NCBI GenBank assembly: GCA_030154445.1 | Contig: JAGUQW010000012.1 | Location: forward strand, 1 to 64,000 | Origin: Spirochaetota bacterium | GTDB lineage: Bacteria; Spirochaetota; Brevinematia; Brevinematales; Brevinemataceae | Length of the DNA stretch: 64,000 nt | Direction: 5' to 3' | In this document: one piece after another, positions 1-64,000 of the stretch | How the letters are laid out: each line of letters begins with the position of its first letter | Numbering within the stretch: the stretch's first letter is position 1 | Made by a program: the position numbers and the translations under genes | Notes under the pieces: generated by a model | The model's input: the letters and a program-made list of their open reading frames with translations, nothing else | Databases searched by the model: none | Told to the model about the DNA's origin: nothing

Positions 1-78
1 GAAGACGATCTAGAAGAGTTAGTGATAGAAGAAGAAGTTGAAGACGATCTAGAAGAGTTAGTGATAGAAGAAGAAGAA
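1..78 (+). repeat. 39-bp tandem repeat coding for acidic 13-mer
   Basis: Two adjacent 39-base units are identical over the first 36 bases or so and differ only at the last codon (GTT against GAA). The unit length is a multiple of three, so copy-number change would keep the frame. The array continues to the left edge and may hold more copies outside the window. Confidence 0.85.
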
Positions 79-507
79 GAGTTATATATATCGAAATATA
101 TTTTTGGAGCTTTTCAAAATATATTAATGCAAAAATATACGGATGAATTACCAGATTTATTAGATAAATTTAAAATTTCTAAAATAGCTATTGCTGAAAA
201 TGATAATGGATTATTTGTATTTAATTACAATGATTTTAATATACCATTAAGTATTGATCAAAACAATCCACTATTTCAAGAAGTATTATCTCATGGTAAT
301 GTACTTTCTTTATTTGGAGATTTGACAAATTCTGAATATTTAGAAGACTTATTTTCATATGAGATATTAAGATCACTTCATGAATTATTTATCAGACCAA
401 TTATGGATAATAATGTAGTAATAGGGATCGTTATTTTAGCTCGAGATAGTGAACAAATAGAATTATCTCATCAAGATAAAAAAGAATTATTTATAGATCA
501 TAATTAA
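1..507 (+). CDS. Partial protein: acidic repeats followed by GAF-like domain
   Basis: The reading frame is open at base 1, so this is the 3' part of a longer gene; the GTG at 22 is inside the repeat and is not a convincing start. The first 26 codons are two copies of a 13-residue acidic unit (EDDLEELVIEEEV), encoded by a 39-bp tandem repeat. After it come about 140 residues of alternating strands and helices with hydrophobic cores (IAIAENDNGLFVFNY, then PIMDNNVVIGIVILA), which resembles a GAF-type sensor domain. No catalytic motif is visible. It ends 29 bp before pyruvate kinase on the same strand, so co-transcription is possible. The GAF assignment rests on overall pattern only. Confidence 0.5.
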   Translation, partial: EDDLEELVIEEEVEDDLEELVIEEEEELYISKYIFGAFQNILMQKYTDELPDLLDKFKISKIAIAENDNGLFVFNYNDFNIPLSIDQNNPLFQEVLSHGNVLSLFGDLTNSEYLEDLFSYEILRSLHELFIRPIMDNNVVIGIVILARDSEQIELSHQDKKELFIDHN

Positions 508-536
508 TAAAAAAATCAATTTATTGGAGTTGTATA

Positions 537-1949
537 ATGATAAAAAAAACAAAAATAGTTTGTACCCTAGGTCCTGCTGTAGATAATGTAGATATTTTAT
601 CTTCTATGCTTTTAGCAGGAATGAATGTTGCTCGTTTGAATTTTTCTCATGGGACACATGAAGAACAAGGTGGTAGAGCTGAGCGAGTACGAGAAGCTTC
701 TAAAAAAACATCGATACCTGTAGCTATTTTATTAGATACTAAAGGTCCTGAAATTAGAACAAAATCACTAAAAGATGGTAAAGAAATATCTTTGACTCAA
801 GGACAAGAATTCTTTTTTACTACAGATGATATTGTTGGTGATAACAAAGGCGTATCTGTAACTTATGCAGACTTTGTGAAAGATATGAGTATTAATAAAT
901 CTATTTTAGTAGATGATGGTTTACTTGCTTTTACAGTAACTAAAATTGAAGGTAATAAAGTATATACAACTCTTCTTAATGATGGATTTTTAGGTGAAAA
1001 GAAAGGTGTTAATTTACCGGATATGAAAATTAACCTACCAGCATTATCAGAAATAGATATAGCAGATCTTATTTTTGGTTGTTCAATTGGAATTGATTTT
1101 GTAGCAGCATCTTTTATACGTAAAGGATCAGATGTTCTAGAGGTTAGAAAAATATTAGATGCAAATGGTGGAAAAAACATCAAAATTATTTCAAAAATTG
1201 AAAATCAAGAAGGATTAGATAATTTTCCTGAAATACTTTTAGTGTCAGATGGTATTATGGTAGCTAGAGGAGATCTTGGTGTTGAAATTCCAATGGCTAA
1301 AATTCCATTTGCTCAAAAAAATATGATAGCACTTTGTAATGAAGTTGGAAAACCTGTTATTACTGCTACTCAAATGTTAGATTCTATGATTAAAAATCCA
1401 AATCCAACGAGAGCAGAAGTAACTGATGTTGCTAATGCTATTTTAGATGGAACGGATGCAATAATGCTTTCTGGTGAAACAGCTAAAGGCTTGTATCCTT
1501 TACAAGCTGTTGTTGCAATGACTAAAATTGCAAATGAAATTGATCCGTATATTGAATCAATGTCTGTAGATTTTGAAGAAAGAGTAGATATAACGGAGGC
1601 TGTTGCTAGAGGTACTGTAGAAGTTTGTAGTGCTTGTGGAGCAAAGGCTATTGCTATAGGAACACATACTGGACGCTCAGCACTTAGTGTACGAAAATAT
1701 TTTCCAAAAGTACCTATTTTAGCAGTTGTTGATAATGAACAAGTCGCAAGACAATTACTTCTTGTAAAAGGTGTGTATAGTATAGTTGATGACACATTAT
1801 CTGGACATGAAGAAATAGCAAGAGTAGCGTTAAAAGCTTGTCAAGAAGTCTTAAATCTTCAAAAAGGAGATACTATTGTTGTATCTTATGGACAAGAAAT
1901 ATTTACTTCTGGAACTACAAATAGTTTGAGAGTATTAGAGATTCGTTAA
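537..1949 (+). CDS. pyk: Pyruvate kinase
   Basis: Converts phosphoenolpyruvate and ADP to pyruvate and ATP, the last step of glycolysis, in the cytoplasm. All family landmarks are present: the N-terminal KTKIVCTLGP, RLNFSHG (33-39), LDTKGPEIRT (66-75) at the start of the B domain, catalytic Lys220 in SKIEN, and the signature MVARGDLGVEIP (241-252). At 470 residues it is the normal length without the C-terminal PEP-utiliser extension of some Firmicutes. The ATG has a TTGGAG ribosome site 6 bases upstream. It is followed by a strong bidirectional terminator. Confidence 0.97.
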   Translation: MIKKTKIVCTLGPAVDNVDILSSMLLAGMNVARLNFSHGTHEEQGGRAERVREASKKTSIPVAILLDTKGPEIRTKSLKDGKEISLTQGQEFFFTTDDIVGDNKGVSVTYADFVKDMSINKSILVDDGLLAFTVTKIEGNKVYTTLLNDGFLGEKKGVNLPDMKINLPALSEIDIADLIFGCSIGIDFVAASFIRKGSDVLEVRKILDANGGKNIKIISKIENQEGLDNFPEILLVSDGIMVARGDLGVEIPMAKIPFAQKNMIALCNEVGKPVITATQMLDSMIKNPNPTRAEVTDVANAILDGTDAIMLSGETAKGLYPLQAVVAMTKIANEIDPYIESMSVDFEERVDITEAVARGTVEVCSACGAKAIAIGTHTGRSALSVRKYFPKVPILAVVDNEQVARQLLLVKGVYSIVDDTLSGHEEIARVALKACQEVLNLQKGDTIVVSYGQEIFTSGTTNSLRVLEIR

Positions 1950-1969
1950 TTTTTGTAATAATTTTATTA

Positions 1970-2034
1970 AAAAAAATAGATATAAAAAAAAGAGAGAAGT
2001 ATAACCTCTCTCTTTTTTTATATCTATTTTTTTT
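1970..2034. terminator. Bidirectional terminator between pyk and the convergent gene
   Basis: A long inverted repeat with A-run, GAGAG stem, CTCTC and T-run lies between two convergent genes. Both strands end in a T-run, so it can stop transcription from either side. Confidence 0.8.
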
Positions 2035-2036
2035 TA

Positions 2037-3146
2037 TTATGAACGTCCAAATACACTAACATAAAAACCAATTTCACCAGGTGCTGTAGTATCATTAATA
2101 TAAACAAAACTATTTGGCATAGTATAAAATACACCTAGCTTATAAGTAAGGCCTAAAAATACAGCATCAGCATAAGCTCCTACACGATGACTAATAGTTA
2201 AAGCATCGTTAACAAGAGAATTAGATTCAAATATTCCATAGACTAATCCATAGTCTACACCAAAACCAACATTATTAATACGCCCACCTAAGGATAAAAA
2301 TATATTAATATCAGGAATACTATTAAACCCTACAAGAGGATCTGAAACATTACCAGATTCTGCTCCTAAAGAAGTAATAGAAAAAGTTTGTTCAAAACCT
2401 CTAATTAATACATATTGACTTAGTCTAAAATAAATATCATCAAAAGAAAATACTTCACCAAAATGAGATGGAATATATATAGCAAAATATACATTAGCAT
2501 ACTCTAAAGTAGTATAAATACTTAAACCACCATGACCTTTAATAGCTGTAGAAACTGCACCAATTGTTGGTATAGCAACACCACCATAAAGTTCTAAATT
2601 CCAAAGTTCAAAACGAAATGTTGTTAATAAATCAATATTAAGATAATCAATACCATTATTTGAATCTGAATAAAGAACTAATTCAGGTTCATAACGGCCT
2701 TCTTGAATAGGAAAACTAAATGCTAAACCAGCTCCTTCTAATGATTTGTAACCATAATAATCTGAACCAGGAGTATAATTGTATTGAAACCCTCTTGGGA
2801 TAACTTTATCTTCTCCAAGATATTTATACCTTCCATAAAATGTATGAAAGTTGAAAGTACTGGATGGAGAAATTGATAATTTTAAAGTGTCTAATTTTAT
2901 AAGATCATTAAGACCGCTTTGTAAATTTAGATCTTCACCATTTACTCCTAGACTGAAAACAAGACCACTTTTATCTCCAACAACAATATTAGCCTCTGCA
3001 TTATATGAAATACTTGGTTTAAGATTTTGGTTCATTTTCATGTGAAAATCTAAGCGAGGAAATTGAATACTAGTTTCTTGTGTAAAACCGATGTTTGTAA
3101 ATTGTAAGAATAAGAGTAAAAGTAATAAAAACAACTTTTTATTCAT
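2037..3146 (-). CDS. Exported protein, probable outer-membrane beta-barrel
   Basis: I do not recognise a named family. The first 22 residues are a typical signal peptide (Lys-Lys, then a run of Leu/Phe, cleaved near GFTQ-E). The mature part is made of alternating short beta-strand-like segments rich in Gly, Tyr and Phe, and it ends in Phe-Gly-Arg-Ser, close to the aromatic C-terminus of barrel proteins. That suggests an integral outer-membrane or periplasmic beta protein. The start has a GGAG site upstream. It is transcribed alone toward pyk. Function unknown. Confidence 0.75.
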   Translation of the reverse strand: MNKKLFLLLLLLFLQFTNIGFTQETSIQFPRLDFHMKMNQNLKPSISYNAEANIVVGDKSGLVFSLGVNGEDLNLQSGLNDLIKLDTLKLSISPSSTFNFHTFYGRYKYLGEDKVIPRGFQYNYTPGSDYYGYKSLEGAGLAFSFPIQEGRYEPELVLYSDSNNGIDYLNIDLLTTFRFELWNLELYGGVAIPTIGAVSTAIKGHGGLSIYTTLEYANVYFAIYIPSHFGEVFSFDDIYFRLSQYVLIRGFEQTFSITSLGAESGNVSDPLVGFNSIPDINIFLSLGGRINNVGFGVDYGLVYGIFESNSLVNDALTISHRVGAYADAVFLGLTYKLGVFYTMPNSFVYINDTTAPGEIGFYVSVFGRS

Positions 3147-3390
3147 TTGAGGCTCCTAGAATAATTATCAATATATTTATTGTTATAAGTTAGAGACATT
3201 ATATAAGATTTAGTATGTGTATTATAAATTATTTTAATTATTATAAATTATTTTATAATAATTATCAAGATTTATCTACTTACTAACCGACTATATACTA
3301 ACTGATAAATATTATTTTAGTAATATGTTATATGATTCGGTTATTTTCTAAATTTCTTGAGATAATATTTAAATTAATGAATGAGGGTGT

Positions 3391-4155
3391 ATGAAACTAA
3401 TTATAGGGGTCTATGATAGAGAAGTTTCACATAATTTAGCTGTGATTTTATCAAGTAAAAAAATCATTCCTATAGAAGCAGAGGCTTCTGAAGAAATTCC
3501 TTCTTTGTTGGAAATTCATCGTGGAGCTATGTTACTTTGTGAAGAAACCTCTATAGATTTTTATCAGAATTTATATGATAAAAATCTTCTGACCGATACT
3601 TTTCTTCTATATCATCCCAATTTGTCAACAACAGATCTTTTAAAATTAAGAAAATTTGGATTAAAATCATTAATTCCTTATACAGAAGATGCAAATACTA
3701 TTATAGATTTAATTGCTAAACAACTAAGTCTTTTAGCGTCTTCATTAAAAAAAAATGATGCTAGTATTATGATTCCTAATATCAATATAGTAGATCAAAA
3801 AATAAACTCTAATAATATTGGTAATAAAAATCCTAATAATGTTGCAATTCATCTTGTCAATTCCAAACGATGGACATATGGTAAATTATTAGGGCTTAAT
3901 AGTTCTAAAGTTTCAGTTAGTATTTACAATAAAGATGTGATTCAAGATTTATTGCAAGATAAAGCATCGGATAATATATTGATGTATTTACAAGGTCTTA
4001 ATATCAGAGTCTTTGCTGATCTTGTAAATATCAATGATAATAATTTTGTATTTAGGTATCGTCAAATGTCAAAAGATGATGCTCAACGATTAGCCTATTT
4101 TATAAATCATTGTCAAAAAAACCCTAAAACAGAAACTTTAACAATGAATATCTAA
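3391..4155 (+). CDS. PilZ-like / receiver-like hybrid protein (putative)
   Basis: Residues 1-115 look like a receiver-type alpha/beta domain (strands IIGVYD, AMLLCEE, TFLLYHP, SLIPYTE) but lack the usual phospho-acceptor aspartate context. Residues 155-245 have the shape of a PilZ domain (GKLLGLNSSKVSVSIYN, then IRVFADLVNINDNNFVFRY and a final helix). The RxxxR part that binds cyclic-di-GMP in true PilZ domains is not seen, so ligand binding is doubtful. It sits 15 bp before an aminopeptidase gene on the same strand. Assignment is inference from fold pattern. Confidence 0.45.
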   Translation: MKLIIGVYDREVSHNLAVILSSKKIIPIEAEASEEIPSLLEIHRGAMLLCEETSIDFYQNLYDKNLLTDTFLLYHPNLSTTDLLKLRKFGLKSLIPYTEDANTIIDLIAKQLSLLASSLKKNDASIMIPNINIVDQKINSNNIGNKNPNNVAIHLVNSKRWTYGKLLGLNSSKVSVSIYNKDVIQDLLQDKASDNILMYLQGLNIRVFADLVNINDNNFVFRYRQMSKDDAQRLAYFINHCQKNPKTETLTMNI

Positions 4156-4170
4156 CAAATGGAGAAATAA

Positions 4171-5583
4171 ATGTCAAAATTAAATATTCAATCACCTTAT
4201 ATATATGATAAGAAAAATATTTGGGAAGTCTCTAATAAAGAAGATATTTCAAAAATTTTTATAGAATCAGATAAATATAAAGTGTTTCTTGATGCTGTAC
4301 GTACAGAAAGAGAAGGGGTTGAGTGGATTCAAAATCATGTAGAATCTCAAGGTTTTGTTAATCTTGAAAAAATCACATCAGTGAAACCTGGTGATAAAAT
4401 TTATTATCAATTTGAGAATAAAAATATAACTTTAGTAATTATAGGACAAGATTCTATTAAAAATGGCGTAAATATTATAGGTGCACATTTGGATGCTCCA
4501 AGATTAGATTTGAAAGTAAGACCACTTATAGAAGAAAATGGTGTGGCTATGCTTAAAACTCATTACTATGGTGGAATTAAAAAATATCAATGGTTAAATA
4601 TTCCTTTAGCAATTCATGGAGTTGTTATCAAACAAGATGGTTCAAAAGTAACTATCAATATTGGAGATAAAGAAGAAGATCCTGTATTTGTAATTTCAGA
4701 TTTACTTCCCCACTTGTCTAGAAAAATTCAAGGTGAGAAAAAATTATTAGATGGTATAGAGGGTGAAAATCTTAATCTATTTGTAGGAACAATACCTATT
4801 GATAACAAAGATTACAAAGATAGAGTAAAAGCTTGTGTTTTAGAATATTTGTTTCATACTTATGGAATTATAGAAGAAGATTTGATTTCAGCAGAATTAG
4901 AAGTAGTACCAGCTTTAAAAACAAAAGATGTAGGATTTGATAGAAGTATGATAGGTGGCTATGCTCATGATGATAGAGTTTGTTCTTATTCTGCACTTTC
5001 TGCTTTAACACAAATAGATTCAACTCCTAAAAAAACAGCTATTGTTTTCCTTACTGATAAAGAAGAAATTGGTTCTAAGGGTATTACAGGTAGTGATTCT
5101 CAAGCTTTGCCTAATATTATAGCAGAACTGCTTTATAGGGAAGATAAACAATATCATGAAATAGAATTAAGAAGAGTGTTGAATAAATCTTGTTGTTTGT
5201 CAGCAGATGTTGGTGCCGCGTTAAATCCTCTGTTTCCTTCAGTTCATGATAAATACAATGCTTCTTATATGGGATCAGGTGTAATTATTAAAAAATATAC
5301 AGGTGCGGCTGGGAAAAGTAGTGCTTCAGATGCTTCTGCAGAATTAGTCGCAAAAATACGTCGTATCTTCAATGAAAATGATGTAGTATGGCAAGCATCT
5401 TCTATGGGTAAAATTGATGAAGGTGGTGGTGGAACTATCGCTATGTTTATTGCTCAGTATGGAATTCCTGTTATTGACTGTGGAATTGGTGTAGTAGGAA
5501 TGCATGCACCTTATGAAATCATTAGTAAAGCAGATTTGTATCATCTCATTAGAGGATACAAAGCTTTCTTTATAAATTCATAG
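4171..5583 (+). CDS. M18 family zinc aminopeptidase
   Basis: Cytoplasmic metallopeptidase that removes N-terminal residues (acidic ones in the best-known members). The di-zinc motifs are present in order: AHLDAPR (His106, Asp108), HDDRV (266-270), and DKEEIGS (296-302) with the catalytic Glu. A later Gly-rich stretch and a GVVGMHAPYE motif near the C-terminus match the family's last metal-ligand region. The length of 470 is normal for M18. A GGAG site lies 8 bases before the ATG. It is the middle gene of a three-gene rightward run with short spacers. Confidence 0.92.
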   Translation: MSKLNIQSPYIYDKKNIWEVSNKEDISKIFIESDKYKVFLDAVRTEREGVEWIQNHVESQGFVNLEKITSVKPGDKIYYQFENKNITLVIIGQDSIKNGVNIIGAHLDAPRLDLKVRPLIEENGVAMLKTHYYGGIKKYQWLNIPLAIHGVVIKQDGSKVTINIGDKEEDPVFVISDLLPHLSRKIQGEKKLLDGIEGENLNLFVGTIPIDNKDYKDRVKACVLEYLFHTYGIIEEDLISAELEVVPALKTKDVGFDRSMIGGYAHDDRVCSYSALSALTQIDSTPKKTAIVFLTDKEEIGSKGITGSDSQALPNIIAELLYREDKQYHEIELRRVLNKSCCLSADVGAALNPLFPSVHDKYNASYMGSGVIIKKYTGAAGKSSASDASAELVAKIRRIFNENDVVWQASSMGKIDEGGGGTIAMFIAQYGIPVIDCGIGVVGMHAPYEIISKADLYHLIRGYKAFFINS

Positions 5584-5600
5584 TATCTAGGAAGTAATTC

Positions 5601-6563
5601 ATGCAGTATAAATATCTTTATGGTCCTATACCTTCTCGAAGATTAGGGATTTCATTAGGCATAGATCCTATTCCTTTTAAAACATGTCCTTTAAACTGTA
5701 TTTATTGTGAATGTGGAGCAACAACTGAATTTACTATGGAGAGAAAAGAGTATATACCTACTCAAGATTTGTTAAGAGAATTAGATCATTTTATGGCTCA
5801 CAATCAATCTCCAGATTTTATTACCTTTTCAGGATCTGGAGAGCCAACTTTATATAAAGATTTAGGTTTTGTAATAGATTATATACACAATAATTTTTTA
5901 CATACCAAAGTTGCGGTAATTACAAATTCTATTATGCTTGCAGATAAAATTTTGTGTCGAGAATTGATGAAAGCTGATTTAGTAGCACCTTCGCAAGATG
6001 CTATTAGTGAAGAAACATACAAAAAAATTGATGTTCCTATGAAAAATATTGATATTAATAAATTACCTCAATATTTGAGAGAATTTGCTATTGAATATAT
6101 GTCCTTAGAAAAAAAAGAATTATGGATAGAAATATTTATCGTAGAAGGGATCAATGATACAGATCAAGAAATAACATTGTTTATTAAAGAACTAAAAAAA
6201 ATTCCTTATTCGAAAATACAATTAAATCGTTTGGATAGAATAGGAACTAAATTAGATCTTAAACCAGCATCGATGGAAAGGCTGTATTATATACAAGATC
6301 GTTTTATAGAAAATGGACTAAAAAATGTAGAAATAATTGGTAAGTTTAAAAAACGAGATGAAATCAAATCTTATAATCAATCCTTAGAGGATATTATTAT
6401 GACTTGTCTTACACGCCGATCTACATCACTAAAAGATCTTTTAATAATGACATCTTCTACAGTAGATGATATTGGTAAATATTTAGATGTTTTGGGTACT
6501 GAAAATAAAATAATTCAAAAAAATATAGATGGAGAAGTCTCTTATAAGATTTTTCATAAATAA
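5601..6563 (+). CDS. Radical SAM protein
   Basis: The CxxxCxxC cluster motif is at Cys29, Cys33 and Cys36 (CPLNCIYC), which should hold the 4Fe-4S cluster that cleaves S-adenosylmethionine. GSGEPTLY (about 78-85) is the SAM-binding glycine motif. The start YGPIPSRRLG is characteristic of a widespread radical SAM group (COG0731-like) whose substrate is mostly unknown. The C-terminal 60 residues look like a small winged-helix domain. It lies 17 bp after the aminopeptidase and ends the operon at a strong terminator. Confidence 0.88.
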   Translation: MQYKYLYGPIPSRRLGISLGIDPIPFKTCPLNCIYCECGATTEFTMERKEYIPTQDLLRELDHFMAHNQSPDFITFSGSGEPTLYKDLGFVIDYIHNNFLHTKVAVITNSIMLADKILCRELMKADLVAPSQDAISEETYKKIDVPMKNIDINKLPQYLREFAIEYMSLEKKELWIEIFIVEGINDTDQEITLFIKELKKIPYSKIQLNRLDRIGTKLDLKPASMERLYYIQDRFIENGLKNVEIIGKFKKRDEIKSYNQSLEDIIMTCLTRRSTSLKDLLIMTSSTVDDIGKYLDVLGTENKIIQKNIDGEVSYKIFHK

Positions 6564-6572
6564 TATAATTTC

Positions 6573-6617
6573 ATAATCAAAAAAGCACCTTATTTATAAA
6601 GGTGCTTTTTTGATTAT
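6573..6617. terminator. Bidirectional terminator
   Basis: A near-perfect inverted repeat (AAGCACCTT with AAGGTGCTT) is flanked by A-runs on the left and T-runs on the right, between two convergent genes. Confidence 0.85.
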
Positions 6618-6639
6618 GGGAAAATTTTTTATAAAAGTT

Positions 6640-7680
6640 TTATTTAGGAGATTCTATAAACTCTGTGATATGTTCTTCTATAAGTACAGGATGTTCTAGA
6701 AATGCATTGTGTGCTGATTCGGGATAGACATGTTCTCTTTTAAAAGAACTTGAAATAATATTAAAAGAATTAATAGAACTTGCTGGTGGTACAATAAGAT
6801 CATTCTCTCCAGTTATTAACATTACAGGGATAGTAATATTCTTTAGATTAAATTTAGGGTCTGTTTCTAAGTTGCGTGTAGATTCATTATTTTTATCAAG
6901 TAGAATAAGTATCTTTTTAATTTGTGTCCCCAATATAACTGGTTCTAATAAAGGATCTGCAGTGAGTTTAGATGCTACTTCGGTAGTATATTTGTCATAA
7001 TGAGTAAAACCTTGTATTATATCAGCTTTAGAAACATAAGAATTGTGTTTAATAAAAGAATCTAAATTTAAAGGGATATTATCTAAATAGAATTTTTTGA
7101 TACCTTCCCATTCCTTACGAGAATTATTTGAAATATCAGAACGATTTAGATAAGGATCAATAAATTTTGTAATGATATTTGGAGAAATACTAGAGCTCAT
7201 ATTAACAACATTAAGAGCTGGAGATAACATCATAAGCCCTGTGAGTTTGTTTTGATTAATACTAGTATAAGCAGAAGCAATCATGCCCCCATAACTATGA
7301 GCAAACAAATAAATATTAGAATCAGGATATAGTGATTTTACCGAAGTAACTACAAGATCAAGATCTTTGACATTTTGATCTACAGTGATAGAGCTTTCTG
7401 ATATTTTACCTCGAGCTCCACCAGAACCACGCTGATCATAAAATACCATACGGTATTTCTTACGAATACTTTCCCAAGCAGGGGCATAGAAATACACTAA
7501 TCCTGAACCCCCTGGTCCTCCATGGACAAATATAATAATATCTTTGCTGTTAGTTCCTGCAATCAATACAGGTAGAGATGCTCCTGCACTTTGGACATAA
7601 TATAATTTTCTACTATCTTCATAAGGTTTAACAGAACAAGATGTTATAAATACACTAATAAATAATACTAATAATATCAT
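6640..7680 (-). CDS. Alpha/beta-hydrolase lipoprotein, proline iminopeptidase-like
   Basis: A short hydrophobic leader ends in the lipobox ITSC (Cys15), so it is probably a lipid-anchored envelope protein. The hydrolase fold is clear: oxyanion motif HGGPGGSG (53-60), nucleophile Ser129 in AHSYGG, an acid in TGENDLIVPP and a histidine in ESAHNAF. The HGGPGG form is typical of the S33 prolyl aminopeptidase group, though the lipid anchor and the substrate are unusual or unknown. Its ATG overlaps the stop of the upstream exported-protein gene by 4 bases, so the two are translationally coupled. Confidence 0.88.
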   Translation of the reverse strand: MILLVLFISVFITSCSVKPYEDSRKLYYVQSAGASLPVLIAGTNSKDIIIFVHGGPGGSGLVYFYAPAWESIRKKYRMVFYDQRGSGGARGKISESSITVDQNVKDLDLVVTSVKSLYPDSNIYLFAHSYGGMIASAYTSINQNKLTGLMMLSPALNVVNMSSSISPNIITKFIDPYLNRSDISNNSRKEWEGIKKFYLDNIPLNLDSFIKHNSYVSKADIIQGFTHYDKYTTEVASKLTADPLLEPVILGTQIKKILILLDKNNESTRNLETDPKFNLKNITIPVMLITGENDLIVPPASSINSFNIISSSFKREHVYPESAHNAFLEHPVLIEEHITEFIESPK

Positions 7681-8273
7681 TTTTTACCTCCTACAAAATC
7701 AAATTTATAACTTAAGCTAGCTCCATACATAATAAAATGTTTGATAGTAAAATTAAATGGGAATTGCATGCGATACCCTAAAAATACAGCAAATTTGAAC
7801 GGTTGCATAAATTTTTTGTTAAAATCATAACCCATTCTAAGACCAGAGGAAAAAATTCCGTAAGGTTGGCTGATAAAATTGTCTTGAAATCCTTTTTCAA
7901 GAGTAAATACAGGGGTTTGGAAAAATTCAGAAGCAACTCCTAAACCTGTTTCTAAAGAAAATAAAAATCCTCTTTTGGTACTAAGTGAATATTGTAATTC
8001 TACAATACTACCAAACAAAATAAAAGGTGCAACAGGTTGGAAAATACTACTTGGAACAAAGGTAATAAGCGATGTTTTGACAGATAAAGTGTTTATTCCT
8101 TTTGTATAAAAGGGAATAATAAAATCAAGATCAAAACCACCAAAAGCGATATTAAATGAATAAGCTGTAACACCAAATTCTAGCTGAAAAGCTGGTTTGG
8201 TATTAGTATTTTCTTGAGCATAAATGTCGACGCTGAAAATAAGTATTAATAATAAGAGAAAATTTTTTTTCAT
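7677..8273 (-). CDS. Exported hypothetical protein, beta-rich
   Basis: No family recognised. A signal peptide (MKKNFLLLLILIFSV, cleavage near IYAQ-E) is followed by about 180 residues of amphipathic beta segments with many Phe and Gly. It ends with repeated strand-like segments similar in style to the product at 2037-3146. An AAGGAAT site precedes the ATG. It is first in a two-gene operon with the hydrolase lipoprotein, so both may act at the cell envelope. Confidence 0.7.
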   Translation of the reverse strand: MKKNFLLLLILIFSVDIYAQENTNTKPAFQLEFGVTAYSFNIAFGGFDLDFIIPFYTKGINTLSVKTSLITFVPSSIFQPVAPFILFGSIVELQYSLSTKRGFLFSLETGLGVASEFFQTPVFTLEKGFQDNFISQPYGIFSSGLRMGYDFNKKFMQPFKFAVFLGYRMQFPFNFTIKHFIMYGASLSYKFDFVGGKK

Positions 8274-8469
8274 ATAAGAATTCCTTTTTTATAAGTAATA
8301 TTAAATATTATAGTAACATTATATAATATATTATTATAAAAATCTACCTTTGAATGATTTATTTTAGTAAAATACCTTTAAAATGTTGTTTTATATAGGT
8401 ATACAGTAGTTTTTTGTTTATATATTTTTGAAGATATATAAGATATAAATAATATATATCTTTAATATA

Positions 8470-8498
8470 TTGACAAATATGATCAATAATGTTATAAT
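8470..8498 (+). promoter_or_regulatory. Consensus sigma-70 promoter of tRNA-Ser
   Basis: TTGACA (8470-8475), a 17-bp spacer and TATAAT (8493-8498) match the consensus perfectly. The tRNA 5' end is 13 bases after the -10 box, as expected for a tRNA with a very short leader. Confidence 0.85.
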
Positions 8499-8510
8499 AT
8501 TCTCATAAAT

Positions 8511-8600
8511 GGAGAGATGGCTGAGTGGTCGAAAGCGGCTTCCTGCTAAGAAGTTGTCCTGGATATTACGGGACCATGGGTTCGAATCCCATTCTCTTCG
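8511..8600 (+). tRNA. tRNA-Ser (anticodon GCU)
   Basis: The acceptor stem GGAGAGA pairs with TCTCTTC. The anticodon stem GCTTC/GAAGT encloses the loop CTGCTAA, giving anticodon GCU for AGC and AGU codons. A long variable arm, typical of class II tRNAs, and a T-arm with GGTTCGAATCCC follow. CCA is not encoded. Confidence 0.95.
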
Positions 8601-8616
8601 AGACCTTGTTAAGGCA

Positions 8617-8654
8617 AAAATTAAACCATCATAGAAATATGATGGTTTAATTTT
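8617..8654 (+). terminator. Terminator after tRNA-Ser
   Basis: TTAAACCATCAT pairs with ATGATGGTTTAA around a 6-base loop and is followed by TTTT. Confidence 0.8.
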
Positions 8655-8671
8655 GTAATAAATTTATGACG

Positions 8672-8702
8672 AATCTTCTAGGTAATGTAGAAGATTTTTT
8701 TT
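8672..8702 (+). terminator. Second terminator after tRNA-Ser
   Basis: AATCTTCTA and TAGAAGATT enclose a 7-base loop followed by a T-run. It is a backup to the terminator 20 bp upstream. Confidence 0.65.
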
Positions 8703-8798
8703 GATTTTGTATATTATTTTTTATTAAGTTTTTTTGTACTTAGATCCTACAAAACAAATATAAATAGCGATTAAATAATAAATTAGTAAGTACTTATC

Positions 8799-9131
8799 TT
8801 AAGGTTTTGAATGGAAAGTGATTTTTTTTAATAAATACATTATATAATTATCACCAGATTTTAATACTTCTACATTTATATTTTTTTCTTGATGTTGTTC
8901 TCTCTCTCGTTGTTCTTTTTCTCGTTGTTTACGCTCTTTACGCTCTTGTTTTTTATTTTGAGTATATAGATATTGTATCCAAATAAGTAAAACAGGTAAG
9001 CCTATAGAACCAAAATTAACGATACTTTTATCTATCATCAGACTGGTATGATCAGGCAAATGATAAGTAGTAAGATATGATAGAAGTACAGATATCGTAA
9101 TAAAGGTTATTGAAAGTATTGTTATACCCAT
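8799..9131 (-). CDS. Small two-helix membrane protein with charged coiled tail
   Basis: I do not recognise the family. Residues 1-22 and 31-52 are probable membrane helices. Residues 58-85 are an almost uninterrupted run of Lys, Arg, Glu and Gln in a coiled-coil pattern, followed by a short hydrophobic segment. The start has a GGAAG site. It stands alone next to the defence island and could be a stray prophage-type or regulatory membrane protein. Nothing in the sequence gives a role. Confidence 0.55.
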   Translation of the reverse strand: MGITILSITFITISVLLSYLTTYHLPDHTSLMIDKSIVNFGSIGLPVLLIWIQYLYTQNKKQERKERKQREKEQREREQHQEKNINVEVLKSGDNYIMYLLKKITFHSKP

Positions 9132-9292
9132 GTGATTTTCCTTCCATAGTTAAAATTATAAGATAACGAGCAAAAATCATCCTAAATTAATGGGAGTCTT
9201 ATAGTATATAAGTAGCGAATATCATGCCAAATATCTATGATTTCCTAAGATCCTATGTAAATATAATAGATAAAAATACTGAAGTCGAATCT

Positions 9293-9358
9293 TTATTCTC
9301 CCACCACACTCTCAATCTCTTCCTGACTAAGTTCGTAGAGGATATCAATTTTTTTGAT
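9293..9358 (-). pseudogene. Detached 3' end of a type IIG restriction gene
   Basis: Read on the minus strand these 22 codons end in YELSQEEIESVVGE and a stop, matching the true C-terminus of the restriction gene at 10535 (YGLSQEEIEIVEGA). At DNA level 9311-9345 and 10553-10587 are identical at 33 of 35 positions. The remnant starts directly after the stop codon of the DUF3800-like gene, so that gene lies between two copies of the same 3' end. Confidence 0.8.
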
Positions 9359-9360
9359 AT

Positions 9361-10533
9361 TTAATCAATTCGAAATCTTACATTTTCTCCTGTTTCATAA
9401 ATTTCTATGATTTTTGATAATGTAGTTATTTCAAAAAATAATTCTGTTTTTGAAAATTCATATATTCCATTTTTAGCAGCAAGTAACTTCTTTAACATTG
9501 GATATATAATATTTTCATCATGTTTAATATATTCATCAACATCTTTTGTACTTGTTGCTAATTTATAACCTTTTTTTGTTCCAACAATAATAATCCCATA
9601 TTCCCTTATTTTACCAATAATATTTGTTGTTAAAAATCTGTGGTTTATTTTACAATTAACAACAGATTCTAAATATGAAATTAAATTACTAGAATTAATA
9701 ATCTGGTCGCTAAAAGTATTATTAATTAATAATTCTAACACTTCTATTCTTATTCGATAATCATTTTCTTGTTTTTCTCTATAATCACGAAAAAAGTAAT
9801 CACATTTCTTTTGTTGGTAATTAAAAATTTCTTCATCTTTAACTGTAGTATTAATACTGGGTAGAATTTTATATGGAAAATAGTGAATATTAATAAATTG
9901 GTTTTTAATCATATCATAGCATATTTTTTCAAAATTTCCTGAAAAATTTTTATCAATATATTTAGTTAAAGTTCCTGAAACAATATCTGATATTTGTATT
10001 ATTTCAGATTCTTTACTATCTACAAATTCATGAGTCCAATTTGTATCATCAAACAATGTTCTTTGAGTATAATTATTTAAATAACTGCTAAACTCTTCTT
10101 GAAATTCATCAGATCCTATTTTATCTGCATGAATAACTAAATCCATCTTTTTAGTATTAGCAAATATAGCTTGGTAAAATACTCTATTAATATATTTATA
10201 GAATGATTTTTTATAGGATAAACCACTATCTTGTTTCAAGTATTTTTTATCAACAACAAAAGCACAAAATTGTATGGGAAGTTTTTGTATTTTTTGTAAA
10301 GCTATTGTACGTCGTTTTGATCTAAGTTTCTTACTTTTTAACTCATGTTCTGGTTGCATATTTAATTCTTGTTTTAATTCTAAAATACTATTGCGTACAG
10401 TTAGCATAAGATCTTCATCAACGATTGTTGCTAAACAAACAAAATATTGACTGACATGATCTGTGTCAAAATTTAGAGCATTTGTTCCTGTTTCATCAAT
10501 ATATGCGTGTAATTGTTTAATTTTCTCCTCCAC
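9361..10533 (-). CDS. DUF3800-like protein with C-terminal helical domain
   Basis: The N-terminal part shows the DUF3800 pattern: AYIDETG at the start, a conserved FVCLATIV strand and later IQISDIVSG. These acidic residues are thought to form an RNase H-like active site, and the family is common in mobile and defence regions. Its biochemical role is not established. The last 130 residues look like a separate helical, possibly winged-helix domain. I prefer the GTG start at 10533, which has GGAGGGG 9 bases upstream and lies just after the restriction gene's stop. A TTG start at 10557 would overlap that gene. It is probably co-transcribed with it. Confidence 0.7.
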   Translation of the reverse strand: MEEKIKQLHAYIDETGTNALNFDTDHVSQYFVCLATIVDEDLMLTVRNSILELKQELNMQPEHELKSKKLRSKRRTIALQKIQKLPIQFCAFVVDKKYLKQDSGLSYKKSFYKYINRVFYQAIFANTKKMDLVIHADKIGSDEFQEEFSSYLNNYTQRTLFDDTNWTHEFVDSKESEIIQISDIVSGTLTKYIDKNFSGNFEKICYDMIKNQFINIHYFPYKILPSINTTVKDEEIFNYQQKKCDYFFRDYREKQENDYRIRIEVLELLINNTFSDQIINSSNLISYLESVVNCKINHRFLTTNIIGKIREYGIIIVGTKKGYKLATSTKDVDEYIKHDENIIYPMLKKLLAAKNGIYEFSKTELFFEITTLSKIIEIYETGENVRFRID

Positions 10534-10534
10534 C

Positions 10535-13500
10535 TTACGCCCCCTCCACAATCTCAATCTCTTCCTGACTAAGTCCGTAGAGGGTATAGACGAGGATATC
10601 GATCTCTTGTTCTTCGGGGGTGGAGTCTTGGTTCTGTTCTTTTTTGTGCAGTATTGTTTGCACGAGCTCTGTTATCTGTTTCTCCTGTGCTGGGGTAGGT
10701 ACTGGTATGGGGAGATTTTCAACCCATACTTTTTTCCATCGAAATGTTCCCATACCTGTTGCAGCACTTATTCTATGTAAACACCATTTTATACTTTTAG
10801 AGTTTAAAATACCTAATAAAAAATATAGATTTATAATATCACTAGTCATTATAAAAGATGTTGCCTCATTGTACATTTTAGATATATCTAAATGAAATTG
10901 ATTATTATCACAAATCTCAATCCAAACAATCTTCGGCTTCTCGAAATCTTCTAAATAAGCACAGTTTCGAAGATTGTAAGGAGTATCGCCTTGATCTTGT
11001 CGTTTTATTATTTCTTTACTATAGTGATCGAGATGTTTTTTAATTGCTGGATATTTGTTAATATCTATAGGAGCAATATTTTTTAATTTCATGCCGTTAT
11101 GTGTGTTTATCAACCACTTATCAGCGAACTCATAGGAGTAGCGTTTGATATCGCGTCCTCGGAGCAGAGGTTTGATGATCTCTTCAGATTTGGGATCTTC
11201 TTTTATTAATGCCGAACGCGTGTTCCCGTCTATGATAAATGCCTCATTATATCCTGTTAAAACACCTCTATTAATACTAATATCCCAGTCTTTGAGGGGC
11301 TTGCCAATCTTATTCATCTTGTTGAGGATAGTGGCTTCTTGCGGGTTCACGATAATCCAACTATCGCCTGTGAGCGTAGAGGTGATTTGTTTCCGTTCTG
11401 CTTTGAGTTTGCCGTGATCTATAGAGATGATTTTGTTGTGTAGGGTGTAGGCGGGGATAGTGTCTTGATAGGGACGATCATCGCGTCTCTCATAGCAAAT
11501 GATATTCGTATCCACTGTCGCACTGTCAAACCATCCAGAACCCAAGTCCAAGACTTCGTGCGTGTAAGCGTTTTGACAGAGCCATGCTCTGGTGCTTTTT
11601 CCATAGCCGGAACGCATCCATTTGTTGGAAATAATAGTAGATACTATGCCTTTGTCTCGAATCAAATCAAAAGATTTCTCCATGAATAATTGATAAATAT
11701 CGCCCGTAGACGCATAAGTAGCAAAAGAATCTCTATCAAAATTGTTTTTCTGCGACGATGTCTGCAAGGCAAAATAAGGCGGGTTCATAATAATCAAATC
11801 GAAACCAACAAATTCCCCCGTCTCGAGATTTAATACCTCTGGAAATTCATAACGCCACTCCATACTATTCGCAAAACGATCTTTGGTGTATCGGGCTTTT
11901 TTGATAGTTTTGTTCGTGAGATCGCGAATGTTATCAGTTATCTCCGTGAGATAGTCTTGCTCTGGCTCTTTGTCTTTGATAAGGATAGCAATTTTGTTTT
12001 GATATTCTTTGCTGGCTTTCTTATTTTTGTCGGATATTGACATTCCTTCTATAGGAGAAGTTAACAAATCAGTGGCACGCTCTTTGAAAGTTGTTATTAG
12101 ATCTTCGATGACTTTTATTTTGTTTTCTATGTTTTCTTTTTGGACATTACATTTGAGAATTTCTATCTTTCTACGATATTCGGATTTTTCGTCACCGCTG
12201 GCTTCTTCTTTGTATTTGGTGATAAGCGTGTGATATTCTTGTAAAAAATTTATCTCTTTGGGCGATAAAATACGCTTGTCTCTAATATCAAAACGATGAA
12301 TCAAGCTATTACCTTCTTTGATGTTGATGTCAATATTGGGAAGTGTTTCGAGATGTGTCGGCTTGTATTCTGGAGTGACATGATAATAAGTGTGTTTCAA
12401 TAGTTCTATCCATAATCTTAGTTGACAAATCATCACGGATTTGGGATTGACATCCACGCCAAACAAACAATTCTCAATTAAAAATTTCTTCTCTTCAAAA
12501 ATAGCTTCTTGTAATTTTTGTTTTTCAGCATTGATCCTGCCATTAGACACCTGATAAGTGCAAATCTTGTTGTTGTCATCCAAAATTAATAGTTCATCGT
12601 TTTCGACAAGGATGGTATATTCGTTTCGTGATACTTTCCTTTCGTCTTTATAACAAAATAAGCCTAGCTCGTGTTTGAATTCTATTAATTTGTTCAACAC
12701 CGATACAACAAAATGTCCACTACCAACGGCTGGATCACAGATTCTGATTTTGTTGAAGGTGCTTACTAGTGATTTGTCATTTTGTGTGATCTCTTTTAAA
12801 TCCTCCCACGATGGGATATCGCGATCTAACTCTCTCCTGAAGAGATTGATAATGCTTTCTTTGACACTGGTCGTGGACATATAATGTGTGATTGCTTCAG
12901 GCGTAAAATGAGCACCTTCTTGGTAGCCGTTTAATTTTTCGAATACCAATCCTAATACTGCTGAGTTGATCAATGGCTTGGCTTCTTCTTGGATAATATT
13001 ATCGCAAGATCCGAAATCATAGCTATTCAAAAAGTCTAATAAATAATGTAATACAGATACTTGAGTATTGTTTTTGTCAGGCATTTTATCATGTACAGAG
13101 ATATCATAAAGAAAATGCTCATCATCCTGTAAATCAAATAGAGAGCTATTTAAATAGGGAATTTTAATAAATTCTGGAGTGATAGAACCTCTTTCTTTTT
13201 TGGCTAAGACTTTAAAAAATAATTCTTTGAGGCGGGAGAAATCTTGGATGATATCTTTATTCAAAAAATGATAGCTAGAATCTTTGGGATGTATCGTGAT
13301 TAGTGAAGCTTCTAATAATTTCAAAAATAAAATTCTATTAATAATCAATAATAGATAGCGTAGTTTTTCATCTAAGTTTTGTAAGCTTGGATTTACTTTA
13401 CAAATAAGTTTGATGAGGGTGTGAGGGGTAGAACTTTCTTCGATTTTGTTGGTAGTTTCTTTGGTGTTTTTTTCTTCTAATCCCAAAATATATAATAAGT

Positions 13501-14269
13501 TTTTATAAAATTTTTGATCCAAACTATTTGCATCAGTAGTGTGAGCTTCTTTGAGGAGAGTATAGGGTGAGAAAAAACGATACAATATAATAACTTTTTC
13601 TATATCATCTTCATTGTCTATATCAAGCTGAGTATAGTCGTTTAAATTGAAATAATAAACTAGTTCTTGTAAATTTTCAAAAAATGAAGGGGCAGCATTT
13701 TTTACTTGAGCATAGAAAAAATCAACATTTTTGTCAGTGAACAATCTTTCAGAAAATTGTTTATGGGGTTTTTGAAAAATTTCTGTAGCTTTTTTGAAAT
13801 CTTGAGCATCAAAAATAAACCACTCTATACCATTAGTAATAATAAGATTTTTGACAAGATAATTGTTATTTTCTTCTTCTTGATAAAAATAATGAATCAA
13901 TTGAGCTAATGATTTTTTATTGAAATCATCTTTGCTAATCATATCAGATAATTTATGAGGATCTTTAGTTTCTATGATAACATAAGGTTTTTTACTTTTG
14001 TCTGTTCCATGATAGAGAGCTAGATCTATTTTATTATAAACATTACAGTCATAATTTGTGGGATGATCCTCTTGAAAAAAACGACCACTGAGCGTATGAT
14101 TCTGTAAAAAAGTGCTGATATTATTTTTATGAAATTCTTCTGTTGTGTTAGAATTATCTTGTAATTTTTCATATAGGGAGTTGATTTCATCAAGAAATTT
14201 TATTACAAATTTCTTGGTTAAAGTTTGTTTATTATATCCTACAGGAATTAAATTAAGTATTTCTTTCAT
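10535..14269 (-). CDS. Type IIG restriction-modification enzyme (Eco57I-like)
   Basis: A single 1244-residue chain that should both methylate and cut DNA. The N-terminus carries a PD-(D/E)xK nuclease pattern (Asp82 in IDLALYH, then IIETK at 98-102). The methyltransferase core has the SAM motif DPAVGSGHF (about 512-520) and the adenine-N6 catalytic motif NPPY (about 828). The last 350 residues (for example PLLRGRDIKRYSYEFADKWL) look like the target-recognition domain. An AAGGGA site precedes the ATG. Parts of the middle have more G+C than neighbours, which suggests transfer. The recognition sequence cannot be read from the sequence. It could also act in a BREX-like setting, but no other BREX genes are present. 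Confidence 0.9.
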   Translation of the reverse strand: MKEILNLIPVGYNKQTLTKKFVIKFLDEINSLYEKLQDNSNTTEEFHKNNISTFLQNHTLSGRFFQEDHPTNYDCNVYNKIDLALYHGTDKSKKPYVIIETKDPHKLSDMISKDDFNKKSLAQLIHYFYQEEENNNYLVKNLIITNGIEWFIFDAQDFKKATEIFQKPHKQFSERLFTDKNVDFFYAQVKNAAPSFFENLQELVYYFNLNDYTQLDIDNEDDIEKVIILYRFFSPYTLLKEAHTTDANSLDQKFYKNLLYILGLEEKNTKETTNKIEESSTPHTLIKLICKVNPSLQNLDEKLRYLLLIINRILFLKLLEASLITIHPKDSSYHFLNKDIIQDFSRLKELFFKVLAKKERGSITPEFIKIPYLNSSLFDLQDDEHFLYDISVHDKMPDKNNTQVSVLHYLLDFLNSYDFGSCDNIIQEEAKPLINSAVLGLVFEKLNGYQEGAHFTPEAITHYMSTTSVKESIINLFRRELDRDIPSWEDLKEITQNDKSLVSTFNKIRICDPAVGSGHFVVSVLNKLIEFKHELGLFCYKDERKVSRNEYTILVENDELLILDDNNKICTYQVSNGRINAEKQKLQEAIFEEKKFLIENCLFGVDVNPKSVMICQLRLWIELLKHTYYHVTPEYKPTHLETLPNIDINIKEGNSLIHRFDIRDKRILSPKEINFLQEYHTLITKYKEEASGDEKSEYRRKIEILKCNVQKENIENKIKVIEDLITTFKERATDLLTSPIEGMSISDKNKKASKEYQNKIAILIKDKEPEQDYLTEITDNIRDLTNKTIKKARYTKDRFANSMEWRYEFPEVLNLETGEFVGFDLIIMNPPYFALQTSSQKNNFDRDSFATYASTGDIYQLFMEKSFDLIRDKGIVSTIISNKWMRSGYGKSTRAWLCQNAYTHEVLDLGSGWFDSATVDTNIICYERRDDRPYQDTIPAYTLHNKIISIDHGKLKAERKQITSTLTGDSWIIVNPQEATILNKMNKIGKPLKDWDISINRGVLTGYNEAFIIDGNTRSALIKEDPKSEEIIKPLLRGRDIKRYSYEFADKWLINTHNGMKLKNIAPIDINKYPAIKKHLDHYSKEIIKRQDQGDTPYNLRNCAYLEDFEKPKIVWIEICDNNQFHLDISKMYNEATSFIMTSDIINLYFLLGILNSKSIKWCLHRISAATGMGTFRWKKVWVENLPIPVPTPAQEKQITELVQTILHKKEQNQDSTPEEQEIDILVYTLYGLSQEEIEIVEGA

Positions 14270-14354
14270 TATTAAATCCCTTGTTAAAATTTCTAAAAAT
14301 ATTTAATACAATTATAATATTAAATATTTACACTAGGAAAATATACAGTTTTTT

Positions 14355-14834
14355 TCAATCTGTACTATTTGAGATACAGTGATACGCACAAGCTATTGCA
14401 AATGCTAAGGCTTCATCACAATCTTTTGCTGGTTGCATTTTGTGTTCAGTGACATAAGCTTTAGCTCCTCCCTTTTTTTTGGTTTCTTTCAAAAAATTTT
14501 GTTTGTTATTATATTCTCGTACTGGTTTGCCCTGTAAATAAGTGACAGCTTCAAGATAAGATTTTCTTCGATTATCAACATTATCAATTTCGTAACCAGC
14601 TATTTTTAAAGCTATCTTATCAATATTATAAATAGCATCAATTTTTTTGAGTTCTTTATCAAACCAGACTAGAGTCTGAGCGGGGATATGTTGCTCTGCT
14701 TTGAAACAATCTTCAGGAATAGATATTCTATGGTTATCATCTGTACTAATAAGAGTAATAAGCTCTTTTTCGTTTTTGTGTATAACAGCGAAGTGAACTC
14801 GTTTTTTTCTAATACATATACCAAGTACAGTCAT
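14355..14834 (-). CDS. Small protein with possible RNase H/RuvC-like fold
   Basis: No firm family match. The N-terminus (TVLGICIRKKRVHFAVI) is a strand-turn-strand like the first hairpin of RuvC or RNase H folds. A second strand with KIALKIAGYEID, and a final helix with CDEALAFAIACAYH, fit the usual places of further acidic residues. The first Asp of such sites is not clear. It resembles the DUF3010 group in length and outline. It is the upstream neighbour of the restriction gene on the same strand, so it could belong to the defence island. Confidence 0.45.
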   Translation of the reverse strand: MTVLGICIRKKRVHFAVIHKNEKELITLISTDDNHRISIPEDCFKAEQHIPAQTLVWFDKELKKIDAIYNIDKIALKIAGYEIDNVDNRRKSYLEAVTYLQGKPVREYNNKQNFLKETKKKGGAKAYVTEHKMQPAKDCDEALAFAIACAYHCISNSTD

Positions 14835-14969
14835 GATTTTTCCTTACTTTGGAGATCCCAAAGATTTATTACTATCAAATTTTTATTATTATACATTGAT
14901 TATTTTAAAAACACAACATACATAATAATTATTCTATGGTGCGTTTTTTATTTGATTAGGCTACCATAT

Positions 14970-15007
14970 AAAAACACCTTTACTAGAAAAATAGTAAAGG
15001 TGTTTTT
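14970..15007. terminator. Bidirectional terminator
   Basis: AAAAACACCTTTACT pairs with AGTAAAGGTGTTTTT around an 8-base loop. It lies just downstream of the lipoprotein gene at 15038-16228. Confidence 0.8.
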
Positions 15008-15037
15008 TGTATTTGTTAAAAAAGTAGGTATGAAATC

Positions 15038-16228
15038 TTATTCAATTCCATCAAAATGAAGAGCTGGAATTGGACTCCATGATCTATAAACAATGGTGAA
15101 TAAATGCACTCTACCAGGTTCAATTCGTAAATTAGTAGGTAAAGATAAATTAAAATTTAATTCTGTTAGTTTAGTAGCTGTAGTCTCATAAGGAGGTACC
15201 ATTCCTGGACGATATAAATCTGGATCATAAGTTGCAATCATTTTGTTATTTGCAGAAATATCAGCAACACCTTTTATATAAGAAGCATCTACTTTAGATG
15301 GATCATATGATAGTTTGATAGGATGTGGATTATACTCTGTTTTTAAACCATAACCAACTGCATCTTTACTATAGCGATAAGGAAAATTACTATCGTATTG
15401 ACCTGGTTGAAATCTTTGACCAAACACATTAACTAAGTCTGCATAGATCGTTTTACCAGCATATACACCTTCTCCAGCTATTTTGAACATAGGATCACCA
15501 CTAGAAGTACTCATATTATCTACATCAAATCTAACTTTGTATAATATATTGTCATAAACGGTATGAGGAGGAGTAATTTGACCTTCGTAACCATCATAAG
15601 AAACATTATAATTAATAGTACCTGGATATTTTTTGTCTTTTATATTAATAGTAAATAAATGAATTTTTGAAGTATCCAATCCTTTAGGTAATAAAATTTC
15701 TATTTCACCTTTTATAGAATATGTTTCTTCAGGTCCATACATATAATACACATATTGAATAACTCTTTCTTTTGTAAGATCATAAGAAAGAACTCCATAC
15801 TGTCCAAGATCTAAGTAATCTGTTTTTAAATTAGCTCCAGTTTTATCTGTTACAAAACCATAATCCCCGTTACCTTTTCCAGTACCATTAGTAAAAGTTG
15901 TTGAAAAATCTGATTCATCCCATGTTCCTATATAACCATGTTCTGAAACTTTAGAATCTAATTCTATAATATTTACCCAATAAGCTAATGTTGGTCCATA
16001 AAAAAATGTTCTAAATAAATTTGGATCAGAATCACTTTTTCCAACTATTCTTAGTTTAAAGAATAATTTTGTAGGGTCTGTGTTGTCATTAAAAAGTTTG
16101 TTAATACTAGAGCGTTCTGTAGATTGTTCTAATGAATTCAACCACTCCTTATCGGATAGTTTTTCTGTTGAATTAATTGTACAAGATAATTGAACAAAAC
16201 TAAAAAAAATTAAAAATAAAAATCTCAT
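15038..16228 (-). CDS. Lipoprotein of unknown function
   Basis: The start at 16228 was chosen because it gives a compact signal peptide (MRFLFLIFFSFVQLSC) with lipobox QLSC and has AAGGAT upstream. A longer version would add 21 residues with no ribosome site. The mature protein of about 380 residues has two similar beta-rich halves. Each contains phrases such as LFTINIKDK or HLFTIVYRS preceded by a GLDTSKI/NLRIEPGRV strand, so an internal duplication is possible. It is downstream of, and on the same strand as, two large membrane proteins. Confidence 0.7.
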   Translation of the reverse strand: MRFLFLIFFSFVQLSCTINSTEKLSDKEWLNSLEQSTERSSINKLFNDNTDPTKLFFKLRIVGKSDSDPNLFRTFFYGPTLAYWVNIIELDSKVSEHGYIGTWDESDFSTTFTNGTGKGNGDYGFVTDKTGANLKTDYLDLGQYGVLSYDLTKERVIQYVYYMYGPEETYSIKGEIEILLPKGLDTSKIHLFTINIKDKKYPGTINYNVSYDGYEGQITPPHTVYDNILYKVRFDVDNMSTSSGDPMFKIAGEGVYAGKTIYADLVNVFGQRFQPGQYDSNFPYRYSKDAVGYGLKTEYNPHPIKLSYDPSKVDASYIKGVADISANNKMIATYDPDLYRPGMVPPYETTATKLTELNFNLSLPTNLRIEPGRVHLFTIVYRSWSPIPALHFDGIE

Positions 16229-16328
16229 ATGATGTATCCTTGTGAAAATTTTGTTATTTACTATTATAATAAAAAAAATATAATATGTCAATCTTTGAAA
16301 GTGAAAAATTTAAAAATATAGTGTTATA

Positions 16329-17954
16329 TTACTTATTTAAAGTATTAAGTACAAAATTGGTGTCAAATAATTTGTTGAAATTAAGTTCTTTTAATTCCTT
16401 ATCTGTAAATATACCACCCATATTACTATACATAGTGAGAGCTATATTATTGTTAGTTATTGTATAGGATACAAAATAATCTTTGTATATAGATGTGTCT
16501 CGTGACTCTTGTTCTTTATAGTACACTAAAGGATAATTTTTTTTTGTATAATAGAAACCAGTCCATGAAACAGGATTTTCTATATTAGATTCATACAATT
16601 CTTGATGCCAGTAAGGAGACTGTTCTTGATCTGCAGGTAAAACAGCATCTAATTTTTTTAAAGAATAAAATCGATATATTTTTTCTGTAATATACCATTT
16701 TTTTCTGTGTTCTTTAGCATTTTTGATATAATCAATATCTAATGTGTTTTTTGTTACCTTAAAAGTAATAGTTAGCAGAGCTAATAGACAAAATATAATA
16801 TATATTTTTTTTACAGGATATTTTGTGACTAATGTATCTTTGTACAAAGAAATAATATAACCGATTAAAATCCATAATGCTGATAAAAACATCATACGAG
16901 TTAATACTTTTAAATCGCTAGATACTAACCAAAATAAACCAGTATCATAATAAGATTTACCAGTTAATATTAAAGAAGCATTAAACATTCCAGCTCCAGC
17001 GACTATAGCCCATGCTACAACTAAAACTCTGATATTTTTTTGAATATTTGTTTTGTTATAAAAAATAATTGTAGAAGCGATAATAATAGGTGTTATGAAA
17101 TAGCGGGCTTGAGATACAATAAATACTTGTTTAATCCATATAGGGATAAATTCAGGTAAAAGAGAAATAGAATATAAAATATGATTACCCTCTGCTGAGG
17201 ATCTGTCAGTAAATAATGATTGAAAACTAGGGGCAGAAAAATATAGAATAGTTCCTATTACAAATGTTGTTATAGGTATATAAATACCTAAACCTAAATT
17301 TTTGAAATTTTGCAATATTTTTTGTTTTTTTATAGTGAAAATAATAAAAGCATAACAAAATAAAACCCCAAGAATACCTATAGAAGAAATAACATTAAAA
17401 TGTGCTGTAACTCCTAACATAAAACTTAAAAAACTATTTCTTAATAAATCTTTAGAGAGAGGTTTTGTATTATTAATAAGATAAGAAAAAAACACTCCCC
17501 ATCCAAGAAAAAACCAAATTAAATTACTTTGATAAGCAAAATGTTGATTATATCTGTATATATTTTGAGGACTTATTAAATATATATTCATTAGTATAAG
17601 AAATGTAATAAAAAATAATAATGGAGATAATTTTGATTTGAAAGGAGCTGTTATAAAACGAGAAATTATTAAACTGAGAAGAGCTATATTAAATCCAGTA
17701 ACTATTTTAGGGAAAATATCCATGTTAGGATGAATATTCTGAATCCACATAGAATAAGTAACTACAATTTTCATATAAATCCAGCTAAAATAGCGTCCAT
17801 GATCGGCAGTTTTTAATATATTCCAAAAATTAGAATCATATAAAAATGCTTGGGCAAAATCATCATGTTCATAAATATCAAATCGTAATATATACGAAAT
17901 AAAACAAACAATAATTATAAAAATAATACTGTTTAATACATTTTTTTTATTCAT
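16329..17954 (-). CDS. Polytopic membrane protein, GT-C-like (putative)
   Basis: It has about eleven hydrophobic helices followed by a soluble C-terminal part of about 130 residues. An acidic EHDDF motif sits directly after the first membrane helix, the place where GT-C glycosyltransferases carry their catalytic or metal-binding acid. GRYFSWIYMK follows it. Substrate and role are unknown. AAGGAA precedes the ATG. It is 49 bp after the 671-residue gene, which has a similar architecture, so the two probably work on the same envelope glycan or lipid. Confidence 0.55.
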   Translation of the reverse strand: MNKKNVLNSIIFIIIVCFISYILRFDIYEHDDFAQAFLYDSNFWNILKTADHGRYFSWIYMKIVVTYSMWIQNIHPNMDIFPKIVTGFNIALLSLIISRFITAPFKSKLSPLLFFITFLILMNIYLISPQNIYRYNQHFAYQSNLIWFFLGWGVFFSYLINNTKPLSKDLLRNSFLSFMLGVTAHFNVISSIGILGVLFCYAFIIFTIKKQKILQNFKNLGLGIYIPITTFVIGTILYFSAPSFQSLFTDRSSAEGNHILYSISLLPEFIPIWIKQVFIVSQARYFITPIIIASTIIFYNKTNIQKNIRVLVVAWAIVAGAGMFNASLILTGKSYYDTGLFWLVSSDLKVLTRMMFLSALWILIGYIISLYKDTLVTKYPVKKIYIIFCLLALLTITFKVTKNTLDIDYIKNAKEHRKKWYITEKIYRFYSLKKLDAVLPADQEQSPYWHQELYESNIENPVSWTGFYYTKKNYPLVYYKEQESRDTSIYKDYFVSYTITNNNIALTMYSNMGGIFTDKELKELNFNKLFDTNFVLNTLNK

Positions 17955-18003
17955 TAATAAATTCCTTTTTAGATGTTTTCTATAAATATTTTATGTGAAA
18001 TAA

Positions 18004-20019
18004 TTAAAATATTTGTGCTAATTTATCTTGAATTAGTAGATATACATAAGAGTCATTCTTATTTACCTGATAGGGTAAAGATTTTAATTTATAAACAAAA
18101 TAAGTTGAGAGACTTGTTTCTATAGATAAATCTGTCAATTCTAATAATTGTTGTTTGTCATCTATTTTGTTAGAAGATATAATATAAAAATCATAATCTA
18201 CACGAGGATATATAGTTGAACTATCATTAATAATAGGAATACTAAGTGCATTTTGTAATATAGCAGGAATCTTTAGGAGTATTTCATCATCAATAGATAA
18301 TTTGCTATTTGGATATATAATAGAAGAGTGTTGTAATTTGTTGGGACTACCTTGTAGTGATCGTAGTAAACCCTTTACATTATAAATATTTCTTGCCCAA
18401 TAAAAAGCTATATCCCAGTTATCTTTAATTTTGTAAGTATCTTTTAGTGTTTGAGGATAAACTTGAGCTCCACCTTCATAGCTATAGGTATACCATTCCC
18501 AAGGAGAATAGTTATACGGATCATTGTGAGGATGATTTGTATTTGTTTTGTAATTATAAATTAGAAGGCATTGAAACATACTAGCGCATAGAATAAAACT
18601 AGTTAATATCATTTTGATAAAAGTGTTAGTATGGAATAATTTGTATGAGAGCATAATAATAATAGCAATAGCAATAAACATATTATAAAAAGGTAATTGA
18701 GCTTCATTACCACGCAAAAAAAGGCTATTTAATAATATAGATATAGTTAATACTATTATACTAGCATACAAATATCTAATTTTGTTCAATACCTTTGAAT
18801 TTTTTATATAATAAAATAAGGATATACCAAATAATCCTAAAGAAAAAATAAAAACTCCAACTTTTTGAGAGCTTATCCGTGATATACTATTATTATAACC
18901 AGTTGAGATAGACATGGAGATTTGACTTAGTGCAAAAGAAAAAAGATATAAATTAGAAAATATATGCGTACCTTTTTTTTGTAGTAATATAATAAGCATA
19001 GGAATAAATAAAGCACCACTAAAAAGAACAAAACGATGGAAATAATAAGCTGTTTTTGGATATAAATTTTGATGTCTATATAATATATAGGATATTAATG
19101 TTTGAAAAACTAAAAACATTGGATATAAAGAGGAGAGTACTATAATATGGGGTAATTTGAGTGTTCTAACAAAAGCTCCAAGCTCTAAAGATCCATTAAT
19201 TAGAACAATAATTATAAAAACTAATGAAATGATAACTGTTAATAAGTGAGCACTACTGAGTATGAGATTGAGTTTTCTTTCTTTAAGGGAGCTGTTTAAC
19301 ATTTTGTCATTATTATAAAAAGAATGAAGGATATAATAAAATAAAACTAAGAGAATAATACCTGGTAATAATACGATTTTAGAGATAAATGCCCAGCCAG
19401 CAAGTATTCCTGTAACTATAATTAAATATTTGTATCCTATTTTTACAGCATATAATAATACTAATAAAGCAAGAGACCACCACAAAAAACCACCAAATTC
19501 ATAACGAATTATAGGTTCAGGTATAAAAAAAGCAAATTGAAAAGAAAATAAAATACTACTAAGAAATAAAACAGAATTTTGAAAAAGAGATCCTGTATTT
19601 AATTCTTCTTCAAATAATTTTATAATAAATATATATATTAAAGAACAGCCTATATAAATATAACTTATTCTAAGTGAGAGTAAAAATGAAGTAAAATCTA
19701 CAAAATTGAAATAAGGATTTAAAGATACTTGAAATTCTTGAATAGTGGATATTGATATAAATCCTAAAGCTTTAGCAATAGGGAAAATAAAGAATTTCTC
19801 AAACCATAAAACACCAATATCAGGATGAAATAAATGGGACGGAGTCAATCCTCCATTAATTAATAAAGAATCAGTTGCATATAGTAGACTACTATCCCAT
19901 GCAAAATAATAAGGATATATATTTGTCATGGTAAGATTGCTCAAAATTAATATAGGGTATATAATTAATGGTAAAAAATATAATATTTTTATTTTATTGT
20001 TTTGTAAATTTAGCATCAT
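18004..20019 (-). CDS. Large polytopic membrane protein, GT-C-like (putative)
   Basis: About thirteen membrane helices and a C-terminal soluble domain of about 150 residues. The first extracytoplasmic loop carries YYFAWDSSLLYATDSLL and SHLFHPDIGVLWFEKF, which resembles the acid-containing first loop of PMT/ArnT-type glycosyltransferases. No exact family is recognised. The two ATGs at the start follow AGGAACT, and the gap to the upstream TauE/SafE gene is only 5 bp, so translation is likely coupled. Confidence 0.55.
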   Translation of the reverse strand: MMLNLQNNKIKILYFLPLIIYPILILSNLTMTNIYPYYFAWDSSLLYATDSLLINGGLTPSHLFHPDIGVLWFEKFFIFPIAKALGFISISTIQEFQVSLNPYFNFVDFTSFLLSLRISYIYIGCSLIYIFIIKLFEEELNTGSLFQNSVLFLSSILFSFQFAFFIPEPIIRYEFGGFLWWSLALLVLLYAVKIGYKYLIIVTGILAGWAFISKIVLLPGIILLVLFYYILHSFYNNDKMLNSSLKERKLNLILSSAHLLTVIISLVFIIIVLINGSLELGAFVRTLKLPHIIVLSSLYPMFLVFQTLISYILYRHQNLYPKTAYYFHRFVLFSGALFIPMLIILLQKKGTHIFSNLYLFSFALSQISMSISTGYNNSISRISSQKVGVFIFSLGLFGISLFYYIKNSKVLNKIRYLYASIIVLTISILLNSLFLRGNEAQLPFYNMFIAIAIIIMLSYKLFHTNTFIKMILTSFILCASMFQCLLIYNYKTNTNHPHNDPYNYSPWEWYTYSYEGGAQVYPQTLKDTYKIKDNWDIAFYWARNIYNVKGLLRSLQGSPNKLQHSSIIYPNSKLSIDDEILLKIPAILQNALSIPIINDSSTIYPRVDYDFYIISSNKIDDKQQLLELTDLSIETSLSTYFVYKLKSLPYQVNKNDSYVYLLIQDKLAQIF

Positions 20020-20024
20020 AGTTC

Positions 20025-20939
20025 CTATTTAATAATTATTTGTTTGTGATTTTGGGAAGCAAGAAACATACTGATAGCTGTATAGCTGAGTATTACGACA
20101 ATTCCCCAAGTAAGAATATAGAGTGATAAGATTTTGACAAAGCTTACTGCTATATAAACTCCAATAACTCCACCCAGTGCAGACCATAAAGTAGCCTTTC
20201 TATTATATGCTCCTGCTTTGATGAAGCGAATACTGGCAGGTATCATTAAAAAGGCGCAAGATCCCATCATGATAGGAAATGCAACCAAAGGATTCATACC
20301 AAGACTATATACAAGGGCTAAACAAGGAGCATACAATCCTACTCCTATTGTCATTAATACTCCAAGAACAAAATTACCAAAAACACCAATAACCAAGTTG
20401 AGCCCTGTTAATCCCAATTGATCGCCACCTTTAGGAAGAATGTTAAGTTGTTTACAAAGGATGAGAATTATGACTAGAGTCAGCGCTAAAGACATATAGA
20501 GGCGAACTTTGTTTTCATCTAATTTGGCAACAATTCCAGCTCCAATAGTAGCGCCTAAAGTTGCTGATGCTATCATTAAGACTAAGGTTAGTATATCGAC
20601 TTTCACTTCTATAATGAATAACAAAGCTTGCATCATAATAGGTAGTGTAAATGCTGTATTTAAAGTGCCAGGAAGTTTTTTGTCAGTGACGAGTTTGAAA
20701 TGACGAAAAAAGATAGTAGCAATAGCAAAACTACCTAATCCAAGAGTATCAAAAAAATTAATAATAGCACTAGAGATAACAAAGACAATAGGAGCACCAG
20801 CTAATTCTTCAGTAGAGGATTCTGGTGTTTTTTTATATAAAATATAATCCTTAATATAAGTAATAATAAATATCCCTTCAAAAGAGATTAACAATAATAA
20901 AATAATAGGTACAATAGTTATAATATTCCCCTTGTTCAT
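20025..20939 (-). CDS. TauE/SafE family membrane permease
   Basis: An inner-membrane protein with about eight helices in two similar halves. The motifs GLGSFAIATIFFRHFKL, LGATIGAGIVAKL and GGVIGVYIAV match the small-residue-rich helices of this family, whose members export sulfite, sulfoacetate or other organic anions. The substrate here is unknown. No good ribosome site precedes the ATG. It is the first gene of the run that continues into the two GT-C-like proteins. Confidence 0.85.
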   Translation of the reverse strand: MNKGNIITIVPIILLLLISFEGIFIITYIKDYILYKKTPESSTEELAGAPIVFVISSAIINFFDTLGLGSFAIATIFFRHFKLVTDKKLPGTLNTAFTLPIMMQALLFIIEVKVDILTLVLMIASATLGATIGAGIVAKLDENKVRLYMSLALTLVIILILCKQLNILPKGGDQLGLTGLNLVIGVFGNFVLGVLMTIGVGLYAPCLALVYSLGMNPLVAFPIMMGSCAFLMIPASIRFIKAGAYNRKATLWSALGGVIGVYIAVSFVKILSLYILTWGIVVILSYTAISMFLASQNHKQIIIK

Positions 20940-21045
20940 AATTCAATATTATACTTTATTATATTATTATATTCAATATTATTTTATTATAAATTTGTCT
21001 TTTTTAATCATTATAATTAATATTAAATTATAAAGGAGAGAACTT

Positions 21046-21603
21046 ATGAGTTGTAATAAACCATCTAATTTTATAGGTTTTTTTGGTATACTATTAATAT
21101 TATTAGGTGTTGCAATTGCTTGTTCTACAACTTCTACAACTGATGACAGGAGTGAAAAAACTATAGATAATGGTCAAATTATTTCAGGTATTGGAGGTAT
21201 AGAGCAATTATTATTAAATCAATTTAAAACAAATTTTATGGGTACTTATACTGCAGAAGAAACAGTGCAACTTGACTTTCATGGGAAATCTATGATTTTC
21301 AATAATAATGGTATTGTTACAACTTCTACAAGTGCAGATGAGCCCATTTCTATAGATCTTATGGTGAATGGTAATCCAAGTTCTGCCACTATTACTCATA
21401 TATTCTTTCAAGAGGGTGGAGAAGAGTATTATCCTAATATTCAAAGTGTGATAGCAATTACTTCTACAAATATATTAATTGGGAATCTAGTGATGTATAC
21501 TACTGGTAAGACCGTTGAAGGAGGGGATATTATAGAGTTGATTATCAATCCTGAGACAGGAGTATTAACTTTTGATGGAGTTAAAATAGCAACTAAAAAT
21601 TAA
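21046..21603 (+). CDS. Lipoprotein of unknown function
   Basis: AAAGGAGAG precedes the ATG. The leader (to residue 26) ends in lipobox VAIAC, so a lipid anchor on Cys is likely. The mature part of about 160 residues is Thr/Ser-rich at first and then beta-rich. No family recognised. Its last codons (for Ala-Thr-Lys-Asn and the stop) are part of a DNA repeat that is copied twice more downstream. Confidence 0.65.
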   Translation: MSCNKPSNFIGFFGILLILLGVAIACSTTSTTDDRSEKTIDNGQIISGIGGIEQLLLNQFKTNFMGTYTAEETVQLDFHGKSMIFNNNGIVTTSTSADEPISIDLMVNGNPSSATITHIFFQEGGEEYYPNIQSVIAITSTNILIGNLVMYTTGKTVEGGDIIELIINPETGVLTFDGVKIATKN

Positions 21604-21757
21604 TTAATAAGCAAATAGATAAATTAATAAGCAAATAGATAAATTAATAAGTAAATAGATAAATTAGCAACTAAAAATTAATTAATAAGCAAATAGATAA
21701 ATTAATAAGTAAATAGATAAATTAGCAACTAAAAATTAATTAATAAGTAAATAGATA
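21587..21757 (+). repeat. Nested tandem repeats at lipoprotein 3' end
   Basis: A roughly 20-bp unit (TAATAAGCAAATAGATAAAT with G/A variants) repeats several times. A longer unit starting with TAGCAACTAAAAATTAATTA appears three times, the first copy being the end of the lipoprotein coding region. The array therefore carries two extra copies of the stop-codon region. Slippage at this site could extend or alter the lipoprotein C-terminus. Confidence 0.8.
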
Positions 21758-21773
21758 TATATAATAAAATAAT

Positions 21774-21812
21774 AAAAAACACATCCTAATATAAGATAGG
21801 GTGTGTTTTTTA
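21774..21812 (+). terminator. Terminator downstream of repeat array
   Basis: AAACACATCCTA pairs with TAGGGTGTGTTT (one G-U pair) and is followed by a T-run. Confidence 0.75.
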
Positions 21813-21977
21813 TGGTATAAATCCTATACAAAATTGTGTTAATTATTGTTTGATTAAATTTTATAATATTATATATAAAAAATAATATGTAGATTTCTTT
21901 AATATTTCTCAAAATCTATCGAAATAAAAAATAGAGATAGTGTATTGTATTACAGTATATTTAATAGGAGGTGTGAT

Positions 21978-22712
21978 ATGAAAGTAATCATAACCAAAAA
22001 TCATGCAGAAAGTTGTCAAAAAACAGCAGAAATAATTGCTAAAATTATCAATAAACAAGAAAAACCTGTACTAGGGCTGGCAACTGGTAGTACCGCAGAG
22101 CAAGTTTATTCAGAATTAGTACAGATACATGAAGCTAATAAAGTTAGTTTTAAAAATGTAATTACTCTTAATTTGGATGAATATTTGGGATTATCACCCG
22201 AACATGATCAAAGCTATCGTTATTTTATGAATTTACATTTGTTTAATAAAGTAGATATTGATCTAAAAAATACTTTTGTCCCTGTAGGTAATACAGATAA
22301 CAAGATTGAATTACAAAAATTTCAACAAAAATTAGCAAGTATGCCAAGACATTTTCAATTGTTAGGAGTAGGTCCTAATGGACATATTGCTTTTAACGAA
22401 CCAAGTAAAGTTTTGCATGCTGATGCTCATATTGTAGATATTGCAGAATCTACAATAGAGGCTAATGCTAGATATTTTGCAAGTAAAAATGATGTTCCAA
22501 AACAAGCTTTTACTCAAGGAATGGGAGATATTCTTAAAGCTGAGTGTGTTGTTCTTTTGGCAACAGGTGCTAATAAAGTAGATGCTATGAAAAAAATGCT
22601 TTTGAGTGATGATATTACTACAGAATCACCTTGTACTTTTTTGAAAGTTCATCCTAATTGTATTATTTTTATTGACCAAGAGTTGGCTGATTTAATTGGC
22701 TATAAAGGATAA
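21978..22712 (+). CDS. nagB: Glucosamine-6-phosphate deaminase
   Basis: Converts glucosamine-6-phosphate to fructose-6-phosphate and ammonia in the cytoplasm, feeding amino sugars into glycolysis. Family motifs are present: LGLATGSTAEQVY (32-44) for phosphate binding, LNLDEYLGL with Asp67, and GVGPNGHIAFNEP with His136. The start at 21978 has GGAGGTG 5 bases upstream. A longer frame from 21945 lacks a site. The length of 244 is that of the Firmicutes/spirochaete form. It ends at a terminator. Confidence 0.95.
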   Translation: MKVIITKNHAESCQKTAEIIAKIINKQEKPVLGLATGSTAEQVYSELVQIHEANKVSFKNVITLNLDEYLGLSPEHDQSYRYFMNLHLFNKVDIDLKNTFVPVGNTDNKIELQKFQQKLASMPRHFQLLGVGPNGHIAFNEPSKVLHADAHIVDIAESTIEANARYFASKNDVPKQAFTQGMGDILKAECVVLLATGANKVDAMKKMLLSDDITTESPCTFLKVHPNCIIFIDQELADLIGYKG

Positions 22713-22738
22713 TCCCTTTAAAAACAAATATTTAAACT

Positions 22739-22768
22739 AAAAAACACCCCAGTAATAGGGTGTTTTTT
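22739..22768. terminator. Bidirectional terminator between nagB and nox
   Basis: AAAAAACACCC pairs with GGGTGTTTTTT around a short loop between convergent genes. Confidence 0.85.
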
Positions 22769-22784
22769 TGTTATTGTTATTGAT

Positions 22785-24116
22785 TTAAGGTGCTGTTAAA
22801 CATACCAAAGTTAGCCATGATACAGGCTTGTTATAATGTGGTAAGAAGAAGAAATCAGTAAGTGCCAATTCATCAACTGTCATTTTTTTAGCAATTGCTA
22901 ATGAGAATGTGTGAATAACTTCTGAATGATTTTCTGTAGATTGAATTTGAGCTCCTAATAAACGACGAGTCGTAGCATCATAAACTACTTTAACTCGTAC
23001 TTGAGCATTAGTAGGCATAAATTCTGGACGAGCATTATCAAGAATTTCATTAGTTACAACTTGAAAGCCTCTTTTTTGGGCTGCAATTTCAGAAAGTCCT
23101 GTAGAAGCCATATTAAGATCAAATACTTTAATTGCATTAGATCCTTGTACACCATCAAATTCTCTTGTAGGATGAATAATATTAGCGGCACATAAAATAC
23201 CTGTTCTTACAGCATTAGTTGCAAGAGCAATACTATCAGAACCTTGCATAACATTAGATAATACGGCTACACAATCTCCACATGCATAAACATCTGCATC
23301 TGATGTTTGTAAATATTTATTAACAATTAATGCACCATTATCAAGAGTTTTTAATTTGTCTTTATAAAGAGTATTATTAGGTTTAAATCCAGTAGCAATG
23401 ATAATCATATCAGTAGTATAAGTACCTTTGTCTGTAACAATTCCACTAACTTTTTTATCACCTTTAATTTTGGATACTTTTTCATCTAAATTTACATTAA
23501 TTTGGTTGTTATGTAGAGATTTTGTAACAACATCTGTAAATGTAGGATCAAAATAACTTCCTAAAGGCTGAGAGCCCCCTTCAATAAGACGAACTTTTTT
23601 GCCAAGTTGGTGAAAAGCTTCTACAAGCTCAATACCAATATAACCAGCACCAACAATACAAACTTCTTTAACATGAGGCAGTTTTGCATAATTAATGATA
23701 TCTGACGCTTGTTGATATGTTTTTGAGAAAAATACACCTTCTAAATCTACCCCTTCAATAGGTGGGCAAATAGGTATAGAACCAGTTGCTAACACTAATT
23801 TGTCATAATTATCTACAGATTCTTTACCAGATACTAGATCCTTCACAGTTACCTTTTTTTCATCATAATCAATAGCGATGACTTCATGTTTCATATGAAC
23901 AGTAATCCCTTTTTTTTGAAGATCGGGTACATTAGCATAAAAAAGACCTTTAGGGTCTTTAATAACATTTCCTACCCATAGAGCAATACCGCAAGCTAAA
24001 AATGAAATATTATCACTTTTTTCATAGCTTACTACAGTTACATTTTTATTCATTTCAGTAACATTATTAACAAATGCTGTCCCAGCGTGATTATTTCCAA
24101 CTACTATAACTTTCAT
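22785..24116 (-). CDS. nox: NADH oxidase (FAD, redox-active Cys42)
   Basis: A flavoprotein that oxidises NADH with O2, usually to water, giving oxygen tolerance and NAD+ recycling. Seen: the FAD-binding GNNHAGTAFVNNV at the N-terminus, His10, active-site Cys42 in FLACGIALWVG, a second nucleotide fold CIVGAGYIGIELVEAF near 155-170, and ADVYACGDC in the C-terminal FAD motif. The sequence has the same style as NADH oxidases of Brachyspira and Streptococcus. CoA-disulfide reductase is the main alternative because the two share Cys42. Confidence 0.92.
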   Translation of the reverse strand: MKVIVVGNNHAGTAFVNNVTEMNKNVTVVSYEKSDNISFLACGIALWVGNVIKDPKGLFYANVPDLQKKGITVHMKHEVIAIDYDEKKVTVKDLVSGKESVDNYDKLVLATGSIPICPPIEGVDLEGVFFSKTYQQASDIINYAKLPHVKEVCIVGAGYIGIELVEAFHQLGKKVRLIEGGSQPLGSYFDPTFTDVVTKSLHNNQINVNLDEKVSKIKGDKKVSGIVTDKGTYTTDMIIIATGFKPNNTLYKDKLKTLDNGALIVNKYLQTSDADVYACGDCVAVLSNVMQGSDSIALATNAVRTGILCAANIIHPTREFDGVQGSNAIKVFDLNMASTGLSEIAAQKRGFQVVTNEILDNARPEFMPTNAQVRVKVVYDATTRRLLGAQIQSTENHSEVIHTFSLAIAKKMTVDELALTDFFFLPHYNKPVSWLTLVCLTAP

Positions 24117-24190
24117 TTAATTCTCCATAATATGTATTGTATACATATATATTATACATTATATATAAAAAAAAACAAATTATTATATAC

Positions 24191-24225
24191 AAAAAAGGAC
24201 AAAGTATTATGCTTTGTCCTTTTTT
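24191..24225. terminator. Terminator at left edge of prophage
   Basis: AAAAAAGGACAAAG pairs with CTTTGTCCTTTTTT. It can end transcription from the prophage genes to its right. Confidence 0.8.
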
Positions 24226-24246
24226 ATTTTGATATAGATTGTATTA

Positions 24247-24552
24247 TTATTTATTTTCATATAATTTAATTACATGATTGATAGTTTGTTGAATAATATC
24301 TGTAAATAGTCTTTTTTTATTATTAATAGTATATTCTTTATCACATGGAAGAGGCTTTGTGCAATTGAAATCGCAAGACCACCCATCTTCTAAGAGTATT
24401 AACCTAATACTGATTTTTCTATTAACTACTAGCAGTAGTGCTGTATCAGAACATTCTGTAAGATGGTTTTGAAAGATATATTTCATTGTATTTTCAAGTT
24501 TTTCTATTAATTCAGGACGCTCTTTTTTTATTTTATCCATTTTTGTTAGCAT
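24247..24552 (-). CDS. Small hypothetical protein, partner of the Panacea-type antitoxin
   Basis: No family recognised. It has 101 residues, is soluble and starts with charged helices; residues 40-55 form a hydrophobic strand and two Cys sit in the middle (SCDFNCTKP). It overlaps the end of the antitoxin-like gene by 7 bases. Panacea-domain antitoxins are usually encoded directly beside their toxin, so this product is the natural toxin candidate. That is inference from position only. Confidence 0.5.
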   Translation of the reverse strand: MLTKMDKIKKERPELIEKLENTMKYIFQNHLTECSDTALLLVVNRKISIRLILLEDGWSCDFNCTKPLPCDKEYTINNKKRLFTDIIQQTINHVIKLYENK

Positions 24553-25091
24553 AAAAAAGACATCTCTTTAATACTACTATCAATAGAATCAAGATCATAC
24601 TTTTTATATTCTAAAAAATACGCTCCAAGAGCTTGGGTAATAATTGTATGTACAGGAAAATATTCTTTGATATCTGTTTTAGAAATAATTTTTCTGTCAT
24701 GTTCTATATAATTGTGATCCCAAGCACTACCTATATCGTGTGAAATATCAGTAAGTTCTGTAGCTTTAAATGATTTAGTAACTTCAAAGATTATTTCAAT
24801 AATCGTTTTTGCAAAGATATCTGTATTACGAATAGATGTGTGATTTAGAAGACTTGATGGTGATTCCCAGTTAGTATACACTGTAGATACTACAGGACCA
24901 TATTGCCATGCTTCAGTCTCTTCAAAAAATAATTCATAATTGAAATAATATAGAGAAAAACTTTGAGCAAAAAATAATTGTTTTAAAATTTTAGTTTTAG
25001 TCACATCGTGTCCATCACCATTACTATAATGATGAACAATTAATTCTTTTACTATATCAACAACAGATGTATCAGTTTTTTGAATTGTCAT
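24546..25091 (-). CDS. Panacea/SocA-like (DUF4065) antitoxin
   Basis: The DUF4065 signature is clear: KILKQLFFAQSF, then LFFEETEAWQYGPVVSTVY, followed by a mostly helical C-terminal part. Proteins of this family (SocA, GepA, PanA) neutralise diverse toxins, some by recruiting proteases, and are common in prophages. AAGGAT precedes the start. It overlaps the next gene by 7 bases, the usual spacing of a toxin-antitoxin pair. It lies at the left end of the prophage next to lysis genes. Confidence 0.8.
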   Translation of the reverse strand: MTIQKTDTSVVDIVKELIVHHYSNGDGHDVTKTKILKQLFFAQSFSLYYFNYELFFEETEAWQYGPVVSTVYTNWESPSSLLNHTSIRNTDIFAKTIIEIIFEVTKSFKATELTDISHDIGSAWDHNYIEHDRKIISKTDIKEYFPVHTIITQALGAYFLEYKKYDLDSIDSSIKEMSFLC

Positions 25092-25185
25092 TTGTATATC
25101 CTTTATTAGCTTATCTTATTCATCAGACTTACCCATTATATTACACATAAACTCATGCTTTGTCAAGTTTAAACCACGTTCTTTA

Positions 25186-25608
25186 CTACCAACTAAACCT
25201 ACCACCTATGCCTATCCCATAGTCTAATTCCTTTAATCTAAAACTATATCCTAGTTTTGCAGAGATAATTAACTTGTCGTAAGAGTAGGCAATATCTAAT
25301 AGAGGAGTCTGACTATTGATTAAATAACCACCTTGAAATATAAGAGAATTTTTGTACTGAATATCTTGTCTATTTAATACGATCTCACTAGTAAAAGTTC
25401 CTTTTTGATCTGTCTCAAAAACAGCGGTTGCTATGATTGTTGTATATTTTTTTGTAAGATCAAGTGTTTGATTAGAAATATTAGCCTCAGGATTTGAAGA
25501 GCTTATAATCATACTAGCTTGAATAGGGACTGATTTGTTCAAGAAAAAATAAATCACGCCCCCACCTAATAATAGCCCAAATACAAAACTATATAGCATA
25601 TATTTCAT
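25186..25608 (-). CDS. Prophage membrane-anchored hypothetical protein
   Basis: One N-terminal membrane helix (residues 4-23, with LLLGGGVIYFF) and a soluble region of about 115 residues with beta-strand character outside. No family recognised. It starts 1 bp after the amidase stop, so it belongs to the lysis module. A spanin-like or envelope role is possible but not shown. Confidence 0.55.
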   Translation of the reverse strand: MKYMLYSFVFGLLLGGGVIYFFLNKSVPIQASMIISSSNPEANISNQTLDLTKKYTTIIATAVFETDQKGTFTSEIVLNRQDIQYKNSLIFQGGYLINSQTPLLDIAYSYDKLIISAKLGYSFRLKELDYGIGIGGRFSW

Positions 25609-25609
25609 G

Positions 25610-26098
25610 TTAGACTCTGTGTACTAAAGCACTAAATCGTTTGGTAATATCTGCTAACAAAACATCTCCTGGACAAGATTTGGTTTTACCTTTGTAAGGA
25701 AAATCTCTATGTACTAATATAGTTCCAACTTGATAGACTTTTATTATTTTTAGTAAAGATTGATATTGCTCTTCTGTAAGATAGTTTTTTGTACCACATC
25801 CACAAATACAAACACCGAAGCTTTTGTGATTTTGCCCGTCACCTATGCAATGGTATTGTTTGTTTGCCGTGGGTCTCGAAAAATAAATAACACCGTCTTT
25901 TTCTATAGAAAACATATAACCTATATGATCCCAGCCGAGATTTTCTACATGGTAGCGTTCATGGTTATCCGTATGGATATTATCTCTTTTAATATCAGCT
26001 GCAGCTGTATGGATCATCATTGGTTTTCCTACCCATCGATCTACAATAGGAATTTCATTTGTGATTTTTTCACAAGTTGTTTTTTGTATAAATGCCAT
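25610..26098 (-). CDS. Phage endolysin, N-acetylmuramoyl-L-alanine amidase
   Basis: T7-lysozyme/PGRP-type zinc amidase that cuts the bond between MurNAc and the stem peptide. Seen: MMIHTAAAD with the first zinc His, the GWDHIGYMFSIEKDG core with GVIYFSRP, and the C-terminal LVHRDF and SCPGD with the second His and the Cys ligand. I chose the ATG at 26098; a TTG at 26125 is the alternative and neither has a good ribosome site. There is no signal peptide, so release should depend on a holin, for which the gene at 26228 is a candidate. Confidence 0.88.
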   Translation of the reverse strand: MAFIQKTTCEKITNEIPIVDRWVGKPMMIHTAAADIKRDNIHTDNHERYHVENLGWDHIGYMFSIEKDGVIYFSRPTANKQYHCIGDGQNHKSFGVCICGCGTKNYLTEEQYQSLLKIIKVYQVGTILVHRDFPYKGKTKSCPGDVLLADITKRFSALVHRV

Positions 26099-26176
26099 AA
26101 TTATGTTATGTAGTATACTTATCAAAGACAGAATTACTACTTTCCTCCATGTGATTTAATCGTTTTATATATAAAA

Positions 26177-26204
26177 AATCATCCCCCAAAAAATGAGGAT
26201 GATT
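26177..26204 (-). terminator. Terminator between holin-like gene and endolysin
   Basis: AATCATCC pairs with GGATGATT, and on the minus strand the hairpin is followed by a T-run. It would separate the tail/holin transcript from the endolysin and antitoxin genes. Confidence 0.6.
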
Positions 26205-26227
26205 GATTTGTGATGTATTCATAAAAA

Positions 26228-26407
26228 TTAGTTATTTTTCCAAGATTTGATAATATCGATAATAGTATCTTTTCCTCCAAATCCTACGAGCATTAATAAT
26301 ATTCCTAATGCCAAATTAATTGATTGGGTAGGGGTGTCTTTAACTAAATAAATCCAAATAATAAACCCACAAGCTCCTGTAATTATATTTAGTATATTAC
26401 TATGCAT
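26228..26407 (-). CDS. Holin-like small membrane protein
   Basis: It has 59 residues and two membrane helices (about 5-22 and 30-46) with a short basic end, the layout of small phage holins. The ATG at 26407 overlaps the stop of the upstream gene; a longer frame from 26446 would only add residues inside that gene. No named holin family can be assigned. Confidence 0.55.
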   Translation of the reverse strand: MHSNILNIITGACGFIIWIYLVKDTPTQSINLALGILLMLVGFGGKDTIIDIIKSWKNN

Positions 26408-26774
26408 TTTTATTATTCTTATTTTTTTTTCTAATCTTTTTAGCAATAAATTCAGATTGATTTGCTATCTGTTGATCATTTCTTAAAGTATTGATATTTT
26501 CTAACAATTTAGATGTAGTATTTTCTTTGAATCTTGTATCTATTCTTCTATTGGCGTGTAATGCCAAATAATAAGCAGCATCGGTCGTATGAGAAACAAC
26601 CTCAATATCTTGTTGAAGTTGTTTTAATATATCTTCTAAAGATCGTTGATGTTTGTCATTAGATGTTGCTATTTTTTGAGTTTCTTTCATAGTCATAAAT
26701 TGAAATAAACCAAAAATCGAAGAAAAAGAAAATGCTAAAAATGCCCATACATTGTTAATACCTGTATAATCCAT
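26400..26774 (-). CDS. Prophage membrane protein with coiled coil
   Basis: One N-terminal hydrophobic helix (about 9-27), then a long polar helix region (35-110) with heptad-like spacing and a very basic end. No family recognised. It stands between the tail-fibre genes and the holin-like gene, so it is likely part of the lysis cassette (spanin or holin partner). Confidence 0.5.
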   Translation of the reverse strand: MDYTGINNVWAFLAFSFSSIFGLFQFMTMKETQKIATSNDKHQRSLEDILKQLQQDIEVVSHTTDAAYYLALHANRRIDTRFKENTTSKLLENINTLRNDQQIANQSEFIAKKIRKKNKNNKNA

Positions 26775-26884
26775 ATTTCCCTCGCTTTTATAACTTTTTT
26801 TTAGTTAAATTTTTTCTTTATCTATAATTAATAAGATAAATACCAGGATCTTTATCTTTTGATTCCCTACATGATAAAGTTTTG

Positions 26885-27373
26885 TTACTCTTCATTATAT
26901 TCATTCTGTAAAATCTGTAATTCTGATTTTTTAGTTTGAATGGCGATTTTGAGAGAGTCTTGTAAAGAACTATTGTCATCTAATTCAGCATCAATATAAA
27001 TATCTTTTAAATCTTTTATTTCTTGTTCTTTTTCTTGAATAGCTTGAGCAAATGTTTTGACAGAATTTTCTTCAATAGGATATCGATTGGGATATTTTTC
27101 TTGTAGTTCTTCCTCTGTAAGATCACGAATTATTTTGCCGTCTAAAATCTGATCTTCTCCGAGAATGATTAAATTCTCTGCGACTAATTCAGAGTTTGGT
27201 CGAAGTGTACCCATATCAGTATACTTATTAATATTTTGTCCTTTACTAAGATCATTACTAAAAGGATAATTTTTGTAGTCTTCGTTTTCTTTTAGATATT
27301 TATATATATTTTGTTCTGTAGTATCTATCAATCTTGTAATCAAGTTTGTTTCTATATTGTATAGTGCTTTCAT
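26885..27373 (-). CDS. Prophage tail-fibre-associated protein (assembly chaperone-like)
   Basis: It starts MKALYNIETNLITRLIDT and has a helical C-terminal third (EKEQEIKDLKDIYIDAE). Position directly after the fibre gene (7 bp) and the size of 162 residues match tail-fibre assembly proteins, but the similarity is in outline only. Confidence 0.5.
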   Translation of the reverse strand: MKALYNIETNLITRLIDTTEQNIYKYLKENEDYKNYPFSNDLSKGQNINKYTDMGTLRPNSELVAENLIILGEDQILDGKIIRDLTEEELQEKYPNRYPIEENSVKTFAQAIQEKEQEIKDLKDIYIDAELDDNSSLQDSLKIAIQTKKSELQILQNEYNEE

Positions 27374-27380
27374 ATTTTAT

Positions 27381-28430
27381 TTATCCTATTCTTTTCCAAA
27401 TTTTCATAAGCATATTTATAGATCTATTCTCTGTTGATGTTCTTGCTTGTTGTGAGTTATCAAAATTTACATTAGTTGATTCTCTTAGAGAATCCTCTCT
27501 CACAGACCCACTTCTTACTGAGGATACAGAACCAGTAAATATACCTTTAAATCCCAGATAAAATTGTCCTGAATTTGTGAGTCTAGTGTTAAGTACCCCC
27601 GTCAATCTCTGCATAGCGTCGAATTGGATACCAGTAGATGCATCACGATTCTCTGCAGATAGTCCACCCTCAGTACGGAAGAAAACACCTTTGTCTGTAA
27701 AGATTTGTTCCCAGTCCCCACCAAACAAAGATCTTGGTGTTTCTGTGTCATCAAATAATCCTGTAGTTTCATCAGGATATTGCGTGTAGGTGGACTTGAT
27801 AGGGTAAGCCATATCTCTAATCGTATCAGCAAAAGATTTTTTGTTGATATTAAAGATATCTGCATCAATATTGGCTATTGTCGATTCAGATGATTTTTCT
27901 GTAGAAAAGGAATGAGTTTTTTCTATTTGTTTTTGCAAATTTTGAAATTTAACTCCTGTTGTTTTGATATCTATAATAGAGCTACTTGTTAAGATAATAG
28001 AGGCGAGTATAAAAGTATCTTTGTCAAGAGTCTCTCCCGTGATAAATTCTACACTAGGGGCGAAACTGGTATATATTTCGTTTCCTAAAGAGTCGTTAAC
28101 AGGATTAGACAAAATATAAGATCCTTTGATACCTAATAAAATTGTTTGTGTTTCTATATTAGATTTTAGAGGCATTAGATCTATAGGAGTAGAATTTTCT
28201 GAAATCAATCTAACACCGTTAGTATCAAAAGCAACTCCAGGATCGATAGTAATTAAAAAGTTATCAGTCTGTTGTATTTCAAAACCATGAAGGATACCAT
28301 ACCCTAATAAATCTGATACTACTAGATTGTTATTTTTATCAGAATAGTCCTGTAAACTATTCAAATTTTTGGCAACAATTTTTTGACCTTGATAAAAGTT
28401 TTGTCGAATATTATTATTATTATTAGACAT
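27381..28430 (-). CDS. Prophage tail fibre / collar-type receptor protein
   Basis: The N-terminal 160 residues form a beta-rich module with GYGILHGFEI and TIDPGVAFDTNG, common at the baseplate-proximal end of Mu-like fibres. The C-terminal part contains LFGGDWEQIFTDKGVFFRTEGG, a tail-collar-like motif, and a Ser/Arg-rich end that should reach the host surface. AAGGAG precedes the ATG. It is last of the structural genes, as in Mu and P2. Confidence 0.75.
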   Translation of the reverse strand: MSNNNNNIRQNFYQGQKIVAKNLNSLQDYSDKNNNLVVSDLLGYGILHGFEIQQTDNFLITIDPGVAFDTNGVRLISENSTPIDLMPLKSNIETQTILLGIKGSYILSNPVNDSLGNEIYTSFAPSVEFITGETLDKDTFILASIILTSSSIIDIKTTGVKFQNLQKQIEKTHSFSTEKSSESTIANIDADIFNINKKSFADTIRDMAYPIKSTYTQYPDETTGLFDDTETPRSLFGGDWEQIFTDKGVFFRTEGGLSAENRDASTGIQFDAMQRLTGVLNTRLTNSGQFYLGFKGIFTGSVSSVRSGSVREDSLRESTNVNFDNSQQARTSTENRSINMLMKIWKRIG

Positions 28431-28623
28431 ATAAAAATTCTCCTTTAGAAAAATATAAGTGGTAGTACATAAGTTATGCGAAGTAAATCGAATAAGAAAA
28501 AGAAATGTAGATTGATGAAAAATAATATATAAATAATATATAATTAAAGAAATAGAATTTTCTTATATTATTGTATTTGAATAGTATATATTTTCAATGG
28601 TTGAGATTTAAAAAGTGATATGT

Positions 28624-29355
28624 TTATATATCAAGAAATGAATTGATCTCACATATTTCATCTTTATCATCTAATACCCAATCATCTAGGATAAAAGCAT
28701 TTATATGATATCCAATATGAGCAGGCTTGTACAAATCAATGATATTGTCTAAATATATTTTTTCAGCCAATCTTATAGGATTGTTCCCAAAATCTACTAC
28801 AAAATAATAAGATGAGACATCATTTCCTAAAATCACATTTTCATCTAATTGTTCTTCTCCTAGAACCCAATCTTCTGTATAAAGTTCTCTTATGTCAAAT
28901 TTTTTTGGTAGAAGAGTAGGATCACTATTAATCACATTGTCAATAATATTTCTTAATCCTGTAAGTGTTGATGATGCCAATAAAAAACGATGTGCATTTA
29001 TAATACGGGATTGAAACTGTTCCTGACTTTCATCTTTCATTTTGTACAATCCTCTTTCCGTAGCAAATTTTGTAAGATCTGCGTCAAATCTAGAATCTTT
29101 AGGGGGAGGTAGGGTCTCCATATAGTTAATAATATCTATACTATTACTAGGAAAACTACTACTCAATATAAGAGCTCTTTCTTTATAAACTTTATCACAA
29201 TGATAAGCAATAATTTCAAAAAAATTAGTTATTGATGAGGGGTTTGTGTTTTCGAATGAATTTGATGAAAAATTGTTTTTGAGAGGATAAGATAGATTTT
29301 TGAATAAATTAGTAATAGGATTTCGGTGATACATTTGGATAAAAATGTTTTTCAT
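28624..29355 (-). CDS. Baseplate protein, Mu gp48 / tail protein I-like
   Basis: The middle part (ETLPPPKDSRFDADLTKFATERGLYKMKDES then a helical region ending in TLTGLRNIIDNV) has the layout of the gp48/YmfQ group, which links gpJ to the fibre. The C-terminus has IGYHINAFILDDWVLDD. The ATG at 29355 has AGGAC upstream; a longer frame from 29421 overlaps the J gene by about 50 bp. The order J, gp48, fibre is that of Mu. Confidence 0.7.
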   Translation of the reverse strand: MKNIFIQMYHRNPITNLFKNLSYPLKNNFSSNSFENTNPSSITNFFEIIAYHCDKVYKERALILSSSFPSNSIDIINYMETLPPPKDSRFDADLTKFATERGLYKMKDESQEQFQSRIINAHRFLLASSTLTGLRNIIDNVINSDPTLLPKKFDIRELYTEDWVLGEEQLDENVILGNDVSSYYFVVDFGNNPIRLAEKIYLDNIIDLYKPAHIGYHINAFILDDWVLDDKDEICEINSFLDI

Positions 29356-29368
29356 AGTATTAGTCCTG

Positions 29369-30457
29369 TTATGAATTATAGATCGTAATATCTGTGTCAG
29401 CGTTGATGTTTTGACGAGCAATTTGAATGTCAGATATATTAAAAGTTGTAGACGGCGTGTTAATCACAACAGATTTGATTTCAGGTAATTTAAAAAAATG
29501 AGCTATCAATGCCGATGGTTCAAAATTTTGACCAATAAATTGATTCATAAAAAATTTTTCAACTTGTTCTTTGATAGCATCTTTATTTAATGTACTATAT
29601 GTATATAAAGTTATATTAAGCGGTACAAAAACTTCTACAGGTGCTTTTACTACAATGTCTGTTGCTATAGGTTTTCTGGAATCAATCACTTGCTGTACAC
29701 TGTGAATGATTTCAGGACTTGCTTGTATATTATTAATACCTGTACAAACAATTAATATTTCTCCTAATTTGTTTTCAGGAGTACCAATAACCTTTACATT
29801 GCCTACACCAGATACTGATTTCGCCCAAGCTACATACGCTTCTTTATTAGCACCACTAAGTCCTTGCCAAATAGATAAACATCGAAGTCTCAATTCCTCA
29901 TCATTTTCTTCTTCTCTACCTAATCTTACAATCCATTGAGTGCTATTATTTATAACACTATCAACACCTGAAATAGTAGTAATAAATTCTGTTATGGTAT
30001 TAATAGGAACATTGTACCTACTGCCATATTCTTCTGCTTCAACCAAAACACTAAGCGTTTTTTCTTTAGCTATAAAGAGTACATCATCAACTACTTTAAA
30101 TCTAAATACTTGTCCCTGGGTATTTGGTTTTGTGGCTATAATTTTATTTTTATCAATAGGGATAGTATCATCAGCTTTATTTCTACTAAAAACAACATAA
30201 CCTTGTGTTTTTTGAGTAAGAAAACGATTTTCTATACCTAATTCTTTTGATTTGATAGTAAGACAATCTCCAGAAGCTGTTTGTACAAATCTATTGGCTA
30301 ATAAGTCGTCTGATTCTTGATATAATTTTTCTAAAAAACTAGCAATTATTTCAATAAACAATCGAAATACACCACCAGATTTGAAATTAGAAACTTGAGG
30401 TATTTCTTTTTTACACTGTTCAAAAATTTCTGAGGCTATGCTTTGTCTGGTTTTCAT
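29369..30457 (-). CDS. Baseplate J / Mu gp47-like protein
   Basis: Baseplate wedge protein of contractile tails. Seen: the N-terminal helix, the QTASGDCLTIKSKELGI region, and the middle motif LRLRCLSIWQGLSGANKEAYVAWAKSV, which is the hallmark RR..R...... G....Y..WA of gpJ. GVGNVKVIG follows. Length 362 is normal. AAGGAT precedes the ATG, and a hairpin separates it from the tail tube gene. Confidence 0.88.
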   Translation of the reverse strand: MKTRQSIASEIFEQCKKEIPQVSNFKSGGVFRLFIEIIASFLEKLYQESDDLLANRFVQTASGDCLTIKSKELGIENRFLTQKTQGYVVFSRNKADDTIPIDKNKIIATKPNTQGQVFRFKVVDDVLFIAKEKTLSVLVEAEEYGSRYNVPINTITEFITTISGVDSVINNSTQWIVRLGREEENDEELRLRCLSIWQGLSGANKEAYVAWAKSVSGVGNVKVIGTPENKLGEILIVCTGINNIQASPEIIHSVQQVIDSRKPIATDIVVKAPVEVFVPLNITLYTYSTLNKDAIKEQVEKFFMNQFIGQNFEPSALIAHFFKLPEIKSVVINTPSTTFNISDIQIARQNINADTDITIYNS

Positions 30458-30479
30458 AAAATATCCTTAATAATAAATA

Positions 30480-30512
30480 TTTTCCCCATAAATAAAATAG
30501 ATATGGGGAAAA
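30480..30512 (-). terminator. Hairpin after tail-tube gene (partial terminator)
   Basis: TTTTCCCCATA pairs with TATGGGGAAAA around an 11-base loop, followed on the minus strand by a weak T-rich stretch. It may reduce expression of the baseplate genes relative to the tube. Confidence 0.5.
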
Positions 30513-30520
30513 TAATTGAG

Positions 30521-30991
30521 TTAGTTTAGGTATGCTGCTCCTCGAGCTGCTCTGCCATTATGTCTTACATTGTCTAAGATTAAAAAATCTAAAGAAACTT
30601 TTAATTCTTTATCTCCTTGATTGGCTGATTCAGATACTTTTGTAAATCTAATACCTGTTAGTGTCGTTGTACTTAACGGAATACTACTATCAAAAGAATT
30701 TCCATAAAGAACATTAATATGAGTATTTCTTGGATCCATATTAAGAATTCCGTTTGGTACAATTAGAGCAAGTGCTTCAAATTCATTTTTAAGTAATGAT
30801 ATTTTACCACTAGCTTTCCAATTGCCTTTGCCAAAACCAACAGGAACACGACCTTTACCATAAATAGCCTCTGCTTCGAATTCTTCATCCCAAGATATCT
30901 CTTTTGCTGTAAAAATTGCTGGTGTTAATGGTAGTAAAGATATAGTAATATCTCCCCAATCAAATGTTTTTCCGTTTATTAAAATACTCAT
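30521..30991 (-). CDS. Tail tube protein
   Basis: It has 156 residues with a beta-rich core: an ITISLLPL strand, SWDEEFEAEAIYGKGRVPVGFGKG, then NWKASGKISLLKNEFEAL and a C-terminal DLKVSLDFLILD-type strand. This matches tail-tube proteins of the XkdM/Mu gpM kind that form the inner tube of contractile tails. It follows the sheath gene, as in all such phages. Confidence 0.8.
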   Translation of the reverse strand: MSILINGKTFDWGDITISLLPLTPAIFTAKEISWDEEFEAEAIYGKGRVPVGFGKGNWKASGKISLLKNEFEALALIVPNGILNMDPRNTHINVLYGNSFDSSIPLSTTTLTGIRFTKVSESANQGDKELKVSLDFLILDNVRHNGRAARGAAYLN

Positions 30992-31051
30992 AAGATCCTC
31001 TTCAGCAATAGTATTGCTTGTATAATTATTTTTTAGTTGTAATTAGAAAGA

Positions 31052-32419
31052 TTAATTACTCTGATTATATTTGAACATGAAATTTAGATTAATTGTTCTA
31101 ATAATAGGGATACCAAACAATTCAATATTTAGTAGTACACCATTATTAACTACATCTTGATCTGTTGGTAAATCAATTTCAAAATCATCAAGTTCTTTTG
31201 GTGTGTTTGTTACCATAGTATCAATAGCAGATCTAACTTCAGTTAGTAAGTTTTGTAAACCAATAGAATCACCATTACTTTGAATATATGGTAAAGCTGC
31301 TCTGCGAGATAATTTAATTGCTTTAAATACAGTACGAACGATTTCGATAAAACGATAATCTGATTTATCACTAGCTAGTGTTCTTCCGTTAGTCCAGAAT
31401 AGATTGTTTAATCCTGCATAAGTACGAAGAGTGATCAAACGGCTTTCATCCAAAGATCTTGAATGAGTGTTATTCCAATTATCTAATAATTCAAAATCAT
31501 AAATAGCAAAATTATTGGTAGCTCCAATACTTTGATTAACATTAGATTTTGTAAGATGTCCTGCACACAATCCTGCTACTGATCTTTTGACTTTCCCTAC
31601 AGAAGTGATAATATAACCAGGTTGACAAACAACAGAGACAAAACGAGCATCAATTTTTGCAAATTCTGTTTTTTTGTCAGCGATTGCTTCCTCAAGAGAT
31701 CTTGTTATGTCAAGATCTGTTTCTGTTAAAAATAATACTGGTTTATGATCTTCAAATAATCTTTCAGAAATAGATCCCAAAGATTTTACAAATTCTCCAT
31801 TGACAGATTGTGCAATAAATACAAATTCTGGTGTGTATATTTCAAGAGCTTGAGTAATTACAGCTTCTAATACTTTCAAAGAAGAAGTTGGTGCTATCGT
31901 AGAAAATGACCAAGAGTTTGCTGAAGTATAAATAAGATCTTCGTCAATAGGAAATACAATAGACAAACCAAGATCATCCCTAGTAATAATTCCATCTATA
32001 GGAATAATAACAGACTCTTCGTGAACTTTATCACCTGTTGATGCTATCGTGACTTCTACTGTTCCTATTGTACCTTCATTACTGACAGTGATCTGAATAT
32101 CTGATGTATAAGACGGTGTTCCTATAGCAGTGATCACCGTATTTCCAATTGTCTCAACAGTTGAAATAGTACCAAGTATATCACCTTCTGTTGGTAATGC
32201 TACAATACTTACATCAGCCATAGTTTTTTGCATATCGAGGATACGATTAGGCATTTCACCATATCCTAATATGGATTCTACATTTGATTTTTTACCTATG
32301 CTCAGAGCTTTGTTTAAAGACCCTTTGGAAGATGTTCCAACAACAATAGCTTTAGGCCCATTGTTTGAATTTAATCCACTTGTTCCATCTGTGATTTTTT
32401 CGTTGACGCTTGACCACAT
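31052..32419 (-). CDS. Contractile tail sheath protein (DUF2586-like)
   Basis: The C-terminal half shows the sheath pattern: VAGLCAGHLTKSNVNQSIG, then RTYAGLNNLFWTNGRTLAS and RFIEIVRTVFKAIKLSRRA. The N-terminus (GPKAIVVGTSSKGSL) is the strand that joins neighbouring sheath subunits. Length 455 fits Mu gpL-type sheaths. AAGGAG precedes the ATG. Together with the tube gene it proves that this is a contractile-tailed phage. Confidence 0.88.
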   Translation of the reverse strand: MWSSVNEKITDGTSGLNSNNGPKAIVVGTSSKGSLNKALSIGKKSNVESILGYGEMPNRILDMQKTMADVSIVALPTEGDILGTISTVETIGNTVITAIGTPSYTSDIQITVSNEGTIGTVEVTIASTGDKVHEESVIIPIDGIITRDDLGLSIVFPIDEDLIYTSANSWSFSTIAPTSSLKVLEAVITQALEIYTPEFVFIAQSVNGEFVKSLGSISERLFEDHKPVLFLTETDLDITRSLEEAIADKKTEFAKIDARFVSVVCQPGYIITSVGKVKRSVAGLCAGHLTKSNVNQSIGATNNFAIYDFELLDNWNNTHSRSLDESRLITLRTYAGLNNLFWTNGRTLASDKSDYRFIEIVRTVFKAIKLSRRAALPYIQSNGDSIGLQNLLTEVRSAIDTMVTNTPKELDDFEIDLPTDQDVVNNGVLLNIELFGIPIIRTINLNFMFKYNQSN

Positions 32420-32462
32420 AATTGTCTCCTTTTTAGTGTTATGTATATACTATGATAAATTG

Positions 32463-32966
32463 TTATTTGCTTGGGGTAACATTGACCGTAACATCTTTGA
32501 TGATGGTATTGTCCGTATTATCTGATCTTATAGCATAGTTAGCATGTAAGCTTAACTGAGCTGTATTAAATCCTAAAACACCTTTGGCGAAAAAGTATTC
32601 CAAGTCTATAGGCGAAAGTGAAATAACACTGTGTTGAATGATAAATTCTTTAGGCAATTGCACCAGAAAATTATGAACAATATCATCAAGTTCACTCTTA
32701 TCTATAAATTCAAAATTAATAACAATAGGTTGAATTATATTGTATTTGCGTTGAATTTTGACGAGGAATTTCCCATGAGGTGTTGATTCGTAATATTGAT
32801 TGTCCCAATACCATGCAGGGCTAAGTGTGGCTTTGGAGGGGAGTATACTTATCCAAGGCCGTGCCAAGTTTGGATCAGGAGTATCTATCAATATCATCTC
32901 TTCAGCAATAGAAGAGCTATTAATAAGTACTTCTTTGAGGTGTTGTTGAATGGCAATAATCATCAA
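32463..32966 (-). CDS. Prophage structural protein, Mu gp37-like (putative)
   Basis: It has 167 residues and a mixed alpha/beta pattern with RPWISILPSK and PAWYWDNQYYES. No clear family. Its place between the gp36-like gene and the sheath is that of Mu gp37, a head-tail or tail-terminator component. AGGAG precedes the ATG. Confidence 0.5.
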   Translation of the reverse strand: MMIIAIQQHLKEVLINSSSIAEEMILIDTPDPNLARPWISILPSKATLSPAWYWDNQYYESTPHGKFLVKIQRKYNIIQPIVINFEFIDKSELDDIVHNFLVQLPKEFIIQHSVISLSPIDLEYFFAKGVLGFNTAQLSLHANYAIRSDNTDNTIIKDVTVNVTPSK

Positions 32967-33112
32967 GAACTCCTAAAATTGTTTTTCTGTATTTCTGAGC
33001 CTTGCTTCGTTATGTTAAGTGGAAGGTATGTTTTACTTTTTTTTGGAAGTTAAGGAGAGATAAAAATATAAATTGAGACTCGTTCTACATTACATAGAAG
33101 AAAATAAAAATC

Positions 33113-33538
33113 CTAAAAATTATTTTGAACCAAAGGACTCTTAGGGAAATAGTAAGAAGGATGAACAGGAGATGAGCCTGAGGAAATAATACCGATATCA
33201 AGTTTTCCAGTCGCTATTTGTTCAAGTTGTTTGATAGCAGAATCTCGATTGACTTTGATAGAGTAGTCCGCAGAATCTTCTGTAAAACCTTTGCGGGAGA
33301 GTAGTTGATAGAGAGATAATTTAACACAAATATCCCTCAAGGAAAGTGGTATAAAAGGTAGAGGAAGAGAATGTTGTTTGCAAATATAAAGATTCATCTC
33401 TTCAGACGAACGAGAAATTGCAGAAATGATACGAGGAGTGAACATTTCAGAACTTTCTCGGCAATCATTTTTTGCCCAGCTTTCTATGGCGGATTGAAGA
33501 CAAGCTTCGAAGAGATCTTCCTTGTGACAATAAAGCAT
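33113..33538 (-). CDS. DUF1320 / Mu gp36-like connector protein
   Basis: The pattern of residues 25-90 (PRIISAISRSSEEMNLYICKQ, SLPLPFIPLSLRDICVKLSLYQLL) is that of DUF1320 proteins, helical head-tail connectors in Mu-like phages. Length 141 is normal. AAGGAG precedes the ATG. The gene stands after the gp46-like gene instead of after the capsid, so the order differs from Mu. Confidence 0.75.
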   Translation of the reverse strand: MLYCHKEDLFEACLQSAIESWAKNDCRESSEMFTPRIISAISRSSEEMNLYICKQHSLPLPFIPLSLRDICVKLSLYQLLSRKGFTEDSADYSIKVNRDSAIKQLEQIATGKLDIGIISSGSSPVHPSYYFPKSPLVQNNF

Positions 33539-33547
33539 AGTAGCTCC

Positions 33548-33919
33548 TTATAAATTGATATTTTGAGAGTAGGTGAGCGAGACGATATCGTTATTTAGAG
33601 TGGTGTAAAAAGAGATAGAAACAACAAGATCTTGCGTCTCTTCAATAGTTATAGAGATAGTATTAGTGATGATGTTGGGATCTTTGGAAAGGATAATTAT
33701 TATATCTTGTTCTATACTGAGTTTAGTGTCATAGTCGCGGGGTGATTGTATAAAAGATAAAATAGAAGAACCTAATAAAGGATCATAAAACCAAGTACCA
33801 GGAGAGGATTGTAAGACGAGGGATATATTTTGCTGGATAGAATCATTATCATAAACAAGCTCAAGATCATCCACTCCAAATACAATATCTCCGTTTGAAA
33901 GTTTGATATCAGAAAGCAT
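33548..33919 (-). CDS. Baseplate protein, Mu gp46 / gp25-like
   Basis: It starts with DIKLSNGDIVFG and DDLELVYDNDSIQQNISLVLQSSPGTWFYDP, the typical beginning of gp46 proteins where a helix follows two strands, and continues with a mixed core. This is a wedge component related to T4 gp25. AAGGAG precedes the ATG. It follows the tape measure gene by 15 bp. Confidence 0.8.
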   Translation of the reverse strand: MLSDIKLSNGDIVFGVDDLELVYDNDSIQQNISLVLQSSPGTWFYDPLLGSSILSFIQSPRDYDTKLSIEQDIIIILSKDPNIITNTISITIEETQDLVVSISFYTTLNNDIVSLTYSQNINL

Positions 33920-33933
33920 ATAAACTCCTTAAA

Positions 33934-35067
33934 TTAAGCTGATAAAGAATGATATTTGATATATTGAATAAGATCTTCCATATCTGAGATCACGCCATCA
34001 GCAATATCAATATTAGCTATATTATAGACGGTTTGATTGTTGTGGGTGCTTTGAGAGGAAGAGATAGATTCTTTATAGAGTTGGTGGTTATTAGCTATGG
34101 CAGTAGGAATATGGACAGCATGTTTGTCGATATTCGGTGACAAAGAAGGTAGGACAGCTTTATCATTATTCGATATACCTAATGTATTAGCAGGTTTTTG
34201 AGGAGCGATTTTGTCGGTGGTGTTTTTGTTGAATATTTTGTTAACAAAGCCCCCAGCGAGCGATTTAATTTGATCGATTTTGTCCAAGATCCAAGTAATC
34301 GTCTTGGTAACAGGCTCTAAAAATTTATCAAGATTAGGGAGATCAGAGAATTTATTTATTAAGGAAGTCCAAGCATTTTTTATATGATCAATATTAAAAA
34401 TGATAAGCGCAAAAACACCTACAATAGCAGCGATGACAAGAGCGATAGGCCCCAAACCAACAAGCCAAGCAGCAGCCATCTTCAACCCTGCCATCGTAGC
34501 CGACAAGCCGAGTCTCGCATAAGTGGCAATGACTGTGCCGATAGTGCCAATAGCGGGTAGCAGTGATACGCTTATCTTGGTAGCCATACTAGCCATCTTC
34601 ATTAGTGCTGTTCCCATTATCGCTACGCCCATTTGAGCGATACCCTTTATCGCTGTGCCACTCATTTTAGTGATATTCTTTATCGCTGTGCCTATCTTGG
34701 CAGTATCTATATTAGGAATACCCACCTTAGGACTACCCATCTTGTCAGCACCTCCCTTAAATAGTCCACCAACACCAACACCAAGTGATGCTACACCAAG
34801 TACAATATTTGCTATGTCGAACCCCTCAGCTTTCTTTGAATCTTTGTTTACACTTGTTGTAAATGTAGTAAAATTATCATTAAATTTAGTAAAATTATCA
34901 TTAAATTTAGTAAAATTATCAGTAAATTTAGTAAAATTACTATTTAATGTATCAAAATTACTATTTAATTTATCAAGAGATTTGGACATAGTGCTTAATA
35001 TAGGGGGAGGGGAAAGCCCCTTTAGTGTACTAAGAATCTCCGTGAGGACTTGAGTATCTGTAGACAT
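33934..35067 (-). CDS. Short tail tape measure protein
   Basis: The length of 377 is short for a tape measure, so the tail should be short. Residues 25-75 are heptad repeats (FTKFTDN, FTKFNDN and variants) of coiled-coil type. Residues 80-130 carry repeats such as KIGTAIKNITKMSGTAIKG, and 150-235 are hydrophobic helices, the usual membrane-active region of tape measures. The start at 35067 has AAGGAGACA upstream. The first 25 codons and upstream sequence are duplicated at 35524-35685. It follows the tail-chaperone genes, as expected. Confidence 0.8.
   Translation of the reverse strand: MSTDTQVLTEILSTLKGLSPPPILSTMSKSLDKLNSNFDTLNSNFTKFTDNFTKFNDNFTKFNDNFTTFTTSVNKDSKKAEGFDIANIVLGVASLGVGVGGLFKGGADKMGSPKVGIPNIDTAKIGTAIKNITKMSGTAIKGIAQMGVAIMGTALMKMASMATKISVSLLPAIGTIGTVIATYARLGLSATMAGLKMAAAWLVGLGPIALVIAAIVGVFALIIFNIDHIKNAWTSLINKFSDLPNLDKFLEPVTKTITWILDKIDQIKSLAGGFVNKIFNKNTTDKIAPQKPANTLGISNNDKAVLPSLSPNIDKHAVHIPTAIANNHQLYKESISSSQSTHNNQTVYNIANIDIADGVISDMEDLIQYIKYHSLSA
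34850..34975 (-). repeat. Heptad-coding repeats in tape measure gene
   Basis: The 21-bp unit AGTAAAATTATCATTAAATTT (plus strand) occurs several times with small changes and codes for seven-residue units such as FTKFNDN on the minus strand. Copy-number change would lengthen the coiled coil in steps of seven residues. Confidence 0.8.
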
Positions 35068-35157
35068 GAGTGTCTCCTTAAAAAAAATTTCCCAAAAAAG
35101 GATAAAAATATTGACAAAAACAGGTTAGTGTAGGTATAATAATGATATGAATAAAAA
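34996..35157. repeat. 162-bp direct repeat, copy A
   Basis: 160 of 162 bases are identical to 35524-35685 in the same orientation. On the minus strand it holds the tape measure's ribosome site and first 25 codons. On the plus strand it holds a sigma-70 promoter. Confidence 0.95.
35111..35140 (+). promoter_or_regulatory. Sigma-70 promoter of moron gene
   Basis: TTGACA (35111-35116), 18-bp spacer, TATAAT (35135-35140). The start of transcription would be near 35147, about 24 bases before the ATG of the moron gene, and it points against the surrounding prophage operon. Confidence 0.75.
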
Positions 35158-35170
35158 TAGAGGAATGGAT

Positions 35171-35446
35171 ATGGAAGAGCAACCAAAAAGAGATAACACT
35201 TTATTAATAGTGTTGATGATAGTAGCAATATGCTTTTTATTAGTAAAATTAGGAATGCATATAGCATATTATCAAGAGCTTAGTGCGAGAGAGATCGAGC
35301 TTAGCGAGCAAGCACGAGACGCGAGCGAGCGAAGCGAGCGAGCGAGCGAAGCGAGCGAGCGAGCGAGCGAAGCGAGCGAGCAAGCGAGCGAGCGACTCGA
35401 GAGATCGAGAGAGGAGTTTAAAAAAAAGTGGGGCGAATACCCATAA
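35171..35446 (+). CDS. Moron: membrane-anchored Ser/Glu/Arg/Ala-rich protein
   Basis: It has 91 residues on the strand opposite to all late genes. Residues 9-34 form one membrane helix (TLLIVLMIVAICFLLVKLG), followed by a polar helix with repeats of SERASEA and ASEQ that should form a coiled coil. The coding DNA of this part is a run of GAGC/GCGA words with much higher G+C than its surroundings. I prefer the ATG at 35171 with AGAGGA 6 bases upstream over that at 35147. It has its own promoter and terminator, the definition of a moron. Function is unknown; a superinfection-exclusion membrane protein is one possibility. Confidence 0.65.
   Translation: MEEQPKRDNTLLIVLMIVAICFLLVKLGMHIAYYQELSAREIELSEQARDASERSERASEASERASEASEQASERLERSREEFKKKWGEYP
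35281..35402 (+). repeat. GC-rich GAGCGA/AGCGAGC repeat tract
   Basis: About 120 bases are made of GAGC, GCGA and GAAGCGAGC words. The plus strand is almost free of T, so it is purine-skewed and G+C-rich in an otherwise AT-rich region. Confidence 0.85.
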
Positions 35447-35491
35447 TCTTAGTCTCGTGATGAGATATATCTAAAAGTGATAATAATATAC

Positions 35492-35521
35492 AAACCCCCT
35501 TACGGATGTGAGGGGTTTTTT
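35492..35521 (+). terminator. Terminator of moron gene
   Basis: AAACCCC pairs with GGGGTTT around an intervening loop and is followed by a T-run. It lies 45 bp after the moron stop and just before repeat copy B. Confidence 0.7.
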
Positions 35522-35595
35522 CCTAATATAGGGGGAGGGGAAAGCCCCTTTAGTGTACTAAGAATCTCCGTGAGGACTTGAGTATCTGTAGACAT
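35500..35595 (-). pseudogene. Truncated 5' copy of tape measure gene
   Basis: The ATG at 35595 and the following 24 codons are the same as in the tape measure gene. The frame then runs into the moron terminator and stops after six foreign codons (31 residues in all). The ribosome site is intact, so a short peptide could still be made. It marks the original upstream copy left by the duplication. Confidence 0.8.
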
Positions 35596-35685
35596 AAGAG
35601 TCTCCTTAAAAAAAATTTCCCAAAAAAGGATAAAAATATTGACAAAAACAGGTTAGTGTAGGTATAATAATGATATGAATAAAAA
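35524..35685. repeat. 162-bp direct repeat, copy B
   Basis: Second copy of 34996-35157 with two differences, both next to the tape measure start codon (on the plus strand ATGAGTG against ATAAGAG). Confidence 0.95.
35639..35668 (+). promoter_or_regulatory. Duplicated promoter, now without a gene
   Basis: The same TTGACA-18-TATAAT as at 35111-35140. Downstream it meets a short frame of seven codons and the GC hairpin at 35689, so it should produce little. Confidence 0.6.
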
Positions 35686-35688
35686 ATA

Positions 35689-35705
35689 CCCCCAATAAGG
35701 GGGGG
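35689..35705 (-). terminator. Terminator after tail chaperone frame
   Basis: CCCCC and GGGGG flank a 5-base loop, with a T-run on the minus strand. It ends the head-to-chaperone transcript directly after the frameshift product's stop codon. Confidence 0.7.
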
Positions 35706-35707
35706 AT

Positions 35708-35944
35708 TTATTCTGGTGAAAAGGATTTTTGAATAGCACGCATAAATGCTCTATAAATAACATCTTCTAATTCAGAAAGTATTACAAGAGATTTTGCATG
35801 TAAATTTGGTATGTTAGGGTCTTCTCCAATAATTTGATCCATAGGATCTATTAATCTTATCTCTTGCCCTAAACACATATTGATACGAGATTGAACGATA
35901 TTTAAGTGGTTATTTTTGAAATCTTCTAAATATCGTTGACTATA
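35708..35944 (-). CDS. Tail assembly chaperone C-terminal extension (-1 frame)
   Basis: An open frame of 78 codons without a useful start codon that follows the upstream gene in the -1 frame. It begins YSQRYLEDFKNN and ends AIQKSFSPE. The switch point is A-AAT-TTT at 35950-35944 (minus strand), an XXXYYYZ slippery heptamer in the correct frame. This is the classical design of tail chaperone pairs such as lambda G/GT, made by programmed -1 frameshifting and placed just before the tape measure gene. I do not see a strong downstream stimulatory hairpin. Confidence 0.75.
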   Translation of the reverse strand, partial: YSQRYLEDFKNNHLNIVQSRINMCLGQEIRLIDPMDQIIGEDPNIPNLHAKSLVILSELEDVIYRAFMRAIQKSFSPE

Positions 35945-36252
35945 AAATTTTGATCAAACATATCCTTAATTGCATGTTCTAGAATATTATTAATAGATAG
36001 TGGTTTTTCTTCAATATATTGAACGAATACTTCGGAATTTTCGCCACAAAAAAGTTTACGAATAAATTTCTCAACAGGTATAAGAGGAGTATTAGTGTTA
36101 CTAGATACTTCATTTTGAAAAAATAAGATATCAGTTTTATTTGGCTTTTTGAAATAAAATACATCGCCGTTATCCGAAGTATAAGAGAACATTTTTTGAC
36201 CTTGATCTTTGAGTTCTTGTACTTTATCTGGTAGTATATTTGTTTTTTCCAT
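35926..36252 (-). CDS. Tail assembly chaperone (G-like), short form
   Basis: A soluble, mostly helical protein of 108 residues (KVQELKDQGQKMFSYTSDNGDVFYFKKPNK, then helices). Size and place between the spike gene and the tape measure fit the short tail chaperone that coats the tape measure during tail assembly. It ends four codons after ATA-GTC, just past a slippery heptamer, and a minor fraction of ribosomes should continue into the next frame. AGGAG precedes the ATG. Confidence 0.75.
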   Translation of the reverse strand: MEKTNILPDKVQELKDQGQKMFSYTSDNGDVFYFKKPNKTDILFFQNEVSSNTNTPLIPVEKFIRKLFCGENSEVFVQYIEEKPLSINNILEHAIKDMFDQNFIVNDI

Positions 36253-36270
36253 AATGGACTCCTATAGTTT

Positions 36271-36852
36271 TTATTTAAATAGCTTGTTTATTTTTTCTGA
36301 TTTGAGTGTTTTCCACTCACCTTGTTGACTTATATCTAGTGTGAGGCTGGCTGTCATTGGTGCTATTACATATGCTGGACATGAGATTGAAGCAAGATTA
36401 GTGGTTTTTAGATCAATGATTTTGTCAGCTATTTCTTTAAGAAGCTCTCCAAGATTTACTCCATTAGCTGATAAGGATATTTTATCATCCAAAATCAACT
36501 TAGTATCGCCACAAGTGATAATGAGAGTATCTTCTTTACTTTCTTCAGAATAATTACTCCCTATAATTGCTGTGATGATAGGATAATTCGTATCATTATC
36601 TAAAAAATTAAGTACAACAATAGTGTCAGGACTAGGAGCCATAAAGATCCCCCCTTTACTACTTGCCCAAAATTTGGGAATTAGTACATCAGGGTAGATC
36701 AGATTGGTTTTTTCTCCAGTTTTGGTTAATCCTATACATTTACAAGTGTAATTATCGTTATTAACTTCGCTAATTTGTGCTAATGTAGGGCTTGCAAAAT
36801 TAGTAATAGCTGACTTAATGAGATCATCAAGATGTTGTTTTATTGTTGACAT
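36271..36852 (-). CDS. Baseplate assembly protein V / Mu gp45-like spike
   Basis: Residues 18-115 have the gp5/gpV OB-fold pattern: TLAQISEVNNDNYTCKCI, then ILIPKFWASSKGGIFMAPSP and DTIVVLNFLDND, with PIITAIIG next. The C-terminal part (ISLSANGVNLGELL) is the usual short end of Mu-like spikes. It forms the puncturing tip under the hub. It overlaps the upstream hub gene by 13 bases. Confidence 0.8.
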   Translation of the reverse strand: MSTIKQHLDDLIKSAITNFASPTLAQISEVNNDNYTCKCIGLTKTGEKTNLIYPDVLIPKFWASSKGGIFMAPSPDTIVVLNFLDNDTNYPIITAIIGSNYSEESKEDTLIITCGDTKLILDDKISLSANGVNLGELLKEIADKIIDLKTTNLASISCPAYVIAPMTASLTLDISQQGEWKTLKSEKINKLFK

Positions 36853-37556
36853 GCTTGGACTCCTAATATCATTTTTATACTAGCATTGTATCTATAATTA
36901 ATACTAGTAACAAAGTATTGTTCATCTGATGAAATAACAATATCCCCGATTTCTAATTCTGGAATAGGGAATATTGAGATTTTTGATGATTCAACACTTT
37001 TTGTACAATTACTGATATTATATTGTTGAGCATTTTTTCTTTGTAAGTGATCCATGACAACTACCTGATTTTTTTTGTTAACAAAGTAGTTCATGTTATG
37101 AATACTGAGAACTTTTTTCAAATTCTCAGCTTTAGTATTTTTAAACACGATACGATTATTTGTGTGATTTGTTGCTTCAAATTTAATATTAGAAACAAAA
37201 CTATCAATAATTTGTTTTGTATCACATTTGAGAAATGTTTCTTCGTATATTTTTGAGTCTACACAATTATAATAAGCAGTAATATTTATTTTATTTGGAG
37301 AAAATGAAATATTTATAATTTTACCTTTAAAAATCAATGTTTTTTCTGTATTATTATTCTGTATAGATACAAAACAAGAATTTCCAACTTTGGGTACTAA
37401 ATTTATTTTAGAGGCATATTGATTATTAATAGTTATTTCTGCAGTGATAGTGGGATTATTTATCTCTTTTTTCACTTTAAAATTGAAGTTCGATGCTAGA
37501 TGTGTTTTATTGATTGTTAAAAAAGAAAAGCAAGATTTAATAATTTTTTGATCCAT
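36840..37556 (-). CDS. Baseplate hub protein, gpD / Mu gp44-like (putative)
   Basis: It has 238 residues and a beta-rich first half with TLIFKGKIINISFSPNKINITAY, followed by CDTKQIIDSF and NLKKVLSIHNMNYFVNKKNQVVVM, which fits the split-barrel hub of gpD proteins. The end (LEIGDIVISSDEQYFVTSINYRYN) is typical too. The order hub then spike is conserved in contractile tails. Confidence 0.65.
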   Translation of the reverse strand: MDQKIIKSCFSFLTINKTHLASNFNFKVKKEINNPTITAEITINNQYASKINLVPKVGNSCFVSIQNNNTEKTLIFKGKIINISFSPNKINITAYYNCVDSKIYEETFLKCDTKQIIDSFVSNIKFEATNHTNNRIVFKNTKAENLKKVLSIHNMNYFVNKKNQVVVMDHLQRKNAQQYNISNCTKSVESSKISIFPIPELEIGDIVISSDEQYFVTSINYRYNASIKMILGVQACQQ

Positions 37557-37568
37557 AATGAACCTCTT

Positions 37569-38096
37569 TTATATAGATTTTTTTTCTATAGAAATATCAT
37601 CTACATTGCTTTGATCGTAAGTAGGAAATACAATTTCTTCAAAAGTAATACTAATAGTAATATAATCTTTAGTATTATTTTCAGAACTATTTAAATTGGT
37701 AAAACATACTTGATTAATCCCTCGTTTGTTAATATGTGTGTTTTTAATATTATAGTAAGAGGGCATAATAGAGACTTTTTCATCTTGAGTATTACTCTTA
37801 TTTACTATTTTGTTGGAAGATTCTTCAGTATCTTTGAACAAACGCTCTAATTCTTGAAGTATGTGATAAGAAGTTTTGAATCCGTCTTTGATCAATAATA
37901 GAGAAATTGATATAGATTTTTCTTTGTAGCCGCTAGCTACTTTTTTATTTTCTGTTCCTACAGATCCAGAATTATCCCATATAATTTCACCACCTATAGA
38001 TAAACTTTGTAATATTCCAGGTAAAGGAGTTTCTTTTTTTGTAATAGTGTTAGTAAGGATTATATTAGATTCACTAGAATCATTTCTTATTTTCAT
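37569..38096 (-). CDS. Prophage baseplate/tail protein (hub-adaptor candidate)
   Basis: No clear family. The first 60 residues are beta-rich with LPGILQSLSIGGEIIWDN, and the end DYITISITFEEIVFPTYD resembles tail adaptor proteins that precede the hub gene. It is 12 bp upstream of that gene. An AAGGAA site precedes the ATG. Confidence 0.5.
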   Translation of the reverse strand: MKIRNDSSESNIILTNTITKKETPLPGILQSLSIGGEIIWDNSGSVGTENKKVASGYKEKSISISLLLIKDGFKTSYHILQELERLFKDTEESSNKIVNKSNTQDEKVSIMPSYYNIKNTHINKRGINQVCFTNLNSSENNTKDYITISITFEEIVFPTYDQSNVDDISIEKKSI

Positions 38097-38259
38097 GATC
38101 TTTCCTTAGATATTATTTTAAAATAAATATTTCTAATTATTATTCTCCTTAATAATTAGATAACCTCAGTGATGTCAAACATTGTAATATTTATTGAATT
38201 GTTAATTAATATTGTTATGATTTTGTAACTTAAAAGAATAAAAAATAATAAAGACAGTA

Positions 38260-38283
38260 CCTTCCCTTTTTGAATAGGGAAGG
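38260..38283 (-). terminator. Hairpin after major capsid gene (partial terminator)
   Basis: CCTTCCCT pairs with AGGGAAGG around an 8-9 base loop. On the minus strand it is followed by T-rich sequence. It may set capsid expression above that of the downstream tail genes. Confidence 0.55.
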
Positions 38284-38297
38284 ATACCAAAGATCAT

Positions 38298-39227
38298 TTA
38301 CAGTACATTTTTGAATAGAAATCCAGCTTCATAATTGGCAACAGCCCAACCTAATCTTTCATCAATTGCTGTTACATCACTAGTTGTTCTTTCATCAAAA
38401 TAATCTCTCATTTCAGAATAACCAAGAGGAGCTCTCACAGTAATTCCAAAGCTCAAATCTTCAAGGCTATAAATAGTATTAGGAACATAAGCAAGCACAA
38501 CATTATTTCCCCAAGTATAAGATAATTTATCCTCGTGTTGATACATATTATCTGCAATAATTACTTTATCTACAGCAATGATTTTAGCAAAATCTTCTGT
38601 AGTAATACCAGCTTTTAAACTCGTATTAGGAAGGCGATCTATAAGATTTTTCTTATATCGAAGTACTTGCCACACGGTATCAGAGATAACACATTTATTT
38701 GGATAAACGCCTATGCTATTTTTTATTTTTGTACGCGCAATTTCTATTTGTGCAATAGGATCACTAGCTGTATTACCCCATAAATTAGTCGTACTAGGAG
38801 TTGTAGTATGTTCTCCATATTTAGTTGCATCGAGGATATCTTTCACTTGAGATGCTTCTATGGAATTCATCATTTTATCATAAGCATTACGCATACGAGC
38901 TTCTCTCATTAGTAAGGAACTTTGACTAATATCAGTAGATCCAATTAACTCGGCTCTATCAACAGAACTTTCAACAGTGTATCTATGTACAGAAAGGGAT
39001 ATCCAAGATTTGATATAATTCTGTGTTCTTTTTGCTTCTGTTCCATATTCACGACGAAAATCTGAAAGTTGTAGATGTTCTGCTCCCAAATGAGCAATTT
39101 TATAAGTTTCTCTTGCGACGGTAGCTTCAAAAAGAGGCATTAATTCATATCCAAAACGAGCTTGTCTAGGATAGCTCAAAGCAAATCTTTCTAGGATTAC
39201 AGGGAAGTTATTTTCTTGAAGAGACAT
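38298..39227 (-). CDS. Major capsid protein
   Basis: It has 309 residues. The N-terminus (FALSYPRQARFGYELMPLF) and the later VHRYTVESSVDRAELIGS, NKCVISDTVWQVLRYKK and AYVPNTIYSLEDLSFGITVRAP are the usual phrases of HK97-fold capsids of the Mu-like/E type. It is followed by a hairpin and preceded by the protease/scaffold gene, the normal head order. AGGTCC lies before the ATG. Confidence 0.82.
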   Translation of the reverse strand: MSLQENNFPVILERFALSYPRQARFGYELMPLFEATVARETYKIAHLGAEHLQLSDFRREYGTEAKRTQNYIKSWISLSVHRYTVESSVDRAELIGSTDISQSSLLMREARMRNAYDKMMNSIEASQVKDILDATKYGEHTTTPSTTNLWGNTASDPIAQIEIARTKIKNSIGVYPNKCVISDTVWQVLRYKKNLIDRLPNTSLKAGITTEDFAKIIAVDKVIIADNMYQHEDKLSYTWGNNVVLAYVPNTIYSLEDLSFGITVRAPLGYSEMRDYFDERTTSDVTAIDERLGWAVANYEAGFLFKNVL

Positions 39228-39391
39228 AAGGACCTCATTAAATATATTATTTTTACTATGTTATTTTTTTAGTATGAATATTATACAACTGTCATATTAT
39301 AAAATAAGATCTCTATAAAAAATTATGGAAAATAGATTTCTTTAGTATTATTTACAGTCGTAGTATTATTTATACTAAAGTAATAACGAAT

Positions 39392-39841
39392 TTACACAGA
39401 ATTTTTACTCAAAATATTCTTAGCTTGTTTATAAGCATCGCTTCGTGATAATCCTTCTGCATAAAATTTTTCAACTTCATCAGCAAAAACAGCGCTTTCT
39501 TCTATGCTCGTAGTTTCTGAAAAATTGGCAATTCCTTTTTCTGGAGTAGGTACTTTATCTTGAAATCGATGGCTATAAATTGGTTGATAATAATCTTGTA
39601 TAAAGTCAGTAAATGAAGCGACAGATTCTTGAGGATTTATGCCTTTTTCTGATAATTTTAAGGCCTTTATCCGTACTTGCTCTGCCATTTCACTACTAAT
39701 TTTTTTGTCTACAATTATTTTTTCAATTTCTAAATCAATTTCTTTTTCAATTTGCTTTTTTTTCAATTCTTCTTTCAATTTGATAATTTCTGATAATGCT
39801 TCTTGTAATTGTATATATAATTCTTGTTCTTTTGTATTCAT
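39392..39841 (-). CDS. Nested scaffold protein (in-frame internal start)
   Basis: An ATG at 39841 with AAGGAA 5 bases upstream lies inside the protease gene in the same frame and would give a 149-residue, highly helical protein. Overlapping protease and scaffold genes of this kind are known in Mu (I and Z) and lambda (C and Nu3). This is inferred from the ribosome site and domain boundary. Confidence 0.55.
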   Translation of the reverse strand: MNTKEQELYIQLQEALSEIIKLKEELKKKQIEKEIDLEIEKIIVDKKISSEMAEQVRIKALKLSEKGINPQESVASFTDFIQDYYQPIYSHRFQDKVPTPEKGIANFSETTSIEESAVFADEVEKFYAEGLSRSDAYKQAKNILSKNSV

Positions 39842-40363
39842 TGTATTTCCTTGATTTTTATTTATTAATGACTGCTCTTTGAACACTTGTATTTTATCCC
39901 TAAGAGAATAAGGATACTCTGAGAAAAAAGCAACAACATCATTATTTTCTTCAGAAAAAGATAAGATAGTTTGTAATTTCCCTAGATTGGGAATAGCAGG
40001 TCTAGCTGCACCTAAAGCACCAACATGCCTAAGGCAATATTTACCTTGTTGAGGATTGCTAGGAGCTGTTGGTAAGAAAAAACTAGCACTAATATTTTTG
40101 AAATGATTTTGTTTAATTTCTTTCTTAAAATCTTCTGAAATATCAATAAAAGAGGCAAATAATTTATCTCCAATAATTTTTAATTTATCTATCCATCCCA
40201 TTGCTGGATCTTCATTAGTAGGATGTCCTTTTACAAGAGGAGCTGAATAGGGTTGGTAACTTTCTACTATTTCATCTAGAATTTGTGATGTTATTTGATA
40301 TTTTTTACCTGTTGCGTCTGTATAATTTCCTATTTTCAAAATAGGGATCATATGATTTTTCAT
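39392..40363 (-). CDS. Mu I-like prohead protease with scaffold domain
   Basis: The first 150 residues carry the Mu gpI pattern: a PLVKGHPTNEDPAMGWIDKL motif and ISASFFLPTAP, which should include the serine active site. Residues 175-323 are a helical, Glu/Lys-rich domain typical of scaffolds. A second ATG at 39841 would make the scaffold alone. It lies between portal and capsid genes. AGAGGT precedes the first ATG. Confidence 0.8.
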   Translation of the reverse strand: MKNHMIPILKIGNYTDATGKKYQITSQILDEIVESYQPYSAPLVKGHPTNEDPAMGWIDKLKIIGDKLFASFIDISEDFKKEIKQNHFKNISASFFLPTAPSNPQQGKYCLRHVGALGAARPAIPNLGKLQTILSFSEENNDVVAFFSEYPYSLRDKIQVFKEQSLINKNQGNTMNTKEQELYIQLQEALSEIIKLKEELKKKQIEKEIDLEIEKIIVDKKISSEMAEQVRIKALKLSEKGINPQESVASFTDFIQDYYQPIYSHRFQDKVPTPEKGIANFSETTSIEESAVFADEVEKFYAEGLSRSDAYKQAKNILSKNSV

Positions 40364-40386
40364 AAATACCTCTTTTAAATTATTGA

Positions 40387-41523
40387 TTATTTTTCTACTG
40401 ATTTTTGTATATCATTTTTGTTAAAATGGTAAGTTTTACATATATATTCTTCCGAGAATTCAAATCCCATATTGTGTAACATGGTATCTCGTTCTATACG
40501 AGATTTTTCGTCATCTTGTTCAGGTTTCCATGAAAAGATAACTCGAGAAGAAAAATTATTAATAAGACATAAGTGACGAATGAGTTTATTAATTGTTTCT
40601 GTAATAATACTTTTATCATCTTGAGTAATATCCTGTCTTACAATAGAAATACTTGTTTCATTTCCTAATTTTCCAGGAGTAGAATCCAAAGCACTAGAAT
40701 GTCCCAAAATAACTTTACTGATTTGCTTTGTACAAAGATCATAAAAGTCTTTAAATAAGTGAGAAGAGCTGTTTTTATCTGATTTTAGGATCTCTATAGA
40801 ATCAGATCCTTCGATAACCATAGCTCCAGAACTTCTAAATTCTTGAATGGCATGTAACATGGACATCTTTTTATCTTCGTTTGCTAATTCTACTCGTCCT
40901 ACAATGGAATCGTCACCAAAACGATCGATATATGATATCCATAGATCCATAGTTCCTCTTATCCATGTAGCACTCCAGAATACTCTCGTGAGTAAGCTTT
41001 CCCCATAAGGATTAATAAAAGTAGGTCTATATTGTACTAGCTCTACTTCTTTGTCTAGATCTCCAATTGTAATGTTAAGGGGCGTAGTATTGGTATGATT
41101 ACTAGGGATTAGTTGACATTTTTTATTAAAACAAAACCACTCACTAGGGAGAGAATTAATTTTGATGTACTCCCAATGATTATCAATTTTTTGTATAGGA
41201 TGTTGTAAGATTGTATACCCATACCACAGAGCATGAAATATTTCTCTAAAGATACTATTAATACCTAATTTTTCAAGATTACGAGTGATGAATTGAGTTT
41301 CTTCTTCGTTATCTCCTATAATCTCCCATGGATCACCAATAACGGCTGATTCTCTAGCAAGAATAGTACTTTGTACTTCAGGAGAATAGCTGAGATCTCT
41401 TAGAGCTTTGTGAGGAGAAACTCCATGAGTATGAAAAAAATGAAAATCAGGGTTAGGTAACTGACCCCACAATTGTAACATTTTTAATGTTTTTATTTTT
41501 TCTAGTTTATTTGTTTTAGCCAT
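40387..41523 (-). CDS. Portal protein, DUF935 / Mu gp29-like
   Basis: A 378-residue portal of the Mu family. Seen: RDLSYSPEVQSTILARESAVIGDPWEI near the start, HALWYGYTILQHP, NPYGESLLTRVFWSATWIRG and QISKVILGHSSALD, all typical of DUF935. It overlaps the terminase gene by 8 bases, so translation is coupled. The portal forms the DNA entry ring of the head. Confidence 0.88.
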   Translation of the reverse strand: MAKTNKLEKIKTLKMLQLWGQLPNPDFHFFHTHGVSPHKALRDLSYSPEVQSTILARESAVIGDPWEIIGDNEEETQFITRNLEKLGINSIFREIFHALWYGYTILQHPIQKIDNHWEYIKINSLPSEWFCFNKKCQLIPSNHTNTTPLNITIGDLDKEVELVQYRPTFINPYGESLLTRVFWSATWIRGTMDLWISYIDRFGDDSIVGRVELANEDKKMSMLHAIQEFRSSGAMVIEGSDSIEILKSDKNSSSHLFKDFYDLCTKQISKVILGHSSALDSTPGKLGNETSISIVRQDITQDDKSIITETINKLIRHLCLINNFSSRVIFSWKPEQDDEKSRIERDTMLHNMGFEFSEEYICKTYHFNKNDIQKSVEK

Positions 41524-43045
41524 AAAAAGAGCTCCTTTTGTGGAATTTATTTGCTTGTTTAGGGAGTACTTTATAGGTACTATTTGGTGTTGTTTTGATA
41601 TCTAATTTTAATAAAATATCAATAGCACTCGCTAAGGCATCCGGCCCATCATCATGAATAGTAGAGTTGGGAAAAAATATTAATTGTTCAATTAGTGTTT
41701 TTCCATGAATTGTCTTTCTGAATTTAGAATTAAAAAAAATACGATTTGTTTCGAATAGAGGTAATAAGCGTGAAATACGAAGTTCTTTTTTTTGGTATTG
41801 TTTGACGCCTGATAGTCTCAAGTCTATACCTTTATCTCTTGCAAATTTATCTAATTCTTTCATATAGTAAAATTGAAAAGAATTACTTTCTATATAAGTT
41901 CCCAAAATAGATTCTTGATGTTCTTGATAGATGGATATAACACTTTCAAAAAATGGAATATCAGCACCTTGAATTAAGGATGCATTAATAATCTCAAAGA
42001 TTCCCTTATGATCTTTACCCACTAATACACAAGCTTTGTAGTCATTATTTTTGATACCATCTACAGAAGGATCTATAAATAATACTTTAGAAGAATCTGG
42101 TAATATAGTGCCATCTTTGATATAAGATTCTTTAAACAAACCAGACTCATCATCTGTAGGCATATTCTGATATTCAGCATTAAAAGCTGAAATTCCCATT
42201 ATCACTTTTTGTTTTTGTAAAAAATGAAGCGGAAAACGCTGTTCCCATATAGATTTTTCCTTGCCTTTGTATGTGGGTTCTATAGCTTTATATATTTTTC
42301 TATTCCACATATTCCAAGGTTCTTCATCACTAAGAAGTAATGTTCCGACTACAGATCTCTTTCTCAATATAGTTCCAATGATTATTAATTTACCTCCAGG
42401 TGTGAGAGAAGGAATAAGTCCTCTTGTGATAATATTGAGTGTTTTAGTTACTATTTTTGGACTGATAGCTTCGTCGTCTTTTTCAATATCATCTAAAATA
42501 ATCAGATCTGGTCGATGTTCTCGTGAACGAAATCCCCTTATAGCTTGTTTTTTTCCTCTAGCTAATAGGCGTGTTTTATGAGCAATAAAATCACCGCCAG
42601 AACCTTGTTGAGGAAGAAGTTTTCCAAAATCTGATAAAATAAGCTGATTATCAGAAAATTCAATTCTAATAAAATCACAAAGATCTTCAGCCAAAGTATC
42701 TGTAGCAGATATAATGATAATAAATTTGTACTTCTCTATGAGAATACACCAAATAACATAAGCAAAACTAACTAAAGTAGATTTAGAGAATCCTCTAGGA
42801 GCTCCAATAATAAGGGGTGAATCACCTTTTTCTAATAAAGTGATGATTTCTTTATGAAATTTAGGGCTTTTTGTATTAGAATAATGAGGCAGATAGTTTT
42901 TAAAAAAGAACCAAAAATCTTTTTTTATTTTTTTTATTCGTTGATCTTTACTTTCTTTTTCTAAAGGAATAATAGAGTTATTAAATAATTCTATTATTTG
43001 AGGAATACTTTTTTTGAATTCTGTATAGGATATTTTTTTAGACAT
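41516..43045 (-). CDS. Terminase large subunit
   Basis: DNA-packaging motor. The ATPase has Walker A GAPRGFSKST (81-90) and Walker B LIILDDIEKD (181-190). The C-terminal nuclease has FIDPSVDG near 330 and DDGPDALASAID near 475, the acidic residues of the RNase H-like active site. Length 509 is normal. AGGAG precedes the ATG. It is the first large gene of the leftward head operon. Confidence 0.92.
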   Translation of the reverse strand: MSKKISYTEFKKSIPQIIELFNNSIIPLEKESKDQRIKKIKKDFWFFFKNYLPHYSNTKSPKFHKEIITLLEKGDSPLIIGAPRGFSKSTLVSFAYVIWCILIEKYKFIIIISATDTLAEDLCDFIRIEFSDNQLILSDFGKLLPQQGSGGDFIAHKTRLLARGKKQAIRGFRSREHRPDLIILDDIEKDDEAISPKIVTKTLNIITRGLIPSLTPGGKLIIIGTILRKRSVVGTLLLSDEEPWNMWNRKIYKAIEPTYKGKEKSIWEQRFPLHFLQKQKVIMGISAFNAEYQNMPTDDESGLFKESYIKDGTILPDSSKVLFIDPSVDGIKNNDYKACVLVGKDHKGIFEIINASLIQGADIPFFESVISIYQEHQESILGTYIESNSFQFYYMKELDKFARDKGIDLRLSGVKQYQKKELRISRLLPLFETNRIFFNSKFRKTIHGKTLIEQLIFFPNSTIHDDGPDALASAIDILLKLDIKTTPNSTYKVLPKQANKFHKRSSFYG

Positions 43046-43054
43046 TAAAAACTC

Positions 43055-43327
43055 CTATTTATAATTTAAAAATTTGTAAATAATATCCTTTAGTATGGTA
43101 TTTTTTTCAGGATAATATTTTTGAATAAAAGTTACAAAATCCTGCATAACACGAATTGTTTCATGTAGATGATCTATAGACCCTTCATATTTTTTTTTCA
43201 TAGAAATATATTTATCTAAAATTGATAATAAAGAATCATCATTTCTATCTTTTTCTATTTCTTGCATTGTGTATTTTATTTGTTCTTCTAACCAAGAGAT
43301 AACATTTATAGATTCTAATTTCTGCAT
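43055..43327 (-). CDS. Small helical protein at terminase small-subunit position
   Basis: A helical 90-residue protein with no recognised family (ISWLEEQIKYTMQEIEK, then long amphipathic helices). It ends 9 bp before the terminase gene, so a terminase small subunit is the natural guess, though no HTH is obvious. The ATG at 43327 has AAAGGGAA upstream; the longer frame from 43411 has none. Confidence 0.5.
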   Translation of the reverse strand: MQKLESINVISWLEEQIKYTMQEIEKDRNDDSLLSILDKYISMKKKYEGSIDHLHETIRVMQDFVTFIQKYYPEKNTILKDIIYKFLNYK

Positions 43328-43584
43328 AATAATATTCCCTTTTTGAACAATTGATGAGTTATTATAACATGGAAATGTGAAAATAAACTTAGATATAGTA
43401 ACGATTTTCAATTTATTTTCATGAAAAATTATTTTATCTATCTATATAAATAACAAGTTTTTATATATTTTTTTGTAAAATTTAATATAGAAATCGTGAA
43501 AATAGTTATCGTTTTATGATATTTTATAGTAAATCTTGGTGGAGAGTAAATACTAAAAATAGAATAAGGTGAAAAATTTTCTAA

Positions 43585-43621
43585 TCAAAAAAAGCCTACT
43601 ATCATAGTAGGCTTTTTTTGA
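43585..43621. terminator. Bidirectional terminator between repressor and late genes
   Basis: AAAAAAAGCCTACTA pairs with TAGTAGGCTTTTTTT around three bases. Confidence 0.88.
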
Positions 43622-43639
43622 CTTGATTTAATTTAATAA

Positions 43640-44290
43640 TCACATTTTATCTATATTTCCAATAACTTCTCCAAGTAGAATTAAATCTCCTAATTGAGTT
43701 GATCCTTTAGGGTAAATTTCGATTTCATAAAGAGGATTATCACTTTTGACAATGATTTCTCCCGATCCTTTTTTTTGGATACGTTTACAACGAAGCTCAT
43801 TATCTTGAAGAAAAATAAATATCCCTTCAGATTTTAAACAATCACTTTTTTTGACTAAGATCCAAGAATTTTTAGCAATTGTGGGTTCCATAGAATCCCC
43901 ATTAATTTTGATGATGACAACATCTAATCCCCAATAATTTTTGAATTCAAGTCCAATTTCTGTTGTACCAATCATTAGTTCATTTTCATTGATTATACCC
44001 ATCCCAGCAGAAGCTTGAACATCTACAATAGGTACAGAATAGGATGCAGGAATAGAATCTATTTTTGTAGAGATTTCTGATTTGAACATATGCCCTTGAC
44101 CTGTAAGTAACCAAGATACATTTACTCCTATTTTATCAATTTTAGTTAATATTGGTGCTTTCAAACTAGTTTCATTTGTTTCTATTCTAGATACTATCAT
44201 CGTTGCTATATCCAACTTTTCTCCGAATTTCGACTGAGATAATTCCATAGCTTTTCTGACTTTTCTGACCCTATCACCATAATTTATCAT
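43640..44290 (-). CDS. LexA/CI-like repressor with S24 peptidase domain
   Basis: Residues 1-65 are a helix-turn-helix of the HTH_3 type (LSQSKFGEKLDIATMIVSRIE). A linker holds the probable self-cleavage site Ala-Gly at 95-96. The S24 domain has the nucleophile Ser133 in GDSMEPT and Lys169 in LRCKR. Such proteins hold a prophage silent and are inactivated by RecA after DNA damage. It is divergent from the early genes, with a large palindrome between them. Confidence 0.92.
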   Translation of the reverse strand: MINYGDRVRKVRKAMELSQSKFGEKLDIATMIVSRIETNETSLKAPILTKIDKIGVNVSWLLTGQGHMFKSEISTKIDSIPASYSVPIVDVQASAGMGIINENELMIGTTEIGLEFKNYWGLDVVIIKINGDSMEPTIAKNSWILVKKSDCLKSEGIFIFLQDNELRCKRIQKKGSGEIIVKSDNPLYEIEIYPKGSTQLGDLILLGEVIGNIDKM

Positions 44291-44319
44291 AAAAACTCTC
44301 CAATTTCGTTAAAAATGTA

Positions 44320-44348
44320 TTGACATTATTATCAATTTGTGATATATT
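44320..44348 (+). promoter_or_regulatory. Early rightward promoter
   Basis: TTGACA (44320-44325), 17-bp spacer, TATATT (44343-44348). It points to the early genes and overlaps the palindrome at 44333-44364, so a bound repressor would block it. Confidence 0.75.
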
Positions 44349-44364
44349 GATATATCATAAATTG
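44333..44364. promoter_or_regulatory. Repressor operator palindrome
   Basis: CAATTTGTGATATA and TATATCATAAATTG are inverted repeats with one mismatch around TTGA. The site covers the -10 region of the early promoter. A second, shorter palindrome (GATAA-TATG-TTATC, 44373-44386) follows and may be another operator. Confidence 0.7.
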
Positions 44365-44448
44365 AGTGAAATGATAATATGTTATCGGAATTATTTAAGG
44401 TTAAACTTAATAGTATTTATATGAAATAAATTGAAATAGGAGGTGTAT

Positions 44449-44751
44449 ATGCCAACATGTATTGAAAGAATGTCAACGACTGAAGTTATAATTGAAGAAA
44501 ATGATATTCAATTAATAGGAAAAATTGTCAGTAATATTAAAAAAAACAAAGGAGTTCAGGAATTTTTTATAACTATTTTTTATAGTGATACTGGTGAAAA
44601 ATATTTGTTATTAGTACCATCAAATCATCCCATATTGATAGAGTCTTGTTTTCACCTTGAAAATAAAAAATGTTATATAGGTGTACGAAAGTACAGTTCT
44701 CCATGGGAAGATAGGTACAAATTGTTATGGACTTTAGCGTATGAAGTTTGA
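44449..44751 (+). CDS. Prophage early protein of unknown function
   Basis: A 100-residue protein starting PTCIERMSTTEVI, with alternating strands and several Cys and Tyr residues. No family recognised. GGAGGT lies 5 bases before the ATG at 44449. It is the first gene after the early promoter, so its product appears first when the repressor is lost. Confidence 0.6.
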   Translation: MPTCIERMSTTEVIIEENDIQLIGKIVSNIKKNKGVQEFFITIFYSDTGEKYLLLVPSNHPILIESCFHLENKKCYIGVRKYSSPWEDRYKLLWTLAYEV

Positions 44752-44770
44752 TAAGATAGGGAGTAAGAAT

Positions 44771-45253
44771 ATGGAAAAATATAATATAAGCATAAAAAAT
44801 GATATTATTATAAAATCTCAGTTATATGTAGATTTTATAAGGAAAGTCGAAAAAATTGAAGTATCTATGAATCAAGATATCGATAATGTCAAAAAAAGAT
44901 ATAACAAAAAAAATTTACTTTTAAAAAACACGATCAAAGACTTAACAAATGATATTAAATCACTTGTTAATGCTAATAAAGATGTGATTTTTAAAGATAA
45001 TAGAAGATACTTGGATTTAAATTTTGTTACTATTGGATATAGAAAGAGTTCTGAGATATGTATTCCTATCTTACAAAAAGATAATATTATACATTATATA
45101 GAAAAAAATAATCTTATGGAATGCTTGGATATAAAGAAATCTATTAAAAAATCAGTATTATCATCATGGAGTGATCATCAATTATCAGAAATTGGTATTA
45201 TCAGAAAATATAAAGATAATTTTTACTTAGATATAAAAAAAGATGAGTTATAG
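44771..45253 (+). CDS. Gam-like host-nuclease inhibitor
   Basis: The helical first 75 residues with Lys/Asn-rich heptads, then the segment NKDVIFKDNRRYLDLNFVTIGYRKSSEI, match Mu Gam proteins, which bind DNA ends and protect them from exonucleases. The C-terminal helix pair also fits. The ATG at 44771 has AGGGAG upstream. A longer frame from 44741 overlaps the previous gene. Confidence 0.72.
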   Translation: MEKYNISIKNDIIIKSQLYVDFIRKVEKIEVSMNQDIDNVKKRYNKKNLLLKNTIKDLTNDIKSLVNANKDVIFKDNRRYLDLNFVTIGYRKSSEICIPILQKDNIIHYIEKNNLMECLDIKKSIKKSVLSSWSDHQLSEIGIIRKYKDNFYLDIKKDEL

Positions 45254-45263
45254 GGAGGGTAAT

Positions 45264-45704
45264 ATGATTGATTTTATCAAAGAACTTTCAAATAGTGATA
45301 GTGAATTTTTATCTATTATGCTTTTATTTGACAAATGGGTGGTAGGAAATAGACATCGTGTTATATATATTCCTGAATACATGTTAATGTCTAAAATCAG
45401 TAGAAAAAATAAAGGGATATATTCTAAAACTATTTTTGATGATAAATTACTTCTTGCTACTATTATAAAATTCACACCTTATACAGCACTAAATAAAACA
45501 AGAAGTATACTAAGTAATTTTGGAGGTACGATCGTTTATATTCCAAGATTAGAAAGTGTATGTCGTAGTATTCGAAATGATAACATTAAAACTTGTTTTC
45601 AATTAGGATTTTCTCATAATGATTTGAAAAAATGTTTTAATATGTCTTATTCAGGAATTAGAAAAATTATTACTTTAAAAAAAACGCAGGATTCAGCTAT
45701 ATAG
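45264..45704 (+). CDS. Mor-like transcription activator
   Basis: The C-terminal 80 residues carry the Mor/C pattern: FGGTIVYIPRLESVCRSIRNDNI, then FQLGFSHNDLKKCFNMSYSGIRKII, a dimerisation strand and a helix-turn-helix. In Mu, Mor turns on the middle promoter and C the late ones, so this protein may activate the leftward late genes. GGGAGGG precedes the ATG at 45264. It is the last early gene seen. Confidence 0.78.
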   Translation: MIDFIKELSNSDSEFLSIMLLFDKWVVGNRHRVIYIPEYMLMSKISRKNKGIYSKTIFDDKLLLATIIKFTPYTALNKTRSILSNFGGTIVYIPRLESVCRSIRNDNIKTCFQLGFSHNDLKKCFNMSYSGIRKIITLKKTQDSAI

Positions 45705-45768
45705 CATTCTCCTACGTTTACCCCAATTCATAAGGTTTTGATATTTTCAAATTAATATTTTAAAATAA

Positions 45769-45811
45769 AAAAGCTCACAGGACTGTATTGTGCTAGATCC
45801 CGTGAGCTTTT
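45769..45811. terminator. Hairpin shared by early genes and leftward RNA
   Basis: AAAAGCTCACAGGA pairs with TCCCGTGAGCTTTT (one mismatch) around 15 bases. The minus-strand copy ends in a T-run and would terminate the structured leftward RNA; the plus strand has only a short T-run. Confidence 0.7.
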
Positions 45812-45977
45812 ATATGTTGTTTTGATAAAATGGAATTATGTTATCAAAAGTTGTATGACTCGCTGTTGGATACAAATCGCTGTGAGCAATTAATAAATAA
45901 ACCAATGCAAGCGAAAATAAGAACAATATCAACTTTTTTAACAATAACAAGTAGTTCAAAACAACGCGGAATCTAGC
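45792..45977 (-). ncRNA. ssrS: Structured leftward RNA, candidate 6S RNA
   Basis: A strong promoter points left at 45984-46012 and a terminator stands at 45769-45811, giving an RNA of about 200 nt. On that strand its ends pair: GCTAGATTCC with GGGATCTAGC, GTTGTTTTGA with TCAAAACAAC (10 bp), AAAAGTTG with CAACTTTT, then TCGCT with AGCGA and TTGG with CCAA. The result is a long, interrupted rod with an internal loop near the middle, the shape of 6S RNA. A frame of 49 hydrophobic residues also exists here but lacks an ATG and a ribosome site. The name is a hypothesis; another structured RNA is possible. Confidence 0.4.
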
Positions 45978-45983
45978 AATTTT

Positions 45984-46012
45984 ATTATAAATTAAATACG
46001 ATATAAAGTCAA
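45984..46012 (-). promoter_or_regulatory. Strong leftward promoter of structured RNA
   Basis: On the minus strand TTGACT (46012-46007), 17-bp spacer, TATAAT (45989-45984). Transcription should start near 45977, the first base of the outer stem. Confidence 0.7.
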
Positions 46013-46062
46013 ATATATTATCTATACGTACTTATTTTAAGAATATTTTTTATAGAAAAAAT

Positions 46063-46091
46063 TTGTATTTTTTCTATTTTTTAGTTATACT
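46063..46091 (+). promoter_or_regulatory. tmRNA promoter
   Basis: TTGTAT (46063-46068), 17-bp spacer, TATACT (46086-46091), about 13 bases before the mature tmRNA 5' end. Confidence 0.6.
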
Positions 46092-46104
46092 ATATTCATA
46101 AAGG

Positions 46105-46449
46105 GGGGATGCTCGGTTTCGATCGGGGGATTTTAGGTATAGGTTTCAGGCGGGTCTGGACACATCCTTAAACGGTCCAAAACTATAGTTGCAAACGACA
46201 ACTACGCTTACGCAGCTTAATTAGCGCGTTTCCATTCAACTCTTCTTGGTCTTTGAAGTTTTGATCATGGTTATAAAATAAAGACATCGATATACTATTA
46301 GTGAGCTAGTATATTTAAATTTTTCACTTGCGGTAAAGGTAGGTTTGTTTGTCTTCTGATAATTACTTAAGTTTTTAAGGCAAACCAAGCTTGTGGATAA
46401 GGCCTATACTAAAACCTTCGGGACGCGGGTTCGATTCCCGCCATCTCCA
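46105..46449 (+). ncRNA. ssrA: tmRNA (SsrA)
   Basis: Rescues stalled ribosomes and tags their products. The ends pair as a tRNA-like acceptor (GGGGATG with CATCTCC), and the 3' part has the T-arm GGGTTCGATTCCC. The reading frame at 46191-46220 codes for the tag ANDNYAYAA and a stop, ending in the Ala-Ala expected for protease recognition. Pseudoknot-type pairings are likely in the middle. CCA is not encoded. A hairpin terminator follows. Confidence 0.95.
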
Positions 46450-46458
46450 ATCTATATC

Positions 46459-46498
46459 AATAGCTAAATGTAATAATAATTGCATTTAGCTATTTTTT
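46459..46498 (+). terminator. Terminator after tmRNA
   Basis: AATAGCTAAATG pairs with CATTTAGCTATT, followed by a T-run. Confidence 0.8.
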
Positions 46499-46505
46499 AT
46501 TTCTA

Positions 46506-46540
46506 CCTGTGTATACATTGTGTACAATTTGTGTACACAT
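46506..46540. repeat. Short repeats TTGTGTACA next to tmRNA
   Basis: TGTGTATACA, TTGTGTACA and TTGTGTACAC follow each other. Such clustered copies resemble arm-type recombinase sites beside a tmRNA integration site, but no integrase gene is visible. Confidence 0.4.
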
Positions 46541-46596
46541 AAGGGAATCGAAGTATGGGATATAGTTACATAATATATATCATAAAAAGATAATTA

Positions 46597-46625
46597 TTGA
46601 TTTTTGATAAAATCCATGCTATAAT
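46597..46625 (+). promoter_or_regulatory. Upstream one of two tandem promoters
   Basis: TTGATT (46597-46602), 17-bp spacer, TATAAT (46620-46625). A second promoter of the same design lies 29 bp downstream. Confidence 0.6.
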
Positions 46626-46653
46626 AGATAAAAAATACTAATAGTGTTTTAAC

Positions 46654-46682
46654 TTGATTAAAGTAGATCTGTATGATATAAT
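46654..46682 (+). promoter_or_regulatory. Promoter of the 46721 gene
   Basis: TTGATT (46654-46659), 17-bp spacer, TATAAT (46677-46682), 38 bp before the coding start. Confidence 0.65.
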
Positions 46683-46720
46683 ATATTAAAATAAGAGGTG
46701 AGTATATAATCGGTGATATA

Positions 46721-47248
46721 ATGAGTTGTTTAGGATATTTAAAAGACATTAAAGATGATAACGAAAGAAAAAAACAAGAAGACTTGTTATTTAAATCAAC
46801 AAAAGAGTTAATGATTAAATTTGTTACACTTATTACTGATAATTGTAGCCAAGATACAGCAAAAACAGATTGTAAAATTGTTAATTTACATAATGGTTCA
46901 GATCAGATTTGTTTTTCTGAACAAGGAGAAGAAAAAGAAGAATTAGTGTGTTTAGCATTATATATGTTAAAAAAAGATAATAAATTAACAGATAAACAAG
47001 TAAAAATGATATTTGATATAATATATGGTATGCTACCTTGCCCTATACAGATTAGTTCTATCGATTCTAGAGAACAGTTATATTTTATCTTATTAGATGA
47101 TCAGCATAAAACGATTGTCCATCAAGAATATATACCTGATAATCAATGTTTTAAGCCTAATTTGAATGAAATTGAGAATATAGTACAATCTTTAAATAAT
47201 GAAGAATGGGATAGTTTTATTAGAACATCTATTAAGGAATTAGGGTAA
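46721..47248 (+). CDS. Hypothetical cytoplasmic protein
   Basis: A 175-residue acidic and lysine-rich protein, no signal peptide or membrane helix, five Cys residues. The middle (KKDNKLTDKQVKMIFDIIYGMLPC) looks helical. No family recognised. GAGGTGAG lies about 18 bases upstream and a weaker GGTGAT 4 bases upstream of the ATG. It is driven by two promoters and is followed by a fragment of another gene. Confidence 0.6.
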   Translation: MSCLGYLKDIKDDNERKKQEDLLFKSTKELMIKFVTLITDNCSQDTAKTDCKIVNLHNGSDQICFSEQGEEKEELVCLALYMLKKDNKLTDKQVKMIFDIIYGMLPCPIQISSIDSREQLYFILLDDQHKTIVHQEYIPDNQCFKPNLNEIENIVQSLNNEEWDSFIRTSIKELG

Positions 47249-47456
47249 ATATATTAACACATTAAAAGCTTTACATTCTAATAATGGACACAAACAAAAA
47301 GAAGTTCATTTATTAAACGGGATCTACAAAGATCTTTACTCTGCAGATGTTAGCTCTAGAACAGATAATACAAGAATGTTATTAAAAAAAAGAAGTTTTC
47401 AACAAGGTGTAACAATACTTGAAATATTCAAAGTCTTCACAGAAGAAACCCATTAA
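47244..47456 (+). pseudogene. C-terminal gene fragment without start codon
   Basis: A frame of 70 codons that overlaps the stop of the upstream gene and reads TLKALHSNNGHKQKEVHLL and later RMLLKKRSFQQGVTILEIF. It has no ATG in its first 45 codons and no ribosome site. It looks like the remaining end of a decayed gene, possibly of a lost integrated element. No family recognised. Confidence 0.5.
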
Positions 47457-47612
47457 AACCCAAAAAATATCATCCTAGTGATGAGCTTTTTTATTGTGAT
47501 GAGTTCAAGACTCATCAGCATGCCTTTTTACAATAGAAATGATGGTATAGGACAAGATCACTATTATCAACATCTACTTTTACTTTCATAATTAATTATA
47601 ACATAAAAAAAT

Positions 47613-47660
47613 AATATCTAAAAAAAAAACCCGCTTATTAGCAGGTTTTTTTTAGATATT
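47613..47660. terminator. Long bidirectional terminator
   Basis: AATATCTAAAAAAAAAACC pairs with GGTTTTTTTTAGATATT with an inner GC / GC step. It serves the leftward small membrane gene. Confidence 0.8.
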
Positions 47661-47662
47661 AT

Positions 47663-47836
47663 TTAATCTACAGTATCAATAGTTTCTTTTTTATCTTTAT
47701 CTTTAGGAAGATGATTTTTTATTACATCTATCATTAAAATAATAAATACAATATTGGGTATAAATATTATTAATATTATTATGTCAAATATATAATCACT
47801 AGTTATTGCAAACACAATATAAGAAAAAGTGATCAT
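47663..47836 (-). CDS. Small two-helix membrane protein
   Basis: 57 residues with two membrane helices (3-14 and about 19-38, rich in Ile and Phe) and a charged tail (HLPKDKDKKETIDTVD). The ATG at 47836 lacks a clear ribosome site. Its stop lies 3 bases from a strong terminator. No family recognised. Part of its coding DNA is repeated at 48488. Confidence 0.45.
   Translation of the reverse strand: MITFSYIVFAITSDYIFDIIILIIFIPNIVFIILMIDVIKNHLPKDKDKKETIDTVD
47716..47749. repeat. 34-bp direct repeat, copy 1
   Basis: Identical over 34 bases to 48488-48521. It lies inside the small membrane gene. Confidence 0.85.
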
Positions 47837-47878
47837 AAAACAAATATACGCAAAATTATTTATGAGTTTTATAGTAGA

Positions 47879-47971
47879 ATGACAGACCTAATAGAATGTG
47901 AAAATGAATTAATACGTATTTTTGGAATTAATTATGAAAATAATCCTGAGTATTTAGAGCTAGAAATGTAA
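47879..47971 (+). CDS. Very small ORF, possible gene fragment
   Basis: 30 codons starting MTDLIECENELIRIFG. The frame is also open upstream of the ATG. There is no ribosome site. The amino-acid composition looks coding, so it may be the end of a decayed gene. Confidence 0.3.
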   Translation: MTDLIECENELIRIFGINYENNPEYLELEM

Positions 47972-47996
47972 AAATGATTAAGAAGTAATCATCTTA

Positions 47997-48031
47997 TAAA
48001 AAGCCCTCCTATCAACTGGGGGGCTTTTTTA
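47997..48031 (+). terminator. Terminator
   Basis: AAAAAGCCCTCC pairs with GGGGGGCTTTTT (one mismatch), followed by a T-run. Confidence 0.75.
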
Positions 48032-48061
48032 TTTTTTTCTATTCTTTCTTCGCAAAAGGAC

Positions 48062-48090
48062 TCGACTTCCTGCCGTAAGCAAGCTATAAT
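48062..48090 (+). promoter_or_regulatory. Promoter of the small-ORF pair
   Basis: TCGACT (48062-48067), 17-bp spacer, TATAAT (48085-48090). The leader of about 95 nt that follows holds two small hairpins: CAGAT / ATCTG enclosing TCAC / GTGA, and GCC-TAAA-GGC. Confidence 0.6.
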
Positions 48091-48190
48091 TGTGTATGAT
48101 GAGTTAAAAAATACAGATTATCACTTCGTGAAATCTGCATAAGAAACTCTAATCGCCTAAAGGCTTAAGACTTTCTAAAGGAGAAAAATT

Positions 48191-48268
48191 ATGAGACAGT
48201 ATTCAAATGAAATTCAGGTACGCCCTAGGGTTAGAGAGATTAATAAGAAACCAAAAAGGACTATCTAA
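48191..48268 (+). CDS. Small basic peptide ORF
   Basis: 25 residues, very basic (RPRVREINKKPKR). AAAGGAG lies 7 bases before the ATG, the best ribosome site in this region. It is followed after one base by the next small ORF. It might encode a leader or regulatory peptide. No family recognised. Confidence 0.5.
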   Translation: MRQYSNEIQVRPRVREINKKPKRTI

Positions 48269-48269
48269 A

Positions 48270-48392
48270 ATGTATATTAACGATACAGATAAAGATAGTC
48301 AGTACATGGCAAAATACTACAGCGATATAGCCGATGAATACGAAGAAGAATTAAAAAGAAGAAACGCTATTGAAATGCAAACTGCTGTTTAG
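48270..48392 (+). CDS. Small acidic helical protein
   Basis: 40 residues (MYINDTDKDSQYMAKYY, then EYEEELKRRNAIE), predicted to be one long helix. AAAGGA lies 10 bases upstream. A longer frame from 48207 exists but would not use the good ribosome sites. The pair has its own promoter and terminator. Confidence 0.5.
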   Translation: MYINDTDKDSQYMAKYYSDIADEYEEELKRRNAIEMQTAV

Positions 48393-48404
48393 TGTTTTAT
48401 AAAC

Positions 48405-48435
48405 AAAGCCCTCCTATAAATTGGAGGGCTTTTTT
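48405..48435 (+). terminator. Terminator of the small-ORF pair
   Basis: AAAGCCCTCC pairs with GGAGGGCTTT, followed by a T-run. Confidence 0.82.
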
Positions 48436-48487
48436 TTGATTTCAATGACGATTTTTATTTTTCTGCAAAATCAAACTTGACATGACA

Positions 48488-48521
48488 TTTTTATTACATC
48501 TATCATTAAAATAATAAATAC
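48488..48521. repeat. 34-bp direct repeat, copy 2
   Basis: Same orientation as 47716-47749 and identical. The intervening 740 bp hold the small ORFs. Confidence 0.85.
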
Positions 48522-48598
48522 TGTCATGCGACATTTATAAAAGAAAAAATTAAATTTCTATAATACCCCAAACATATACAATTAATACCTGATACAAA

Positions 48599-48630
48599 GA
48601 AAAAATACCCAGTAGCATAGGGTATTTTTT
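48599..48630. terminator. Bidirectional hairpin
   Basis: AAAAAATACCC pairs with GGGTATTTTTT around about 9 bases. No gene ends directly next to it. Confidence 0.6.
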
Positions 48631-48683
48631 GTTAGTTATAATATTATATTAAGAAGGGATAGTGGGGCGATCTATAAAAATCA

Positions 48684-48717
48684 AATAAGTCCTTAGATAT
48701 TTTCTAAGGACTTATTA
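48684..48717 (-). terminator. Terminator after tRNA-Ser(UGA)
   Basis: AATAAGTCCTTAG pairs with CTAAGGACTTATT. Confidence 0.75.
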
Positions 48718-48723
48718 TATTCT

Positions 48724-48808
48724 CGAAGAGAGAGGGATTCGAACCCCCGGTACATCACTGTACAATAGTTTTCAAGACTACCGCTATCGACCACTCAGCC
48801 ATCTCTCC
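48724..48808 (-). tRNA. tRNA-Ser (anticodon UGA)
   Basis: On the minus strand it starts GGAGAGATGGCTGAGTGG. The anticodon stem GTAGT/ACTAT encloses CTTGAAA, giving anticodon UGA for UCN codons. It has a long variable arm and the T-arm GGTTCGAATCC. CCA is not encoded. Confidence 0.95.
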
Positions 48809-48857
48809 ATTTGAGATAATATTATAGCATAAAAATAATAAATTGTCAAGATATTTT

Positions 48858-50060
48858 TTATTTTAATAAAGAAGACTTTATTACTAATGAGTTTATTTTT
48901 CTATCTAAATATAATGCATAGATGCGATTATCTTTAATAGCTATTTTGACATTAGCTCCTGTAGATCCTAAATCTGATATAATATTCATATCCTTATTTT
49001 CAAGAGCTAAGCCTTCATTAAATCTATCAAATTGTACTTTATCTTCTTTTTGAACGAGTGGATTTAGTGAATGTGAATAAGCGATATATAATTTGTTTTG
49101 ATATAATATAGTTTGATAGCCATAGATTTTATTACTAAAAGGAATAGTTGTCTTCCATTTATTATTGTATAATTTAAAAATTTCAAATGTACCTAATGTT
49201 GATGCAAAAGTATCTGATAAAAAGCTAAGATACATTATTCCATTACTATCAATATAAAAAAAATAATCACTATACAAAGATTTTCTATTTGGTATATTAG
49301 GGGCTGAAATTTGTTCCCATTTGTTATTTTTTAACATTAGTACCACAGGCTCACTATCAAAAAATCTTTTTAAGGCTATATAGGGCGTATTATTATAGAA
49401 AGCCATTTGTATACCATTGTTTACAGAGCCATCAAATCTATCGTTTGATGTTTCTCCACAAGATTCCCAACTGTTATTGTTTAAATATTTAACATATAGT
49501 TTCCTACTAGTATCCTCAACATACATTAAATATAATCGATTTTGATATGGATACAAAGAAATAACTCTAAGTTTTTCTATTGTGGATAAGGTATTATCAT
49601 TGTGAGCGTTAATCCATGTATTACTATCGAAATTAAATTTTTGCACAAAACTTTTGTCATTAGCGATATAAGTAATATAAGGAATATTTTTGAAAGTAAT
49701 AAGAGAATGATGACTTTCTGCAGATATTTCAGATCCTATTTGAATCCAATCATTACCACTCCAACGATATACATATATTTTACCACCATTGAGAACACTA
49801 ATATAGGGAGTATTATTATCAGATACTGTAATATGTTCAGATGACACCATACGACCAGATAGATTTTTTGTTGACTTTAGATATTTCCAACTATTTACTT
49901 CTAAATCTGGAAAATCAGGTGCTAGGGGGAAGGATTCTGGATCAGGATTTTGATCTGGAAAATCAGGTATTGGGGGGAAAGAGTCTGGATTAAAAGTTTG
50001 ATTTGATGAATTGACATTACAAGAAACACTAATAAGTAGTAACAATATATAATATAACAT
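48858..50060 (-). CDS. Lipoprotein with Pro-rich linker and beta-propeller-like repeats
   Basis: The leader ends in lipobox SVSC (Cys14). A linker with two versions of a Pro/Asp/Phe motif (PPIPDFPD and PLAPDFPD) follows. The rest contains about six 45-60 residue units with phrases such as PYISVLNGGKIYVYRWSG, PYITYIANDKSF and LYLMYVEDTSRKLYVKYL, the style of beta-propellers. Envelope location is likely. It is downstream of another exported protein gene. Ligand unknown. Confidence 0.65.
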   Translation of the reverse strand: MLYYILLLLISVSCNVNSSNQTFNPDSFPPIPDFPDQNPDPESFPLAPDFPDLEVNSWKYLKSTKNLSGRMVSSEHITVSDNNTPYISVLNGGKIYVYRWSGNDWIQIGSEISAESHHSLITFKNIPYITYIANDKSFVQKFNFDSNTWINAHNDNTLSTIEKLRVISLYPYQNRLYLMYVEDTSRKLYVKYLNNNSWESCGETSNDRFDGSVNNGIQMAFYNNTPYIALKRFFDSEPVVLMLKNNKWEQISAPNIPNRKSLYSDYFFYIDSNGIMYLSFLSDTFASTLGTFEIFKLYNNKWKTTIPFSNKIYGYQTILYQNKLYIAYSHSLNPLVQKEDKVQFDRFNEGLALENKDMNIISDLGSTGANVKIAIKDNRIYALYLDRKINSLVIKSSLLK

Positions 50061-50080
50061 ATAATACTTCCTTTTTATCT

Positions 50081-50896
50081 TTATCTTAATATGAATACAC
50101 CTAATTCTATAAGGCTCTGTTCAGACATTTTTTCAGCTTCTTCAAATGAAGAAGTCATTTTCATAGCTAATAAATTAGGTAAAAGTAAATGAATATATAT
50201 AAAAGAAATATCTCCATCTTTTTTATCAGGGTAAGCAAATATCCCTTCATTTGGTTTGAACATTCTTATAGGAGTAAGTGCATATATATTATTCTCAACA
50301 ACTTCATCTTGATAATCTAAAAATTTAATATTAATCGTAGAATCTTTTATAAATAGCTCCATATATTTATAAACTAAAATCGCAGGATCATTATAAAATT
50401 TCAATAACCAATAACTTTGATCTAAATTCTTTAACATACCATCAGAGCTTAATAATTTTGGTATTTTCTTAGTTTTTAAGTTCTTGAAATCAAATGTTTT
50501 AGATGGTGATAGTTTATATAGAGGTATAGGTGATAAAGCATTGGTAGTTACGAAAATTTTATCTATTTGTTCTATGTTTTCAATTGATTCATAATTACTT
50601 TCCATGTCTGTAGTATCTTCATATCCTTGATATTCAGATGTTGATTCAGTAGATGAATCAACTAGGGTATTAGTGTCCATTAAAGTAGTAGTATTAAAGA
50701 TCTTATTCTTCATTTGTTCTATTTTATTTATTTCATCTATGTTATTCAATAATTCTTTAGTTTCACTTTCTTCATAACTATAATTAAAACTAAATTCAGG
50801 TTCTTGATCTGTTGATGTAGAATCTGAGGTTTGTGATAATGATAATATAGGCAATGATAGTATATAGATGTAAAGTAGTAATAAAACTTGTAACAT
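50081..50896 (-). CDS. Exported protein of unknown function
   Basis: The ATG at 50896 has AAGGAT upstream and gives a signal peptide (MLQVLLLLYIYILSLPILSLS). A Ser/Glu/Asp-rich low-complexity part (about 25-100) is followed by a compact domain with SYWLLKFYNDPAILVYKYMELF. No family recognised. It lies 20 bp upstream of the lipoprotein gene on the same strand. Confidence 0.6.
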   Translation of the reverse strand: MLQVLLLLYIYILSLPILSLSQTSDSTSTDQEPEFSFNYSYEESETKELLNNIDEINKIEQMKNKIFNTTTLMDTNTLVDSSTESTSEYQGYEDTTDMESNYESIENIEQIDKIFVTTNALSPIPLYKLSPSKTFDFKNLKTKKIPKLLSSDGMLKNLDQSYWLLKFYNDPAILVYKYMELFIKDSTINIKFLDYQDEVVENNIYALTPIRMFKPNEGIFAYPDKKDGDISFIYIHLLLPNLLAMKMTSSFEEAEKMSEQSLIELGVFILR

Positions 50897-50940
50897 GATT
50901 GATATCCTTAATTCGAGTAAATATATTATAGATGGATTTA

Positions 50941-51222
50941 TTATTTTTGTCAAAATAAGTGCTTATTATTAAATTTTATAGATTAATTTAAGATTGACAA
51001 AACATATGATATAATATAATTCTATTATTCATATTTTAAAGAATTAGCATAATAACAATAGAAAAATTTGCACATGTAATTAGGTATTATAGATATGATT
51101 ATCATATAGAATTTGGACATCTAGGAGAATTTTTATGTATTGTTAATTATTTAGTAATTAGATATTTTTTGATCTCAAAATATTATACACGCTAAATCAA
51201 TCTGGTACTATTTACACGATAA
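50941..51222 (+). pseudogene. Decayed copy of transketolase 5' region and promoter
   Basis: 50941-51150 aligns with 54450-54660, the promoter and first codons of the intact transketolase gene, at high identity with small gaps. 51151-51222 aligns with about 54800-54864, so roughly 140 bp are lost inside. The start codon is changed from ATG to ATA at 51052, and stops interrupt the frame. The promoter copy has a shortened spacer. The remnant lies on the far side of the PTS/glucosidase operon, in the same direction as the intact gene. Confidence 0.85.
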
Positions 51223-51293
51223 AAGATAAATAAAAATCAATAGAAAAATCCCCTTATTTAATAAGGGGATTTTTCAGTTAAATATTTTAATAA

Positions 51294-52625
<1,332 letters not shown>

Positions 52626-52690
52626 CTAATCTATAATAAGATTTTTAATAAGATTTTTAATAAGATTTTTTATTTTATTTAAAGATGAAT

Positions 52691-54271
52691 TTATTTTTTT
52701 AATAATTCTTCAAATTGAGTACGAATTTGAGGGACAGATAAACCAACAATTACTTGTATAGAATTGCCTTTTTTCATGAGTCCATGAGCTTTTCCTTCTT
52801 GAAATGCAGGTAATTCTTGTACTTTTAACATATTTTTGACAACTACTCTCAGACGGGTAGCACAATTCGTTACTGTTTCAATATTTTCAGCTCCTCCAAG
52901 TGCATCTAAAAAAATAATTGCTTGATCAGCAAAGGAAAGTTGGGAACTTGCTTTTTTCTTGTTCTCAACATCTTGTTTGGTGTAAAGTTTTATAGTTTTT
53001 TTGTCGTCTTCCCTACCAGGAGTTTTTAAATTCCATTTGAGAATAATAAATCTAAATACAACAAACCAAATACATACAAATATAGAGCCTATTACAAGTT
53101 GAATAATAATTAATTCACCATGATTTCTGAAAGTAAATAGCCAGTTTGCAGTAATAAACTGTAATAATCCAGCTCCCATATTACCAACTACTCCAGCCAT
53201 ATAGAGACACATTGCTAAGGTGGCAGCTAATAGGGAATGTATTAAAAATAATATAGGGGCAACAAACAAGAATGTAAATTCTAGAGGTTCGGTAATACCA
53301 ACTACTGCAGCAGTAAGTGTTGCTGGTATTAATAATGCTAAGACTTTCTTTTTATTTTCAGGTTTAGCCGTAGCATACAGTGCCAATGCAATACCGATAC
53401 TACCAAAAACTTTTGAATTTCCATGTAAGGAAAATCCTCCTCCTGGGAACTGCTCTTTAAGAGAAAGTCCAGAATTAGCAAATTCATGAACATTTTGAAA
53501 CCAAGTAGGTTCTATTCCATTAGGAACGACAGCAGGTCCAAAGATAAATGGTCCATAAATAAAATGATGTAATCCTGTTGGGATTAAAATACGCTCAAGG
53601 AAAGTATAAATCCAAACACCTATAGCTCCAGAGCTTGCAAGCATAGTTTGCATAGAATTAATTCCCATCTGTACTTTTGGCCAAATAAGAACCGTTAGAA
53701 ATGCTATAGGTAATGTTACAAAAAATCCTATCATATATACTAGCGTTGTCCCTTGAAATACTCCTAAATAATCAGGAAGTCTATATTCATAATATTTGTT
53801 GTGAATATTTGTAACAAGTGCTCCTATTAAAATGCCACCAAAAATACTGGTATCTAGTGTTTTGATTCCAGCAATCATTGCTAAACCACTTATACCACCA
53901 GCATCTTGGCTAAAATCAACTCCAAAATTAGTTCCCCAAATACTAAGAATTGCAGAAATAAAATAATTAAATGATAGATAGGTAGCTAATGTTGCCAAAA
54001 CAGCACGCTCTGGAGCTATTTTTGATAGTCCAATAGGAATTCCTAAACAAAATAGTAAGGGCATATTTCGGAATACCATCCATGCACCCTCTTCTATAAT
54101 TGATAGTATTTTATAAAAAAATCCATCGGGATGTGCTATAGACCCTACAATATTTTGATCTTTGAAAACAATTGTTAAACCAACAACTAATCCCGAAAAG
54201 GAAAACAATAGCACAGGAACAAACATTGCTGCTCCAAATTGCTGCATCGCTTCTTTAATATTCGTACGCAT
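52691..54271 (-). CDS. PTS alpha-glucoside (maltose-type) transporter, IICB
   Basis: An inner-membrane sugar transporter that phosphorylates its sugar on entry. Residues 1-400 form the IIC domain with about ten membrane helices and GITEPLEFTFLF, the conserved IIC motif. The IIB domain at the C-terminus has the phosphorylated Cys470 in TNCATRLRV. No IIA domain is present, so a general IIA-Glc must come from elsewhere. It is the first gene of the leftward operon with the GH4 enzyme, which points to maltose, trehalose or a sucrose isomer. Confidence 0.92.
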   Translation of the reverse strand: MRTNIKEAMQQFGAAMFVPVLLFSFSGLVVGLTIVFKDQNIVGSIAHPDGFFYKILSIIEEGAWMVFRNMPLLFCLGIPIGLSKIAPERAVLATLATYLSFNYFISAILSIWGTNFGVDFSQDAGGISGLAMIAGIKTLDTSIFGGILIGALVTNIHNKYYEYRLPDYLGVFQGTTLVYMIGFFVTLPIAFLTVLIWPKVQMGINSMQTMLASSGAIGVWIYTFLERILIPTGLHHFIYGPFIFGPAVVPNGIEPTWFQNVHEFANSGLSLKEQFPGGGFSLHGNSKVFGSIGIALALYATAKPENKKKVLALLIPATLTAAVVGITEPLEFTFLFVAPILFLIHSLLAATLAMCLYMAGVVGNMGAGLLQFITANWLFTFRNHGELIIIQLVIGSIFVCIWFVVFRFIILKWNLKTPGREDDKKTIKLYTKQDVENKKKASSQLSFADQAIIFLDALGGAENIETVTNCATRLRVVVKNMLKVQELPAFQEGKAHGLMKKGNSIQVIVGLSVPQIRTQFEELLKK

Positions 54272-54502
54272 TTTAAACTCCTATAATTTTAATTTGTATT
54301 TAAATTATAAATTCGAAAAAAAAATTGTCAAGAGATTTTTTTTAATATATTTATATATTATTTTAAAATATTTACTCATAATCAATTATATGTTTATTTA
54401 TATATTTTAAAATTAAAAATGAGGATAAAAAATCACATTTTTTATCAAATTATTTTTGTTAAAATAAGTACTTATTATTAAATTTTATAGATTGATTTAA
54501 GA

Positions 54503-54530
54503 TTGACAAAACGTATGAATATAATATAAT
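54503..54530 (+). promoter_or_regulatory. Promoter of transketolase operon
   Basis: TTGACA (54503-54508), 16-bp spacer, TATAAT (54525-54530), with further TATAAT-like words around it. It is copied in the decayed region at 50941. Confidence 0.65.
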
Positions 54531-54564
54531 ATAATTCTATTATTCATATTAAAGGATTAACATA

Positions 54565-55395
54565 ATGACAACAGAGAAATTTGCTCATAAAATTAGGTAT
54601 TATACTATAGATATGATTATCCATATGGGATTTGGACATATAGGAGGAGCTCTATCTATAGTTGATTGTTTAGCTGTTTTATATGCTCCAAAAGAAGGAC
54701 TTTTAAAAATAGATCCGAAACATCCAAGATGGGATGAAAGAGACTATTTTGTAATGAGTAAAGGCCATGCAGGGGCAGCACTTTATGCAACACTTGCTTC
54801 TAGAGATTTTTTCGATCTCAAAATATTACATACGCTAAATCAACCTGGTACTATTCTACCTTCTCATGTGGATAGATTGAAAACACCTGGTGTAGATATG
54901 ACTGCAGGAAGTTTAGCTCAAGGATTTGGTGCTTCAGTTGGTATTGCAATAGGAGCGAGATTGAAAAATAAAAATCAAAAAGTATATTGTATTGTTGGGG
55001 ATGGAGAACTCAATGAAGGTCAGTGTTGGGAAGCTATTCAAGTTGCAGCTCATCAAAAACTAAATAATTTAATTGTATTTGTTGATGATAATAAAAAACA
55101 ATTAGATGGTATTTCATCAGATATTTGTGAAGCATTTGATTTTGTACAAAAATTTGATGCTTTTGGATGGAATGCAATACGTGTTGATGGACATGATCAC
55201 CAACAATTACGTGAACAAATTCTCAAAGCTCATGAACAGTCCAAACCAACAGTAATTGTTATGACTACTATTAAAGGTAAAGGTATTGAATTTTTAGAAA
55301 ACATTAATGATCATCATTTGAGAATTGATACAGATGAAAAACAAGAACTTTTAAATAATGCTAAAAAATATTATGCTAAAAAAGCAGAATTATAA
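54565..55395 (+). CDS. Transketolase, N-terminal subunit
   Basis: Carries the thiamine-diphosphate domain of transketolase: GHIGGALSIVDCLAVLY near 24-40, SKGHAGAALYATL, and the ThDP motif VGDGELNEGQCWEA near 145-158, followed by NN-type residue pairs. Works with the next gene product in the pentose phosphate pathway. At 276 residues it is the typical split form. AAGGAT lies before the ATG. Confidence 0.93.
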   Translation: MTTEKFAHKIRYYTIDMIIHMGFGHIGGALSIVDCLAVLYAPKEGLLKIDPKHPRWDERDYFVMSKGHAGAALYATLASRDFFDLKILHTLNQPGTILPSHVDRLKTPGVDMTAGSLAQGFGASVGIAIGARLKNKNQKVYCIVGDGELNEGQCWEAIQVAAHQKLNNLIVFVDDNKKQLDGISSDICEAFDFVQKFDAFGWNAIRVDGHDHQQLREQILKAHEQSKPTVIVMTTIKGKGIEFLENINDHHLRIDTDEKQELLNNAKKYYAKKAEL

Positions 55396-55404
55396 GGGAT
55401 TAAG

Positions 55405-56352
55405 ATGATAGTACAAGAAAATATAATAGATAACAAAGAAATTAGAACGGCATGTTTAGATGGTATTATTGAAATTGCAAAAAAAGATGATAAGGTTTGT
55501 TTTATTGATACAGATCTTGTTGCATCTAGTGGTTCTGGTGTTTTTCAAAAAGCATTTCCAAAGCGTTTCTTTAATATTGGAATTATGGAAGCTGAAGCGA
55601 TTAGTATGGCTGCAGGTTTAGGAGTTACAGGGTACAAATGTTTTGTACACAGTTTTGCTCCTTTTGCATCAAGACGATGTTTTGATCAAGCTGCAGTCAG
55701 TTCTGCTTATACAGATATTCCTATTGTTATTTTGGGTACAGACCCTGGGATTACGACTGCTTATAACGGTGGAACTCATACTACTTTTGAAGATATAGCA
55801 ATGTTTAGATCATTAAGTAATACAAAAGTATTTGATATTTGTGATTCTGTTCAAATGTATGCTATTATCAAAGAACTTGGACAAAATATGAAAGGACTCA
55901 ATTATGTTCGTTTTGCAAGAAGACCATCTCGTAAGATTTATCAAGATGAGATGAGCTTTGAAATCGGTAAAGGTATAATGATTAGAGAGGGAATTGATAT
56001 TTGTATCTTTGCCTCTGGAGCAATGGTTTCACAAGCATTAGATACTGCAGATATTTTGAAATCTCAAGGAAAAAGTGTCAGAGTGATAGATCTTTTTACA
56101 ATTTTACCAATTGATAAAGATATCATTATCAAAGCTGCAAAAGAGTGTAAACATCTAGTCGCTTTAGATAATCATAATATTAGAGGTGGATTAGGATCAG
56201 CTATTGCAGAAGTATTAGTAGCACACCATCCTGTCAAACTTCAACAGATTGGAGCAGAAAGTTTTGGACAAGTTGCTACTTTTGCTCAATTATTAGATAT
56301 TTTTGCTTGGACTGGAGATAAATTAGCTAAAAAAATTCTTAAAGCTATTTAA
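55405..56352 (+). CDS. Transketolase, C-terminal subunit
   Basis: It has the pyrimidine-binding and C-terminal domains of transketolase: FFNIGIMEAEAISMAAGL (with the catalytic Glu), FAPFASRRCFDQ and VLGTDPGITTAYNGGTH, then RVIDLFTILPIDKD at the C-terminal domain. It lies 9 bp after the other subunit, so the two are made together. Its length of 315 is normal. Confidence 0.93.
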   Translation: MIVQENIIDNKEIRTACLDGIIEIAKKDDKVCFIDTDLVASSGSGVFQKAFPKRFFNIGIMEAEAISMAAGLGVTGYKCFVHSFAPFASRRCFDQAAVSSAYTDIPIVILGTDPGITTAYNGGTHTTFEDIAMFRSLSNTKVFDICDSVQMYAIIKELGQNMKGLNYVRFARRPSRKIYQDEMSFEIGKGIMIREGIDICIFASGAMVSQALDTADILKSQGKSVRVIDLFTILPIDKDIIIKAAKECKHLVALDNHNIRGGLGSAIAEVLVAHHPVKLQQIGAESFGQVATFAQLLDIFAWTGDKLAKKILKAI

Positions 56353-56427
56353 TTATATTGAAATTCTTTATCTATTATTATAAAAATTCTTAAAAATATG
56401 TTATAATATAATATAAGGAGTAATGGT

Positions 56428-57216
56428 ATGAAATTAAATATAATTATAGTATTATTGGTAGTTGTTATACTAGGAGCTTGTACTCAAAAAAACAACAATA
56501 AACTTATTGTTGGTATGGAATTAGCGTACCCTCCTTTTGAAACAAAAGATAATGATGGAAATCCTATAGGAGTCAGTGTTGATCTTGCTTATGAATTAGG
56601 TAAATATCTAAATAAAGAAGTTGTTATTGAAAATATAGCATGGAATGGCTTGATACCTGCTCTGCAAACTGGAAAAATAGATATAATTCTTTCTTCATTA
56701 ACAATTACAGAAGCAAGAAAAAGACAAATTGATTTTTCAGATTCTTATTCTAAATCATTGTTAGCAATGCTTGTAAATATCAATTCTCCTGTTAATTCTC
56801 TAGACGATTTGAATCAAAAAGGTAGAATTGTAGCTGTTAAACAAGGTGCTACCCCATTTATTTTTGCACAAAAGTATCTTACAAATGCAACAATTAATTC
56901 TTTTGCTAGTGAAAGTGCTGCTGTTACAGAGGTTGTACAAGGTAAGGCTGATGCTGTTTTATATGATCAATTAACAATTTTTAGAAATTATCAAATGAAT
57001 CCTAATACGACAAAAATTGTAGCCTTAGATATTGCTGATGAAGATGTTGATGTATGGGGTATTGGTATAAAAAAAGGTAAGACTCAATTGCAAGCTGATA
57101 TTAATAAATTTCTTATAGAATTTAAAGCAAATGAGGGTTTTAAAGAAATTACAAAAAGACACCTAATAGTAGAAAAAAAAGAATTTGATAAACATGATTT
57201 TGATTTTTTCTTTTAA
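56428..57216 (+). CDS. Polar amino-acid ABC transporter, binding lipoprotein
   Basis: Leader ends in lipobox LGAC (Cys18). The mature protein has the family pattern: VGMELAYPPFETKDNDGNP, VDLAYELGKYL, GLIPALQTGKIDII and FSDSY. It catches a polar amino acid outside the membrane and passes it to the permease. Substrate unknown. AAGGAG precedes the ATG. First of three genes. Confidence 0.92.
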   Translation: MKLNIIIVLLVVVILGACTQKNNNKLIVGMELAYPPFETKDNDGNPIGVSVDLAYELGKYLNKEVVIENIAWNGLIPALQTGKIDIILSSLTITEARKRQIDFSDSYSKSLLAMLVNINSPVNSLDDLNQKGRIVAVKQGATPFIFAQKYLTNATINSFASESAAVTEVVQGKADAVLYDQLTIFRNYQMNPNTTKIVALDIADEDVDVWGIGIKKGKTQLQADINKFLIEFKANEGFKEITKRHLIVEKKEFDKHDFDFFF

Positions 57217-57245
57217 AATAAATAAATTGATTAATAGGGGAATAA

Positions 57246-58016
57246 ATGGATAATAAAATATCAATAAAACCCCCTTCGCTAGTGTATCGATTAGGTAATA
57301 TTATTTTATTAATAATGGTATTATTTATTTTTTCATGGTTAACTATTCACAAATTAGAATTACATTTAGATTTTTCAATTTTACTTGAATATACAACACG
57401 ATTTCGACACGGTTTTTTAATGACAGTAGTAATTAGTTTTTTCTCATTGATTTTTAGTATGATTGTAGGATCATTTACAGTAATAGGAGTTCGTTCTAAA
57501 ATATTATTTATATCTTATTTTTGTAGAGTATACATTCAAATTATTAGAGGAACACCTTTGTTGGTACAGATATTTTTCTTTTATTATATTGTTGGAACAG
57601 CATGGGGTATTGAAAATAGATATATTGCAGGAATATTAATATTATCTCTATTTGAAGGCGCTTATATTAGTGAGATTATTCGAGGAGGTTTGTTATCATT
57701 AGATAAACAACAATACGAAATAGCTCAGGCCATAGGACTCTCTAAAAAACAAACACTTAGTTTGGTGATTATTCCTCAATTAATTATTAGAATTATGCCA
57801 GCATTAGCAGGTCAGTTTGCATCAATTATAAAAGATTCATCACTTTTATCTGTAGTAGCAATAATAGAATTAACACAAACAACACAAGAAATTAGTTCAA
57901 TTAATTATGCGTTATTTGAAAATTATCTTTTTTTAGGGTTATTGTATTTTATATTAACTTTTCCTGTAATTTTATTAAGTCAATATTTGGAGAAAAAATT
58001 TAGTTATGCACATTAA
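57246..58016 (+). CDS. Polar amino-acid ABC transporter, permease
   Basis: Membrane protein with about five helices and the HisM-family signature: RGTPLLVQIFFFYYIVG, then EIIRGGLLSLDKQQYEIAQAIGLSKKQTL (the EAA loop that meets the ATPase). ATAGGGG precedes the ATG. Its end overlaps the ATPase gene by 11 bases. Confidence 0.92.
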   Translation: MDNKISIKPPSLVYRLGNIILLIMVLFIFSWLTIHKLELHLDFSILLEYTTRFRHGFLMTVVISFFSLIFSMIVGSFTVIGVRSKILFISYFCRVYIQIIRGTPLLVQIFFFYYIVGTAWGIENRYIAGILILSLFEGAYISEIIRGGLLSLDKQQYEIAQAIGLSKKQTLSLVIIPQLIIRIMPALAGQFASIIKDSSLLSVVAIIELTQTTQEISSINYALFENYLFLGLLYFILTFPVILLSQYLEKKFSYAH

Positions 58017-58734
58017 ATTAGAGGCAATAAATCATTTTTTTTCTGATGAAAAAAAAGTGTTAAACAATCTTAATTTTGAAGATGAATGTAACTCTCTTGC
58101 TATTATAGGTTCTTCTGGAGGTGGAAAATCCACTTTATTAAGAATTTTAGGTGGATTGTTATATCCTAGTTCAGGTAATTTTTATTTCAATTATAATAAA
58201 ATTGACTTTAAAGAACATAATGAATGGTATAAAAAAATAGGGTTTGTTTTTCAAAGTAATGGATTATTCCCCCATTTAACAGGTTTACAGAATATTACAC
58301 TTCCTTTAACTAAAGTATTTAATCTTACTGTAATAGATGCTACTAAAAAAGCTAATGAGTTATTAGAACGATTTGGTTTATTAAAAGATGCACATAAATA
58401 TCCACATCAATTATCAGGCGGACAATGTCAACGAATTGCTATAGCTAGAGCAATCATTGTTAATCCTGAATTATTATTATTAGATGAGCCTACATCTGCT
58501 CTAGACCCAGAATACACTTTAGAAGTTTTAAATATGATTAATGAATTGGTAATAGAAGGTCAAAATATTATTGTAGTTACTCATGAAATGGGATTTGCAC
58601 GATTAGCTTGTGAAAAAGCAATGTTTTTATACGATGGTAAGATTATAGAACATAATAAAAGTGAGAACTTTTTTAACAATCCACAAAGTCCAGAGTTAAA
58701 TTATTTTTTAGCTAAAATACTAGAATGGAATTAA
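58006..58734 (+). CDS. Polar amino-acid ABC transporter, ATPase
   Basis: Walker A GSSGGGKST (35-43), Q-loop VFQSNGLFPH, signature LSGGQ (136-140), Walker B LLLLDEP (156-162) and H-loop VVTHEM are all present. It starts inside the permease gene, so translation is coupled. Powers import of the amino acid bound by the lipoprotein. Confidence 0.94.
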   Translation: MHIKLEAINHFFSDEKKVLNNLNFEDECNSLAIIGSSGGGKSTLLRILGGLLYPSSGNFYFNYNKIDFKEHNEWYKKIGFVFQSNGLFPHLTGLQNITLPLTKVFNLTVIDATKKANELLERFGLLKDAHKYPHQLSGGQCQRIAIARAIIVNPELLLLDEPTSALDPEYTLEVLNMINELVIEGQNIIVVTHEMGFARLACEKAMFLYDGKIIEHNKSENFFNNPQSPELNYFLAKILEWN

Positions 58735-58881
58735 AATATAAATTATTTATAAAAATATATAGAGATATTGACATAACTAAAAAAAAAGTATAAAATATAG
58801 ACATATATTATGTTGGTAATACAAGAATATATATACTTATAATAAAAATCTAAATAGAGAAATTAAGCATAGGGGGAGAAT

Positions 58882-60255
58882 TTGAACACTATTAATATTA
58901 CAGAAACAGTTCTTCGTGATGGACATCAGTCCTTATTGGCAACAAGAATGCCAACTGAAGATATGTTACCTATTTTAGAAAAAATGGATGAAGTTGGGTA
59001 TAGATCTTTAGAAATGTGGGGTGGAGCTACTTTTGATGTGGCTATGAGATTTTTAAATCAAGACCCATGGGATCGTTTAAAAGAAATAAAAAAATATGTG
59101 AAAAAAACACCTTTACAGATGTTATTAAGAGGTCAAACCCTTGTTGGCTATAGACATTATGCAGATGATACGGTTGATCTATTTATAAGAAAAGCTATAG
59201 AGAATGGAATAGATATTGTTCGTATTTTTGATGCTTTAAATGATATTGAAAATATTAGAGTTCCACTAGAAGCTGTAAAAAAATATGGTGGTATAGCTCA
59301 AGCTGCGCTATCATATACTATCAGTCCTGTGCATTCAATTGAATTTTTTGTAAATTTGGCAAAACAATATAGAGATCTTGGTGCAGATGAAATTGCTATC
59401 AAAGATATGGCTGGTATTTTATTACCTGAAACAGGATATAAGTTGGTTTCAGCTATAAAAAAAGAAATGCCAAATATTCCTATTGTTGTACATACACATG
59501 ATACTGCTGGTATTGGATCTATTCTTTATAAAAGAGTTACTGATGCTGGTGCTTATTCTATTGACACATCAATATCTTCTTTAGGTGGAGGATCTGCACA
59601 ACCTGTAACAGAAAGTATTGTCAAATGTTTTGAAGGAAGTACTCGCCCAACAACATTAAATCAAGAATTACTTTCAGAGATAGCTGATTATTTCAAGTTA
59701 TTACGAAATAAATACATGAATCAAAATTTAATTAATATTCAATCTTATTTTACAGAACCTAAACTTATTGAATATCAATTACCTGGAGGTATGCTCAGTA
59801 ATCTTATTTCTCAATTAACATCTCAAAAATCAATGGATAAATATGAAGAGGTTCTTCGAGAAATACCAAGAGTCAGAGCTGATTTTGGTTATCCAGCGTT
59901 AGTAACTCCTATTAGTCAAATTGTAGGAACACAAGCAGTTATGAATGTACTACTAGGTGAACGATATAAAATTTGTTCCAAAGAAGCTAAAGATTATATT
60001 AGTGGATTTTATGGAAAAAGTTCTGTACCTATCAAATCTGAAATTATGCAAAAAATTTGTGGTACAGAAAAATATTATACAGGATCTCCTTCTGCATTAG
60101 TAAAACCTGAATTAGAAAATGCTCGTAAAGAATATGCACATATTATTAATAATGATGAAGAATTATTATCATGTATTTTGTTTCCACAAATAGCAAAATC
60201 GTATCTAGAATCTAAAAAAAATACAGATTATATAGAAGTAGAAATACTACCATAA
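58882..60255 (+). CDS. oadA: Oxaloacetate decarboxylase alpha subunit, carboxyltransferase
   Basis: Moves the carboxyl group from oxaloacetate to biotin. Seen: ETVLRDGHQSLLATRM (metal site), Lys174 in AIKDMAG, and VVHTHDTAG with His204/His206, then the conserved PYC/OADA region to about 450. The biotin domain is absent and is supplied by the gene at 60604. The start is TTG with GGGGGAG 6 bases upstream. First of a four-gene Na+-pump operon. A related methylmalonyl-CoA or pyruvate-type enzyme is less likely. Confidence 0.9.
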   Translation: MNTINITETVLRDGHQSLLATRMPTEDMLPILEKMDEVGYRSLEMWGGATFDVAMRFLNQDPWDRLKEIKKYVKKTPLQMLLRGQTLVGYRHYADDTVDLFIRKAIENGIDIVRIFDALNDIENIRVPLEAVKKYGGIAQAALSYTISPVHSIEFFVNLAKQYRDLGADEIAIKDMAGILLPETGYKLVSAIKKEMPNIPIVVHTHDTAGIGSILYKRVTDAGAYSIDTSISSLGGGSAQPVTESIVKCFEGSTRPTTLNQELLSEIADYFKLLRNKYMNQNLINIQSYFTEPKLIEYQLPGGMLSNLISQLTSQKSMDKYEEVLREIPRVRADFGYPALVTPISQIVGTQAVMNVLLGERYKICSKEAKDYISGFYGKSSVPIKSEIMQKICGTEKYYTGSPSALVKPELENARKEYAHIINNDEELLSCILFPQIAKSYLESKKNTDYIEVEILP

Positions 60256-60274
60256 TTTATTAAAGGAGTATCGA

Positions 60275-60577
60275 ATGTTTGGAGATATACTTACACTTAC
60301 TGATACGGCTCTTATTACATTTTTAGGAATGGGAGTAGTTTTTCTAGTACTAATACTATTAACAATGATTTTGAGTTTATTTCGTTTTATTCCAGTAAAT
60401 AATATCACTATAATTTCAACATCTATTGAGAAATCTACGGATATATCACCAGCATATTTTTCTGTTGTCTCATCTCTTCACAAAGCGATTATTATAGCAA
60501 CGATTTTAGAAAGTCTTGAAATTACAACAAAGAAAACTCAAGTTAGAATTACAAGTATTCATAAAATTTCATGCTAA
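60275..60577 (+). CDS. oadG: Oxaloacetate decarboxylase gamma subunit
   Basis: One membrane helix (about 11-35, GMGVVFLVLILLTMIL) and a short soluble tail of about 60 residues. In known pumps it anchors alpha to beta. The length of 100 and the place between the alpha and biotin genes support this. AAGGAG precedes the ATG. Confidence 0.75.
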   Translation: MFGDILTLTDTALITFLGMGVVFLVLILLTMILSLFRFIPVNNITIISTSIEKSTDISPAYFSVVSSLHKAIIIATILESLEITTKKTQVRITSIHKISC

Positions 60578-60603
60578 TAAAACAGTAAAAATGGAGAATA
60601 ATA

Positions 60604-60978
60604 ATGTCAAAAATGTATAAAGTTAAAGTTGAAGGAAATATATACGAAGTAGAAGTTGAATTTGTTTCAGAGACAGCTGCATTTGCTCCTATACAGAATC
60701 AAGTACCAGCAACATCTTCGGCTCAACCTCAATCAACAACTTCATCAGTATCTGTTACAGGAAAAGGAATACCAATTATAGCACCAATGCAAGGTAATAT
60801 TTGGAAAATTGTGAAAAATATTGGTGATACCGTAAAAACAGGAGAAACGATTCTTATATTAGAAGCTATGAAAATGGAAAATAATATTATTGCTCCAAAA
60901 GATGGCACTATAGTTTCTTTATTAGTAAAAGAAGGTCAATTAGTTGATAGTGGATCTACTTTGGTAGAGCTTGCATAG
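60604..60978 (+). CDS. Biotin carboxyl carrier protein of the Na+ pump
   Basis: Residues 55-124 form the biotinyl domain with the signature EAMKMEN and biotinylated Lys90. A Ser/Thr/Pro/Gln linker precedes it. It carries CO2 between the alpha and beta subunits. GGAG precedes the ATG. In many bacteria this domain is fused to the alpha subunit, but here it is a separate gene. Confidence 0.93.
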   Translation: MSKMYKVKVEGNIYEVEVEFVSETAAFAPIQNQVPATSSAQPQSTTSSVSVTGKGIPIIAPMQGNIWKIVKNIGDTVKTGETILILEAMKMENNIIAPKDGTIVSLLVKEGQLVDSGSTLVELA

Positions 60979-60987
60979 GAGAATACA

Positions 60988-62109
60988 ATGCAAGAATTAT
61001 TGTTAAATTTATATCAAACAACTGGAATTGCAATGATGACTATATCTTCATTAATAATGATAGGTATAGGGCTGATATTATTATATTTAGCTATTGCAAA
61101 AGGTTATGAACCTTATTTATTATTACCTATAGCTTTTGGTATGTTATGGATTAATCTACCAACATCTATAGGAGAAGGATTGATGAATGAGGGAGGATTA
61201 TTATATATTTTATATCAAGGTGTAAAATTAGGTATTTATCCACCACTAATATTTTTAGGGATAGGGATGCTTACAGATTTTGCTCCTTTAATTGCAAATC
61301 CAAAAAGTTTATTATTAGGAGCTGCTGCTCAATTAGGAATATTTTTGGCTTTTTGGATTGCTGTTTTATTAGGAATGACAGGACCTGAAGCGGCTGCTAT
61401 TAGTATTATTGGTGGTGCTGATGGACCAACAGCTATTTATTTAACATCCAAATTAGCACCTCATTTATTAGGACCTATAGCTATTGCAGCTTATTCATAT
61501 ATGGCGTTAGTTCCTATTATTCAACCACCTATTATGAGATTACTTACAACAAAGAAAGAAAGACTTATAAAAATGGAACAGTTGCGGTATGTATCTCAAC
61601 GAGAAAAAATACTATTCCCTATTGTTGTAATGATTATTATTATTATGATAGTACCTTCATCAACATCTTTAGTTGGAATGTTAATGTTAGGAAATTTATT
61701 TAAAGAAAGTGGCGTAGTTCCTAATTTAGTTGAAAATGGAAAAAACGCTTTATTGTATATAGTTACTATATTTCTAGGAATTACTGTAGGAGCGACAGCT
61801 AAAGCTGAAACTTTTTTAATAATTGATACTTTAAAAATACTCACAATAGGATTATTTGCATTTATTATTGGTACTGCTGGTGGTGTTTTATTAGGAAAGG
61901 TAATGTGCATACTTAGTGGTCAAAAAATAAATCCTCTTATTGGAGCTGCTGGTGTTAGTGCTGTTCCTATGTCTGCTCGGATTGTTCAAAAGGTAGGAGT
62001 AGAAGAGGATCCAACTAATTTTTTATTGATGCATGCCATGGGACCAAATGTTGCTGGAGTGATAGGTTCAGCTGTTGCTGCTGGGACATTATTAAGTTTC
62101 TTTAAATAA
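60988..62109 (+). CDS. oadB: Oxaloacetate decarboxylase beta subunit, Na+ pump
   Basis: An inner-membrane protein with about nine helices that decarboxylates carboxybiotin and expels Na+. Seen: GGADGPTAIYL near 148-158, the conserved loop of the family, MLMLGNLFKESGV, and NFLLMHAMGPNVAGVIGSA at the end. Length 373 is normal. It ends the operon at a terminator. The pump makes a Na+ gradient from the decarboxylation energy. Confidence 0.95.
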   Translation: MQELLLNLYQTTGIAMMTISSLIMIGIGLILLYLAIAKGYEPYLLLPIAFGMLWINLPTSIGEGLMNEGGLLYILYQGVKLGIYPPLIFLGIGMLTDFAPLIANPKSLLLGAAAQLGIFLAFWIAVLLGMTGPEAAAISIIGGADGPTAIYLTSKLAPHLLGPIAIAAYSYMALVPIIQPPIMRLLTTKKERLIKMEQLRYVSQREKILFPIVVMIIIIMIVPSSTSLVGMLMLGNLFKESGVVPNLVENGKNALLYIVTIFLGITVGATAKAETFLIIDTLKILTIGLFAFIIGTAGGVLLGKVMCILSGQKINPLIGAAGVSAVPMSARIVQKVGVEEDPTNFLLMHAMGPNVAGVIGSAVAAGTLLSFFK

Positions 62110-62144
62110 ATATAACACTACTATATATATAAATTATTAAAAAT

Positions 62145-62174
62145 AAAAAACACAAGTTTAATACTTGTGTTTTT
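62145..62174. terminator. Terminator after Na+-pump operon
   Basis: AAAAAACACAAG pairs with CTTGTGTTTTTT between convergent genes. Confidence 0.85.
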
Positions 62175-62179
62175 TTAAG

Positions 62180-62986
62180 TTAAATAATATTTTCAAAAAA
62201 CTCTTTATCTTTATCAAAAAGATAAAGAGTTAATTTTGATGGTGTTAGGACTTGATTAAGTCTATATAAGACAATTTTCATCCTAATAAAATCTTGTGTT
62301 GTTGTTACTTGAGCTGGTCTCATACTTTGACAAGCTTTCCCTACATCCATATCAGCTATAATAGAATATTTATTATCAACTACTATTATAATTCTATCAT
62401 CATCTATGCATGAATTTTTAATATTTCTATCAATTTTATAAGTATAAAGATCCGTACCTGGTAAATGAATATCTCTATAAGAAAATCCAATAACTTGTAC
62501 TCCTGATGCAACTTTTTTTGATAAATATTCTTTTAAAAATATAGCATAAGTTTCATGATTAAAATAAAAAAGAATTTCTTTTTTGGCTTTAGTAATAATA
62601 TCTTGAATATTTGCAATAATTGTATCTTTATCAGATAAATTCCAAAAATCATCATTATCTGTATCTTTATCTTGAAAAAAAGCTAAGGATACAGATAATG
62701 ATGATTTAGCATCTGTAAAACGTTTTTCTAATGTTGTAAGAAAATTTTCTGGAGAAATAGGGCTATATTGTTCTGGGGAATCTTTTACAATTTTCACTCC
62801 ACCTTTTTCAACAAGTCTTGTAAGCATTTCATAGACAATAGGTCTTAATATACCGCTATCCTTAGCTAATTTATACCCTGTTACGGGATAATTTTTTAAT
62901 AATGCTAAATAAACAGAAGCTTCATTTCTACTAAGCCCAAGCTCTTCAAAACGATCAAGAAAATGAGAAGAGGTATTATCTGACAT
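62180..62986 (-). CDS. TrmB-like transcription regulator
   Basis: The first 75 residues form a winged helix with LGLSRNEASVYLALLKNYPVTGYKLAKDSGI, the typical TrmB start, then a coiled linker and a domain of about 150 residues (KKEILFYFNHETYAIFL) that should bind a sugar or other small molecule. AGGAG precedes the ATG. It faces the Na+-pump operon and might regulate sugar or central metabolism. The effector is unknown. Confidence 0.82.
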   Translation of the reverse strand: MSDNTSSHFLDRFEELGLSRNEASVYLALLKNYPVTGYKLAKDSGILRPIVYEMLTRLVEKGGVKIVKDSPEQYSPISPENFLTTLEKRFTDAKSSLSVSLAFFQDKDTDNDDFWNLSDKDTIIANIQDIITKAKKEILFYFNHETYAIFLKEYLSKKVASGVQVIGFSYRDIHLPGTDLYTYKIDRNIKNSCIDDDRIIIVVDNKYSIIADMDVGKACQSMRPAQVTTTQDFIRMKIVLYRLNQVLTPSKLTLYLFDKDKEFFENII

Positions 62987-63007
62987 AATTTCTCCTAAAA
63001 ATTTAGT

Positions 63008-64000
63008 TTATTGATTTCTATCAAAAAACCCTCTACCACCACCAAGTATTTCCATATTATTAGAGTCAATATTTATAATGATTTCAGTACCAAAAATTTC
63101 AGAACCTTTTTGTACTAAACGAGGATTGCCATACATATTAATCATATTATTAGAACCATGAAAAACAGCCCATCTAGAATATGCTATTTGATCACCATTT
63201 CCTTGAATAGAAACAACATCACCGATTAAATTACCTGTATCAGTAGCTTTGTTGAATTCTATTATATTAGCATGAGATATAGTATTTTGTTCTTGAAAAA
63301 AAATTGATGGATTTATTAAGGCTTTATAAAAATCAGTTTCATGATTATAAAAAAGGACATCAGATTGAAGAGTAAATCCATCTTCTTCTGAATTTGCAAT
63401 TACAGAACCTCGAGCAATATAATTATCTAGTTCTCCATTTTTAAATTGCACATTCAAACGATCTGCAACAAGTTTTTGAGTATCAGATATAGTTTGGACA
63501 TTTCCTGAAACAATCATTTTATCCTCTTTTGACCAAATTCTAACCTCTTCTCCTGTAATAAATGTTGTTCCATCATCGATAGCTATATTACCTTGAACAT
63601 GAATATAAGAATCATCAGGATATATTGTAATAACTCTTCCTGTAATTTTTGTAGAAATATTATTACCTTGTTCTAATAAAATTTGAGGAGATTTTCTTAG
63701 AATAATTTTTTTTTCTTTTGTAAAATAAGTTCCTTCTTGTGCTGAAAAAAATGTTCTATTATTTAAATCTGCAAATCTTAAATTACCATAAGCATAACCA
63801 ATTTCTTCTTTTTCATCGTAAGTCATTGTATCAGAAACTAATGCAATAGGTCCTTGACTGAGGGTTGGTCGTCTATTATTAAATGTTTCAAGAATAACTA
63901 ATCCATCTATTGTTTTAAATATACTTTTTCCTGCTGTTACAGCAACAGAAACGGATAATCCGTTAATTAAAGAAAATTGGACAATAAATAATAAGCTAAA
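63008..64000 (-). CDS. LptA/OstA-like exported protein (5' end outside the window)
   Basis: The frame stays open to base 64000, beyond the Met at 63826, so the true start lies outside. Near the edge a hydrophobic stretch (SLLFIVQFSLINGLSV) is likely part of the signal peptide. The visible 330 residues are a chain of short beta strands with repeats such as GNLRFADLNNRTFFSAQEGTYF, VQGNIAIDDGTTFITGEEVRIW and GEIIINID, the pattern of the OstA/LptA beta-jellyroll. Such proteins carry lipids across the periplasm. The final Gly-rich end is clear. Its upstream partner genes cannot be seen. Confidence 0.75.
   Translation of the reverse strand, partial: FSLLFIVQFSLINGLSVSVAVTAGKSIFKTIDGLVILETFNNRRPTLSQGPIALVSDTMTYDEKEEIGYAYGNLRFADLNNRTFFSAQEGTYFTKEKKIILRKSPQILLEQGNNISTKITGRVITIYPDDSYIHVQGNIAIDDGTTFITGEEVRIWSKEDKMIVSGNVQTISDTQKLVADRLNVQFKNGELDNYIARGSVIANSEEDGFTLQSDVLFYNHETDFYKALINPSIFFQEQNTISHANIIEFNKATDTGNLIGDVVSIQGNGDQIAYSRWAVFHGSNNMINMYGNPRLVQKGSEIFGTEIIINIDSNNMEILGGGRGFFDRNQ

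What the first reader, a model, noticed from the sequence alone, without database searches (positions are those of the whole stretch)
34996..35685. Moron cassette between two 162-bp direct repeats inside the late operon
A rightward gene with promoter and terminator sits between near-identical repeats that contain the start of the tape measure gene on one strand and the promoter on the other. One copy keeps the intact tape measure, the other a truncated copy. This is a snapshot of how a moron enters a phage operon without breaking a needed gene.
Basis: partly seen in the sequence, partly recalled or inferred. Interest (0 to 1): 0.75.

Follow-up and report, generated by a model that had tools for sequence, protein, structure and literature searches.

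The report
Backward gene slot beside tape-measure gene

Summary
In detail: 34996-35157 and 35524-35685 are direct repeats (162 bp, 2 mismatches). Each holds the first 24 codons and leader of a tape-measure gene (TMP) on the minus strand and a perfect sigma70 promoter on the plus strand. Between them lies a plus-strand unit: RBS, 91-aa protein (one TM helix plus low-complexity coiled coil), terminator. TMP-proximal R1 keeps TMP intact; chaperone-proximal R2 starts a 31-codon stub.

The interpretation needs enlarging. In 39 of 112 sampled contractile-tail phage clusters, a small TM protein is encoded antisense at this same chaperone|TMP junction (shuffles 2.5; sense strand 2/112). These genes are under purifying selection (median pN/pS 0.34). 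The ten I tested match no PHROG or Pfam family. HK97's exclusion moron gp15 uses the same slot on the other strand. Larger antisense cargo there includes an AbiJ-domain and a PLD-like protein. A second, independent repeat-cargo-repeat with a TMP-start stub exists (L120), in the same polarity. L103/L106 is an occupied/empty pair.

Best reading: a TMP-adjacent antisense moron, probably excluding superinfecting phages via TMP (inferred), with the repeats left by off-register recombination. No single-copy sister of this exact 162-bp repeat was found.

The parts
34996..35157 (.). Direct repeat copy R1 (TMP-proximal): TMP codons 1-24 and leader on -, promoter on +; keeps TMP intact
35524..35685 (.). 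Direct repeat copy R2 (chaperone-proximal), 2 mismatches to R1
35158..35523 (+). Cassette-unique segment (366 bp, 44% GC against 29% for the window)
35111..35140 (+). Promoter P1, TTGACA-18-TATAAT (12/12), antisense to the tail operon, 44 nt upstream of the TMP ATG; resembles the promoter of a tRNA-Leu-like gene of sister genome G001
35159..35164 (+). Shine-Dalgarno AGAGGA for the ATG at 35171
   Evidence: sequence
35171..35446 (+). Cassette gene, 91 aa (99 aa if from ATG 35147): one strong TM segment near residues 11-29 (KD 2.9), then Ser/Glu/Ala/Arg coiled-coil-like tail; orphan
35321..35395 (+). GC-rich tandem repeat (GCGA units) inside the gene
35496..35515 (+). Intrinsic terminator of the cassette gene, followed by TTTTTT
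35500..35595 (-). TMP-start stub in R2: 31 codons then stop
35639..35668 (+). Promoter P2 (copy in R2); only MNKKYPQ* follows before the hairpin
35689..35705 (.). Hairpin between R2 and the chaperone extension; terminator-like on both strands, better on -
33934..35067 (-). Tape measure protein, 377 aa; only residues ~186-367 match the 640-aa TMP of G003
35708..35878 (-). Small ORF, apparent frameshift extension of the tail chaperone (homologue adjoins TMP in G003)
35926..36252 (-). Tail assembly chaperone homologue (by position and similarity to relatives; no PHROG hit of its own)

Best explanation
The 35.1-35.5 kb unit is a moron in a recurrent slot: an antisense gene between the tail-chaperone extension and the tape measure gene of contractile-tail (Mu/P2-type) phages, driven by a strong host-type promoter beside the TMP start. 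Its product is most likely made in the lysogen as an inner-membrane protein with a periplasmic coiled-coil tail, and blocks superinfecting phages at DNA entry through the incoming TMP, as HK97 gp15 does (inferred). The repeat arose in one step when two related phages recombined off register: the partner with the moron gave TMP-R1-cassette, the other kept its own TMP start (R2), hairpin, chaperone extension and chaperone; the join is 35523/35524. TMP stayed intact because the moron-bearing partner brought its own TMP 5' end. Shown: anatomy, recurrence of the slot, strand bias, purifying selection on slot genes in other phages, a second repeat-cargo-repeat, an occupied/empty pair. Inferred: exclusion function, TMP as target, single-crossover origin.
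For: Anatomy. Slot recurrence: antisense TM ORFs just upstream of TMP in 39/112 clusters (shuffle 2.5; controls 1/104, 3/112, 5/97) against 2/112 in sense; antisense promoter >=10/12 at TMP start in 16/112 (shuffle 1.3; other junctions 0-2); tube-to-TMP spacing 923 against 621 bp (p 2e-11) and pN/pS 0.11-0.36 for the 25 closest pairs, median 0.34 over 108. Spirochaete relatives: L039 and L038 (antisense promoter + tiny TM ORF), L051 (12/12 promoter, ORF, terminator). Defence-like cargo: L115 AbiJ_NTD4 E 1e-17 and PADLOC PDC-S32; L120 PLD-like. Second R-C-R: L120, 128-bp repeat, chaperone-proximal TMP stub MEIFSVIASMSFVDMTNAPLRKITEQGEVPC*, intact start beside TMP, same polarity as the window. 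Module swaps: L066 (moron) against L065 (none) differ exactly from the end of the chaperone extension to mid-TMP; L103 (occupied) against L106 (empty) share the same TMP from -56. HK97 gp15, annotated 'moron product', lies between the frameshifted tail protein and TMP; HK97 hybrids with HK022 tail tube and TMP genes escape gp15 (PMC10883804). The phage lineage is under purifying selection (pN/pS 0.11-0.57).
Against: The window protein has no homologue anywhere searched; its tail is low complexity and it is bulkier than the pure TM peptides in other phages. HK97 gp15 is encoded in sense. No expression or exclusion data. R in single copy was not found, so the donor/recipient story is not shown for this locus, and L120's two copies do not separate cleanly by donor (each 81-83% to L115). 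One control, antisense to the chaperone gene, gave 17/112 TM ORFs, so part of the 39 could be compositional. The ORF thresholds were set after seeing examples.
Confidence: 0.6

Rival explanations
1. Lysis gene: the 91-aa protein is an inner-membrane spanin (Rz-like: N-terminal TM, periplasmic coiled coil) displaced into the tail operon.
For: Weak PHROG hits to Rz-like spanins, best E 0.0028; fitting topology.
Against: Hits follow low-complexity coiled-coil composition; the amidase gene lies at 25.6-26.1 kb with other small membrane ORFs; a strong constitutive-type promoter against the late operon is odd for a late lysis protein; most relatives in the slot are pure TM peptides.
Confidence: 0.12
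2. Regulatory: the promoters matter rather than the protein. Antisense RNA or promoter collision beside the TMP start silences tail genes in the lysogen.
For: Promoters sit within tens of nt of TMP starts in many phages; R2 keeps a perfect promoter with only a 7-codon ORF and a hairpin; L038 has promoter plus a very short ORF.
Against: Slot ORFs are under purifying selection at protein level; the cassette terminator prevents read-through; the promoters point away from TMP.
Confidence: 0.12
3. Tandem duplication followed by loss: a promoter-moron unit at its old place was duplicated with the TMP 5' end and the chaperone-proximal copy lost its gene, rather than two phages recombining.
For: R2 plus hairpin looks like a gutted promoter-ORF-terminator unit; 98.8% identity allows a recent intragenomic event.
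Against: Needs two events; the L120 copies differ by 20%, which suits two parents better.
Confidence: 0.2
4. Assembly artefact: the repeat comes from misassembled short reads.
For: The host genome is a draft (18 contigs); reads were not available.
Against: Two fixed differences between the copies; intact genes on both sides; the same architecture in unrelated L120.
Confidence: 0.05

Closest known systems
HK97 gp15 superinfection-exclusion moron (Cumby et al. 2012, 2015; record NC_002167)
   Same: Slot between the frameshifted tail chaperone and TMP; small predicted inner-membrane protein; terminator; annotated 'moron product' (membrane prediction and block to DNA injection from PMC10883804)
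   Different: HK97 gp15 is in sense with the tail operon; 62 aa; no sequence similarity could be tested directly; no flanking repeats noted
Morons of lambdoid phages (Juhala et al. 2000)
   Same: Extra gene with its own promoter and terminator between conserved genes
   Different: Flanked by a repeat that duplicates the 5' end of the neighbouring essential gene; antisense
Tab of phage JBD26 (PMC10884400) and Ltp of TP-J34 (PMC3952083)
   Same: Prophage proteins acting against other phages through TMP
   Different: Tab blocks assembly and is encoded between terminase genes; Ltp is a lipoprotein of a Gram-positive host phage
Prophage moron and defence hot spots (Burkholderia morons, PMC2920897)
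   Same: Different cargo at the same site in related phages
   Different: No chaperone|TMP antisense slot appeared in the passages I read or the open literature searched
Rz-type i-spanins
   Same: Predicted TM plus periplasmic coiled coil
   Different: No significant family hit; not next to the endolysin; opposite strand to the late genes

Membership tests
Phage moron | Own promoter and terminator | tested here: met
   (consensus matches, not expression)
Phage moron | Absent between the same two genes in relatives | tested here: met
   G003 C15: chaperone extension abuts TMP. Same cassette absent in all relatives searched
Phage moron | Composition differs from flanking genes | tested here: met
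   cassette 44% GC, window 29%, mostly due to the GCGA tandem
Phage moron | Expressed from the prophage | not testable with these tools
   no transcript data
HK97 gp15-type exclusion protein | Located between tail chaperone and TMP | tested here: met
HK97 gp15-type exclusion protein | Same orientation as the tail operon | tested here: not met
   cassette on +, operon on -; gp15 in sense
HK97 gp15-type exclusion protein | Small membrane protein | tested here: met
   91 aa, KD maximum 2.9
HK97 gp15-type exclusion protein | Sequence homology | not tested
   no direct comparison with gp15 was made; no convincing family hit
HK97 gp15-type exclusion protein | Blocks DNA entry, overcome by changed TMP | not testable with these tools
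   bench test needed
Rz-like spanin | Significant similarity to an Rz family | tested here: inconclusive
   best E 0.0028, low-complexity region
Rz-like spanin | Next to endolysin/holin | tested here: not met
   amidase at 25.6-26.1 kb
Transposon with target-site duplication | Transposase or terminal inverted repeats | tested here: not met
   no such ORF in the unit, no inverted repeats at its ends

The most novel reading that the evidence does not exclude
The junction between tail chaperone and tape measure in contractile-tail temperate phages is a widespread, unannotated docking slot for antisense exclusion and defence genes, mostly 34-100-aa membrane proteins linked to the TMP N-terminus they act on or spare; exchange there proceeds through conserved TMP-leader sequence and sometimes leaves a repeat with a TMP stub, as in this window and L120.
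Probability: 0.5. Interest if true: 0.8.

Novelty: new variant of a known kind. Interest (0 to 1): 0.62.

Why it matters
Gene callers tend to miss short antisense ORFs: the ten slot genes tested hit no PHROG or Pfam family, and the queries made found nothing in 50,697 phage records. If they exclude phages via TMP, one synteny rule would reveal a large set of exclusion genes together with their likely targets, directly testable by TMP swaps. The window and L120 also show how a cargo gene can be exchanged next to an essential gene without loss of function: the incoming segment brings a fresh copy of that gene's start.

Tried and rejected
Transposition with target duplication: no transposase or inverted ends, and 162 bp is far beyond usual target duplications. 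Multicopy element: cassette and R occur once in the genome; the 24-bp and 45-bp matches in G038 and G001 are an AT-rich match and a tRNA-Leu-type promoter. Structured RNA: Rfam hits are all far below gathering score. Exact promoter pattern in viral contigs: none. Single-protein scans of viral contigs with the window TMP or sheath: no relatives; the chaperone alignment found one, sheath and tube alignments many. Chaperone alignment in genome contigs: nothing. P2 (E+E' overlaps T) shows no slot; Mu has a 144-bp gap without an annotated gene. Phage Mushu's long gap looks like a TMP start annotated too late, not cargo. Decay of the prophage: structural genes are under purifying selection. I did not run a structure prediction; a TM helix plus low-complexity coil would not have been informative.

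Full report
WHAT IS THERE. The window comes from a spirochaete of the genus Brevinema: its closest relatives by search are two uncultured Brevinema MAGs. Positions 24-47 kb hold a Mu-like contractile-tail prophage (Mor, Gam, Mu portal, gp36, sheath, tube, baseplate) whose late genes run leftward. At 34996-35157 and 35524-35685 lie two 162-bp direct repeats with two mismatches. On the minus strand each copy carries the leader, ribosome-binding site and first 24 codons of the tape measure gene; on the plus strand each carries TTGACA-18-TATAAT, the only two perfect sigma70 matches in 20 kb. The 366 bp between them hold an RBS (35159-35164), a 91-aa ORF (35171-35446) and a terminator (35496-35515). 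R1 adjoins the intact TMP (377 aa); R2, toward the chaperone, gives a 31-residue stub.

THE NEIGHBOURHOOD. In G003 and in viral contigs L064, L065 and L066 the late order is capsid, gp36, sheath, tube, chaperone, chaperone extension, TMP, then (as far as each contig reaches) hub, spike, gp25, J, I; G003 C15 has its sheath and tube earlier. The window phage and its G001 sister (capsid 92%) share a rearranged order, and G001 goes straight from spike to gp25 with no chaperone-extension-TMP block there. G001 is a 79%-complete draft, so the block may lie elsewhere. In G003 C15 the extension and TMP are adjacent without a gap. The window TMP matches the G003 TMP only from residue ~186 onward, so its N-terminal half is foreign to that lineage.

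THE SLOT. Reading the chaperone|TMP junction of relatives showed the same design again and again: a promoter pointing away from TMP followed by a tiny membrane-protein ORF on the opposite strand (L039 MTIKDIFLLFSLWCGFFSLFAFIFITIIRLFKRF; L047; L066; L051 with terminator). I then collected 151 viral loci by sheath and tube alignments and reduced those with a readable tube-to-TMP stretch, plus three phage records, to 112 clusters. Antisense promoters of at least 10/12 lie at the TMP start in 16 clusters (shuffle 1.3; sense 2; other junctions 0-2). Antisense TM ORFs start within 160 nt upstream of TMP in 39 clusters (shuffle 2.5; three control sites 1/104, 3/112, 5/97; a fourth, antisense to the chaperone, 17/112); sense TM ORFs occur in 2. 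Clusters with such an ORF have 300 bp more between tube and TMP (p 2e-11), and the ORFs evolve as proteins (pN/pS median 0.34 over 108 pairs). Of the ten I tested none has a PHROG or Pfam match, and three queries found no match in 50,697 phage records.

CARGO AND EXCHANGE. Larger antisense genes sit in the same slot: L115 has an AbiJ_NTD4/DUF7014 protein (abortive infection type), L120 a PLD-like protein resembling DrmC, L103 a 166-aa protein. L103 and L106 form an occupied/empty pair: same TMP from 56 nt upstream of its start (97.8%), cargo only in L103. L065 and L066 are siblings (91% DNA) that differ precisely from the end of the chaperone extension to mid-TMP: one has moron plus TMP N-terminus A, the other no moron and N-terminus B. 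In L120 the cargo lies between two copies (128 bp, 80%) of TMP leader and start; the chaperone-proximal copy is a stub and the TMP-proximal one is intact, as in the window. Most slot genes have no such repeat.

MECHANISM. The simplest origin of the window structure is one off-register crossover between two related phages: one contributes TMP-R-cassette up to 35523, the other its own TMP from codon 24 backwards, leader, hairpin and chaperone genes. This makes the repeat and stub in one step and keeps TMP whole. For function, position is the main clue. HK97 gp15, annotated as a moron product, lies between the frameshifted tail protein and TMP, is predicted to be an inner-membrane protein, blocks DNA injection, and is escaped by hybrids with HK022 tail tube and TMP genes (PMC10883804). 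The window protein (charged N-terminus, one TM helix, then a coiled-coil-like tail) fits an inner-membrane protein with a periplasmic tail that could meet an incoming TMP. The promoter resembles the one in front of a tRNA-Leu-like gene in the sister genome, fitting constitutive expression in the lysogen. Function and target are inferences.

LIMITS. The window protein is an orphan. The exact single-copy R was not found, and L120's two copies do not sort cleanly to two known parents. Reads were not available. Sampling came from metagenomic viral contigs found by sheath and tube similarity, clustering was by shared 11-mers, and ORF thresholds were chosen after the first examples. Literature searches covered open-access text only; Cumby 2012 itself was not held.

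Noticed in passing
window 24000-43000; L036, L033, L012: The late gene order of the window phage and G001 is rearranged relative to relatives (hub/spike/gp25 block moved ahead of gp36/sheath/tube), and the chaperone-TMP block is absent from both expected places in G001.
   Followed up: partly
window 40387-41523: Portal is 378 aa against 850-909 aa (fused) in G003, G004 and L066; the gene after gp36 seen in G003 is missing in the Brevinema-genus phages.
   Followed up: no
window 34860-34972: 21-bp tandem repeats in the TMP N-terminus giving heptads NFTKFNDNFTKFND.
   Followed up: no
window 35321-35395: GCGA-type tandem repeat inside the cassette gene; open ORFs in two forward frames and probably prone to slippage.
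   Followed up: no
L065, L066: Sibling phages with swapped TMP N-terminal halves, breakpoints at the chaperone extension end and mid-TMP.
   Followed up: yes
L115, L120: AbiJ-domain and PLD-like candidate defence genes antisense in the chaperone|TMP slot.
   Followed up: partly
L103, L106, L115, L120, L135, upstream of TMP: Conserved ~56-nt TMP leader (CAAGCACCC..CGCACAGTTTCC) with an inverted repeat around the TMP start in L115/L120, where homology resumes after cargo; possible recombination boundary.
   Followed up: partly
window 50940-51154 and 54449-54673: 84% identical ~220-bp repeat in host sequence near sugar-metabolism genes.
   Followed up: no
window 8464-8603 and 48721-48855: 75% identical inverted ~140-bp repeat pair on either side of the prophage-containing region.
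   Followed up: no
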